The position numbers were made by a program, and so were the translations under genes. The notes beneath the pieces were generated by a model. That model had not been told where the DNA came from and ran no database searches. It saw only the letters and a program-made list of their open reading frames with translations. A stretch of 37,404 nucleotides of DNA, from positions 1 through 37,404 of the forward strand of contig CAJBVW010000061.1 in NCBI GenBank assembly GCA_903959175.1. Reading direction: 5' to 3'. Below are positions 1 through 37,404 of the stretch, piece after piece (positions within the stretch are counted from its first letter, which is position 1; every line of letters starts with the position of its first letter). Source of the DNA: an uncultured Pseudomonadota bacterium (GTDB lineage: Bacteria; Myxococcota_A; UBA796; SXON01).

Positions 1-157
1 CCCGGCGGGACTCCACCTTTAGCCCGACGATGAGCAGCCCAGGCTGATCCGTGGACGGATCGGCGAGAGGACGGCGGAGGCCGGGGCGTCAGGCTGGGGT
101 GGGGACGGTCGGGCTTGGGGGCCTACAGACGGTCATCGCGGCGAGAGCTTCGACTAC

Positions 158-1297
158 ATGCTGTCGAACCCGCCCTTCGGGGTTGAGTGGAAGACGGTCC
201 AGAAGCAGGTCACGGACGAGCACAAGAAGCAAGGGTTCAACGGTCGCTTCGGTCCGGGGCTTCCACGGATCAGCGACGGGTCCCTCCTGTTCCTGTTGCA
301 CATGATCTCGAAGATGGCTCCGATCACCGACGCGAACCCCGAGGGCGCCCGCATCGGCATCGTACTCAACGGGTCGCCGCTGTTCAGCGGCGACGCCGGC
401 TCGGGCGAAAGCGACATCCGACGCTGGATCATCGAGCAGGACTACCTCGAAGCCATCATCGGGCTTCCCGACCAGCTCTTCTTCAACACGGGCATTTACA
501 CCTACATCTGGGTGGTCACGAATCGGAAGTCTCCGCGTCGCAAGGGCAAGGTCCTGCTCGTGAATGCGACGGGGATGTACGAGAAGATGCGGAAATCCCT
601 CGGGAACAAGCGCAACTTCATCCCGGCCAAGCACGTCGCGGCGGTCTCCCGGCTCTACGCTGACGCCAAGCCTGGACCAGCGGTGAAGGTGTTCGACAAC
701 GAGGACTTCGGGTACCGTCAGATCACCGTCGAGCGGCCTGCCCGGTTCAACTTCCTGAACGACGACATCCGGCGGCACCGCTTCTACGCGACGACGGAAT
801 GGGACGATCTTGGCCTGAAAGACGAGGAGGCGGCAAAGGTGCTGCGAGCGGGCATCTCCAAGGTGGAGCCAGACCGTAAGCATCTCGTTCGCGATGCGCT
901 CGACGCCGGTTTCGGCCGCCTGTTCGCGAAGGCAGGGCTCAAGCCCCACACGCCACTCTACAAGGCCTTGATTCGCAGCCTCGGCGAGCGCGACTCCGGG
1001 GCCGAACCGTTCCTCGACCTCGTGAAGGGCAAGTGGGCCAAGGTGCCGGACTCCGGACTGCGCGACACCGAGAATGTGCCGCTCAAAGAGGACATCCACG
1101 AGTGGTTCGCACGGGAGGTGACACCGTTCCGGCCCGACGCATGGATCGACGAGGAGAAGACGAAGATCGGGTATGTGATCCCGTTCACCCGGCACTTCTA
1201 CGAGTACACGCCGATCCGATCGCTCGAAGAGCTCGACAACGAGATCCGCACGTTGGAAACGGACATTCTTGGGATGCTGAAGGCGGTGATGTCGTGA
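158..1297 (+). CDS. hsdM: Type I restriction-modification DNA methyltransferase subunit, 5' part missing
   Basis: This is the C-terminal part of an HsdM N6-adenine methyltransferase, which would methylate the target adenine and with HsdS form the modification core. The catalytic motif IV NPPF is at residues 4-7 of this frame. The text before it (GESFDYMLS) and the rest, including the LPDQLFFNTGIYTYIWVV stretch, are typical of HsdM. The SAM-binding motif I and the N-terminal helical domain are not present. The frame can be read upstream only to a TAG at 20-22, and family-like residues fade before about position 128. The gene is therefore truncated, frameshifted or degraded at its 5' end; an assembly error is also possible. 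It overlaps hsdS by GTGA. The family call is firm, but activity is doubtful. Confidence 0.85.
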   Translation: MLSNPPFGVEWKTVQKQVTDEHKKQGFNGRFGPGLPRISDGSLLFLLHMISKMAPITDANPEGARIGIVLNGSPLFSGDAGSGESDIRRWIIEQDYLEAIIGLPDQLFFNTGIYTYIWVVTNRKSPRRKGKVLLVNATGMYEKMRKSLGNKRNFIPAKHVAAVSRLYADAKPGPAVKVFDNEDFGYRQITVERPARFNFLNDDIRRHRFYATTEWDDLGLKDEEAAKVLRAGISKVEPDRKHLVRDALDAGFGRLFAKAGLKPHTPLYKALIRSLGERDSGAEPFLDLVKGKWAKVPDSGLRDTENVPLKEDIHEWFAREVTPFRPDAWIDEEKTKIGYVIPFTRHFYEYTPIRSLEELDNEIRTLETDILGMLKAVMS

Positions 1298-2649
1298 ACG
1301 CGGATTACCTCGCCCGGCGAGAATTCGGACTGCCTTATCTGCGCAGCGCTCCGCGGCACTGGGACGTTTTCAGGCTGAAGTTCGTCGCGACCACGAACGA
1401 TGCGGCCCTCGGTGAAGACACGGACCCTGACCTGGAGATCGCGTACATCGACATCGGGAACGTGGATGGGCGTGGCCAGGTCTTAGAGGAAGAGCGAATG
1501 TCGTTCGGTGTCGCGCCTTCCCGGGCTCGCCGGTTGCCAACTTCGGGGGACACGCTGGTATCGACGGTGCGAACCTACCTGAAGGCGATCGCCTACCTCG
1601 ATACGGAGCCCGACGGCCCGCTCCGGGTGTGTTCGACCGGCTTCGCTGTGTTGCGACCCGGCGCTCGCCTGTTCCCCAAGTATCTTTTCTACTATCTGCG
1701 ATCGACGGGCGTTGTGGACGAGATTTGTGCCCGCTCAACCGGTGTCAGCTACCCGGCGATCAATGCCTCGGAGATCGGCAATATCCTGGCGTTGGTCCCG
1801 CCCTTCGACGAGCAGGTTCGCATCAGCGCGTTTCTCGATGAACGGACTGCAGCTATCGACGAATTAATTGGGGCGAAAACTCGACTCCTGGAGGCGCTCA
1901 ACCGAAAGCGACGCGCCGTCATCGGGCGCGCGGTGACCCGAGGCGTCGCGCAGGAACCCGACCTTCTGGAGAGCGGCATCCGATGCCTCGGGCGCGTGCC
2001 GAATCACTGGCAGGTCCAGCGGCTGAAGTTCGCGCTGCGTCGAATTGAACAGGGCTGGAGCCCGCAATGCGAAAACCGAGCACCGGAAGACGACGAATGG
2101 GGCGTACTTAAGGTCGGGTGCGTCAACGGATGGGCGTTCGACCCGACCGAGGCCAAGGCGCTTCCCGCAAGTCTTGAGCCCGTTGCCGAATACGAGGTGC
2201 GCGAGGGCGACGTCCTGATGTCCCGAGCAAACACCAGGGAGTTGGTTGGCTCGGCTGGAATCGTACCGGAGGTTCGAGGCCGTCTACTGCTCTGTGACAA
2301 GCTCTACAGGCTCTCACCGGATCCTGTGATCCTGGACGCTGCCTTTCTGACACTGTACCTGCGGTCGACGGTTGCCCGCGACCAGATGGAGGCTGACGCG
2401 ACTGGCACGAGCGGTTCCATGCAGAATATCGGCCAGGATACTGTGAAGAATCTCATGGTCGCCCTGCCTCCGATCGATGAGCAACGGGCGATCGTCCACC
2501 GAGTCCGCGCGCACCTGCTTGGCGCATTCGCCGCCGAGAGCGCGCTGGGGCAGCAACTCGACGTACTTCGTAGGAGGCGCCACGCCCTCATCACCGACGC
2601 GGTCACCGGCCGGATCGACGTGCGCTCTTCGGTCGGGGTCTCACAATGA
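1294..2649 (+). CDS. hsdS: Type I restriction-modification specificity subunit S
   Basis: The 451-aa HsdS recognises the bipartite DNA target for the methylase and nuclease. It has the two-fold repeat expected of the family. A target-recognition domain opens with PRHWDVFRLKF (about residues 25-35) and ends in a helical spacer with DEQVRISAFLDERTAAID. A second domain opens with VPNHWQVQRLKFAL and ends in DEQRAIVHRV plus a C-terminal helix finishing in ALITDAVTGRID. The length is normal for an intact subunit. The GTG start overlaps the hsdM stop (GTGA), and the stop overlaps the next ATG (ATGA), so the operon is translationally coupled. No frameshift is seen, unlike in hsdM. Confidence 0.93.
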   Translation: MNADYLARREFGLPYLRSAPRHWDVFRLKFVATTNDAALGEDTDPDLEIAYIDIGNVDGRGQVLEEERMSFGVAPSRARRLPTSGDTLVSTVRTYLKAIAYLDTEPDGPLRVCSTGFAVLRPGARLFPKYLFYYLRSTGVVDEICARSTGVSYPAINASEIGNILALVPPFDEQVRISAFLDERTAAIDELIGAKTRLLEALNRKRRAVIGRAVTRGVAQEPDLLESGIRCLGRVPNHWQVQRLKFALRRIEQGWSPQCENRAPEDDEWGVLKVGCVNGWAFDPTEAKALPASLEPVAEYEVREGDVLMSRANTRELVGSAGIVPEVRGRLLLCDKLYRLSPDPVILDAAFLTLYLRSTVARDQMEADATGTSGSMQNIGQDTVKNLMVALPPIDEQRAIVHRVRAHLLGAFAAESALGQQLDVLRRRRHALITDAVTGRIDVRSSVGVSQ

Positions 2650-3788
2650 CCACGCGCGACGCCGCGCTCCTCGACAACTGGACCCTCCAGGATGTCTCGC
2701 ACGCGCTCGCCCGCGGCTTCTCACCCACCCGCATCAAGACCATCCGCGTGGACGGCGCCGCCGACGCCCACAGTTGGGACGTGGCCCCCGAGGCCGCCAT
2801 CCAACTCCAGTGCCTCCTGGATCTGGTGCTGGACATCGTGCTTCGTGAAAGCGTCACGATCGACGGCGGCTACGCCCACGCCTGGCGTGTCGAGGGCACG
2901 GTGCTCAACGCCCTCCAGGAGGCGGGCCACATCCTCACTACGACGGTGGCTCCTTCCGACCCCAGGATCGCCGAGAAGAAGCGCGTGCTGGTCGAAGACA
3001 TCTGCGCGACGGCGTCGCTTCGCACGTTGCAGCGCGAGAACGAGATCTCGTACGCTCGCACGCGGCAGTCCGTTCACGAACATGAGAGCGCGCTTCTCTG
3101 GGGGTCGGCGGGCAACCTGGCGCGGGCTGCGGCGCTCGACGTGGTCTACTCCGCGCACCCCTACCGGCGTCGGCTGATGGAGCAGACGACCTTCCCCGTC
3201 GCCCGACCCGACGTAGTGCGCGGAACCGTCGAATGGGTCCAGCGGTCACGGGCACGGCTCATGCAGCAGTTCGCACAGGGGAGCGACCGTCGGATGGCGG
3301 TCGTAGAGCTACCGCCCATCGCGACCGATATTATCCACGCCTCGGAGACCCCCGCTGATCTCCTGCTCAACGCCGTGCAGGCGCGCCATCAGCACCGTCG
3401 GCTCCGGACGTGGTTGGGCGAGTACCAGACCGCGATGGACGAACAGGATCCCAAAGCGTTGGCGAAGCACAAGAAGACGCTCGACGCCGTCGCGCGTGAC
3501 CTCGGCAGGCTCACGGGCGATGCGCCCGCAGGTTCGACCGCGATCTCGCTGAACGTGGGGTTCTTCGGGCTTTCCGTGGCCGTCGAGGATCTGTACGACC
3601 GCGCAAAGGCGCGGTTTGGAGTTCGTGCAGACTTCAACCGCCTCCTGACCGCGAAAGGCGGCGACGGGGCCTTGGACAAGCTCCTCGGCATGTTCGGCGA
3701 GCGCGACACCTCGCTCGGGCAGGACGTACGCCGGTACTTCCATGCGCGCGCGACGGATACCCTGCTCTCGGTTGGAGGAGTCCCTTGA
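2646..3788 (+). CDS. Unrecognised protein between hsdS and hsdR
   Basis: This 380-aa protein belongs to no family I can name. It is soluble, mostly helical in appearance, and has no signal peptide, membrane segment, Walker motif or cysteine cluster. Its charged middle (residues about 105-150) and a Lys/Asp-rich helix near residues 275-300 suggest coiled or helical bundles. It overlaps hsdS by ATGA and hsdR by TTGA, so it is co-translated with both. By position it may be an accessory factor of the type I enzyme or a nucleic-acid-binding partner. That role is inferred from context only. The gene is confidently real because of its tight overlaps and typical codon use. Confidence 0.85.
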   Translation: MTTRDAALLDNWTLQDVSHALARGFSPTRIKTIRVDGAADAHSWDVAPEAAIQLQCLLDLVLDIVLRESVTIDGGYAHAWRVEGTVLNALQEAGHILTTTVAPSDPRIAEKKRVLVEDICATASLRTLQRENEISYARTRQSVHEHESALLWGSAGNLARAAALDVVYSAHPYRRRLMEQTTFPVARPDVVRGTVEWVQRSRARLMQQFAQGSDRRMAVVELPPIATDIIHASETPADLLLNAVQARHQHRRLRTWLGEYQTAMDEQDPKALAKHKKTLDAVARDLGRLTGDAPAGSTAISLNVGFFGLSVAVEDLYDRAKARFGVRADFNRLLTAKGGDGALDKLLGMFGERDTSLGQDVRRYFHARATDTLLSVGGVP

Positions 3789-6754
3789 CCAGCATCGTCA
3801 GCGAACGCGCATTCGAGGAGTTCATCGAGGCCGAGCTCCTCGCACACGGCGGCTACGGCGCGGTGCCCTCCGGCGACTTCGACCGGGTCCGCTGCCTCAA
3901 TCCGAAAGAGGTCTTCGCGTTCCTGCGCGCGAGCCAGCCGAAGGTCCTCGCAGATCTGGCGAAGCACCACGGGGACCTGCTCGAGGTGGCGATTCTCGAC
4001 GCGCTGGTGAAGGCGTTGGACACGAGCGGCTCGCTCTCGGTTTTGCGCCACGGCTTCAAGTTCTTCGGCAAGACCCTCCACCTTGCCTACTTCGCTCCAG
4101 CCAACACCCTCAACCCGGACAGCCTCGCTCGCTACGCGATGAACCGCCTCGCCGTCAGCCGTCAGCTCCGGTTCATCCCTGACAAGAACGACTCGGTCGA
4201 CCTCGCGTTGCTGCTGAACGGCATCCCGGTGGTGACGGTGGAGCTGAAGAACCCCTTCACCGGTCAGACGCACGCCGATGCGACCAAGCAGTTCATCAAG
4301 GATCGCGACCCGCGCCACCTGCTGTTCGCCTTCAAGAAGAGGTCCCTGGTCCACTTCGCGGTTGACACCGATCAGGCGTGGATGACGACCCAGCTCAACG
4401 GGAAGGGCACGACGTTCCTCCCATTCAACCTCGGCCGTGACAAGGGCGCCGGGAACCCCGAGAACCCCCACGGGCACCGCACGGCGTACCTCTGGGACGA
4501 TGTCTGGCGCCGTGACAGCCTCCTCGACATCCTGGGTCGATTCGTCCATCTGGCGGTGAGCGAGAAGAAGTACAAGGATGGGCGCGTCGTCCGCAAGGAA
4601 GCGATGATCTTCCCGCGCTACCACCAGCTTGACGTTGTGCGGAAGATGGCCGCGGACGCCCGGCAGGGCGGGGCCGGACGCAACTACCTGATCCAACACT
4701 CGGCCGGCAGCGGAAAGAGCAACTCGATCGCCTGGATCGCCCACCGCCTGTCCAACCTCCACGACGGCGACAACCGCAAGATCTTCGACTCCGTCGTGGT
4801 CGTGACCGATCGTCTCGTGCTCGACCGCCAGCTCCAGGACACCATCTACCAGTTCGAGCACAAGCAGGGGGTGGTGCAGCGCATCGAGAAGGACTCGCAG
4901 CAGCTCGCGGACGCGCTCACGAACGCGGTGCCGATCATCATTACGACGCTCCAGAAGTTTCCGTTCGTCGCGGAGAAGGTTGGCGAGCTCCCCCAGCGCC
5001 GGTACGCCGTGATCGTGGACGAGGCGCACAGTTCCCAGACCGGCGAAGCCGCCGGGAAGTTGAAGGGGCTGCTCGGCGTGCCCGCCGAGGACGACGACAC
5101 GGACGACGCCCAGGACGAGGTCGTCAAGGTCGCCGCGGGCCGGGGGCGGCACCCGAACCTCAGCTACTTCGCGTTCACCGCCACGCCGAAGTTCAAGACG
5201 CTCAAGATCTTCGGTCGGCCCGGCGTTGACGGGAAGCCCGAGCCGTTCCACCTCTACAGCATGAGGCAGGCCGTCGAAGAGGGCTTCATCCTCGACGTGC
5301 TGAAGAACTACACGACCTACAAGCGGTACTATAAGCTGCTCCACAAGGGCGGCGACGACCGGGAGGTCGAGAAGAAGAAGGCGGCGAAGGCTCTCGCCCG
5401 GTTCGTCGAGCTCCACCCGACCAACATCTCCCAGAAGACGGAGGTGATCATCGAGCACTTCCGGTCGTTCACGAGGAAGAAGATCGGCGGTCAGGCGAAG
5501 GCGATGGTCGTCACCGGCTCCCGGTTGCATGCCGTCAGGTACAAGCTTGCGTTCGACGCCTACATCAAGAAGAAAGGCTACACCGACGTGAACGCGCTCG
5601 TCGCGTTCTCGGGGGAGGTCGAGGATCCGGACACCAAGGTGAAGTACACCGAGGTGGGGATGAACGGCGGGCTCCGCGAGGCCGAGCTGCCCGAACGCTT
5701 CGAGGAACCAGAGTACCAGGTGCTTCTCGTGGCAGAGAAGTACCAGACGGGCTTCGACCAGCCGCTCCTGCACACCATGTACGTGGACAAGAAGCTCGCG
5801 AACATCAACGCGGTGCAGACGCTCTCCCGGCTCAACCGAATCCACCCCGGCAAGGAGGACACGTTCGTCCTCGACTTCGTGAACGAGCCGGCGGACATCC
5901 AGGAGGCATTCCAGCCGTTCTACGAGCAGACGATCATCGGCGAAGATGTCGATCCCCAGCGGCTCTACGAGCTGATGTCCACGCTCGACGAGGCCCAGAT
6001 CTGGTACCGCTCCGACGTGGAGGGCTTCGCCAAGGTGTTCTTCGCCGCGAAGCACGGGATGAAGGACCACGCCAGACTCAACGCCTTCATCGACCCAGCG
6101 GCGAGCCGGTACAAGGGCCGCACGACGGAAGAGCAAGACGCCTTCAAGAAGTCGCTCCGAACCTTCGTTCACCTCTACTCGTTCCTTTCCCAGATCCTGC
6201 CCTACCAGGATGCTGACCTGGAGAAGCGGTACGCCTACGGCCGCTTCCTGCTTACCAAGATCAAGCGGGAGGCCGGGGAGCCCGAGGTGGACCTCGGCGG
6301 CGACGTGGCGCTCCAATATTACCGGCTTCAGAAGGCGAGCGAGGGCGACATCGGGCTCACGGTGAACGAGCCCGCGCCAGTGTGGGGGCCCACCGAGGTC
6401 GGGTCCGGGAACGCGAAGCCCGAGTATGTCGTTCTCGCGACGATCATCGAGGCGCTCAACCAGCGGTTCGGCACTGACTTCACCATCGCCGACCAGCTGT
6501 TCGTCGAGCAGATTCGTGCCGAGGCCGTCGCCGACCCTGACCTCGTTCGGACGGCGCAGGCGAACACCCTCGACCACTTCCGGTACGTCTTCACCAAGGC
6601 TCTGGAGCGCCTGTTCATCGACCGGATGGAGCAGAACGAGGAGTTCTTCGCCAAGTTCATGAACGATCGCGAGTTCCAGACCGCCTTCACCGCTCTCCTG
6701 ATGCCGCAGGTGTACGGCGAGATCCGGCGGTCAGTCGCGGACGACCCACCGTGA
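3785..6754 (+). CDS. hsdR: Type I restriction endonuclease subunit R
   Basis: The 989-aa HsdR is the ATP-dependent translocase and nuclease of the type I system. The N-terminal PD-(D/E)xK nuclease shows D139 followed by E153-L-K155. The SF2 motor has Walker A SAGSGKS (306-312), motif Ia VVVTDRLVLDRQL, motif II DEAH (412-415), motif III FTATP, and motifs V/VI in QTGFDQPLLHTMYVDKKL and QTLSRLNRIHPGK. A C-terminal helical region that normally docks on the MTase core follows. The TTG start overlaps the previous stop and has a strong GGAGGAG upstream. All catalytic motifs are intact, which contrasts with the broken hsdM. The stop overlaps the GTG of the following ABC-3C gene. Confidence 0.95.
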   Translation: MTSIVSERAFEEFIEAELLAHGGYGAVPSGDFDRVRCLNPKEVFAFLRASQPKVLADLAKHHGDLLEVAILDALVKALDTSGSLSVLRHGFKFFGKTLHLAYFAPANTLNPDSLARYAMNRLAVSRQLRFIPDKNDSVDLALLLNGIPVVTVELKNPFTGQTHADATKQFIKDRDPRHLLFAFKKRSLVHFAVDTDQAWMTTQLNGKGTTFLPFNLGRDKGAGNPENPHGHRTAYLWDDVWRRDSLLDILGRFVHLAVSEKKYKDGRVVRKEAMIFPRYHQLDVVRKMAADARQGGAGRNYLIQHSAGSGKSNSIAWIAHRLSNLHDGDNRKIFDSVVVVTDRLVLDRQLQDTIYQFEHKQGVVQRIEKDSQQLADALTNAVPIIITTLQKFPFVAEKVGELPQRRYAVIVDEAHSSQTGEAAGKLKGLLGVPAEDDDTDDAQDEVVKVAAGRGRHPNLSYFAFTATPKFKTLKIFGRPGVDGKPEPFHLYSMRQAVEEGFILDVLKNYTTYKRYYKLLHKGGDDREVEKKKAAKALARFVELHPTNISQKTEVIIEHFRSFTRKKIGGQAKAMVVTGSRLHAVRYKLAFDAYIKKKGYTDVNALVAFSGEVEDPDTKVKYTEVGMNGGLREAELPERFEEPEYQVLLVAEKYQTGFDQPLLHTMYVDKKLANINAVQTLSRLNRIHPGKEDTFVLDFVNEPADIQEAFQPFYEQTIIGEDVDPQRLYELMSTLDEAQIWYRSDVEGFAKVFFAAKHGMKDHARLNAFIDPAASRYKGRTTEEQDAFKKSLRTFVHLYSFLSQILPYQDADLEKRYAYGRFLLTKIKREAGEPEVDLGGDVALQYYRLQKASEGDIGLTVNEPAPVWGPTEVGSGNAKPEYVVLATIIEALNQRFGTDFTIADQLFVEQIRAEAVADPDLVRTAQANTLDHFRYVFTKALERLFIDRMEQNEEFFAKFMNDREFQTAFTALLMPQVYGEIRRSVADDPP

Positions 6755-7989
6755 AGGCCACCAACCGCAAGCGAGAGAGGCGAACGTCGGGCCCGCCAAA
6801 GCTGGCCACGGCGGCTGGGCAGGGCCTCGGCTTCTCTCTCCAGGTCACACGGCTCCTGGCGCGCCTTCTGGAAGACTGCGCCCCTGGGGACTCAGTTTGC
6901 CTCGAAGCCTTCAGCGATGTCGGCGTAGCCAAGGCCGACGGCACTGCCATCGCCGAGGAGACGAAGAGCACGCACGGCTACAATCCCGTCTCTGACCGGG
7001 CCGTCTCGCTCTGGAAGACCCTCGCGAACTGGCTCCACGCCGCGAAAGTGGGCGTGATCTCCCCAAAGCGAACCAGGTTTGTTCTCTACGTTTCGATCCC
7101 CGTCGAGCCCGGCGTTGTCGCCCAGTCGTTCGTCCAAGCGGGCGATGGCGCCTCGGCCCTCGCCGCGCTTCGCAAGGCCCGCGAGGGGTTGTGGGGCTCG
7201 GCTCCTGAGTTCTCGACGCGGGAGAAGCTTCCAGCGGAGCTGGGCTTTCAGATCGCTCGGCTGTGGTCGGACACCACCATTTCGAGGCATCTCCCGGACA
7301 TCATCGCCAACTTCGAAATCGTGCTTGGCACTGGGAGTCCGACCGCGGACCTTCATGCTCTCATGTCTCGTCAACTCATCAGCCCCGAAATGTGTGAGAC
7401 GGTCACGAGGTGGGCGCTGGGGTGGGTCAAGCTCGAAACCGACAAGCTCCTCGAACAGAGCCTCCCAGCATACCTGGCTTACGACGACTTTAAGGGTGCT
7501 CTCCTGGCCTTCTGCCGCACCCACGACCGCACTGACATGCTGATGGGGTTTGCCGGCGAGCCGTCGGCAGCGGAGATTGACGCGCACCGGCAGTTTAGGA
7601 ACTACGTGCGACAGCTTGAGCTCGTCGAGGCCGACGACGAGGACATTCTTGGAGCCGTGAACGACCACCTGCGAGCGGCCGTCGACCGCACGACTTGGGC
7701 TGAGAAGGGCTATGTCGACCCGGAAATGCTCCAGACCTACGAGAAGGAGTTGAAGCGGACTTGGAAGAACCATCGAGATCAGACCGCCATAGCACAGTCG
7801 GCCCTAGGCGCCGAGGCCAGAGGTCGGCTGCTCTTCCTGCGCTGCGCCGAGCACCGGGCAGCGGTAAACGGCCAGCAGTGTCCAGAATACTTCACGCGGG
7901 GGAGCTTCCACTCGCTGTCTGACGCGCTGACAATCGGCTGGCACCCTGACTATTCGACGCTGCTGCCCCGTCGAACCGGTGGAACGTGA
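6751..7989 (+). CDS. ABC-three-component system CTD protein with nuclease-like N-terminus
   Basis: This 412-aa protein is the likely effector/C-terminal-domain component of an ABC-3C conflict system. The N-terminal 80 residues carry a pattern common to PD-(D/E)xK-like nucleases of such systems: GLGFSLQ (Q31), then LEAFSDVGV with E52 and D56, then EETK with E70 and K72. The remaining approximately 330 residues would be the helical CTD that connects to the middle component. The GTG start overlaps the hsdR stop (GTGA), and the stop overlaps the middle-component GTG in the same way. The identification rests on the three-gene order and the motif pattern. Nuclease activity is inferred. Confidence 0.75.
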   Translation: MKATNRKRERRTSGPPKLATAAGQGLGFSLQVTRLLARLLEDCAPGDSVCLEAFSDVGVAKADGTAIAEETKSTHGYNPVSDRAVSLWKTLANWLHAAKVGVISPKRTRFVLYVSIPVEPGVVAQSFVQAGDGASALAALRKAREGLWGSAPEFSTREKLPAELGFQIARLWSDTTISRHLPDIIANFEIVLGTGSPTADLHALMSRQLISPEMCETVTRWALGWVKLETDKLLEQSLPAYLAYDDFKGALLAFCRTHDRTDMLMGFAGEPSAAEIDAHRQFRNYVRQLELVEADDEDILGAVNDHLRAAVDRTTWAEKGYVDPEMLQTYEKELKRTWKNHRDQTAIAQSALGAEARGRLLFLRCAEHRAAVNGQQCPEYFTRGSFHSLSDALTIGWHPDYSTLLPRRTGGT

Positions 7990-8483
7990 GCAGCCTCTCC
8001 CGCGAAGCCGAACTGGTGCAGAATCCTGCCTTGGGCGCCGTTCTTATGTGGCGGTTTTGTTCGGCCTATCAAGCGCAACACCCCACGGCGGACTCCCCGC
8101 CGGTGACCTTCGCATTCCTGGTCCTACCGCTTGTGCTCCACGTCGATTCGATGGAGCACCTTCAGGGGACCAGGAACGGGCTGCGCGCCTTCGCGGAGAA
8201 ATTCGCGCAGTCCAACGAGCCCGGTGCGGACAAGATGCTTGCGATCCATGATCGACTGCTTGCATGGCGACCGATGTCGCTTCAGGCGTTGCGCCTGGGT
8301 GTCGGCGCCCGGCTGGTCAGCGTCGACTCGAAACGCGGCCGCCTCATCGCGCTTTCCGACGCCCGCCCTTCCGCAGCGACCGCGAACGTCCGGCCGCTCC
8401 TCACGGGCGCAGAGAAGCTCGGGCGGTGGTTTGCCGAGCTGACAGTGTTCGAAGTCGCATCCATCCTAAAGGTGAGTTTCTAA
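7986..8483 (+). CDS. ABC-three-component system middle component
   Basis: This 165-aa protein resembles the small 'middle component' of ABC-3C systems. The N-terminal pattern QNPALGAVLMWRF (residues 12-24) is typical of that family, which bridges the ABC ATPase to the CTD/effector protein. The later text LLTGAEKLGRWFAELT leads into a hydrophobic end consistent with the winged-helix-like fold assigned to these proteins. The GTG start overlaps the preceding stop (GTGA), and the stop TAA shares one base with the ATPase ATG (TAATG). The three genes are therefore locked in stoichiometric translation. The call is strong because of the motif and the gene order. Confidence 0.82.
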   Translation: MSSLSREAELVQNPALGAVLMWRFCSAYQAQHPTADSPPVTFAFLVLPLVLHVDSMEHLQGTRNGLRAFAEKFAQSNEPGADKMLAIHDRLLAWRPMSLQALRLGVGARLVSVDSKRGRLIALSDARPSAATANVRPLLTGAEKLGRWFAELTVFEVASILKVSF

Positions 8484-10480
8484 TGCAGTTTCAGGTCCTT
8501 TCGGTAGTATTGTGGCCTCGCGATTCTGCCCACAAGCCCCGGATCGTGGAGTTCGCGCCCGGTTGCGTGAACGTGATCACGGGGGCATCCAAGACCGGCA
8601 AGACCGCAATCGTCCCCATCATCGACTACTGCATGGGCGCTGAAAAGTGCGCCATCCCCGTGGAGACCATCCGTAACTGCACGAGTTGGTTCGGCGTAGT
8701 GGTGCAGACGACGCGCGGTCAGCTCCTCCTTGCCCGCCGCGAGCCGGGTGTGCAGAAGAGCACGTCCGACATGTTCGTGATCGAGGCGGAACGGGTGGTT
8801 GTTCCCGACGTCATCACCGAGAAGAACACGACTGCGGACGCCGTGAAGCATCGCCTGGACGAACTCGCAGGTCTGTCCCTCCTTGATTTTGACTTTGAGG
8901 GCCTTGGTAGTGGTTTCAAGGGTCGCCCGAGTTTTCGCGATCTCATGGCGTTCGTGTTTCAACCCCAGAACATCGTGGCCAACCCGGACGTCTTCTTCTA
9001 CAAGGCAGATACCTACGAGCACAGGGAGAAGCTCAAGACGATTTTCCCCTACGTGCTCAAGGCGGTGACCCCGCAGACGCTCGCCGCCCAGCATGAACTG
9101 GAAACGGTCCGCCGGGAACTGCTGAGGAAAGACCGCGAGTTGACGAATCTTCGTCGTGTGTCGGAGCGTTGGATCGCGGACCTGCAGGCGTGGGTGAGCC
9201 GCGGCCGCGAGCTGGGGCTCGTCACCGTGGCGGTTCCTGCCGGGGCAACCCGGGCACAGTTGGTCGCTGTTCTCCGTGACGCGGTCGGCAGGCGCCCGGA
9301 GATCTCAATGAACAGTGGCCAGGTCGAGGCTGCGGTCCAGGAGTTGAATGCGCTGGTGGAGGAGGATTCACGGGTAGCCGCTAGGCTCTCCGTGCTTCGG
9401 CGCCGGTACGGCGAGATGGAGCGGCTCAGGAAGACGGGCGACAGCTACGGTGCGGCCCTGCAAGTCCAGCGCGACCGGCTGGCGCTCGCGAGGTGGCTCC
9501 GGAGTCTGAGTGCGTCCGAGGGGGCCTGTCCGGTCTGTGAGGGACCGCTCGGGGACCCGCATCCGACTCTGGATGACCTTTGCGTCGCGCTTGACGCGGT
9601 GGAGAAAGAGGCCGTGGCCATTCGGGAGGTCCCCGTCTCGTTCGAGCGGGAAAGCCAGAGAGTGAAGGAAGAGATCGGTCAGGCGACGGAGCAGCTCAAG
9701 GCACTTTCTATCCGGATTTCCGCCCTCCAGAGCCACTCAAAGTCCGCGAACGAGCAGAAGTTTCGAAATGACGCTGCCAGCCGCTACGTCGGCGGCTTGG
9801 AGCAAGCCCTGCTCACGCACGACGCGGTCGATTCCGACAGCGAGCTCGCGCAGGAGGTGGCGGACCTCCGCGAGCGGCAAGCGGCGCTTCAACAGCAGCT
9901 CTCTGCGGCCGGCAGCAAGGGGCGGCTTGATCGCGCGCTGGGGAAGGTGGCTGCCCTCGCCGGTCAGCTCGTCCCGAAGCTGGATGCCGAGCGACCGAAC
10001 GATCCCGTTTCGCTGTCGCTCCCCGACCTTACCGTTCAGGTTCATGGGCTCGACCGGATCGACTACCTCTGGGAGATTGGCAGCGGCGCCAACTGGTTGT
10101 CCTACCACGTGGCATACTCGCTCGCGCTCCAGTGGTTCTTCCAGTCCGAGGGTTCGAGCCCGGTCCCCAGCTTTCTCGTCTACGATCAGCCGAGTCAGGT
10201 GTACTTTCCGCAACGCATCGCGGGGAAAGGTGGGTCCGACGCGGAATTGGACCCACACCTGCGCGACGAAGACGCCGCCGCGGTTCGGAAGGTTTTCGAG
10301 ACGATGGCGTTCGTCGTCGCGGAGTTGAAGGGTGGGCTCCAGGCGATTGTGTTGGATCATGCCGGAGCGGACGTGTGGGGTGGCGTGGTCGGGGTTCATC
10401 TCGTGGACGAGTGGCGACAAGGGATCAAGCTCATCCCCAGGGCGTGGCTGGCCGGGGCCAGCGAGCCTGAGACCGCTTGA
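8483..10480 (+). CDS. DUF3732-type ABC ATPase of the ABC-three-component system
   Basis: This 665-aa SMC/Rad50-like ABC ATPase is the sensor/motor of the ABC-3C module. The P-loop GASKTGKT is at residues 34-41, and the FVFQPQN Q-loop region is near 155-161. Two long coiled-coil arms flank a zinc-hook CPVC (C349, C352). The ABC signature region reads IGSGANW (532-538), and the Walker B region is LVYDQPSQVYFP with D568. The DQPS and GSGANW variants are hallmarks of the DUF3732 family rather than of Rad50 or SMC. The ATG start overlaps the middle-component stop. Known ABC-3C systems are proposed to sense invading nucleic acid and trigger an attached effector; the trigger here is unknown. Confidence 0.9.
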   Translation: MQFQVLSVVLWPRDSAHKPRIVEFAPGCVNVITGASKTGKTAIVPIIDYCMGAEKCAIPVETIRNCTSWFGVVVQTTRGQLLLARREPGVQKSTSDMFVIEAERVVVPDVITEKNTTADAVKHRLDELAGLSLLDFDFEGLGSGFKGRPSFRDLMAFVFQPQNIVANPDVFFYKADTYEHREKLKTIFPYVLKAVTPQTLAAQHELETVRRELLRKDRELTNLRRVSERWIADLQAWVSRGRELGLVTVAVPAGATRAQLVAVLRDAVGRRPEISMNSGQVEAAVQELNALVEEDSRVAARLSVLRRRYGEMERLRKTGDSYGAALQVQRDRLALARWLRSLSASEGACPVCEGPLGDPHPTLDDLCVALDAVEKEAVAIREVPVSFERESQRVKEEIGQATEQLKALSIRISALQSHSKSANEQKFRNDAASRYVGGLEQALLTHDAVDSDSELAQEVADLRERQAALQQQLSAAGSKGRLDRALGKVAALAGQLVPKLDAERPNDPVSLSLPDLTVQVHGLDRIDYLWEIGSGANWLSYHVAYSLALQWFFQSEGSSPVPSFLVYDQPSQVYFPQRIAGKGGSDAELDPHLRDEDAAAVRKVFETMAFVVAELKGGLQAIVLDHAGADVWGGVVGVHLVDEWRQGIKLIPRAWLAGASEPETA

Positions 10481-10505
10481 GGTCACCACGTCGCCAGGAG
10501 GCCCC

Positions 10506-11771
10506 GTGATCGCCCGCACTCATGTGCGTTGCCCTGGTTGTTCCAAGGTGATCGCCCTGCGTCTGAGCATCGGCGGGCCGGACACACAGCCGTTCTACTA
10601 TGTCTGCGTCGCGTGCGGCGTCGCCACTCGCGGGGCAATCGATGCCTCCGCACCGCCGAAGGTCGCGTTGAATCTTGAGGATGGCGAGCAGCTGTACCTC
10701 GACAAGGAACCGCCAGGCACCCAGGTCGTCACGGTTGATTCCAGTATTCCCCTACTCGGCAGCGCCAAGGAGATGTGGGACGTCGGGGGTTCGCCTTTCA
10801 TCTACCTGCACATGATCCTCGGGAATAGGCTCGACCTTTACGTGAAGGGGTCGGGCAAATTTCGAGGGCTGATCGAAGCCGACGGCAAGCGCATAGACCG
10901 CCTCATTACATACTACCTTGATAGAAACTGGTCCGCCTTCGACGCTGCGGTACCGGAGGTCTGGCCGGATCAGAACCTTCCAACGCTCGTTTGGCACCGC
11001 CACGACACGATGCACAGGCTCCTCGACCTCCTGACTGCCCCGGTGTGGACAGCGGATATCTATCCACGGATGAAGGAAGCTTGGAATAAGGTGCAGAATC
11101 CGGCCTGCGCGCACAGCGCCGCCCTTCTCGTCGCGACGCGCACCGCGGTTGCGACGTCGGAATTGATTGACCTTCAGAACGAGCTCTTCGATTGCTTTCG
11201 GTTGTGGATTCGCAGCCACGACGCGTGGATGCCGGGGTTCACCATGAACCTCATGCCGGAGCCACGGGCGCAGTATGGTGATCTGCGGGTGTATCGGGAT
11301 GACTTCCCCGCCCTCCGCGATCTGTACATCCGTGTATTTGAGGCCTGTCATTCCGCCCTTCCATTCCTGATGGGGCGGTTAAACGTGTCAACTCGCGGGT
11401 CCGTCGATGCGTTCGTCCACCCACCGGAGCTTTCCGCGAAGCGCCAGCCAAAGACGGTGGCGGCGTTCCATAAACTGACATCCTGGGAGCGTGCGCTGTA
11501 TCTCCGTGGGCTGCCCGTTTGGGAAACTGCCTGGACCGAGACCCTCGACCGAGGACTTCGGAACAAGATTGGTCACGCAAAGGTCCGGCACCATCTGCAG
11601 TCTGGGGAACTTCGCGTCCAAGGCGAGGATTCGGTGCCGTACTCGGCGTTTCTAGCGAAAACTCACTTGCTCATTATTCCGCTGCTCGCGGTGATGAACG
11701 CCGTGAAATTGACGCTGATCCACGGGGCGATGCTGGACGATCAGGACGCCGCTCGAAACAAGCAACTCTGA
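10506..11771 (+). CDS. Zinc-ribbon protein with HEPN-like RNxxxH motif
   Basis: This 421-aa protein starts at a GTG preceded by AGGAGG (10496-10501). That start puts a treble-clef-like zinc ribbon at the N-terminus: C9-x2-C12 and C34-x2-C37. The rest is helical. Near the C-terminus LRNKIGHA provides R352-N353-x3-H357, the RNxxxH core that marks HEPN-type RNases and HEPN-like domains. The gene follows the ABC ATPase by 25 bases and is probably in the same operon, so it may be an additional effector. I do not recognise the family as a whole. RNase activity is inferred from one motif, and HEPN-like domains can be non-catalytic. Confidence 0.75.
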   Translation: MIARTHVRCPGCSKVIALRLSIGGPDTQPFYYVCVACGVATRGAIDASAPPKVALNLEDGEQLYLDKEPPGTQVVTVDSSIPLLGSAKEMWDVGGSPFIYLHMILGNRLDLYVKGSGKFRGLIEADGKRIDRLITYYLDRNWSAFDAAVPEVWPDQNLPTLVWHRHDTMHRLLDLLTAPVWTADIYPRMKEAWNKVQNPACAHSAALLVATRTAVATSELIDLQNELFDCFRLWIRSHDAWMPGFTMNLMPEPRAQYGDLRVYRDDFPALRDLYIRVFEACHSALPFLMGRLNVSTRGSVDAFVHPPELSAKRQPKTVAAFHKLTSWERALYLRGLPVWETAWTETLDRGLRNKIGHAKVRHHLQSGELRVQGEDSVPYSAFLAKTHLLIIPLLAVMNAVKLTLIHGAMLDDQDAARNKQL

Positions 11772-11857
11772 TCTACGCCGCCCGAGCCGTTGCGAAGGCG
11801 CACGGTGGGAACGAGGCGCTTCCACGCCGCTCCGAGCTGAGATTTTCTTATTTTATG

Positions 11858-11874
11858 CCCGGTACTTCGCCGGG
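11858..11874. terminator. Possible hairpin between convergent genes
   Basis: A 5-bp stem (CCCGG and CCGGG around a 7-base loop) lies between two convergent genes. A T-rich stretch is on its left side, so for plus-strand transcripts the T-run comes before rather than after the stem. Use as an intrinsic terminator is only weakly supported. Confidence 0.2.
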
Positions 11875-11898
11875 GAGGCCGGCAGGCGTCACGTAGCC

Positions 11899-12726
11899 CT
11901 ATTCCCTACCCGATGTCGATAGGATCAATTCCCACAAGACGCCGCCGTTGCCGGCCACGAGCTCCAGGCAATCGTTGTAGTCCTGCTTCGTGAGCACGTC
12001 TGTGTGGGCTGCCCGGTTGCGGTATCGGGTGGTGAGTTCCTCGATGGCTGCGAGCCCACCATCGGCGCGCGTGAGCCAGTCTGCTTTCGGCCACCGCCTC
12101 GAGACTGCGTGAAATGCCCTCACCAGGGGGCTCGACGCGGCCCTAACCTTCGAGTTTTCGGCCGTCTGGAGCGCGTGACGTACGCTTCCGATGGACGGTG
12201 GCGTTGGGTGTCGGCCGGAGCAATAGCGAGCCAGACTTCCGAGGTCCTTGTCGATGATGTCGCTGGACAGGTCGACTCCGCTGCAAGCGGCCCTCAGCGG
12301 CTCCACAACGCGGTGCACGAGTTCGACCTCGAACGCCTTGCCCAGGCCGATCACAGCCGCGGACCAATCGAGGTCGGTGTGCCCCGATAGCCCCTCCGCG
12401 ACCACTTTCGACGTCGCCAGAAACCGAAGGCCAGCCGCCGTGAGTAGCCTCGCTTGAGCACGACGTACCAGAAGCAGCCTCGACGCAGCTTCCACATCCT
12501 CTCTGGACGCGAGCTCCAACAGGCGGTCCGCGAGCTTGGAGGCCTTCTCCTCGACGGGGTCCGCCCCCGCCTTGATGTCGTGCAGAGCGACTAAGCGACC
12601 GTAGCAACCGTTGCACAAGAGGCTCGACCAGGAGCCGTTCGCGACGGTCACCAACTTCGACGTCTTCGCCTGATGGCACCTGAAGCAGGCGAAAGAACAA
12701 GACGACGCCAGCCGGTACTGCTGCAT
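11899..12726 (-). CDS. Zinc-ribbon protein with HEPN-like RNxxxH motif (leftward)
   Basis: This 275-aa protein faces the defence operon. An N-terminal four-cysteine zinc ribbon (C14-x2-C17, C38-x2-C41) is followed by helices. The segment DLDWSAAVIGLGKAFEVEL resembles the 'K-A-x-E-x-E-L' helix seen in many HEPN-like proteins, and YRNRAAHT gives R236-N237-x3-H241. I chose the ATG at 12724-12726, which puts the zinc ribbon at the N-terminus. The frame stays open upstream to 12921, but that 65-residue extension is Gly/Arg/Ser-rich and looks non-coding. The architecture matches the 421-aa gene at 10506, although the sequences are clearly different. The function is probably RNA-related or toxin-like and is inferred. 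Confidence 0.7.
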   Translation of the reverse strand: MQQYRLASSCSFACFRCHQAKTSKLVTVANGSWSSLLCNGCYGRLVALHDIKAGADPVEEKASKLADRLLELASREDVEAASRLLLVRRAQARLLTAAGLRFLATSKVVAEGLSGHTDLDWSAAVIGLGKAFEVELVHRVVEPLRAACSGVDLSSDIIDKDLGSLARYCSGRHPTPPSIGSVRHALQTAENSKVRAASSPLVRAFHAVSRRWPKADWLTRADGGLAAIEELTTRYRNRAAHTDVLTKQDYNDCLELVAGNGGVLWELILSTSGRE

Positions 12727-12862
12727 CGGCCCCCGCGAGGGGTAGGTCTTGGCGATCTCGTAGCGCGCAGGCACGGTCCCATGTACCGCGGAACCGAGAC
12801 GGCCGCCGTGACGCGCGTGTCGAGGAGCGCCGGTGAATCGTGCCGAACCGGCCGAAGTTACG

Positions 12863-15361
12863 TCACCCCCCGAACGCCCCCTGCACGATCCCGAGCAGCG
12901 CCCCCCGGTTCCGCCCCACAAACCCCTCGATGTACGCCGCCTCCACCCCCACCGGCGGCCTCGCCCGCAGCACCCCGATGGCCACCTCGAGTAGCCGCTC
13001 CGCCCGCGAGCTCGCGCCGGGCAACGTGGCGACCGGCTCCAGCGCCATCCGCCCCGCCGCGCGCTCGCGCTCCCGCACCATCGCCGCGTTTGCCGCCTTC
13101 TCGGTCTTCACCGCCTCCCGCGCCGCAGCGAGCTGCCGCTCAAGCTTCGCGATCCGCCGCGCGTCCTCGTTCTCCCGCTCGGGGAGCCGGAGCAGCTTCG
13201 TCGCCAGGACGGCGATCGCCGGGAGCAGGTGCGCGGTTGCCGCCCCGAGATCTTCCCTCCTCGAAACGAACTCTTCCGTGTGGCCCTCCCCCATGAGGCC
13301 ATCGAGATGCGTCAGCTCGTGGACGGCCACGCCGTGCAGGAACGCCGCCAGCGCGAGCGGGCGCTCGCGGTGGGCCTTCACAACCTGCGCCATCCGGTCC
13401 GGGTGGATGAATACGAACCGGCGACCCCCGGGCCGTTCGACGGCCTCGGCGACCACGTTGTCGTCGAGCACGAAGCCCGGCCGGAACGTGCGGCGGATGC
13501 GGGCCTCGGTCGCCACCATGCGGAGCGTGCCGTCCCATGCGAGCAGAAAAGGCACCCACTTCGCGTAGTTCTTCCGAAAGCGCCGCGCTCGATCGCGGTC
13601 GTAGGTCCTCTTGCTGATCCGCATCCCGGCGAAGCGACCGAACGGGTTCTTGATCCGGCGCTCGGCCTTGTCCAGCTGCTTCGCCCACGACGGCGTGATC
13701 GCGTCCAACGCGCTCGTCGCCTTCGACACGGCGACCGCCTGGATGAGCCCGCCGCCGCCGGGCGCGAGCGCCGCCTCGGCCGCCCGGTCGATGGCCGCCT
13801 CGACGGCCTGGGTCTGCCAGCCGTCGAGCTGCTGCCCGGCCTCGGCGCGGCGGAGCGCCTGGTCCACCTGCTCGGTGACGATGACGACGCGCACCCCACC
13901 CGCCGCCTTGCCCTGGTCGTCGGCGCTGGTGAGCATCGCGCGGAGCACCCCAGCGGCCCGCACGTCGGACGGCGCGGCGATGTCGGCAGCCAGCCCGCCG
14001 CCGCCGGCCGCGACCTCCATCCCGGCGGGCAACACCCAGCCGCGCTCGGGCGCATCCCCCTCGGCGACGGCCTTGGTGCCGCGCGGAGCGGCCGAGGCGG
14101 TGACCTCCTCGACGCCGCCGTACTTGGCTTGCTCCCCGTAGAAGTCTCGGATTCCCCCGGCAGCCTCGGCGATGGCCCGCTGCACGTCGGCGTCCCCGAA
14201 CGCTGCTGCCATCTGGTCGGCGATCTCGGTGCCGCCGGTGTCGTCGTCGCCCTCGGGGTCGATCCACTCGTCCTCCTCGCTCTTGCCGACCGACTCGTTC
14301 TCGCGCTCGACGTCGTCGACCACGTCGGAGAAGGTCCACGCAGCCTGGTCCTGCAACCCGTCACGAGCCGCGTTCATCGGGTAGCCCCGCGCCCCCGGGC
14401 GCACGGTCGTGGAGAAGTCCACCACCACGTCTGCCTTGAGCCCGCCGCGCTGCGATGGGATCTTCACCTGGAACAAGCCGCCCAAACGCAGGTAGTACGC
14501 CCCGCCGCGGTCGCCGGGTGCGCGGCGGTACGCCTTCACTGCGGCCGTCGTGCCCTCTCCCCACGATCCCTCGACGCTCACGCGGGAGCCGCCTCGGCGG
14601 CTGAACATCGGCTTCACCTCGACGCCGTTGAACGTGAGGCGGATGCCGGGGAGGTCGTTCGCGGCGAGCAGCTCCTTGAGGCGGTCCTCGATGCCGACGT
14701 AGACGCCGCGCGCGCGATCCCAATACCGGATCGAGTCGGGGTCGATGTCGTAGACGGTGAGCATCGTGCCGTCGCGGCGCTCGGCGTCGTACACTTGCAC
14801 CTCGGCGTCCGCCCCATCGGCGATGGCGAGGTTGTCCCGGGTGTGCATCCGCCACTTGAACGAGCGACTGACCCCGAGGATCACCGCCTTCGCGACGCCG
14901 AACCCGCCCGCGGCCTCGCTCGAGTCGGTGGCGTCGCGCTTCCCGCTGTCGCCGATCGACAGGAACTTGCCGATGATGGTGTCGGCGTCCATGCCGATTC
15001 CGTTATCGGCGAAGGACAAGGATCGTTCGGCGGCGTCCCATACCACGGCGAAGTACCCGTCCTCGGGCCTCAGCTTCCGAGCGCGGATCGCAGCCTTGAC
15101 GGCATCGATCGAGTTCTGCAAGGCTTCACGGGTCGCCAACCACGGTAGATCGCCAGATTTGTAAACGGCTTTGGTGAAGTAGCCCCACAGCACAGACACG
15201 TTGGCCGACGGGCGGCCGGACGCCTTCGCCGTCATCGCCTCGCGGATCTCGGGCACGCCGCCGAGCTCGCGCCGGAGGGCCATGTGGTCGATGCGGACGC
15301 GGGCGACGGCCTTCTGGGCGCCGGGCGCGGGCATGGGGTGGGAGCAGGGGCACACGCTCAC
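12863..15361 (-). CDS. GHKL (Hsp90-like) ATPase with HExxH metalloprotease-like segment and C-terminal shared tag
   Basis: This 832-aa protein has three parts. The N-terminal GHKL ATPase shows the N-box REALQNSIDAV (E79, N83), the G1 box DNGIGM (119-124) and a Gly-rich lid GGFGVAK (about 152-158). The middle is Ala/Gly-rich with a linker, followed by a basic region. Residues 681-685 are HELTH, followed by GEGHTEEF, a zinc-protease-like HExxH with a possible third ligand. The last 50 residues carry the tag RPPVGVEAAYIEGFVGRN (801-818), also found in the cytosine methylase and the DarB-like protein of this window. The GTG start has GGAGGT four bases upstream. The exact role is unknown; a Hsp90/MutL/MORC-like remodeller acting with a peptidase is one possibility. 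Confidence 0.85.
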   Translation of the reverse strand: MSVCPCSHPMPAPGAQKAVARVRIDHMALRRELGGVPEIREAMTAKASGRPSANVSVLWGYFTKAVYKSGDLPWLATREALQNSIDAVKAAIRARKLRPEDGYFAVVWDAAERSLSFADNGIGMDADTIIGKFLSIGDSGKRDATDSSEAAGGFGVAKAVILGVSRSFKWRMHTRDNLAIADGADAEVQVYDAERRDGTMLTVYDIDPDSIRYWDRARGVYVGIEDRLKELLAANDLPGIRLTFNGVEVKPMFSRRGGSRVSVEGSWGEGTTAAVKAYRRAPGDRGGAYYLRLGGLFQVKIPSQRGGLKADVVVDFSTTVRPGARGYPMNAARDGLQDQAAWTFSDVVDDVERENESVGKSEEDEWIDPEGDDDTGGTEIADQMAAAFGDADVQRAIAEAAGGIRDFYGEQAKYGGVEEVTASAAPRGTKAVAEGDAPERGWVLPAGMEVAAGGGGLAADIAAPSDVRAAGVLRAMLTSADDQGKAAGGVRVVIVTEQVDQALRRAEAGQQLDGWQTQAVEAAIDRAAEAALAPGGGGLIQAVAVSKATSALDAITPSWAKQLDKAERRIKNPFGRFAGMRISKRTYDRDRARRFRKNYAKWVPFLLAWDGTLRMVATEARIRRTFRPGFVLDDNVVAEAVERPGGRRFVFIHPDRMAQVVKAHRERPLALAAFLHGVAVHELTHLDGLMGEGHTEEFVSRREDLGAATAHLLPAIAVLATKLLRLPERENEDARRIAKLERQLAAAREAVKTEKAANAAMVRERERAAGRMALEPVATLPGASSRAERLLEVAIGVLRARPPVGVEAAYIEGFVGRNRGALLGIVQGAFGG

Positions 15362-15408
15362 GTCGACCTCCAGTCGCCCGACGAGGATCGGGCGGCTACT
15401 GTGGGTAA

Positions 15409-15726
15409 ATGTTGGGTAGCAGCCTCCGAGCCAGCTTTCTCGTGGTCGCTTTCGCGTCCGCTGGCTGCACCCCCACGCGAGTTTGCGAGGGCGACGACTG
15501 CGCCTGCTCGTCCGACGACGAATGCATCATCGGTTGTCAGCCCGACCCGGAGTTGCGGGGTTGCGACTGCACGAACGGGTTCCCCGTGCCCGAGAATGGT
15601 CACGAAGGCGAAGAAGGCTGCGGCGAGATGGAATGCATGGCCGCCATGTGCGCGGATTGGACCGAGTACGAAGCTCGGTGCAGCTTCGGCCGGTGTGTTG
15701 GCGTCCCCGTGAGGGACCACCCGTAG
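15409..15726 (+). CDS. Small cysteine-rich lipoprotein
   Basis: This 105-aa protein has a short signal peptide ending in a lipobox (ASAGC, Cys about residue 20). The mature part is rich in cysteine and acidic residues (CEGDDCACSSDDEC, GCDC, and further Cys pairs). Such small Cys-rich lipoproteins are common in Myxococcota-like genomes. It is transcribed away from the GHKL gene and converges on the methylase. It may be cargo or an accidental neighbour of the element. I cannot assign a function. Confidence 0.65.
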   Translation: MLGSSLRASFLVVAFASAGCTPTRVCEGDDCACSSDDECIIGCQPDPELRGCDCTNGFPVPENGHEGEEGCGEMECMAAMCADWTEYEARCSFGRCVGVPVRDHP

Positions 15727-15758
15727 CTCCTGCCCACGGTCATCGTGGCCGGTGATCT

Positions 15759-16781
15759 TCACGCGGACCTCCGGTGGAGCGCGTGGGAGATGAGCGCACG
15801 GAGGTACCCGGCATTCCGCCCGATGAAGGCGTCGATGTCGTCAGGGTCGACGCCCCACGGCGGGCGGGCGCGCACGCCGGCGACGACGGCCGTGAGCACC
15901 CGTTCGATCCGCGATGCGACCGCCGGGAGGCTCTCCCGCACCGTGGACGCCCCCTCCTCGGCAGCGCGCACGGCGCGGGCGACGACCGCAGCGAGCATCG
16001 GTGGGACGGCGTTCCCGACCTGGCGGTACCGGGACTCGACATCGCCAACGAAGGGGTAGCCCTCGGGAAACGTCTGGAGCGTGGCGCACTCGCCGAGGGT
16101 GAGCTTCCGACGGGCTCCGTGCGTGGCAATCGCGAGCGCGTCGCTCGCGTTGTTCAGCTTTGCCCACCAACTCGGGTCGGTCGGTCGCCCCTTCCACTCG
16201 TTGGTCATCACGCACGGCGACGGCCGATCCCACGCCACCGCAATCGCATCCCGCATCGTTCGGCGCGACGAGCTCGGCTCGGGCGGGGACACGGGCCGGG
16301 GACCGGCGATCACGAACAGGCGCGTCCGGCTCTGGGCGACGCCGTGGTCCGCCGCGTTGAGCACCCAGACCGCGACGTGGGCGAACATCGCGCGCAGTTC
16401 GGGTACAACGACGCGCTCGACGTAGCTCCGCGCGTTCTTCACGTTCTCGAAGATCGCCCAACGGGGGCGGACAATGCGCGTCACCCGAAGGGTCCACGGC
16501 CACCCGTTCCGGGCCACGTCCTCCTCGCCCTTCAGCCCGGCGTGCTGGTTCGCGCTCGACCACGCCTGGCAGGGCGGAGACGCCCACAACACGTCGATGG
16601 TCCCGGCGAGCGCGGCGTAGTCGAGGTCGCGCACGTCGGCCTCGACGGCGGGGAAACCGGCGGCCCGGAGCGTGGCGGCAGCCGAGGCGTCACGCTCAAC
16701 GCAGGCAACGTGCTCGAACCCGGCGTCGTGGAGCCCGAGCGCCGCGCCCCCGGCACCGGCGAACAGGTCGAGCACCCTCAC
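15759..16781 (-). CDS. C5-cytosine DNA methyltransferase with C-terminal shared tag
   Basis: This 340-aa Dcm-type enzyme transfers a methyl group from SAM to C5 of cytosine. Motif I DLFAGAGG (5-12), motif IV SPPCQ with catalytic C71, motif VI ENV (112-114), motif VIII QSRTR (150-154) and motif X GNAVPP (256-261) are all present. The target-recognition region between VIII and X is short. I chose the GTG at 16781, which gives the usual (V/M)RVLDLFAG start and has GAGGTG just upstream; a GTG at 16853 is the longer alternative. After motif X the protein adds about 75 residues ending in RPPWGVDPDDIDAFIGRN (306-323), homologous to the tags of the GHKL and DarB-like proteins. No cognate restriction enzyme is adjacent, so a protective role for the element is likely. 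Confidence 0.92.
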   Translation of the reverse strand: MRVLDLFAGAGGAALGLHDAGFEHVACVERDASAAATLRAAGFPAVEADVRDLDYAALAGTIDVLWASPPCQAWSSANQHAGLKGEEDVARNGWPWTLRVTRIVRPRWAIFENVKNARSYVERVVVPELRAMFAHVAVWVLNAADHGVAQSRTRLFVIAGPRPVSPPEPSSSRRTMRDAIAVAWDRPSPCVMTNEWKGRPTDPSWWAKLNNASDALAIATHGARRKLTLGECATLQTFPEGYPFVGDVESRYRQVGNAVPPMLAAVVARAVRAAEEGASTVRESLPAVASRIERVLTAVVAGVRARPPWGVDPDDIDAFIGRNAGYLRALISHALHRRSA

Positions 16782-16973
16782 GACGCACCTCGGCCGCGCG
16801 CGGGATGCGCGAGCGGCGACGGGTTGCGACGGAGGAAAGCGAACATGATTCACTCACGACTCGAAGGCGTAGGAGGGCCCACGAGCCCTGTTGGCGGGGG
16901 CGGGAGGGGTCCGGGATGGCCCGCTCGCCGACCCCGAGGAAGGGCCCGTGGCGCAGTTTTCCGAGGGGGTGGG

Positions 16974-17399
16974 TCAGGACGGGATGAAGCCTCGCTCACG
17001 CGCCTCGGCGAGGTGGCCGCTGGCCTCCCTCAGCCGGTCCACCGCCATCTGGAGCGCCGACGTGGACGTGCGTGGCCGGGGGAACTGGAGAGCGCAGACG
17101 CCCCGGATGAACATGGCGAGCAGGTCGTCGCGAACGTCCTCCGGCCCGAGGTCTTCGAGATCGCTGCACGGGTGAGTCTCCAGCGCCCGAAGAAGTGCCG
17201 TCGCGACGAAGTCGTGCTTGTACGGCCCGCTCTCGGGTCCGAAGGTGCGCTCCGCCAGCTCCATCAGGTCGCGGAGCAGCGGCCAGAACCACGGCGGGAG
17301 ATCGACCATCGAGAGGTCCCACGGCGGTGGGGGCGGAGGTTCGACGGTGAGCGTTGCGGAGCGGCGGTAGTTCGCGCCGCCGGGGAGGTTCGGATTCAT
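16974..17399 (-). CDS. Small unrecognised protein of the helicase operon
   Basis: This 141-aa protein starts at an ATG at 17397-17399 with AAGGA upstream. It has a Pro-rich N-terminus (PPPPPPWDL) then PPWFWPLLRDLMELAERTF, an amphipathic Trp-rich helix, and a mostly helical acidic C-terminus. No signal peptide, metal site or known domain is evident. It lies between the lysozyme-like gene and the cytosine methylase, in the same direction as both. The frame remains open upstream through the lysozyme gene, but that upstream part is an Arg/Pro-rich shadow. Function unknown. Confidence 0.65.
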   Translation of the reverse strand: MNPNLPGGANYRRSATLTVEPPPPPPWDLSMVDLPPWFWPLLRDLMELAERTFGPESGPYKHDFVATALLRALETHPCSDLEDLGPEDVRDDLLAMFIRGVCALQFPRPRTSTSALQMAVDRLREASGHLAEARERGFIPS

Positions 17400-17440
17400 G
17401 GCGTTGGTCCTTGGGGTGGGGGTGAGATCGGCAGAGAGAG

Positions 17441-18442
17441 TCAGGCCGCGCGGCGCGTGGCCGCGAGGTCCACGGGCACGTCGCGGAGCGTGATGTCGGT
17501 GAGGATGTCGCTCGACCGCTTGGTGATGAGGTCGTAGAGGCTCCACGGCTTCGACGGCGGGCCGGTGACGGCGTGCCAGACCCCCGCCACGGAGACGCGG
17601 CGCACGCGGTAGGCGCCGAGCCCCAGCTCCGACCACTCGGTCGGCACCGGCGACCACCAGATGTTGCCGTCGTCGTTGTAGTTCCGACGCGCGGGGGCGG
17701 AGGTGCGGCGGAACTTGGACGCGCACGTCCAGGCGTATTGGGCGACGACATCGTTGGGGACGGCCGGACGGCGACGTGGGCCCTCGGCGTACCAGGCCAC
17801 GAGCCGCTTCGCCGGCCCGAGTGCGCCCGCCGCGCCCTGGTGGACGGTGCGGTTGTAGTACAACGTCATCGCCCGCTCGGTCGAGACGCCGAGCACGCCC
17901 GCGATCTCGACGGCGCCCGCCATGTACTCGGACTCCGCCGCGACGCGGGCCTGCACCTGCTGGAACGCGGGCCAACGCCCGGCGGCGGCGAAGCGGGACA
18001 CCCAGGGCTCCGCCCAGAGCGCGACGCCATCGACGGCTTCGAGGCTGGCGCGGCCCGTCACGTCGAGGAGCCGCGCCCAGCTCGCGCCGAAGAAGCGGCT
18101 GAAGGCCAACGGATCGGCGGCGGCCATCTGGCGGAGCAGACGGCCGAGCGAGCCGGACTTCTGCGTCCACTGGAGGATGCCGTAGCTGACGCCGTTGCCG
18201 TCGAGGTTGGCCTGCACGGACCAGTAGTTGCCCTCGTGCTCGCTCGTCTTGCGAAGGAGCGTCGGGATCCAATCGGTGATGAGTTCTTCCACCTTCTCCT
18301 CCAGTTTCTTAGCTGCCTTTCCTGCCGATTCCGCGGTCTCCTTCGCAACGCGCCGCGCAGACGGCGATGCCGCCGCCGCGAGCACGAGGAGCCCGAACGC
18401 CCCCGCCCCGAGTAGGAGCGGCATGTTGTTGCCCTTGCTCAC
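17441..18442 (-). CDS. Membrane-anchored lysozyme-like glycoside hydrolase
   Basis: This 333-aa protein has one N-terminal membrane segment (residues about 7-26) followed by a charged helix (ETAESAGKAAKKLEEKVEELI, about 35-55). A lysozyme-fold-like domain then begins TSEHEGNYWSVQANLDGNGVSYGILQW (67-92), the pattern of peptidoglycan or chitosan hydrolases in which the early Glu (E68 or E70) is the acid and the D81-G region supports catalysis. The GTG start overlaps the stop of the DarB-like gene (GTGA). In phages and conjugative elements such enzymes cut peptidoglycan locally during entry or exit; the membrane anchor fits a virion membrane or the host inner membrane. The exact GH family is not certain. 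Confidence 0.75.
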   Translation of the reverse strand: MSKGNNMPLLLGAGAFGLLVLAAAASPSARRVAKETAESAGKAAKKLEEKVEELITDWIPTLLRKTSEHEGNYWSVQANLDGNGVSYGILQWTQKSGSLGRLLRQMAAADPLAFSRFFGASWARLLDVTGRASLEAVDGVALWAEPWVSRFAAAGRWPAFQQVQARVAAESEYMAGAVEIAGVLGVSTERAMTLYYNRTVHQGAAGALGPAKRLVAWYAEGPRRRPAVPNDVVAQYAWTCASKFRRTSAPARRNYNDDGNIWWSPVPTEWSELGLGAYRVRRVSVAGVWHAVTGPPSKPWSLYDLITKRSSDILTDITLRDVPVDLAATRRAA

Positions 18443-21400
18443 GCTGCCCCCTCGGCGACATCGTCGCCCGCGTCGGCTTCGCCGGAGAGCAGGTTCCGCG
18501 GGATCGACCGACCCCACCACCAGCGCCCCGCCTCCGCGAGCTCGCCGAACTTGAGCCCCGACGCCGAGGCCTGCGCGAGGAACGCCTGCCAGCCGCCCTC
18601 CGTCGGCGGGAGCACGTCGACACCGGCGGTCCCCGATGCGGCGCCGGCGTTGACCACGCGGAGCCCGGACGGAGCGACAACCGGGATCTTCTGGCTCTGC
18701 TGGTTGTAGTACGACACCTTCGCGAGCGCGCCGACCACCGTGTCGGCCACCTGCGGCCAGGTGCGCTCGACCCAGGCGTCGGGTGCGTGCTGCCAGCCCA
18801 GGCCGGGCCAGTCGCCCGAGTAGCGGAGCCGGTCGTTGGCGGCCTGAGTCACCGCGCGGATGGTGGATGGCTCCTCGTCCGCCGGGAAGGTCGCGCCGTA
18901 GTTCTCCGGCTTGAGCGAGGTGAAATTGCCGTCATCGGCCTTCGCGAGCTTCCACGTCGCGTCACCGGCCGAGCGCAAGGCGATCTGCCCGTCCCGGGTG
19001 ACCTTCCCGAACTCGATGAAGTCGATGCGCGAGGCGTTCCACGCGCTCGGGATGCCCGCCCGGAGGCCCTCGTACACGGGACCGCCGCCCTCGGCGACGA
19101 GCACCGGGCGTTCGCGGACGACCACCGCGGTCGGCGCCCACGGCCACGCATCGACGTTCACCCGGGACAGGTGCTTCAGCCGCTCCTCGGCCTCGCCGCG
19201 CAGACGGGCCGCCTCGATGCCGTCCTTCGTGCGCTCGGCGTTGCGGAAGCGCGCATTGATGGCGCGCAACAGCTTCGACGCCTCGGCCGCGATCTTCTTC
19301 TTCGCCTCTGCCTCGCGCTGGGCGCGAACGGCCTCGAGTCGGGCGCGGGTCTGCTCGGGGTTCCGGCTGATGAGGAGCAGAATCTCCTCGGGCCCCATGT
19401 CCATCTGGGCGCCGGGGTTGTTGGTGTCCCGGTCCTGAGACTTGATGAGTTGGGTCATCCAACCCCGCTTTCCCTGGATGAGGTTGAAGCGGAGCCCGTC
19501 CTGACTGCGGCGCGCGAAGTAGTAGTAGATCGCGATGGCGGAGAGCGTGTTGCCCTGCCGAACGCCGCGCCCGTTCCGCTGCTGCAACGTGGCAGGTTCC
19601 CACGGCAGGTCGAGGTGGTGGATCGCGCAGGTGCGCGTCTGGAGGTCGATGCCCTCGTAGGCGATCTGGTTCGCGATCACGACGTCGAACTTGGGCGCCG
19701 CGCCCTCGTCGGGGTCGCCGTTGAACTCCTTGGCGATGCGCTGGCGGTCGGCGGCGTTGGGCGCCACCTCGGCGTTCAGCACGCCGATCCGATCGGCCGC
19801 GATCCCCTCCCGGACGAGCACCATCTTGACCCAGCGGTGCGCGGCGACGTTGTCCACGAAGACGATGTGGCCGCAGGTCCGGTTGGCGAGCACACGCTCG
19901 GCGAGGGCCTCGAACTTCGGCGAGCTGGGGTCGCTCACCTGCTCGGCGTTCTTCCAGCCGTAGCCCTGGTCAAGCTGCGAGTGGATGGCGACGAGCGCCA
20001 TGCGGGCGAGCAGCCCGAGGATCTTCGCCTTGTCCGACGGGTCGTCTGACTTCAGCGCCGCTTCGATCTCGCGGACGTAGCGGTCGTACTTGGCGTCCTG
20101 GCCGGCGTCCATATCGACCTCGACCATCTCGACCTTCGGATCGGGGAGCTTCAACCCCACGTCCTCGGCGGTCTTGAACTCGCCGTAGCGGAGGATGGTG
20201 TCGCGCAGCTCGTGGAGGTTCTGGAACCCGACGACGGCGCCGCGCTCCTCGACCTCCATGCTCGGGGTCACGACGGGCCGGATCTCGATCCGCAGGTAGC
20301 GATCGATGAACTGCTCGGGGTCGCGGATGCCCATCCGACGCCAGGCGTCCGGATCGACGTACTGGATGAGGTTGTAGAACTCCAACGGGGAATTCTTGGC
20401 GGGCGTCGCCGAGAGGAGCACGACGCCAGTGCCGCCCGTACGCTTCCGCACCGCGGCACACCGGAAATCCAACTGCCACGCGCGCTTCGAGCCGTCGCCG
20501 GGGTTGCCCATGAACCGGGGCACGCCGCCCTCACGATCCTCTGGGAGGTACAGGTTCTTGTAGTTCTGCGCCTCGTCCACGATCAGCATGTCCACGCCGA
20601 TGTCGTCCCACGCGATGCCGGGGTCGTACTCCCAGCCCTCGGCGAGCTCCATCTGTTGCGCCACCCACGCGGCGATGCCCTCGCGGAGGATGGCCTCGTC
20701 GCGCTCGGACAGCTTCTTCCGCTTCGCCGCGTTGCGACGGCGCAGCGCCACCTCGCGCTGGATCGCCTCGGTCTTGTCGGCGTAGGCCCGAACCGCCTTC
20801 TCGTTCATCCGCGTTCGGCCAAGAGCGGTGTAGGTCAGGAGCACCACGTCGTACTCGCCGGCCTGGAACCGGGTCCACTTCTCGGCGCGCTCCTGGGGCG
20901 TATCGGTGTCGCTCGTGGCGAGGCCCTTCCGCTCGCCGCGTGAGATCGTCTTCTTCTTCGAGCCGATCACCGCGATCCGGTAGTCGGGAAGCACCCGCTG
21001 GATGTCGGCGACCCACTTCCAGACGATGGAGTTGGGCACGAGCACCACCGGCCGCTTGCACCAACCTTCCTGGCGAGCGCGCGCGAGCACGGCGATGCCC
21101 GTGTACGTCTTTCCTACCCCGACATCGAAGGCGAGCAATCCGCCGCGGTTCGCGAGGATGCGGCGTCCGCCGGCGACCTGGTGGGGATGCAGCCGGGGGC
21201 CGTCCTTCCGCCAGCGCGCGATGGCCAGCGGCTCGGCGGTGTAGGTCGGGGCGATGTAGCCCCGGAACTGCCGGTTGTAGGCGTGCTCGATCGCGAGGCG
21301 ACGCTCGGGCGTGGCCCCGGCCCACCCCTTGAAGCTGGCGTCCCACTCGGCCGCCTTCTTCATCCGGATCTTGTCGATGTCCTTCTCGTTGTCGTCGTCG

Positions 21401-23586
21401 AACTTCTTCGAGGGCGCGAACATCGTCTTGTCGTGGTTGATCCAGCCGAGGATGAGCAGCACCTCGGGGTGCATGTCCCCGGCGTTCTCCTTCTTCGACA
21501 TCTTGTCGTACTGCCAGCCCTGCGGCGCGACGAGGCCGCCCTGGCGGACGAAGGTGACATCGTCGTACCCGGTGTACGTCGCGTTCACCCACTGGGCGAC
21601 GAGGTCGAGCGGGAGCCAACCCTGCCGCGCGCTGACGCCCTCGATGTCGTCGAAGATCGCGGGCTTGATCGCGTCGAGGAGTCGGCGGACCTGGGCCTTC
21701 GCCTGCGCGTCGTCGGGACGCGCCATCGCCCGGTCCATCTTCGGCCAGAGCGACCCGGACAGGTACACTTCGGCCGGGAACAGCTCGTCCCAGCCGTCGC
21801 CATCGACGCACCAGCCGCCCGCGAGCACCTTCGCGCGGATCTGGTCGGGCGTGAACGGCCCGCCGAGCCCAGCGTGGTAGTCGAGGAGCTCGCGCACCGA
21901 GAGCATCCGCGCGTGGCGGTAGAGGTGCTCGGCCTGGGCGACCACGTCGTCGGCCCGGCCGTTGAACCGCGGCTCGATGACCGGGGGCTTGTTGCGGAGC
22001 CCGGCGATCAGGTGCCCGGCGCGGTCAAACGCCGACAGGAAGCGCTCGGCGCCGGTGTTGCCGCCACGGGCGAGCTTCACCAGCTCGATTCGGCCGTGCG
22101 GGTTGCCGTTCGTGGTGATCCAGGCGGCGAGGCCCTCGTGCAGTTCGGGCCACAAGAGTGGCGGCTCCTCGGCGTTTTCGGCCGCGACCAGCGCGAGGTA
22201 CTTGTCCACGCGTAGCCCGAGCAGCACCGCGCTGGCGAGCTCGCGCGGGAGGTCTGCGACATCGGCCTCGGTGACGCGGGTGACGCCGATACGACCCCTG
22301 CCGCCAGCGGGGTCGGCGGCCTGCCGAGCCGGGAAGGCGATGACCTTGCAATCGCCGCAGATCGGGCGCTCGACGAGCGCGGGCAGACCGGTGAACTCGC
22401 CCTGCACCTGGTAGCCCCAGCGCGGCTTCGCGGTCTGGTCGTCCTCGCCGTGGTCGTCGCCGACTTCGCGGCCGAGGATGTGACGCGGGAACGCCTTGAA
22501 GTAGCCGCCGGAGACGATGGCCTCGTCGGCGCTGTCCACGGCGTCGAGCTGGCCGCCACGCGCACGGAAGAAGAGCACGTCGGTGACGAGCATCGCGCCG
22601 GGGAAGATCGCCTCGCGTCGCTTCTCGTTGATGCTCGGGAGCCGGAACGCCGCGGCGAGGTGGTGGCGCTTCAGCACCTTCTCGCGGAGGGCTACGAACT
22701 GCGCCGTCCGCGACGTGAGGAAGCCGCCGGGCACGAGGAACACGCCGAGCCCGTCGGGAGCGAGCAGGTCGAGGCCCCGACGAAGGAAGTAGTGGTACGC
22801 CATCTTCTCGCGGTAGGCCCGGTCTGGGTCCTCCGCGATCGACGCCCCGCGGATGCCGTAGGGCGGGTTCGACACGACGAGCCCAAGACGCCCCGCAGCC
22901 CCGGCGCCCTTCTCGCGCACCCAGCGCTCGAACGGGGCCAGCGTGAGGTCCACGTCGGGGCGCAGGACGTGCAGCATCCGGGCGGACAGCTCGGACCACT
23001 CGACGGCGTGCCAGGTAATGCCCGGAACGGGCTCGAACGCACGGAGAAAGCGACCGATACCCGCCGAGGGTTCCAGCGCGTGGACGGTCTCGCCATCGTG
23101 GGGAAGGCTGGGTACCAGCGGCGCGACGAGACGGGCGATCTCCTTCGCCACCTTGCTCGGGGTGTAAAATTCATGAATGAGTCCGCGCTGTTCTGGCGGA
23201 GGGAAGCCTGGCGGGAACTTGCCAGCGGCGGTCTGGATGGAGAGCCCGCCCCAGCCGGAGTACCCGGCGAGCACGGTGCGCTCGTCGGGGTTTGGGGCGC
23301 GCTTCTGGGCGTACAGGTTCGCCGCCGTCGCCATCGCGGCGATGTTCGCCGCGGTGCGCTTGCTGGCGGTCCAGAACTCAGGGATGTCCTCGACGGGGAA
23401 GGCGGCGTTGTTCGCGGCCTGCATCCGCGCGAGCACGGGACCGAGGTTCTGCTCGATGACGGCTTCGAGCGCCCAGCGGTTCCGGGCAAGGAAGTCGTCG
23501 AGATACGCGACGTCCACGCCGCTCGGCAGGCGGGTGCGGACGAGGGGGACGACGGCGTCGAGGAGCTGGGCGGCGACTGCACTCAT
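18439..23586 (-). CDS. DarB-like N6-adenine methylase / SF2 helicase with N-terminal shared tag
   Basis: This 1715-aa fusion starts with the tag RLPSGVDVAYLDDFLARN (19-36). An N6-adenine methylase follows, with motif I EPSAGIG (172-178) and motif IV NPPYG (240-244). A Snf2-like SF2 helicase then shows Walker A GVGKT (823-827), VLVPNSIVWKW, DEAQ (1004-1007), SATP near 1065, and a motif V/VI region with EGIDLQTR and LQQRNGRGVRQG. The C-terminal 400 residues hold a coiled region and a domain of unknown role. This layout matches phage P1 DarB and related methylase-helicases; P1 DarB is packaged in the virion and protects incoming DNA from type I restriction. No clear ribosome-binding site precedes the ATG. 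Packaging here is inferred. Confidence 0.9.
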   Translation of the reverse strand: MSAVAAQLLDAVVPLVRTRLPSGVDVAYLDDFLARNRWALEAVIEQNLGPVLARMQAANNAAFPVEDIPEFWTASKRTAANIAAMATAANLYAQKRAPNPDERTVLAGYSGWGGLSIQTAAGKFPPGFPPPEQRGLIHEFYTPSKVAKEIARLVAPLVPSLPHDGETVHALEPSAGIGRFLRAFEPVPGITWHAVEWSELSARMLHVLRPDVDLTLAPFERWVREKGAGAAGRLGLVVSNPPYGIRGASIAEDPDRAYREKMAYHYFLRRGLDLLAPDGLGVFLVPGGFLTSRTAQFVALREKVLKRHHLAAAFRLPSINEKRREAIFPGAMLVTDVLFFRARGGQLDAVDSADEAIVSGGYFKAFPRHILGREVGDDHGEDDQTAKPRWGYQVQGEFTGLPALVERPICGDCKVIAFPARQAADPAGGRGRIGVTRVTEADVADLPRELASAVLLGLRVDKYLALVAAENAEEPPLLWPELHEGLAAWITTNGNPHGRIELVKLARGGNTGAERFLSAFDRAGHLIAGLRNKPPVIEPRFNGRADDVVAQAEHLYRHARMLSVRELLDYHAGLGGPFTPDQIRAKVLAGGWCVDGDGWDELFPAEVYLSGSLWPKMDRAMARPDDAQAKAQVRRLLDAIKPAIFDDIEGVSARQGWLPLDLVAQWVNATYTGYDDVTFVRQGGLVAPQGWQYDKMSKKENAGDMHPEVLLILGWINHDKTMFAPSKKFDDDNEKDIDKIRMKKAAEWDASFKGWAGATPERRLAIEHAYNRQFRGYIAPTYTAEPLAIARWRKDGPRLHPHQVAGGRRILANRGGLLAFDVGVGKTYTGIAVLARARQEGWCKRPVVLVPNSIVWKWVADIQRVLPDYRIAVIGSKKKTISRGERKGLATSDTDTPQERAEKWTRFQAGEYDVVLLTYTALGRTRMNEKAVRAYADKTEAIQREVALRRRNAAKRKKLSERDEAILREGIAAWVAQQMELAEGWEYDPGIAWDDIGVDMLIVDEAQNYKNLYLPEDREGGVPRFMGNPGDGSKRAWQLDFRCAAVRKRTGGTGVVLLSATPAKNSPLEFYNLIQYVDPDAWRRMGIRDPEQFIDRYLRIEIRPVVTPSMEVEERGAVVGFQNLHELRDTILRYGEFKTAEDVGLKLPDPKVEMVEVDMDAGQDAKYDRYVREIEAALKSDDPSDKAKILGLLARMALVAIHSQLDQGYGWKNAEQVSDPSSPKFEALAERVLANRTCGHIVFVDNVAAHRWVKMVLVREGIAADRIGVLNAEVAPNAADRQRIAKEFNGDPDEGAAPKFDVVIANQIAYEGIDLQTRTCAIHHLDLPWEPATLQQRNGRGVRQGNTLSAIAIYYYFARRSQDGLRFNLIQGKRGWMTQLIKSQDRDTNNPGAQMDMGPEEILLLISRNPEQTRARLEAVRAQREAEAKKKIAAEASKLLRAINARFRNAERTKDGIEAARLRGEAEERLKHLSRVNVDAWPWAPTAVVVRERPVLVAEGGGPVYEGLRAGIPSAWNASRIDFIEFGKVTRDGQIALRSAGDATWKLAKADDGNFTSLKPENYGATFPADEEPSTIRAVTQAANDRLRYSGDWPGLGWQHAPDAWVERTWPQVADTVVGALAKVSYYNQQSQKIPVVAPSGLRVVNAGAASGTAGVDVLPPTEGGWQAFLAQASASGLKFGELAEAGRWWWGRSIPRNLLSGEADAGDDVAEGAA

Positions 23587-23623
23587 GGGGAGGCAATAGT
23601 CGCGACCGGGCGGGGAAGGCAGC

Positions 23624-23662
23624 GACTTTCACTTGCCGCGGGGCGGTTTCACTTGCCGCGGG
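23624..23662 (-). promoter_or_regulatory. Two direct copies of a TTTCACTTGCCGCGGG element upstream of the helicase gene
   Basis: Copies at 23627-23642 and 23647-23662 are exactly 20 bp apart. The first extends to GACTTTCACTTGCCGC (23624-23639), identical to 32078-32093 upstream of the other leftward operon. On the coding strand the element reads GCGGCAAGTGAAAGTC and lies 38 bases before the helicase start codon. It is probably an operator or promoter element. Confidence 0.65.
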
Positions 23663-23785
23663 CGGCAGGTAGCGGCGTGGCTCACCGTGGGCTTCTCGAT
23701 GCCGAATTAACGCCCCGCGCTCGCCAGCGCCCCGAGAGCGTTCATCGTTCCTATCGGCACTCGCCGAGTGGGCTCAAGTCCGTAG

Positions 23786-24613
23786 CTACGGGAACGCGCA
23801 CTTCCGCCACGCCAGCCGAAGCGGGTGGTCGAGCGTGTGGTCCCAGTAAGTGCCGAGGACATCGTACATGCCATGGGGGTTGGTCCTCATGAAGGACACG
23901 CGGAATTCACGCAGTACCTGCTGATAGATAGGGTCAGGCCAATACGACGTCGCGCGTGAGATTTCCCATCCGTGAAACCAGCGTCCCGGATCTGTGTTAT
24001 CAGTTGAGATCGCGCGACTCTTCATCTCAGCGGTCAGAGCGGTCATTGCTGCGGGATCAGGCGCAATTGTAGCCGCTAAGGCGAAAAATGCAGGAACCCA
24101 GGCGATCCTCCCGTAGAATGGGAAGCTAGCATGATGGTTGTCGCCCGATCCGAAACGGCCAAGCCAAAACGGCCAGCCGCGCCGGTAAATGTCATGTGCG
24201 ATACTCTGACGGGGATCGCAAATCGAACTTGCCGCAGCGACGGAAATATAATCCTCCCAAGAAGCAAATTCACGCGGCTTTATGCCGTTGTTCACGAGAA
24301 CGCCCGGGTGGTCGTCCGCGTTGTAGTAGTTCACGCGTATCTGATGGTTGAACCTATCTTCGAGGCCAGCAGGCCACTCGGCTCGCAACTTCCTCACCAT
24401 GAAGTACCAGCTCGTCCAGATGCTGCAATTGTTCGCTCCCCACCCAGCACCCTCCCTGTCCTTGATGAACCCGTACGGATCCGTGAACCTATTTGCAATT
24501 TCATCGATCCAGCTTCCTCCGGTCTCAACGGCAGACACCGGCATGGCTCGGACGCATCCCGGGCCTGTCAAAGCCAGCGCCGCGGTCCCTTTAAGGACGT
24601 GTCTTCGATTCAT
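23786..24613 (-). CDS. Tat-exported protein of unknown function, lower GC
   Basis: This 275-aa protein has a twin-arginine signal (NRRHVLKG followed by the hydrophobic TAALALTGPG). I chose the ATG at 24611-24613 because GAGGT lies seven bases before it. The mature part is rich in Trp, Tyr and Phe (GWGANNCSIWTSWYFM, FGSGDNHHASFPFYG, YWDHTLDHP) and looks like a folded periplasmic or secreted domain, possibly alpha/alpha-barrel-like. I do not recognise the family. Its base composition is clearly lower in GC than its neighbours, suggesting separate acquisition. It sits between the two leftward operons and may be cargo. Confidence 0.75.
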   Translation of the reverse strand: MNRRHVLKGTAALALTGPGCVRAMPVSAVETGGSWIDEIANRFTDPYGFIKDREGAGWGANNCSIWTSWYFMVRKLRAEWPAGLEDRFNHQIRVNYYNADDHPGVLVNNGIKPREFASWEDYISVAAASSICDPRQSIAHDIYRRGWPFWLGRFGSGDNHHASFPFYGRIAWVPAFFALAATIAPDPAAMTALTAEMKSRAISTDNTDPGRWFHGWEISRATSYWPDPIYQQVLREFRVSFMRTNPHGMYDVLGTYWDHTLDHPLRLAWRKCAFP

Positions 24614-24769
24614 TAAGCTACCTCGGCCTGGCAAGATACCATAGACGTAGGCGTCCCGGTGAGCCCCCCAGACCCCTTTGCCGAGCGGGCCCGCGCGTCG
24701 GCGCAGGCGCGCTGATCCGCCAGCCGCGGCGGTCCGCCCAGCGGCGAGGGAGCAGGTCTCAGTACTCGG

Positions 24770-25085
24770 AGGGGCGAGCCGGCGTGGTGGGCGTCGACCC
24801 AGCGGACGAAGTCGGCGGCGACGGGCGCGGACTTCTTCTTTCGGAGCGCGAGACGGCCGGCCGCGTCGAGGTTCTTGGCGCGCTGCTCGACCGCGTAGAG
24901 CCCCGACCCGAGGGCGTGTTGTCGTCGCTCCGATCCCGCCCGTTCCCTGCGACGCGGGCCCCGACTGCTTCGGCCTCCTTCAACATGCGTCGGACGCGGG
25001 AGTTGCAGCCGCACTCGACGACGCACCCGCCCGGCGGGCCGGCGACCTGGTAGCCGGCGAAGGGCGGGGCTTCGCTGGCGGGTGC
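24770..25085 (-). pseudogene. Remnant of an IS66-family transposase
   Basis: Two minus-strand frames together resemble the C-terminal half of an IS66 transposase. One frame carries VVECGCNSRVRRMLKEAEA (about 25030-24970), like the family's GCxAHxRRxFxEA motif. Another carries LYAVEQRAKNLDAAGRLALR (about 24913-24850), like the LYAIEREAK...RLALR motif, followed by a short FVRWVD helix. The frame changes between the two, and the rest of the transposase is missing. No terminal inverted repeats were found. Limits are approximate. Confidence 0.5.
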
Positions 25086-25173
25086 CCCGCGGCCCTCCAA
25101 CCCGGGGAAAAGGTGCTAATGGACGCCGTGGTTCGTCGTCGTGAACTCGTAGATGGCCGCGGACCGATTTGAG

Positions 25174-25468
25174 CTACTTCCACAAGGCGTTGCGGGACGC
25201 GGACCACTGCGATCCCCCCCAGTGGGGGTACTCGCTCCCCTCCAGTAGCCTCTGAGTGATTCGAAACGTGCCGTTGGCGCTCTCCGGGTGCGCATCTGAC
25301 GACACCGAGCTCCGGGCGACGTTCGCTTGATCCGTGATACAAGCAGCTTGCGGGCGTGGATTCGAAGCACCCGCCCGCAGTCGCGGCGGTCGACATAACC
25401 TGCGTGAAGACCATCGAGTCATCTGAGCGGAGGTAGTCAACAGTCGTGACGGGAGGATTGGCACTCAC
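25174..25468 (-). pseudogene. Small gene, probably frameshifted
   Basis: A GTG at 25466-25468 overlaps the stop of the 133-aa membrane gene upstream (GTGA), the pattern used throughout this operon. The first about 50 codons (VSANPPVTTVDYLRSDD and on) are in that frame. From roughly 25330 the protein-like text moves to another frame (SSDAHPESANGTFRITQRL ... EYPHWGGSQWSASRNALWK, stop at 25174). A single frameshift would give a protein of about 95-100 aa. Function unknown. The neighbouring IS66 remnant suggests decay at this operon end. Confidence 0.4.
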
Positions 25469-25866
25469 GGCCCTGCCCCGCTAGCCGCCTCAACCGGCAG
25501 GCTCGGCACCAACACCTTCACCGCCTCCGCCGCCCGGGTCGGATCGACCCCGCGCTCCAGCGCGAGGATGCCGATCACGAACATGTTGAGCAGCCAGAGC
25601 AGTAGCATCGACCAGGGCACCCAGCGGAACGGCGGGTTCGTCCGGACCTCGCGGATCTCGGTCTTGAGCTCGCCGAGCGCGGACACGACGGCCGCGCCGT
25701 TGCCGCGGATCTCGGCCACGAGCGCCGCTTCGAGCGGCGTGAGGAAGCCCTCGGCGAGCTGCGGGTCGGGGACCAGGCGCGGGCCGACGGCGGGGGCCGG
25801 GGCGGGCGGGATCTGTCCCGCGGGCGTGACCGTTTCGACGGCGGCCAGGGCAGCGGCATCGCTCAC
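25465..25866 (-). CDS. Single-pass membrane protein of the small-protein operon
   Basis: This 133-aa protein has an Ala/Pro-rich N-terminus, a short amphipathic segment (residues 42-75) and one strong membrane segment (WVPWSMLLLWLLNMFVIGILAL, about 82-103), then a short C-terminal tail. The GTG start overlaps the preceding stop. No enzyme motif is present. It could be a virion-membrane or holin-like protein, but this is inferred only from size and setting. Confidence 0.72.
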   Translation of the reverse strand: MSDAAALAAVETVTPAGQIPPAPAPAVGPRLVPDPQLAEGFLTPLEAALVAEIRGNGAAVVSALGELKTEIREVRTNPPFRWVPWSMLLLWLLNMFVIGILALERGVDPTRAAEAVKVLVPSLPVEAASGAGP

Positions 25867-27341
25867 GACGCACCCCCCATCTGGGCCGCAGCCTGCTTGA
25901 TCGCATCCGAGAACGCCGCGACGAGCGCCGCATCCTTCGCCGGATCAACCTCCGGACTCTTCGCCTTCCGCGTGCGCTTCGGCTTCTCGGTCGTCGGGAC
26001 CGACATCGGCGGCGCGGAGGGCGGCCACACGGGCTGCATCGATACCACGGGCGCGGGCGTCTCCCGCGACTCGATCCGCTTCACCACGTCGTCGGAGCTC
26101 CGCACCGGCGCAGTGAGCTTCTGCTGACCGGCGGCGCAGGACTTCGCGGCACGCGCGGCGGCGAGCGACACGCGCTCGGAGATCCGGCGCAGCGTGGTGA
26201 CGATGTCGGGGCTCTCGCCGCGACCGATCGCGTCCCACGCCTGCTGGTAGGCCCCGGCGGCGCGGCGCACATCCTCCAGCGCCGCCTTCTGCTCCTTGCC
26301 CGAACACAACGGGGACGCGACGAGCGACTGCGCGTGCCGGATGAGCTTCCCGGCGCGCGTGAGCAGGTCGGGGGCCTCGGTGGAGCCCCAGAGCGACCCG
26401 GCCAGCTCCTCCAACGCCTGGGACTCCTTCTCGGTGGCCGACGCGATGCGCGCGACCGAGATCGGGCACGAGGGCGGCTCGGGCGCCGGGATCGAATCCA
26501 GCGAGGGCACGAGCACCCCCGCCGTCCGCGGCGGGGCATCGGCGACGGGCACCGTCCCGCGCGTGAGCGCGCTGGCGTGCTTCGCGGCCTTGCCCTTCTC
26601 GCGCTTGCCGAACATGGCCACGACCGAGCCCACGTCGTTGACGACGACCCAGCCGTCGTCCCGCTCCACGGCGCGGAAGCTGGACTTGCCCTTGTACCGC
26701 TCGGTGGGGTCGCGCCGCTCGGGGATCGGGCGCGGCGGGTACTGGGCGGCGAAGGCGAGATCGACGGTGTTCCGGCGGTGCGTGTCGCGGAAGCTGCACG
26801 CCTCGGACACGAGCCCGACGACAAGCCCCATCCCGGCCGTGATCGCCTCGGCGAGGCCGGAGCGCTCGATGCTCTCCTGCTTCGCCTTGCTGAACCACTT
26901 CTCGGCGCGCTCGAAGGTGGCGAGCCAGCGCCCGTCTGCCTTCGACGTGAGCTTCAGCGACCCGTACGACGCGACGCGGCGTTCGAGCACGATGCTCGGG
27001 GTGCCGTCCGTGCAGAGCAGAAGCCCCGCCCACTTCCCCTTCAGGGTGGCAGGCCCGGCGGGCGGAGGACCGGACTTCAGCTTCCGCAGCTCGGCGACGG
27101 CCGAGGTGGGATCGGCGTCGAACTCGGGCGCGTGCGACGGCGCGAGCCCGAGGTCGGTACGCCACACCTTCGCGGGCTGCCGCTTCACCTGGTGGACGAG
27201 CAGCGCCGTGTTGTCGCGCGGGCGCATCACGAACGCGACCTCGCCGCCGCAGCCACGCCCGTAGGCGAGCAGCACGCGCGGGACGTCCTCGTCGGCACCG
27301 ACGATGTTGAAGCGGAACTTCTCGGGGTTGGTCGTGGTCAT
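25863..27341 (-). CDS. Unrecognised 492-aa protein of the small-protein operon
   Basis: This 492-aa protein has a compact N-terminal domain (residues 1-260, mixed alpha/beta with RVLLAYGRGCGGEVAFVM near 22-39) and a helical C-terminal part. It ends in a Lys/Arg-rich stretch (KPKRTRKAKS) and a short helix. No nucleotide-binding or catalytic motif is seen. The ATG start lies three bases after the upstream stop, and the stop overlaps the following GTG. It is the largest protein of the operon and a candidate structural or scaffold protein. Function is not assigned. Confidence 0.75.
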   Translation of the reverse strand: MTTTNPEKFRFNIVGADEDVPRVLLAYGRGCGGEVAFVMRPRDNTALLVHQVKRQPAKVWRTDLGLAPSHAPEFDADPTSAVAELRKLKSGPPPAGPATLKGKWAGLLLCTDGTPSIVLERRVASYGSLKLTSKADGRWLATFERAEKWFSKAKQESIERSGLAEAITAGMGLVVGLVSEACSFRDTHRRNTVDLAFAAQYPPRPIPERRDPTERYKGKSSFRAVERDDGWVVVNDVGSVVAMFGKREKGKAAKHASALTRGTVPVADAPPRTAGVLVPSLDSIPAPEPPSCPISVARIASATEKESQALEELAGSLWGSTEAPDLLTRAGKLIRHAQSLVASPLCSGKEQKAALEDVRRAAGAYQQAWDAIGRGESPDIVTTLRRISERVSLAAARAAKSCAAGQQKLTAPVRSSDDVVKRIESRETPAPVVSMQPVWPPSAPPMSVPTTEKPKRTRKAKSPEVDPAKDAALVAAFSDAIKQAAAQMGGAS

Positions 27342-27344
27342 GGT

Positions 27345-28001
27345 TCAGCCCTTCCCCAGCTTGGGGACGATGAAGATGGCGGCCCCGGCGAGGCCGAGCG
27401 CGGCGAGGAGCCAGCCCCAGCCGCTACCGCCCGCCTTCGCGAGGTCCTCGGTGGGGGAGGAGGACGGAGCGGAGTGGTTGATCTTGGCGATGGCGTCGGC
27501 GAGTGCCGGATCGCGCTCGATGATCGCGATCTCGTCGGAGAGCACCTGCGCCTCCTTGTAGTGGACGACGGCCCACGCGAGGCCGGTCATCGAGACGGCG
27601 ATCACCGCGCCGGCCGCGGCGATGGCGATGATCACGACGGGCGCGACGCCAACCTCAATGGCCCCGCCACGCTCGGACGCGGTCGCGGGGCGCTCGTAGG
27701 CGCCGTACCCCTTGGCGTGGGCGCTCCACGAGGTGAGCAGCGCGATGGTGCGCCGGAGCAGCGCCGTGAGCGCCGGATCGCCGGGCTTCGCGGCGAGCGC
27801 CTGGATGACGGTCACCTGAGCGCGGATCAGCCGCGACCCGCTGTCCGCGACGATCGCGCGGTAGCCCGCCACGACCTTCGCGAGCGCCTGCGCGTTCTCA
27901 GCGGCGTAGCTCTGCACCCGCGCGAGCGACTGCTCGGCGGTGATCCGCATCGCCTGGATGCGCTCCGAGACGGCCTCGGTGCTGACCGGGAGGGTGGCCA
28001 T
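27345..28001 (-). CDS. Two-segment membrane protein
   Basis: This 218-aa protein has a long N-terminal helical region (1-100), a membrane segment (about 117-146, VAPVVIIAIAAAGAVIAVSMTGLAWAV) and a second hydrophobic segment near the C-terminus (GWLLAALGLAGAAIFIVPKL). I chose the ATG at 27999-28001, which has GGAG seven bases upstream; a GTG four codons earlier is possible. The layout would suit a membrane-embedded virion or lysis protein, but no family is recognised. Confidence 0.75.
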   Translation of the reverse strand: MATLPVSTEAVSERIQAMRITAEQSLARVQSYAAENAQALAKVVAGYRAIVADSGSRLIRAQVTVIQALAAKPGDPALTALLRRTIALLTSWSAHAKGYGAYERPATASERGGAIEVGVAPVVIIAIAAAGAVIAVSMTGLAWAVVHYKEAQVLSDEIAIIERDPALADAIAKINHSAPSSSPTEDLAKAGGSGWGWLLAALGLAGAAIFIVPKLGKG

Positions 28002-28002
28002 T

Positions 28003-28842
28003 TCAGCTCCCACACCGGCGGCCGTCGTCGCATCCGAGGTAGCCGGCCACCGGCGCGGGAGCGGCCGGGGCAGCGGGCGCCGGTGCGGGCGCCGGGTGAG
28101 CGGCGGGTGCGGGCTTCGGCGCGAGCGCCTTCTGGATCTTGTCCTTCACCAGCGGGTAGAGCAACAGCGGCAGGATGCCGACGTTGTCCCCCGCGATCCG
28201 CTTTGCCGCCTTGTCCGACACGATCTGCACGATGAACAGGCCGGGGCTCACGGTCGCGACCATCGCGTTCTGCCCCGCCTTCGCCTGGATGCGCGCGGCG
28301 TCGCCGAGCGGCTTGTGGGGGCCCCACTTCGCCGCGAACAGCTTGCCCGCTTCCTCCAGGAAGTTCCGCTTCGGCTTCTTGGGCTTGGCCGCAGGCTCCA
28401 CGCCGACGTAGCCGTCGAGCCAGTTGCCTTCCGTCTCGTCCTCGGCAGGTTCGGGCGCGTCCTCGATGCCCTCGTCAGGCTCCTCGGTCTCGCCGGGCTC
28501 GGCCTCGGGGATGTCGTCGAGCGCCGCGTCCATGTCGTCCTCGCCGGGCTTCCGGGCCCGACTCGGCTTCTTGGGCTTCCACCCGAGAGCGCGCAGATCG
28601 ACCATGACGACGGCGAGCCGACGCTTGGCCTGGCGCAGCGCGGCCTTCCAACCCAGCGGGTGCCCTGCGGACAGCTTGGCGATGCGGCGCTTGAGCGCAC
28701 GGGCGCGTCGGAGCTTCGCCCGGATCTGGCGGTCCTTCGCCGTGAGCTTGCGCTTCGGGCCGGAAACGATGGCGCGGCGGGACTCCCCGGCGAACTCTAC
28801 GGGACCGACGACGCGGGCGCGGATGAAGCGAGAATTGGACAT
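28003..28842 (-). CDS. Basic N-terminus, acidic middle, membrane-like C-terminus protein
   Basis: This 279-aa protein starts at the ATG at 28840-28842, which shares one base with the stop of the gene before it (TGATG). The first 105 residues are highly basic (KRKLTAKDRQIRAKLRRARA, QAKRRL), followed by a Glu/Asp-rich linker (about 107-150). A KPKKPKRN segment leads to a helix-rich end with a hydrophobic stretch (NVGILPLLLYPLVKDKI) and an Ala/Pro tail. The charge pattern suggests nucleic-acid or capsid-interior contact. No known family is recognised. Longer upstream starts give Pro/Arg-rich, probably untranslated text. Confidence 0.72.
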   Translation of the reverse strand: MSNSRFIRARVVGPVEFAGESRRAIVSGPKRKLTAKDRQIRAKLRRARALKRRIAKLSAGHPLGWKAALRQAKRRLAVVMVDLRALGWKPKKPSRARKPGEDDMDAALDDIPEAEPGETEEPDEGIEDAPEPAEDETEGNWLDGYVGVEPAAKPKKPKRNFLEEAGKLFAAKWGPHKPLGDAARIQAKAGQNAMVATVSPGLFIVQIVSDKAAKRIAGDNVGILPLLLYPLVKDKIQKALAPKPAPAAHPAPAPAPAAPAAPAPVAGYLGCDDGRRCGS

Positions 28843-29423
28843 CAGGACTCCCGGCGCCGAGAACGGCGCGATTGGGTGGAACGGTGGGAGCGGCGGCGCC
28901 CCTGGTCGGGGTCGCGACGGAGCCCGGCGAGGCGGACGCGGGTGACGATGCGCTCGTGGCACTGCCGCCCGTCGAGGCGCTCCTCGAGCATCCCGAGGCG
29001 GGCGGAGGGGTCGTCGAACCAGGCGGTCCCGTTGACGACGTAGCGGACGACGCAGTGGTAGAGCCCGTGCTCGCCCTTCTTGATCGACGTGGTGAGCGCC
29101 ACCTCGCTGGGGATCGACTCAAGGCGCGCGGCCCTCGCCGCGGCGTATCCGGGGTCGTTTGGCGCGAGCGCCTTCCACCCGCGGGCGATGAGCTCACCGG
29201 CCCGAGCGGCGGCGAGCGCGTCGCAATCCTCCCAGCCCTGCGCGAGCAGCTGGATGTAGTCGGACCAGGTCTCCTCCTCCTCGCGTCCGTACCGAACGCT
29301 CGTCGCGTAGAGCAACGGCAGCGTCGGCCGCTCGCGGAGCAGGCGCGCGTTGCAGCGGGCCAGCCAGTTGAGCAGGCTGACCGCGTCGCGTTCGTTGAAA
29401 GTGAGGGCAACCGTGATGTTCAC
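28842..29423 (-). CDS. Transglutaminase-like cysteine protease-type protein
   Basis: This 193-aa protein shows the Cys-His-Asp order of transglutaminase-like cysteine proteinases. GWEDCDALAAARAGELIARG places C67 next to D68 at the start of a helix. GLYHCVVRYVVNGTAWFDDPSARLGM gives H123 on a strand and D137 or D138. The spacing and the 'DC(D)xLA...G' and 'H-V-x-V...W-x-DP' patterns fit the family, although the usual GDC is EDC here. The C-terminus is an Arg/Ser-rich tail. The GTG start has only a weak ribosome-binding site. It may process virion proteins, cross-link them or act on peptidoglycan; activity is inferred. Confidence 0.68.
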   Translation of the reverse strand: MNITVALTFNERDAVSLLNWLARCNARLLRERPTLPLLYATSVRYGREEEETWSDYIQLLAQGWEDCDALAAARAGELIARGWKALAPNDPGYAAARAARLESIPSEVALTTSIKKGEHGLYHCVVRYVVNGTAWFDDPSARLGMLEERLDGRQCHERIVTRVRLAGLRRDPDQGRRRSHRSTQSRRSRRRES

Positions 29424-29438
29424 GAGGATGTCCGCGGG

Positions 29439-29855
29439 TCAGGAGGAGGAGAGTTGGAAGCCGCCGGTCGACACGATGTCAACCGACGCGACGACGCCAG
29501 GCGCGGTGCCACCGGCGAGGACGAGGCGGGCGCGAACCCACGGGAGAAGCCCGACGTTCGCGCTGTCGAGCGCCTCGGCGTAGGTGCCGGGGTCCGTGCG
29601 GACGGTGCCGAGCACGAGGTCCACCCAGGCGAACCCGTCCACAGACCCCTGGATGAGGAGCTGCGCCGTCGGCGAGTTCGCGCCCCCGGAGAAGGTCAGC
29701 AGCGTGATGAACTTGAACTCCTGCACGGAGTCGTTCAGCCGATCGCTCTGGTCGGGCAGGATTCGCACCCCCGGGCCGTTCTGGGTGACCGTGACCGGCG
29801 TCTGCGGCGGGGTGTTCATCAGGCGGGTCGTGACCCGATTTGCGTAGCACTTCAT
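29439..29855 (-). CDS. Beta-rich small protein, candidate structural component
   Basis: This 138-aa protein is dominated by predicted beta strands (FKFITLLTFSG, AQLLIQGSVDGFAWVDLVLG, WVRARLVLAGG, VVASVDIVSTGG). The pattern 'xxLLIQGSxDGxxWVDL ... PWVRARL' is typical of small beta-sandwich proteins in phage structural modules. The ATG is preceded by GAGGG. No signal peptide or enzyme motif is seen. A capsid, spike or decoration role is a working idea only. Confidence 0.7.
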   Translation of the reverse strand: MKCYANRVTTRLMNTPPQTPVTVTQNGPGVRILPDQSDRLNDSVQEFKFITLLTFSGGANSPTAQLLIQGSVDGFAWVDLVLGTVRTDPGTYAEALDSANVGLLPWVRARLVLAGGTAPGVVASVDIVSTGGFQLSSS

Positions 29856-29874
29856 GGCGGTGGCCCTCGGAGAG

Positions 29875-30513
29875 TCAAAGGTGGAGGAGGAAGACGACGC
29901 GGTAGGCGTAGGTGCCGGCGGGGAGCACGCACCGGATGGTCGCGGCGTCCCCGATGGGAGCGCCCGGAGCGGGCTGCTTGTCGGCCGCGTACCGGCCGCG
30001 GGCGGTGGCGTTCACGTCGAGGAGCTCGACGAACGCCGTGGAAAGGAGGGTGCTGTCCGAGAGTTCAAGGCGGACGAACTTGGCCCACGGGGGCGGGATC
30101 ACATCGACACTTCCGCCGCCGCCCCCGACGATCTGGGCGCTCGATCCCCGCACCGTCCACTGGTTCTCGGTGTCACATTGGCCGTTGGCAATCGCCGCAC
30201 GCGCCTGGATGTTGGCCGAAGTAGACAGGTTGGAGCCGAACACCTGCACGGTCGTGGCGTGGACGCAGATGCGCGTACACTTCGGGACGTCGAAGAGGGC
30301 CGTGCGCTGGGCACCGCCGCCGCCGGACCAGACGAGCCGGGCCTCCCAGGGGGAGCCTTCGTCCGACCAGAGGTCGATGATGCGCCAGTCGCCGTCACCC
30401 ACGCCGACGGATTGCGCCGTGAGCACCTCGCCCTCTGCCCCCGCCGAGCCGGCCACCGTCGAAGCGGAGAGCTTCGCGGTACCGGAACGGCGGGAGAGCT
30501 TGCATACGCCCAC
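29875..30513 (-). CDS. Beta-rich protein, candidate structural component
   Basis: This 212-aa protein is Gly/Ala/Val-rich with many short strands (EARLVWSGGGGAQRTALFDV, TRICVHATTVQVFGS, WAKFVRLELSDS, TYAYRVVFLLHL) and scattered cysteines. It contains no recognisable enzyme motif, signal peptide or membrane helix. The start is a GTG with GGTGAG nearby. Its neighbours are the 138-aa and 242-aa beta-rich proteins. Together they could be jelly-roll-type virion proteins, but nothing in the sequence proves it. Confidence 0.7.
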   Translation of the reverse strand: MGVCKLSRRSGTAKLSASTVAGSAGAEGEVLTAQSVGVGDGDWRIIDLWSDEGSPWEARLVWSGGGGAQRTALFDVPKCTRICVHATTVQVFGSNLSTSANIQARAAIANGQCDTENQWTVRGSSAQIVGGGGGSVDVIPPPWAKFVRLELSDSTLLSTAFVELLDVNATARGRYAADKQPAPGAPIGDAATIRCVLPAGTYAYRVVFLLHL

Positions 30514-30530
30514 GGCTCACCCCCGCCCGA

Positions 30531-31259
30531 TCAGCAGCGCGGCGTCTTGACCCGCGCCTTGCCGTAGAAGCTGAGCTTCAGGGCGGCGGTGGTCGAGCCA
30601 GCCGTGTAGTTGATGGTGACCGGGACACCGGCGCGCAGGATGCGTCCGCCGAAGGAAGGCCCGTGGTACGCCGTGGGCGAGATCAGCGCCGCGTCGAGGT
30701 TGTCGAGCACCACCGGGTCGTCGCCCGAGATGATGGTGTTGATCGTCGCAGCGGTGTCGCCGGTCGCGAAGATCTTGGAAAGATGCAGGCTGGTACGCGG
30801 CGTGAGGGTCACGCTCATCGACTGCCCGACGGCGGTGGCGACGATGCCGCTCACGGTGACGTTGCGCTCCACGATCTTCCCCTTCCGCGACTTGCGGATC
30901 TTGCGGTTGACGGCCCGGTTCTTCTGCGTGAGCTTCTTCTCGCGGGCCGCGAGGCGCTTCTGGCGGCGGTGGATGCTGCGGAGCTTCCGCTGCTTGGGCG
31001 TGAGGCCGATCTCGTCGCCGAAGTCGTCGCCGAGGTCGTCGCCGAGGTCGTCGCCGAAGTCGTCCCCGAGGTCGTCGCCGAGGTCGTCGCCGAAGTCGTC
31101 GTCGTCGTCGTCGTCATCGTCGTCGTCGTCGTCACCGTCGAGGTCCGCCCCGAAGGAGGGGTCGAGGCCGTGGAGCGAGGCGCGCAGGGAGGTGCGATCG
31201 ACGAGGCAATGCCCGTCGGCGGTGAAGGTCACGAGGGCCCAGATGGGTGCGGTGGTCAT
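30531..31259 (-). CDS. Asp-repeat protein with basic segment and beta-rich C-terminus
   Basis: This 242-aa protein has four parts. A short N-terminal domain (1-40) precedes a poly-Asp run and GDDL/GDDF tetrapeptide repeats (about 42-83). A strongly basic coiled segment (88-128, with RRQKRLAAREKKLTQKNR) comes next. A beta-rich C-terminal domain (130-242) contains VTLTPRTSLHLSKIF and a hydrophobic YHGPSFGGRILRAGVPVTI stretch. The last part would suit a jelly-roll coat domain, with the charged arms facing nucleic acid or other subunits. The Asp repeat is encoded by a 12-base DNA repeat and may vary in length. No family is recognised. Confidence 0.72.
   Translation of the reverse strand: MTTAPIWALVTFTADGHCLVDRTSLRASLHGLDPSFGADLDGDDDDDDDDDDDDDFGDDLGDDLGDDFGDDLGDDLGDDFGDEIGLTPKQRKLRSIHRRQKRLAAREKKLTQKNRAVNRKIRKSRKGKIVERNVTVSGIVATAVGQSMSVTLTPRTSLHLSKIFATGDTAATINTIISGDDPVVLDNLDAALISPTAYHGPSFGGRILRAGVPVTINYTAGSTTAALKLSFYGKARVKTPRC
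31018..31138. repeat. In-frame 12-base and GTC repeats encoding Asp-rich tract
   Basis: The plus strand shows about six 12-base units of the type GTCGTCGCCGAG or GTCGTCGCCGAA, then a run of GTC triplets with one ATC and one ACC. On the minus strand these encode GDDL/GDDF repeats followed by poly-Asp. Such repeats expand and contract by slippage without changing frame. Confidence 0.85.
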
Positions 31260-31325
31260 TGGAGTCGTCCTTGGTGGAAAGCGGTCAGTGAGAGGTGGTG
31301 AGGGTGGAAGGGTGGAAGCGGAGAA

Positions 31326-31970
31326 TCAGCGGCGCTCGCGGATGAAGCGACTCCGCCCGGACACGTCCTCGTCCTCGTCGCGGTTGCGACGCTGGACCCG
31401 GGCCCGGCGGCGTCCGGCGACGTCTTCGCCCTCGGTGCCGGGCACCATGCGGACCATCCGGGCGATCTCGCCGATGTCGTCGCCCTTGATCTGGGCAGGA
31501 GGGGCCGCCGCGGGGGCCGGAGCCGCAGCCGGAACCTGGGCGGGCGGCGTCGCGGAGCCGTTCTTCTTCTCGGCGAGCGCGCGGCCCGCGTGGCGACCGA
31601 TGCGTCCGATACCGGCGGCCATGAGGCCGTTGCCGAGGGCCAGCGCGTGGCTGCCACCCTTGCCCGACATCGTCTTGTAGAGGCCGTACCCACCGAGCAG
31701 GAGGCCACCGCCAAGGCGGAGGTCCACCGGGCCGATATCCATCTTCTCCTCGCCCAGGTAGCCCTCGGCAAAGGTGGCCGCGAACACGGTGCCCTGGGTC
31801 TCGGCCGTCGCGATGACCGCGTCGGCGAGCTCCTCGGACATCTCGCGCGCCTTGTTGAAGCGGCCGGTCAGGTTCTTGGCCTTGGCGATGGCCTCGGAAA
31901 AGACACCCTTCATCTTGCTGTCGGGTACCTTTCCGCCGGTCATGGCCGTCTTGAGGGGGCTGGTCGTCAT
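31326..31970 (-). CDS. Gly-rich small protein, first gene of the leftward operon
   Basis: This 214-aa protein starts at the ATG at 31968-31970, which has GAGGA upstream. The first 60 residues are helical (KMKGVFSEAIAKAKNLTGRF). The centre is a Gly-rich amphipathic or membrane-active region (LRLGGGLLLGGYGLYKTM and HALALGNGLMAAGIGRIG, about 84-125). The C-terminus is Ala/Pro-rich and then Arg/Asp-rich (RRRARVQRRNRDEDEDVSGR). It is read from the shared 16-bp element about 108 bases upstream. It may be a membrane-associated structural protein. Unrecognised family. Confidence 0.72.
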   Translation of the reverse strand: MTTSPLKTAMTGGKVPDSKMKGVFSEAIAKAKNLTGRFNKAREMSEELADAVIATAETQGTVFAATFAEGYLGEEKMDIGPVDLRLGGGLLLGGYGLYKTMSGKGGSHALALGNGLMAAGIGRIGRHAGRALAEKKNGSATPPAQVPAAAPAPAAAPPAQIKGDDIGEIARMVRMVPGTEGEDVAGRRRARVQRRNRDEDEDVSGRSRFIRERR

Positions 31971-32077
31971 CGTGGGGTCCTCGGGGGTGGAGTGACCGGC
32001 GGGCCGGTCGGGAGTCGGGGGCCGGATGAGCCCGGCTGACGCAGACCACATTGCTCGCCGAAGTCGAGGATGGAAGG

Positions 32078-32093
32078 GACTTTCACTTGCCGC
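32078..32093 (-). promoter_or_regulatory. 16-bp element shared with the helicase operon
   Basis: GACTTTCACTTGCCGC here is identical to 23624-23639. On the minus strand it reads GCGGCAAGTGAAAGTC and lies about 108 bases upstream of the 214-aa gene. CCTTCC follows the element in both places (directly here, after GCTG in the other). It is likely an operator or a promoter part. Confidence 0.6.
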
Positions 32094-32335
32094 CGCTTGC
32101 CGCTTTTCCGGCCTTCGCAGCGCAGCAAGTGCGGGGCCAATTGCGGCAACCTCGGGGGCGACCGCGGCAACTGAAGCCGCGGTCCGCAGCAAGGGCAGCA
32201 ACCGATCCGGGCTCGGCGCAGCAAGGGCGGAAAGGGCCCGCAGCAAGCCAGGATCGCCCGGCAGCAACCGCAGCAAGGCCCGGCGGAAAGGGCGGCAACC
32301 ACCCGGGCAGCAAGTGCAGCAAGCGGCGGCAAGTG
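32084..32335. repeat. Iteron-like array of GC(A/G)GCAA units
   Basis: About 17 short units with consensus GC(A/G)GCAA(G/C) fill the intergenic region. On the plus strand, units start near 32122, 32143, 32164, 32186, 32195, 32218, 32240, 32261, 32270, 32292, 32307, 32316 and 32326. GCGGAAAG variants are at 32227 and 32283, and two inverted copies lie at 32084 and 32095. Many spacings are 21-22 or 9-10 bases, that is, close to whole helical turns. The longest unit GC(A/G)GCAAGTG recurs at 32122, 32307 and 32326 and, inverted, at 32084. The array may be an operator cluster, a replication origin or a partition site. Confidence 0.75.
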
Positions 32336-32418
32336 GTTTTTCAGGGTCAAGACATAGTCTCGAAGCTACATCATATGTGCAGCATCAACCACCTACTATC
32401 ACATAGGAACACCCCACG
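32336..32418 (+). promoter_or_regulatory. AT-richer stretch, likely promoter for the rightward operon
   Basis: After the GC-rich array the sequence becomes notably AT-rich (ACATAGTCTC, CATCATATGTGC, CTACTATCACATAGG) up to the ATG at 32419, with AGGAAC as a weak ribosome-binding site. It probably holds the promoter of the rightward operon. I cannot fix -35 and -10 boxes with confidence. Confidence 0.35.
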
Positions 32419-33561
32419 ATGACCACCTACATCTTCCACGACCTCGACCCCATCCAGAAGCGCCTCGTCCAGCTCGCCGACGACCTCGGCTACGTCGTCC
32501 TCGCCGAGGTGACGGGCCGCAGCCAGACCGACAAGCTGGCGCGCGTCAACCTGAACGAGACCGATCTCGCACCCTTCCTCGCGGCCCGCACGGGTGAGGA
32601 CGCCGAGGACGAGGACGACGAGCGCGACGACGACGGCGACGGGGATGCCGATCGCGACGAGGACGACGACGTGCAGGACCACTTCGACGGCCCGATCCGT
32701 GACGCCACCCCCGCCGACATCGCCCGCGCGGCCGTGCGCTGGGTGCAGGAGACGGCTGGGGCGCAGATGAACTCGACGCGCCGTCGGAAGTTCAAGCTCT
32801 CGGCGTGGAGCCCCAAGGGCGACCGCCTCATCTACAGCGCCCGCTTCTCGTGCGAGAACCCGGACTGGGACACCGCCGAGGAAGACGACGACCTCGAGGA
32901 GCGGCGTCGGCCGCCCGTGCTGGTGCCCGGTTCGGGGGGGCTCACCGTCCTGCGGAACCCCGCGAACCCCGCCGCGGCGGCCACCCCGCCGGCCGGCGAC
33001 AAGCCCAGCTCGGCGATGGTCATGCTCGAAGCCATCCCCGAGGGCCGCGTGTGGAAGGCGCTCGGCGGCGGGTACGAGCACCTGCTCACCCTGTACGAAC
33101 GCGGCTTCGGCGGCCTGTCCGAGCTCCAAAACGACGCCCTCTCCATGATGGGCGGCCAGAACCGGCGCAACCAGGTGATCATCGAGAGTCTCGCCGACCG
33201 GCTGATCACGCTGCGGGTCGGGACCGAGTTCGCGGAGAACGAGGGTCGCCAGGAGGCGGCCGGCTCACGCATGGGTCAGGAGCTGGGCAAGCAGTTCATC
33301 TCCGAGCTGGGCGGCCTCGGCCGCGTGCTCGCCACGGCGAAGTTCGGCATGGCGCCCGAGATGGTCGAGCTCGCCGACATCGTGACCGCGTCGCCCGAGC
33401 TGATGGAGGCGATGCGTCGTCCCGAGGTCCTCAAGATGCTGCGCGACGAGAAGACGCGGAAGGAACTGGCGAGTCTCCTCGTCGCCGCGTCGGCCGTGCC
33501 GGATTCCCCGGAACCCCCTCCCACCCCCAACCCGCCGACGGACCTGCCGAAGGCGGCCTGA
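32419..33561 (+). CDS. Unrecognised 380-aa protein, first gene of the rightward operon
   Basis: The 380-aa protein has an N-terminal domain (1-60) followed by a long acidic run (about 60-90, EDAEDEDDERDDD). A second folded part reads RRRKFKLSAWSPKGDRLIYSARF (about 117-139). A Pro/Ala linker and a helical C-terminal region (about 190-360, with SELQNDALSMMGGQNRRNQV) complete it. No catalytic motif is visible. It is expressed from the iteron region and shares the acidic-run style of the 200-aa and 242-aa proteins. It may be a virion, scaffold or replication-associated protein. Function unassigned. Confidence 0.78.
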   Translation: MTTYIFHDLDPIQKRLVQLADDLGYVVLAEVTGRSQTDKLARVNLNETDLAPFLAARTGEDAEDEDDERDDDGDGDADRDEDDDVQDHFDGPIRDATPADIARAAVRWVQETAGAQMNSTRRRKFKLSAWSPKGDRLIYSARFSCENPDWDTAEEDDDLEERRRPPVLVPGSGGLTVLRNPANPAAAATPPAGDKPSSAMVMLEAIPEGRVWKALGGGYEHLLTLYERGFGGLSELQNDALSMMGGQNRRNQVIIESLADRLITLRVGTEFAENEGRQEAAGSRMGQELGKQFISELGGLGRVLATAKFGMAPEMVELADIVTASPELMEAMRRPEVLKMLRDEKTRKELASLLVAASAVPDSPEPPPTPNPPTDLPKAA

Positions 33562-33610
33562 TCCCCCGTTTCGATCCCACCCACCCTCACGATCCCCCTT
33601 GGAGTCCCCC

Positions 33611-34213
33611 GTGTCCGAAACCGCATCCCGCCTTCCCCGCCGCACCGACAAGAAGCCCGAGTGGGCCGACGTCATCGGCCGCTTCTACGCCAACAGCTTC
33701 GACGCCCCCACCCGCGCCGCGCTCCTCGACTCCGCCGAGGCGTGGGCCTCGATGGACCCCGACGAGCAGTCGTTCCACGCCGCGCACCTCGCCTTCCGTC
33801 AGGTCCAGGCGCTCGGCGACATCCACGACACGCTGAAGGGCATCGAGCGCGGCCTCGCCACCCTCGACCCGAAGGCGCTCGCGGCGCTGAAGCACCTTCC
33901 GGGCGTGAAGCGCGCGCTGGTAGTGATCGCGCGCGGCCAGCAGGAGATGCTGGAGGTCCTCGAAGCCAACGGCTCCCCCGGCGGCGCCTCTGGTGAGGAT
34001 GACGACGACGGTGACAACGACGACGCGGACGACGACGACGCCGACGGTGAGGACAGCGATGGCGACGACGACGACGACAGCGAGCTCGCCGACGCCGTCG
34101 ATGCCGACGAGATCGAAGAAGAGGACCACGGCAACGGCGATGCCCCGATCGTGCCCGAGGTCATCCCCGCTGGTGCGCGGCGCCCCGTGCCGACCGAAGG
34201 GGGTGCGTCGTGA
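33611..34213 (+). CDS. Helical protein with long acidic tail
   Basis: The 200-aa protein starts at a GTG with GGAG seven bases upstream (33601-33604); an in-frame TTG at 33599 is less likely. Residues about 18-122 are helical (WADVIGRFYANSFDAPTRAA, HAAHLAFRQVQALGDI, GVKRALVVIARGQQEMLEVLE). An approximately 45-residue Asp/Glu run (about 128-175) and a Pro-rich end follow. The gene overlaps the next one by GTGA. It may bind a basic partner or mimic DNA through the acidic tail. No family is recognised. Confidence 0.75.
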   Translation: MSETASRLPRRTDKKPEWADVIGRFYANSFDAPTRAALLDSAEAWASMDPDEQSFHAAHLAFRQVQALGDIHDTLKGIERGLATLDPKALAALKHLPGVKRALVVIARGQQEMLEVLEANGSPGGASGEDDDDGDNDDADDDDADGEDSDGDDDDDSELADAVDADEIEEEDHGNGDAPIVPEVIPAGARRPVPTEGGAS

Positions 34214-34698
34214 ACCCGGCGCTCGCCCAGGACCCGCGCGCGCTGCGGGTCAACCTGACCGCGCCCACCACCGCGATCCGCATCGGGCCGTTCTCGTTCG
34301 ACGGGCTCAAGGCGCTGCTCGGCTTCGAGCTCGCCGAACTGCTCGGCCCGATGATGGTCGGGCCGAAGTTCCAGCGCCCGATCCTCGGCGGCGTCATCGA
34401 CGTGTACCCGCTCGCCATCCCCAACGGCGAGGGACTCACGATCCCGGTGAAGCTGGTTGGGGGCGTCGGCTTCCGCAACCTGCACGGAGCCCTCGTGCTT
34501 CAGGTCCCCCCTGCGATGGTGGACCTGGTGCGCGCGCAGCTCGCCACCGAGCTGGCGAACGGTGAGGCCCTCGGCCCCGCCAACAACGACAACGGTGCCG
34601 GCGGCACCGTGACCGAGTTCGCGCTGCGGCTCCGGCCCGGGATGCGGAAGGCGATCCCGCTCGGCACCTGGGGCGAGCTGGGCCTGGAGGCCGCGTGA
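34210..34698 (+). CDS. Small unrecognised protein of the rightward operon
   Basis: This 162-aa protein has a mixed alpha/beta look (TTAIRIGPFSFDGLKALLGF, GGVIDVYPLAIPNGEGLTI, FRNLHGALVLQVP) and a Gly/Asn-rich loop before the C-terminal strand region. The hydrophobic stretches are too short for clear membrane helices. The GTG start overlaps the previous stop, and the stop overlaps the regulator's start (TGATG). A structural role is possible; nothing specific can be seen. Confidence 0.72.
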   Translation: MNPALAQDPRALRVNLTAPTTAIRIGPFSFDGLKALLGFELAELLGPMMVGPKFQRPILGGVIDVYPLAIPNGEGLTIPVKLVGGVGFRNLHGALVLQVPPAMVDLVRAQLATELANGEALGPANNDNGAGGTVTEFALRLRPGMRKAIPLGTWGELGLEAA

Positions 34699-35189
34699 TG
34701 GAAACCATCCTGTTCCGCGAGCACAAGGCCAGCTTCGGGGCCTACCTTCGCGCCCTCCGCGTCGGCCGGGGCCTCTCCCTGCGCGACGCCGCCACCAAGC
34801 TGGATGTCACGTTCGCCAAGCTCCAGAAGATGGAGACGGGCGGGCGGTTCCGCATCGAGTCGCCTGCCATCTTCGACGCGATGGCCGCGCTGTTCGAGCG
34901 GCCCGTCGCCGAGGTGCTCGCGGCGGCTGGGGTGCGATTCGATTTGCCTGCGCTCACGACGCCGGGGACCGGCCGCGAAATCTGGCTCTACCGGCGCAGC
35001 GGCGGCTGGTCACGCATCGCGGACTTCACCTGGAAGGAGGACGCGACGAGCCACGACCTCGACGACGAGATGGCCGCCGCCGGCTACGACCCCTGCACGC
35101 TCACCTACGGGCGCGAGTACGGGCTGATGGTCGAGGTACATCGCGGGAGACACGGCACGACCCGGCCCCCGTACGACTACTTCGTGTAG
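34698..35189 (+). CDS. XRE-type helix-turn-helix regulator
   Basis: This 163-aa protein has an N-terminal HTH of the XRE/Cro type. FGAYLRALRVGRGLSLRDAATKL (about residues 12-34) is followed by KLQKMETGGRFRI and a further helix ending in FERPVAEVLAAAG. The C-terminal 90 residues are of unknown role (REIWLYRRSGGWSRIADFTW). It is the only DNA-binding regulator I recognise in the element. Its likely targets are the GC(A/G)GCAA units and the 16-bp element upstream of both leftward operons, but that pairing is inferred. A GTG one codon earlier (34695) is an alternative start. Confidence 0.82.
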   Translation: METILFREHKASFGAYLRALRVGRGLSLRDAATKLDVTFAKLQKMETGGRFRIESPAIFDAMAALFERPVAEVLAAAGVRFDLPALTTPGTGREIWLYRRSGGWSRIADFTWKEDATSHDLDDEMAAAGYDPCTLTYGREYGLMVEVHRGRHGTTRPPYDYFV

Positions 35190-35444
35190 GTGAACGTCGG
35201 CGGCACCTGCGAGCCAGTCGCCGTACCCACGCTCCCCGACCTGATCGCACTCCTCGGCGAGCTGAAGCCGCTCGCGGACCCGCAGTACATCGGGATCGCC
35301 CCGGCGACCGGCTGGACGGCAGGGGGGAAGGCGGTGGGGGCGTTCGTACTCAGCCCCGACGGCGGCGTCACGCCGATGGTCGCCGCGTCGAGGACGGAGG
35401 ACTCGGGGTTGGTCGAGGAGTTTGGGGGGTTGAGGGGGCCGTAG
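35190..35444 (+). CDS. Small unknown protein at the operon end
   Basis: This 84-aa reading begins at a GTG directly after the regulator's stop. The text LPDLIALLGELKPLADPQYI and TGWTAGGKAVGAFVLSPDG has normal protein character with a helix and a beta hairpin. It could be a coupled small gene or fortuitous; the immediate coupling favours a real gene. No function is visible. Confidence 0.5.
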   Translation: MNVGGTCEPVAVPTLPDLIALLGELKPLADPQYIGIAPATGWTAGGKAVGAFVLSPDGGVTPMVAASRTEDSGLVEEFGGLRGP

Positions 35445-35588
35445 TTTGCACCGGCGCGCGTTGCTGTCGAGCCGTCCACGCGCGGTCCCCTTCGTGGATG
35501 GAGTTCGAACTATCTGCTTGAGGCCGAGCGCGGAAACTCGCGTTCAGATGCAGGTTCTTGAGGGCGGGGTGTAGCGCGTGGCGAACCG

Positions 35589-35723
35589 ATGCCCGGACCC
35601 CGCGACGACCATCACCACGATGGCCTCGCGGCGGGAACGCTACACGCGCACCCCCACTCCGACGGGCCACGCGATCGCCGGAACGCCCACAGCGAAGACG
35701 TTCACCACCGGCACCACGGATGA
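35589..35723 (+). CDS. Small His-rich ORF before the metal-efflux genes
   Basis: The plus strand encodes 44 residues with 11 histidines in clusters (DDHHHD, LHAHPH, VHHRHH). No strong ribosome-binding site precedes its ATG, and a chance His-rich reading of this GC-rich DNA is possible. Its position 50 bases before an exported His/Cys protein and a TolC-like efflux gene would suit a metal-binding peptide. Too short for standard gene calling. Confidence 0.4.
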   Translation: MPGPRDDHHHDGLAAGTLHAHPHSDGPRDRRNAHSEDVHHRHHG

Positions 35724-35773
35724 CCTTCCTTGACGCCACCCGTGCGCCTGTGGGGTTAGCCTCCACCCGCCCC

Positions 35774-36157
35774 ATGATTCGCCGCTTCCTCCGTCACCTG
35801 CTCATCCTCGTTTCGGTTCTCGGGATACTCCCGGGCTCCGAGCTGCTGGTCGAACATGTCTCTGAGCTGGTTCGGCACGGGCACCCGGCCCACAGCGTCC
35901 CGGGCGAGGCCGACCCGCGCGCGGCGGAGCACGGATGCTCCCCGATCCAGCATGCCTGTCCGTGCCACCACAGCCAGGCCAGTTCCACGCAGGCGAAGGC
36001 CCAAGCGGGCGCTTTCCCGACGGACCACTGGCTGACGTGGATGCTCGACGCCGAGCGCGCCGGTCGCCGCCCCGCCTCCGCTCGTCGAATCAGCGGGAAC
36101 GACATCGCGCCCGCCAACCGCTCCACCGCGCCGCCTACCCCGCCCGCGAACGCGTAG
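35774..36157 (+). CDS. Exported His/Cys-rich protein, metal-efflux associated
   Basis: This 127-aa protein has an N-terminal hydrophobic signal (RRFLRHLLILVSVLGILPGS). The mature part begins VEHVSELVRHGHPAHS and contains EHGCSPIQHACPCHHS (about residues 55-70), a Cys/His cluster suited to metal binding. Small proteins of this type precede czcC-like genes in heavy-metal efflux operons. I chose the ATG at 35774 because the signal peptide begins there; the open frame upstream is Arg/Pro-rich. It precedes the outer-membrane efflux gene by about 120 bases. Role inferred. Confidence 0.65.
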   Translation: MIRRFLRHLLILVSVLGILPGSELLVEHVSELVRHGHPAHSVPGEADPRAAEHGCSPIQHACPCHHSQASSTQAKAQAGAFPTDHWLTWMLDAERAGRRPASARRISGNDIAPANRSTAPPTPPANA

Positions 36158-36276
36158 CTCCGACTCGACGCTCGCATAGCGGCGGCGTCGTGAAGCTGCG
36201 CGTTCGGAACCACCCAACGAGGCCCGAACGTGTCCCGGTCACCCCTTGGTGACTCTCCCACGCTTTCGGAGCTTCC

Positions 36277-37404
36277 TTGTTCCTGTTCCTGCTCGGAGCG
36301 GCACTCGCTGCGCCCCTTTCTCCTGACGACGCGGTCGCCGCCGCGCTCGCCTCCAACCCTGACGTGGCGCGCGCCGACGCGGAGCTTACCGCCGCGAAGG
36401 GTGCCTCTCGTCAGTCCGGCTTCCTGCGTGAGAACCCGGTGATCGACGCCGGATATGCGGTCGTCGGCGACAAGATCGACGTCTCCATCGGCCAGCCGCT
36501 CTCGATCAGCGGCGAGGGGCTGGCGGCGCACAAGAGCGCCCGCGCCCGAGTCGCCGCCGCCGAAGCCGGCCTCACGCGCACCCGGCTCGAAGTCGCCGCC
36601 GAGGCACGCACCGCCTACATCGAAGCGGTCGTCGCCCAACAGGGCGCGAAGCTCGGGCGGCAGGCGTTCGACCTCGCCACCCGGCAGCTCGCCGCAACGG
36701 AGTCGCGAGTGCGCGTCGGTGAGGCCGCGGACCTCGATCTTCGGCTTGCCCGGTTGGACCAGGCGAAGGCCGCGCGGGAGTTGCTCGCCGCTCGCTCTGC
36801 CGAGGCCGAGGTGCTGGCGACGCTGTCGACCCTGGCCCAGCGCGCGGTGAACGGCGGCGACCTCGACACCGATCCCCTGACGGCCGCGCCTGAGCCCCGT
36901 CCCGGGACCGACGACGAACGCTCTGACGTGCGCGCTGCCCGACTCGCGCTCGACGCCGCCGAGGCGGCCGTCGCCCGCGAACGCGCCGCAGCCCTGCCGC
37001 CGGTGACGATCGGAGGCTTCTACGAGAACGACGGGGGCAGCGTAGTCGCGGGGCCGTCGCTCGGGGTGACGCTCCCGCTCTGGCACCAGAACCAGGGCGG
37101 CGTATCCGAGGCGCGCGGCGAAGCCGGGGTTGCCCGCGCCGAACTGGACGCGACCACGGCTCGCGCGGCCGCGGAGCAGCGCACCGCCGCCGACGCCCAC
37201 GCCGACGCCGCATCCACGATGGCGAGCGTCCCCGCCACCGCCGACGACGCCGTGGCCGCGCTGGCGTCCATCGAAGCCGCCGTCCGCTCCGGCGAGATGG
37301 ACCTCGTCACCACCATCCTCCTCCGCGACGAGGTCGTGTCCGGCCAGCAGGCGCTCTCCGAAGCCCGCGGCGACCTTGCCCTCTCTCGCATTCACCTCCT
37401 CCTC
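36277..37404 (+). CDS. TolC/CzcC-family outer-membrane efflux protein, cut by window end
   Basis: 376 codons are visible and no stop is reached. The TTG start has GGAG five bases upstream and leads straight into a signal peptide (FLFLLGAALAAPLSPDDAV). The body shows the two OEP repeats: helices with ALASNPDVARADAELTAAKG near the start, RLDQAKAARELLAARSAEAE, and later TLPLWHQNQGGVSEARGEAG, typical of the 'xxPLFxxxQxx' segment of the CzcC/CusC group. With its neighbour it probably belongs to an RND heavy-metal efflux operon (CzcCBA type) that continues past the window. An earlier in-frame stop is at 36250. Confidence 0.85.
   Translation, partial: MFLFLLGAALAAPLSPDDAVAAALASNPDVARADAELTAAKGASRQSGFLRENPVIDAGYAVVGDKIDVSIGQPLSISGEGLAAHKSARARVAAAEAGLTRTRLEVAAEARTAYIEAVVAQQGAKLGRQAFDLATRQLAATESRVRVGEAADLDLRLARLDQAKAARELLAARSAEAEVLATLSTLAQRAVNGGDLDTDPLTAAPEPRPGTDDERSDVRAARLALDAAEAAVARERAAALPPVTIGGFYENDGGSVVAGPSLGVTLPLWHQNQGGVSEARGEAGVARAELDATTARAAAEQRTAADAHADAASTMASVPATADDAVAALASIEAAVRSGEMDLVTTILLRDEVVSGQQALSEARGDLALSRIHLLL

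Follow-up and report, generated by a model that had tools for sequence, protein, structure and literature searches.

A small domain of about 45 residues, hereafter the tag, stands at the ends of at least six unrelated proteins, most of them DNA-modifying enzymes, of a family of mobile elements found in Myxococcota. The tag is a real domain family that was not previously listed. It is strictly terminal, it is confined to one element family, and within that family it has been transferred between unrelated proteins. It is likely to act as a common docking or sorting module. In our best explanation, to which we give about even weight, the tag would be a docking domain that gathers a changeable set of mostly DNA-modifying and antirestriction-like enzymes at one element-encoded partner of prophage-like Myxococcota elements, perhaps a part of a particle.

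The window, which is the whole 37,404-nucleotide stretch of DNA analysed here, corresponds to one contig (C61) of a 7.2 Mb genome in 611 contigs, and three of its proteins, all encoded on the reverse strand, carry the tag. The first is a GHKL ATPase-like protein of 823-832 residues (12863..15361) with weak similarity to Pfam HATPase_c_3 (E = 9.5e-4, below the curated cut-off) and to an NCBIfam HSP90-family model (E = 1.6e-8, below its cut-off); a HELTH metallopeptidase motif was read in its sequence, and it is referred to below as the GHKL/HExxH protein. The second is a C5-cytosine DNA methyltransferase of 338-364 residues (15759..16853; Pfam DNA_methylase, E = 4.9e-43; TIGR00675 above cut-off). 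The third, of 1715 residues (18439..23586), is a DarB-like N6-methylase and SNF2 helicase that matches the PHROG DarB-like antirestriction family with E = 3.5e-77. Its Pfam matches to SNF2, Helicase_C and Eco57I establish that the adenine-methylase and SNF2 helicase dyad is present, and the NPPYG and GWGGL that we read in its sequence correspond to the NPP(Y/F) active-site motif and to the GXGU motif of the N-terminal LPD36 domain (PMC5512222).

The three proteins align without gaps over 45 residues, with 36-42% identity and 10 invariant columns. The copies are C-terminal on the GHKL/HExxH protein (12872..13006, reverse strand) and on the cytosine methylase (15777..15911, reverse strand), and N-terminal on the DarB-like protein (23443..23577, reverse strand), and each was recovered both by the tag HMM and by a held-out profile. 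For example, the copy on the GHKL/HExxH protein scored E = 1.4e-24 in its own genome against an HMM built from the same three window copies, and E = 7.9e-12 when held out. Indeed, when profiles built from two copies were used to find the third among the 566 ORFs of the window, the E values were 7.9e-12, 1.6e-10 and 3.2e-9, and the best non-tag ORF reached 0.4 or worse. Across the genome, the three-copy profile gave 11 matches at E < 1e-9 and the next candidate stood at 0.014. These leave-one-out and genome-wide searches rule out chance similarity, and the 55-60% DNA identity between the window copies rules out recent duplication. An earlier note on this DNA had described a motif shared by the three proteins, which is borne out by the leave-one-out values (3e-9 to 8e-12). 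It had also described a further 25 or so residues before the motif as similar in the two C-terminal copies; this extra similarity exists, but it is not confined to those copies, since the N-terminal one aligns as well over the 45 residues. The methylase tag occupies residues 315-359 of the 364-residue ORF, and the earlier numbering of 306-323 reflects the choice of start codon.

From 50 diverse copies, AlphaFold predicted a helical hairpin formed by residues 3-17 and 25-48 (mean pLDDT 95, pTM 0.74), and the roughly 45 residues are predicted to fold independently. Among the tag columns one arginine (Arg34 in tag-model numbering) is invariant, and near-invariance is seen for a phenylalanine (Phe31), a proline, a glycine and a leucine; the loop region is rich in arginine. 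The position of the tag is constrained as well. In most DarB-like proteins it starts at residue 3-5, in the methylases it ends 1-2 residues short of the C-terminus, and in the GHKL proteins it lies mostly within about 5 residues of the C-terminal end. A search of solved structures in the PDB returned no convincing or meaningful relative of the tag. These properties bear on two other roles. Amphipathic helical hairpins often serve for oligomerisation, and the occurrence of the same domain at N- and C-termini would also suit a dimerisation or oligomerisation domain, through which an enzyme self-associates or pairs with another tagged one; the tag, however, has no structural match to a known dimeric hairpin, and we judge this role to be improbable. 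A DNA-binding domain that sends enzymes to the DNA of the element would draw on the invariant arginine column and the arginine-rich loop. Yet the tag resembles no known DNA-binding fold, and a strictly terminal tag would bring little gain to proteins that already bind DNA, which makes this role slightly less probable still.

At a threshold of E 1e-4 or better, the tag was present in 32 of the 71 genomes of the class, one of which (G017) has a weak and probably spurious match. Classified tag-carrying ORFs from these 71 genomes fell into the three main classes seen in the window (DarB-like, methylase and GHKL) and a few others. Outside of the class, confident matches among 379 sampled genomes of the phylum were on DarB-like proteins only, in two genomes (G245 and G326). 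When the search was extended, additional genomes from a second class proved to have the tag, some of them near-complete (11-12.5 Mb, 2-5 contigs). DarB-like proteins bear it at the N-terminus there too, and separate proteins of about 220 residues are further carriers. The HMM recurrence check put forward in the earlier note therefore came out positive, the tag being found on proteins of the same element type both in this class and in others. Furthermore, in the 71 class genomes the tag and the element marker, a 193-residue protein described below, occurred together in 27 and were both missing in 38, with the tag alone in five and the marker alone in one (Fisher p 1.7e-13); in that one genome (G032) the DarB-like protein carries a degenerate tag. 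The tag thus belongs to one mobile-element family. Its co-occurrence with the marker is not independent evidence of function, because both are parts of one element. That a single fold recurs, only at the termini, on many unrelated proteins of this type of element does strongly support the reading of the tag as a common module. It could be supposed instead that recombination between adjoining genes has spread the tag as a neutral passenger, and truncated element copies with leftover tags (on contigs C330, C406 and C36) are in keeping with this. However, the tag is kept across classes on proteins that are only about 43% identical, with its arginine invariant, and we consider a neutral passenger very improbable.

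The additional carriers are informative as to what the tag is attached to. In one genome (G038, locus L185), three neighbouring genes encode tagged proteins, two of them with weaker tag matches. One is DpdA-like (Pfam DpdA, E = 2.2e-14) and has its tag at the C-terminus. Another, tagged at the N-terminus, is Mom-like (PHROG Mom-like DNA modification phrog_1384, E = 2.9e-11; NCBIfam XF1762 family, E = 6.1e-11, below that family's cut-off). The remaining protein contains a JAB-type HNHP-x5-S-x2-D motif, read by eye, and had no match in the family libraries searched. Two other genomes (G034 and G025) encode a PAPS-reductase-like protein with an N-terminal tag (phrog_424, E = 5.1e-17) that weakly resembles SspD of phosphorothioation systems (E = 2.9e-5), and G034 also has a tagged protein of 179 residues. 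Carriers are therefore strongly tilted toward DNA modification, because the new ones are DpdA-like, Mom-like and PAPS-reductase/SspD-like and no structural-type, membrane or lysis protein was among the carriers found. The suggestion in the earlier note that the tag marks a set of DNA-protecting enzymes has gained support from the DpdA-like and Mom-like proteins in particular. The tagged proteins of about 220 residues in the second class, in one case encoded directly upstream of the DarB-like gene, appear to be non-enzymatic and could be adaptors. Examples lie at L287 178-840, L288 1456-2133, L289 3608-4306 and L292 14448-15089, and they have a second region in common with the N-terminus of the DarB-like protein of the same lineage.

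Two types of methylase occupy the same slot of the element. All 14 methylases of the window type (53% identity or more) are tagged, and the second type, most of which are about 37-49% identical, has no detectable tag. At its C-terminus the second type has a different conserved stretch with a VDP...RRN/RRH pattern; in the untagged methylases at L054 12561-13652 and L119 5557-6633, for example, this stretch reads GRVVAGAHRAWTALR...VDPTALAGALRRNRLTVPAHLG. Profile comparison of this C-terminus with the tag gave a weak link (P 0.004, probability 9%), and the stretch may be a diverged tag.

The tag is not a standard part of DarB, a possibility that was ruled out by comparison with homologues from elsewhere. 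The alignment with DarB homologues of tailed phages and plasmids begins only at about residue 94, and the tag profiles had no match in the DarB of phages D6 and Lalka27b or in a Bordetella phage homologue. Similarly, tag HMMs run against DarB and Ulx proteins of P1-like and Thermus phages gave nothing better than E 40 in any protein. Since these phage and plasmid homologues lack the tag, it is an addition made in this element family. The closest functional parallel is P1 DarB itself, whose first 30 residues suffice to carry a reporter into the capsid (PMC9024508). The likeness lies in a short terminal signal on a DarB-type methylase/helicase (PMC9024508); unlike P1, the element uses one domain on many proteins and at either end, and the DarB of the P1-like phage D6 has no tag match. 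The capsid-targeting sequence of T4 IPIII is likewise short and takes foreign proteins into the capsid (PMC9024508), but T4 is a tailed phage, and the likeness is drawn from the published description. Polyvalent proteins of phages and conjugative elements also combine the methylase-helicase dyad and metallopeptidases in proteins transferred with DNA (PMC5512222), but there the activities are fused in one giant polypeptide, whereas here separate enzymes have a small tag in common.

More generally, small terminal modules that direct many unrelated partners to one place are represented by the docking domains of modular synthases and by the cargo-loading peptides of encapsulins and contractile injection systems. 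The tag may be like these in principle. On the docking reading, the helical hairpin on each enzyme would bind one common element-encoded partner, and this partner might, more speculatively, belong to a particle. The tagged enzymes would then enter the next cell with the element DNA and protect it, as P1 DarB does by way of its own N-terminal targeting sequence. Such virion loading is a good and plausible hypothesis. Of the docking, assembly or packaging signal proposed in the earlier note, the common module has stood, with one fold, terminal placement and many carriers, and loading into a particle has fared less well, in that no capsid gene was recognised and no relation of the tag to the N-terminus of P1-like DarB was detected. 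No covariation was seen between the tags of DarB-like and GHKL proteins across seven lineages (p 0.22), a result that neither supports nor excludes a common partner.

A less probable but still serious alternative is that the tag assembles a DNA-modification complex within the producing cell, whether on DarB, on the element as it replicates or elsewhere; the DNA would be marked before it exits, while the proteins themselves stay unpackaged. The enrichment of carriers in DNA-modification enzymes, able to act before packaging, fits such a complex, and so do the small tagged proteins without a recognised enzymatic domain, as possible adaptors. By itself, however, this alternative leaves the inclusion of the GHKL/HExxH and JAB-motif proteins unexplained, and the DarB-like genes stand among structural-type genes, as expected of late, packaged proteins. 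Docking at one element-encoded partner is the reading that we favour. A broader version of it, which we put forward tentatively, would see here a new class of tailless prophage-like Myxococcota elements in which a hairpin at either end makes any enzyme a member of a DNA-protection set that travels with the genome; the composition of this set (methylases, DpdA, Mom, phosphorothioation-like enzymes and peptidases) would vary by element. Even for P1 it is unclear how antirestriction proteins are chosen to be delivered along with the phage DNA; a common signal among the Dar proteins was sought by the authors and not found (PMC9024508). With one conserved domain on at least six unrelated proteins, this question can be tested directly. 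The tag would also serve as a guilt-by-association marker, any new carrier being a candidate DNA-modification enzyme; it marks an element family missed by viral collections, and it could be used as an orthogonal protein-loading tag.

With its integrases, lysis-type genes and conserved beta-rich proteins, the element resembles a prophage and may be a virus. At many loci the gene order is kept: a divergent trio (380, 200 and 162 aa) is followed by a run of small proteins (241, 242, 193, 138, 193, 279, 218 and 492 aa and a small membrane protein), and then by the DarB-like protein, a peptidoglycan-hydrolase-like protein, the methylase and the GHKL/HExxH protein. In the window the trio lies on the forward strand (32419..34698), and the other genes for which positions are given here lie on the reverse strand. 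At the head of the module is a conserved 241-residue protein (31326..32051). Three structural candidates come next, namely an acidic GDD-repeat protein with a conserved C-terminal domain (30531..31259), a predicted all-beta protein (29875..30456; AlphaFold pLDDT 83) and a 138-residue protein (29439..29855). They are followed by the 193-residue element marker (A8; 28842..29423), the most conserved element protein, present in 28 of the 71 class genomes. Farther along are a basic protein of 279 residues (28003..28842), a membrane protein of 218 residues with a hydrophobic segment (27345..28001; 28 loci) and a protein of 492 residues (25863..27341; 41 loci). The trio, the 241-residue protein, the GDD-repeat and 138-residue candidates and the basic protein are all conserved over loci. 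The peptidoglycan hydrolase-like protein (17441..18442), whose gene start overlaps the DarB-like stop, is untagged and has a hydrophobic N-terminus suggestive of a membrane anchor (Pfam GH46, E = 0.004, sub-threshold). Elsewhere, at one locus (L091), an M23 peptidase gene is present as well as the lysozyme-like gene. The marker protein had no Pfam family above cut-off and no match among phages; its Cys, His and Asp are invariant, and it is possibly a cysteine-protease or transglutaminase-like enzyme.

Scans of the element proteins with PHROGs and Pfam recovered no terminase, portal or HK97-type capsid protein and no A32-like packaging ATPase. A strict Walker A pattern was absent from the called genes of the window element, although the same pattern also misses the DarB-like helicase (DVGVGKT). 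Three structural candidates had no meaningful relative in the PDB. For the all-beta protein, the one structural candidate with a predicted fold, the best Foldseek matches were XepA and PyShell and none was to a capsid, so that its identity as a capsid protein is not established. The conserved element region scanned had no relaxase or type IV secretion genes. DarB-like and tag queries found no related record in IMG/VR, and a GHKL query against viral contigs matched only a 47-residue segment in four contigs. In a distant relative (E446), a single hydrophobic segment is present in many of the proteins; this would suit a particle that contains a membrane, without proving that there is one.

The element family is an undescribed, repeatedly copied mobile element of myxobacteria. 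Within the genome of the window, one further copy is intact (C203), two are cut by contig ends (C270 and C45) and remnants lie on C36, C330 and C406. A copy in another genus of the same family (G007) has a DarB that is 98% identical, and therefore the element moves. Near two complete-genome elements no attachment repeats or tRNA targets were found. Tyrosine integrases occur near two relatives (L179 and L248), and serine-recombinase-like ORFs, judged by eye, near others. Relatives appear in public records as MAGs labelled Myxococcota, Deltaproteobacteria or simply proteobacteria. Three MAG records titled Klebsiella pneumoniae also carry the myxobacterial element (CAMAXZ010000003.1, L072; CAMBIK010000249.1, L076; CAMBIK010000001.1, L085), with a 98% identical DarB in L072, and these labels are probably wrong. 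On one flank in the window is a defence island (158-10480), largely in common with G007 at about 94-97% DNA identity, which comprises genes resembling type I restriction-modification systems (158-6754; assigned to this family by eye) and Lamassu-like genes (LmuA 6751-7989, E = 6e-37; LmuB 8483-10480, E = 1.3e-122). A metal-efflux-like operon, by eye comprising a TolC-like protein, an RND pump and a P-type ATPase, adjoins the element (window 36277-37404; L196 10242-17880), and such an operon also occurs beside elements in G007 and G024.

Follow-up and report, generated by a model that had tools for sequence, protein, structure and literature searches.

Two leftward operons of this locus are preceded by the same 16-bp sequence, which raises the question of whether one regulator reads both copies and which protein that might be. 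In the window, that is, the whole stretch of 37,404 nucleotides that we analysed, GACTTTCACTTGCCGC occurred exactly at 23624–23639 and at 32078–32093, as a sequence-only reading had reported. The doubling of the helicase copy after 20 bp, described in the same reading, was found at 23644–23659, with 3 mismatches and an identical 13-base core. Within the 7.2-Mb genome, this core, GCGGCAAGTGAAA, was present three times, each time at one of these three positions. On the coding strand, GCGGCAAGTGAAAGTC was followed by CCTTCC without a gap at the small-protein operon and after 4 bases at the helicase gene, confirming the claimed distance of a few bases. The core reads GCGGCAAG on the leftward coding strand, and the plus-strand unit GCRGMAA at 32122–32332 is the same unit in the opposite orientation, so that the core is indeed the inverse of what had been called an iteron unit. 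The leftward side carries the following features.

18439–23586, minus strand: g3, a DarB-like methylase/SNF2 helicase of 1715 aa (Pfam and PHROGs)
23594–23599, minus strand: −10-like hexamer CTATTG of the helicase promoter, 40 nt after the box start, with the ATG 7 nt further on
23624–23639, minus strand: proximal box of the helicase promoter (GCGGCAAGTGAAAGTC on the coding strand), exact 16-mer
23644–23659, minus strand: second box of the helicase promoter, 20 bp further upstream, a copy of the core
25465–31970, minus strand: leftward small-protein operon g5–g13, with conserved synteny
30531–31259, minus strand: g12, with a jelly-roll-like C-domain, within the small-protein operon
32048–32053, minus strand: −10-like hexamer CAATGT of the small-protein-operon promoter, 40 nt after the box start
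32072–32077, minus strand: CCTTCC at the −35 position of this promoter, kept in several dialects and outside the shared box
32078–32093, minus strand: proximal box of this promoter, exact 16-mer
32096–32103, minus strand: distal unit GCGGCAAG of this promoter, 10 bp upstream (unit search)

Across the window, minus-strand unit pairs (9–11 or 19–22 bp apart) were found only upstream of the helicase gene and the small-protein operon, and plus-strand pairs only in the array that precedes the rightward operon, as listed below.

32122–32332, plus strand: array of 15 repeat units GCRGMAA with spacings of 9, 10, 13, and 21–22 bp in a single orientation
32316–32335, plus strand: r1-proximal unit pair (GCAGCAAGCG GCGGCAAGTG), the mirror image of the leftward box pair
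32367–32372, plus strand: −10-like hexamer TACATC of the rightward promoter
32419–33561, plus strand: r1, the proposed dialect-specific regulator (homologs, structure model, and dialect tracking)
33599–34213, plus strand: r2, an acidic protein of the rightward operon
34210–34698, plus strand: r3, a conserved protein of the rightward operon
34695–35189, plus strand: r4, an XRE-type HTH protein present in some elements only (Pfam HTH_31)

The repeat might be due to chance, or to simple spread by slippage or gene conversion, with no reader at all. In this GC-rich window a repeated 16-mer is no rarity: we counted 45, about 20 of them outside the low-complexity acidic-repeat DNA, and Markov-1 simulations gave a mean of 3. 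An exact repeated 16-mer is by itself unremarkable here. Since it is not significant alone, the case for the boxes rests on their position, on the array between divergent operons, and on comparison with relatives. Structured RNA was ruled out as an explanation, as Rfam gave no match at 23000–35500.

Approximately 35 related elements were compared. Of 58 related genomes, 27 had matches to r1, in many cases several each, and about 25 of the 40 loci retrieved had the common order of helicase gene and small-protein operon (leftward) followed by r1, r2, and r3 (rightward). A search of 377 genomes of the phylum found the r3 family in 26, every one of which belongs to the same class as the window. 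The relatives sit in Myxococcota-type MAGs labelled mostly Myxococcota, Deltaproteobacteria, or proteobacterium; a few labels (e.g. Klebsiella) are probably wrong. A copy in another genus was 94–98% identical across nearly the whole window, indicating, as judged from this identity, a recent transfer. One copy lies on a 207-kb contig that is probably chromosomal, and two r3 copies ~9.6 kb apart on a single contig (L147, G047:C376:90000-105294) suggest tandem elements.

In nearly every element the divergent intergenic region carried phased repeats, and the repeat differed between elements. The spacings clustered at 9–10, 12–13, 21–22, and 31–33 bp, with a period of ~10.5–10.75 bp (R 0.68, 157 spacings). 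The forms observed were GCGGCAAG, GCGGTAAG/GCGGTAGG, GCTGTAGG, GCGGGAGA, GCGGGGAG, GCGGTTNG, GCGGTCAG, and GCGGCTGG, which share the frame GCGG-NNN-GYG, a 10-base box to which the two leftward promoters add RAA. NNN was CAA, TAA/TAG, GAG, GGA, TTC, TCA, or others, depending on the element, and we refer to these variants as dialects.

Within one element, NNN agreed between the box of the leftward operon (in the opposite orientation) and the array, and the helicase box agreed as well in elements that have one. With dialect labels assigned by hand, the leftward box and the rightward-side array had the same dialect in the 21 elements with a readable leftward box. None of 20,000 permutations reached the observed agreement, either for all 21 elements or for 9 single-dialect representatives; the sequences are not independent, because the dialects run parallel to the r1 lineages. 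At a distance of 8.5 kb, the helicase box was recognisable in 8 of 18 elements, where it matched the element's own dialect, and was missing in the other 10. The helicase protein is ~88% identical across dialects, yet its boxes follow the dialect of their own element. Thus, unlinked boxes keep their dialect and the permutations exclude chance, which, with the recurrence of a fixed promoter geometry in divergent elements (see below), makes a repeat without a reader hardly credible.

Several dialects occurred in one genome, for example CAA, TAR, TGTAG, and TTC in G002. Because different dialects coexist in this way, a host regulator was rejected, and the reader is taken to be a product of the element itself. 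That the boxes share one such reader is well supported and, on these comparisons, very probable; each element probably makes its own regulator reading its own private code. We also considered an incompatibility-like avoidance of equal dialects within one genome. This idea was dropped, as the deficit within the family was not significant (2 observed vs 4.8 expected, p 0.10) and all genomes together gave 8 observed vs 5.0 expected.

All three promoter types shared one layout, in which a −10-like hexamer starts ~40 bases past the box, measured from the proximal unit (leftward CATAGT, rightward TACNTT, helicase CTATTG). With five TTC-dialect elements and near-duplicates set aside, the best −10-like hexamer lay at an offset of 37–42 in 12/18 leftward, 11/19 rightward, and 6/7 helicase promoters, compared with 2.4, 2.7, and 1.0 in shuffles. 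Six distant elements retrieved later had the hexamer at 39–41 in four cases. TTC-dialect elements had it at 50 on both the leftward and the rightward side, farther by one helical turn, and rightward promoters of the GAG and GGA dialects had no clear −10-like hexamer at 40. CCTTCC occupies the −35 position in leftward promoters only; as it is conserved in just some of the dialects, it is not part of the shared box. At the helicase gene, the −10-like hexamer ends only 7 nt before the ATG (23584–23599), so the mRNA may be leaderless.

This geometry bears on how the boxes might act. They could be operators of an immunity- or autorepressor-like repressor that silences all three promoters until induction. 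The boxes do adjoin promoters at a fixed distance, such regulation is common in phages and plasmids, and silencing would be expected of the copy on the 207-kb, probably chromosomal contig. However, the proximal box sits beyond the −35 position on the upstream side, so that the core promoter stays uncovered. The region also yielded no consensus sigma-70 promoter, which speaks for a requirement for an activator. The site stands at a fixed distance next to −35, with −10 conserved and −35 not, the layout of a class II-like activator promoter. We consider silencing by a repressor unlikely, and activation the more likely mode of action.

The sequence-only reading had proposed that a single regulator may control both leftward operons and the rightward operon. 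It had staked this on conservation in relatives, and the motif search across homologous loci found conservation; repeat sites stand in three promoter regions of the element, and their shared dialect and shared geometry support the proposal. As to the regulator, the r1 N-domain followed dialect best of the conserved genes: its nearest neighbour had the same dialect in 27/27 cases (AUC 0.995), so that the operator consensus covaries with this candidate among relatives, as it does in phage immunity repressor/operator systems. The leftward genes, which recombine freely across dialects, matched in 5/17 (g11), 7/16 (g12), and 13/19 (g13, the gene nearest the box) cases. Mantel correlations between dialect and protein distance were saturated and gave no information. 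Part of the r1-N tracking could come from physical linkage, as no other coding sequence on that side lies closer to the array.

Another protein of the rightward operon (r2, r3, or r4) might read the code instead, with r1 only travelling along. Dialect was tracked in 24/25 cases by r3 and in 7/8 by r2, and r4 is a clear HTH protein. Nevertheless, r4 is absent from most elements, with unrelated genes or none in its place, and was rejected as the reader for this reason. Recombinants split r1-C, r2, or r3 from the dialect (r2 and r3 in L025 and L027), but never r1-N. A reader among r2–r4 thus appears distinctly improbable, whereas r1 is likely to be the reader, to judge from this tracking.

The model of the 380-aa r1 consists of an alpha/beta N-domain (1–150), a coiled coil of ~100 residues (~207–309), and a helical C-domain. 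The best match in the fold search, to RbcS-like CcmM domains (Z 8.2), is near the level of chance arrangements, and the list contained no known DNA-binding family. Residues 8, 29, 128, and 131 separate the dialects best, with lineage and dialect confounded.

The array itself could point elsewhere: it may be mainly a replication origin (iterons) or partition site, with the promoter boxes as secondary autoregulation sites of an initiator or centromere-binding protein. Its 15 direct repeats, spaced 9–22 bp at helical phase (period ~10.5–10.75 bp) with phasing at 21–22 bp, all in one orientation and adjoining a conserved gene, have the form of an iteron origin, and omega/parS sites are known to play a comparable dual role (PMC9499535). 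On the other side, neither an initiator nor a ParB domain can be recognised in r1, and Pfam, PHROGs, and PDB gave no relative of the Rep-initiator kind, the fold search yielding RbcS-like domains only; no ParA-type ATPase family was matched among the core element proteins scanned; and replication alone does not account for the helicase site. We regard an origin or partition site as the main function as rather unlikely, though less so than a repressor.

Our preferred reading, to which we assign a probability of about 0.6, takes the two 16-bp sequences as copies of an operator box specific to the element, with r1 as the best candidate reader and predicted class II-like activator. Read in this way, r1 is probably a dialect-specific regulator. 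A protein of the element, most plausibly r1, would read the box, its N-terminal domain contacting the DNA and its coiled coil pairing the subunits. Bound beside a poor or missing −35, r1 would activate the structural operon and the helicase/antirestriction gene in a class II-like manner. The array of ~15 sites before its own gene would give autoregulation, and might also serve iteron-like replication or copy control.

Membership of the element in a known phage family was rejected, since r3 and g12 had no matches in the phage records searched and the helicase, r1, g11, and r3 had none in viral_contigs. The only relatives in the virus and phage collections searched were distant DarB-like relatives of the helicase, and the literature searched held no description of this element. 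For the beta-sandwich C-domain of g12, the best structural match was a jelly-roll protein, the capsid protein of Sulfolobus polyhedral virus 1 (Z 8.0, rmsd 3.3, 111 residues); PRD1 P3 scored Z 6.5. As this modelled match to a jelly-roll-like structural protein is suggestive only, the virus-like nature of the element is something we infer. A long acidic D-rich repeat precedes this domain in g12, and the protein is 71–99% identical in nearly all relatives. Another protein of the small operon, g9 (28842–29423), resembles by eye a transglutaminase-like cysteine peptidase (C, H, D motif); Pfam gave only a sub-threshold match to an unrelated scaffold domain. A domain of ~35 residues (R.P.GV...D.F..RN) is common to the HATPase-type g1 (C-terminus, 12863–12962), the cytosine methylase g2 (C-terminus, ~15762–15867), and the helicase g3 (N-terminus, ~23475–23532), and is possibly a docking or packaging tag. 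The region adjoining the element (1–12900) holds type I restriction-modification genes and a DUF3732/Rad50-hook-like protein.

More tentatively, r1 may found a new family of DNA-binding regulators, in which an alpha/beta domain without a recognised DNA-binding fold reads GCGG-NNN-G. Divergence of its NNN specificity would have produced some ten distinct natural codes, spread over related elements that often share a genome and belong to an undescribed virus-like family whose structural protein is jelly-roll-like. Such regulator/operator pairs, a series supplied by nature in which the readable code varies, would make the evolution of DNA-binding specificity directly testable, and likewise how related mobile elements coexist within a cell. 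The analysis also defines a control region for an undescribed family of virus-like elements in Myxococcota.

Among known systems, lambda CII and PhoB-type activators recognise paired direct repeats, spaced by one helical turn and located on or close to the −35 in promoters where this hexamer is poor. The paired direct repeats described here are likewise one helical turn apart near a poor −35, whereas the boxes lie just upstream of the −35 position; the likeness is one of layout, with no sequence relation claimed, and activation is predicted. The omega (ParB)/parS system of plasmid pSM19035 combines contiguous 7-bp heptads with a small RHH protein and a ParA partner (PMC9499535). Both systems have short non-palindromic direct repeats at three promoters and one element-encoded reader (here proposed), but the present units are phased at ~10/21 bp, r1 is larger with another predicted fold, and no ParA was found among the core proteins scanned. 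The stoperators of cluster A mycobacteriophages are dispersed through the genome and stop elongation (PMC6550527). With their repressor they resemble the present boxes in having many sites per genome, mostly in one orientation, and a consensus that differs between phages along with the repressor; our sites, unlike stoperators, are confined to three promoter regions (PMC6550527). Finally, in begomovirus Rep an N-terminal iteron-related domain covaries with the iteron core, and recombination swaps both as a module (PMC2974675). The virus is unrelated, and Rep is a replication initiator, whereas replication is only a possible role of the present array; the shared feature is covariation of the repeat core with the N-terminal part of a protein that the element itself encodes.

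Follow-up and report, generated by a model that had tools for sequence, protein, structure and literature searches.

Between two divergent operons of a virus-like mobile element we found an array of short repeats set at whole turns of the DNA helix, and we conclude that it is probably the operator array of a sequence-specific transcription regulator encoded by the element itself. The window analyzed here (the whole stretch of 37,404 nucleotides) belongs to a 7.2 Mb genome of a freshwater Sandaracinus-like Myxococcota, and the element occupies about 12.8–35.5 kb of it. The computed basis for this reading consists of the array, the lattice on which its units lie, the difference in word from one element to the next, the reappearance of an element's own word at a third promoter, and a fixed spacing between units and promoters.

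The Array and Its Spacing

Word search and a periodogram placed the array at 32086..32333 on the plus strand, where 15 GCRGCAA units and two of the form GCGGAAA follow a lattice of about 10.8 bp. The exact GCRGCAA units span 32087–32332 (the two leftmost in minus orientation, the remaining 13 in plus orientation), and the GCGGAAA variants at 32227 and 32283 bring the total to 17, which matches the about 17 GC(A/G)GCAA units in some 250 bp described in an earlier note on this DNA. Such a cluster lies beyond the range of shuffled sequence: the array has 13 same-strand units within 250 bp, whereas 200 dinucleotide shuffles of the window never gave more than 2, nor 1000 shuffles of the local 520 bp more than 4. 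Judged across lineages, the unit appears to be 8 bp long, with a core of the general form GCnGnnRN. Open reading frames cross the repeats in several frames without a family match, and we rejected the possibility that the array is coding sequence.

The flanking start codons are at 31970 (minus strand) and 32419 (plus strand), so the array sits between divergent genes, as the earlier note had placed it. At the left end, a pair of inverted units (GCGGCAAG and GCGGCAAG; 32086..32103, minus strand, found by word search) adjoins the left promoter; at the right end, three units (GCAGCAAG, GCAGCAAG, and GCGGCAAG; 32307..32333, plus strand, found by word search and promoter alignment) adjoin the right promoter. 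The flanks form an imperfect 30 bp inverted repeat (32084–32113 with 32306–32335, 83% complementary), and the same terminal units thus face both divergent promoters. A search of the genome found no second copy of the array.

Successive plus-strand units are 21, 21, 22, 9, 23, 9, 13, 21, 9, 13, 9, 15, 9, and 10 bp apart. Taken alone, the window array is phased to a modest or marginal degree, with a best period of 10.80 bp that is equaled in 68 of 2000 random-gap nulls. When the unit positions of 15 family arrays were pooled, the periodogram peaked at 10.75 bp with a summed power of 125.6, compared with a maximum of 50 in 500 random-gap sets; the pooled arrays are not all independent, and single arrays or lineages each peak at 10.55–10.85 bp. 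An autocorrelation over all arrays that made no use of the word peaked at 9–10, 12–13, 21–22, 32, 42–44, 53, and 64–65 bp. The helical phasing suggested earlier is therefore borne out across the family, at 10.75 bp, far more strongly than by the window alone.

Spacings, autocorrelation, and periodogram all reveal tandem direct repeats at whole helical turns, an iteron-like trait; in plasmids, iterons are direct repeats about two helical turns apart. The array might on these grounds be a replication origin, its units being iterons to which the replication initiator of an element that is episomal or phage-like would bind, with promoter control a by-product, and the presence of direct repeats two turns apart beside an AT-richer stretch favors that view. 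However, no match to a Rep initiator in Pfam, PHROGs, or NCBIfam was obtained among the proteins scanned (a new family is possible), and the DnaA box TTWTNCACA, with up to one mismatch allowed, does not occur closer than 8 kb to the array. Unlike plasmid iterons, moreover, the array has no recognized initiator gene or DnaA box beside it, its word recurs as a two-unit copy at a separate, third promoter 8.4 kb away, and in several related elements cargo splits the array, with each half staying at its own promoter. We consider an origin improbable.

Related Elements Keep the Spacing and Change the Word

The gene to the right of the array, g32419, has relatives in 28 of 71 genomes of the same class, often several per genome; drawing 377 genomes from the phylum added no further g32419-bearing genome, and a search of IMG/VR viral contigs and of phage records gave no relative. 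The relatives were all collected by searching with g32419. Their source records are freshwater-type metagenome-assembled genomes (MAGs), some with species names that are plainly wrong, together with one Sandaracinus and one Myxococcota; the data are MAG sequences, contigs may be mis-binned, and the lineages are not independent samples.

Of the g32419 relatives examined, nearly all have an array directly upstream. Each array repeats one word, which differs between lineages: we read GCGGCAA/GCAGCAA, GCTGTAG, GCGGTAA, GCGGT(T/C), GCGGGAG, GCGGG(A/G)A, GCGG(C/T)TG, GCGTCAA, GCTGAC, GCRRCTG, and others. Words were read by eye and with seeded words, and with an EM motif finder L047, L073, and L078 are among the arrays that score within the shuffle range. 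Three distant members (L114, L115, and L119) have no clear array in the 480 bp read. The earlier note had held that absence of the array from related elements would speak against it; we found arrays in the relatives, with changed words. Spacing is the conserved property of the family, and the word is the part that evolves.

Two kinds of rearrangement preserve the association of the word with its surroundings. Cargo genes inserted between the operons split the array in L044, L047, L052, L065, L068, L072, and L073, and both halves keep a common word, each beside its own promoter. In the small modules L054, L055, L056, and L060, only g32419 and a paralogue accompany the array; the L060 module has a serine recombinase-like gene close by.

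Elements that share a genome usually differ in word. The genome of the window has three elements with three different words (the window, L059, and L052), and words differ in 17/17 pairs of co-resident elements from five genomes. In two of the seven genomes with more than one element (G012 and G028), same-word copies coexist, and a strict form of incompatibility or immunity that would permit one word per cell is therefore not supported; co-resident pairs have a mean word distance only a little above expectation (P about 0.025).

The differing words of co-resident elements also bear on whether the array is a partition site, that is, a centromere-like site of the ParR/parC kind or like the omega heptads of pSM19035, which would regulate promoters as well. 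Incompatibility groups would differ in just this way, and in pSM19035 arrays of short nonpalindromic units over promoters serve both roles, the omega (ParB) heptads forming contiguous runs of 7–10 repeats of one motif (PMC9499535). Both systems place short nonpalindromic repeats at several promoters of one replicon, with a plasmid-encoded reader in pSM19035 (PMC9499535). In contrast to the omega heptads, the units described here are one or two helical turns apart, the words differ, and no ParA, ParM, or TubZ-like ATPase and no RHH protein was recognized by Pfam among the adjacent genes. As same-word copies coexist in G012 and G028, we regard partition as no likelier than an origin. The earlier note had listed an operator array, an origin, and a partition site as candidates: the first is supported, though not with the XRE regulator as the family-wide reader, and the other two are disfavored by the lack of a Rep-, ParA-, or ParB-like match in the adjacent operons and of a DnaA-box-like site near the array, and by the pair at the third promoter.

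The Word Recurs at a Third Promoter

The pair is located upstream of a gene for a SNF2 helicase joined to an N6-adenine methylase (DarB-like by family match; 18439..23586, minus strand). Word search found two GCGGCAAG units 20 bp apart at 23632..23659 on the minus strand, 32 nt before a -10-like CTATTG at 23594–23599. Throughout the 7.2 Mb genome, GCGGCAA pairs with a spacing of 19–22 bp occur at two places only, the array and 23632–23659.

Related elements have their own word at the corresponding position. The same GCGGCAAG pair precedes the SNF2/methylase gene in L041 and L043, and L044 has a GCGGAAAC/GCGGCAAG pair; in L047, whose array word is GCTGTAG, the pair is GCTGTAAG/GCTGTAGG. Further own-word pairs occur in a second GCTGTAG element, an element of the GCGGT lineage (GCGGTAAG), a GCGGGRA element, and a GCGGTCAG element. 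Of the 21 elements examined, nine have an own-word pair at this gene (lineages A, B, C, D2, and GCGGTCAG), and the same word thus stands at more than one promoter of an element, a trait of multi-site operators. The pair is absent from the other 12, several of which have another gene directly upstream; one further element has a single own-word unit. When own and foreign words were permuted among the SNF2-upstream regions, none of 20,000 permutations reached the observed diagonal; related elements share words, and the permutation ignores this kinship, without correction for phylogeny. No other observation speaks as strongly as this recurrence at the SNF2 promoter for a word that acts as an operator and is read in trans.

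Units Stand at a Fixed Distance from the Promoters

No consensus sigma-70 promoter was found in the array region, and the -10-like hexamers were assigned by eye and by alignment. The left promoter has CAATGT (32048..32053, minus strand) 32 nt after the first inverted unit, with CATAGT in several relatives, and the right promoter has TACATC (32367..32372, plus strand) 33 nt after the last unit. Relatives have TAnnnT at 32 or 42 nt on the right: TA is at offset 32 in 15/27 elements and at 42 nt, one turn more, in 6/6 members of the C (GCGGT) lineage, and the right promoters of D2 and F do not fit the 32/42 rule. At the left and SNF2 promoters the distance from unit to hexamer is 31–33 nt, and GAAAnnCnCTTCC is common after the unit. 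A fixed position relative to promoter elements, again a trait of multi-site operators, is present in lineages A, B, B', C, and E.

At none of the three promoters do units cover the -10 hexamer or the start site; they are placed upstream of the -35 position. As they stand upstream of a poor -35, on one face of the helix and at a fixed distance from the -10 hexamer, an activator fits better than a blocking repressor, and the promoter layout makes it reasonably likely that the regulator activates.

The array could instead be a set of repressor operators in an immunity-type switch, in which the same element-specific reading would silence transcription. Phage stoperators are multi-site arrays with lineage-specific motifs; those of Cluster A mycobacteriophages are 13 bp asymmetric sites across the phage genome, and motif and repressor change together (PMC6550527, PMC9283540). 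They are the closest analogue of an immunity repressor that we can offer, as both systems have many short asymmetric sites for a regulator that the element encodes itself, known in the phages and proposed here, with a motif that differs between related elements, and co-resident elements usually differ in word here. The array departs from stoperators in having 8 bp units on a 10.75 bp lattice between divergent promoters and a likely regulator without a recognized helix-turn-helix (HTH) motif. The position of the units at the three promoters and the coexistence of same-word elements in two genomes both count against a repressor, which we hold to be possible but distinctly the weaker reading.

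Which Protein May Read the Word

Since co-resident elements differ in word, the reader of an operator array of this kind would be an element-encoded protein; a host factor was rejected as the reader on the same ground. The best candidate is the product of g32419 (32419..33561, plus strand), for which our confidence falls a little short of even. For this 380-residue protein, structure prediction gives an alpha/beta domain at the N terminus, followed by a coiled coil of some 100 residues and a helical C-terminal part. The F and G lineages have lost the rest of the element but retain the array together with g32419 and a paralogue, and of five conserved proteins, that of g32419 shows the strongest correlation between sequence identity and word distance (rho -0.65, compared with -0.18 to -0.50 for the other four). 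Within the protein, the segment that keeps the largest partial correlation (-0.34) is a hairpin at residues 34–42. Linkage alone would make neighboring genes co-vary with the word, and the constant company of array and g32419 is partly built in by the g32419-based collection.

No known DNA-binding domain was recognized in the g32419 product, and a structure search with Foldseek and VIA-align listed no DNA-binding fold, although the protein may still have one; it returned only RbcS-like arrangements for the N-terminal domain (best Z 7.9), a resemblance that we treat as being at the level of a common arrangement. A profile match to the "CAP repeat" of PDB 8vd6 was dismissed, as single repeats score 3.6–9.5 bits.

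The earlier note had proposed an XRE-type regulator, and the element does encode such an HTH protein in the same operon (34695..35189, plus strand; Pfam HTH_31, E 3e-9). It is present in a minority of elements, with homologues in only 6 fetched loci. L048, covered for about 11 kb downstream, has an array of the same design without an XRE gene, and its word is that of L076, which has one. We therefore rejected the XRE protein as the family-wide reader and consider an operator array dedicated to it highly improbable, although it may act as the reader in the lineage of the window alone.

If the array is an operator for an element-encoded regulator, copies of the protein would occupy the 8 bp units along a single face of the helix for about 20 turns, with the terminal units at fixed distances from the -10 regions of three promoters, the divergent pair and that of the SNF2/methylase gene. 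We infer that a single trans-acting protein reads all of these sites; the g32419 product is the candidate for this role, which it might fill by means of its beta-hairpin 34–42. A more specific version of this proposal, which we put forward tentatively and would not expect to hold in full, is that g32419 represents a new class of reader: its alpha/beta domain would be unlike known DNA-binding folds, the hairpin (R34 and R42 conserved, tip 35–39 variable) would set the word, a coiled-coil multimer would extend over some 20 turns, and repeated retuning would produce mostly separate codes within a cell. Should the reading be correct, the family would amount to a natural series of regulator–operator pairs, of fixed geometry and with many words, whose elements live side by side in one cell. 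With such a series one could study directly how a protein and its twelve or more binding sites alter their specificity in step, and whether the change of word prevents cross-talk between co-resident elements; the class of the regulator may itself be undescribed.

The Element

Gene order is common to the fetched loci, with g32419, g33605, and g34210 running rightward and a long operon leftward. The g33605 product (33605..34213, plus strand) is helical with an acidic tail and matches no known family, and g34210 (34210..34698, plus strand) is the last right-operon gene conserved in most relatives. The left, structural-like operon begins with an open reading frame at 31326..31970 (minus strand), in conserved order, and in the fetched loci it includes structural-looking genes, the DarB-like SNF2/N6-methylase, and a muramidase-like protein, joined in some loci by a C5 methylase and an HSP90-like ATPase. 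Long acidic, Asp-rich tracts are kept in relatives of the products of 30531–31259 (minus strand), 33605–34213 (plus strand), and 32419–33561 (plus strand).

One left-operon protein (29875–30513, minus strand; 212 residues) is predicted to fold as two tandem beta-sandwiches (pLDDT 84). Among its full-length structure matches are those to the capsid proteins of the phages phiCjT23 (Z 7.2, 174 residues aligned) and PRD1 (Z 7.0, 195 residues aligned), at scores that fall within the range of common arrangements. Together with the muramidase and membrane-like proteins, the beta-sandwich protein hints at a tailless provirus. The SNF2/methylase gene, which has the word pair upstream, matches the family of DarB and polyvalent methylase-helicase proteins (PMC5512222), a marker of the kind of element. 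P1 virions carry antirestriction proteins of this DarB-like class (PMC5512222). The comparison stops at the portal and the terminase, neither of which was recognized in the element of the window. A literature search for a myxobacterial tailless prophage or a comparable array returned nothing relevant, and as far as we could find, this virus-like family has no published description; the searched collections of phages and viral contigs contain no member of it.

A contig of genome G007 is syntenic with the whole 37 kb of the window at 94–97% identity and so does not delimit the ends of the element. Stretches that are replaced or diverged between the two are 1297–2005 (the region of a type I specificity gene), 15352–16557 (C5 methylase), and 23662–25861, a spot 5' of the SNF2/methylase gene. 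Three minus-strand products, the ATPase (12863–15361), the C5 methylase (15759–16853), and the SNF2/methylase (18439–23586), share some 40 residues of sequence, R..P.GV....Y...F..RN...L.., placed C-terminally in the first two and N-terminally in the third, which is perhaps a docking or packaging tag. Heavy-metal or efflux genes adjoin the right end of several copies (L046, L064, L074, and L077, and 36253–37404 in the window).
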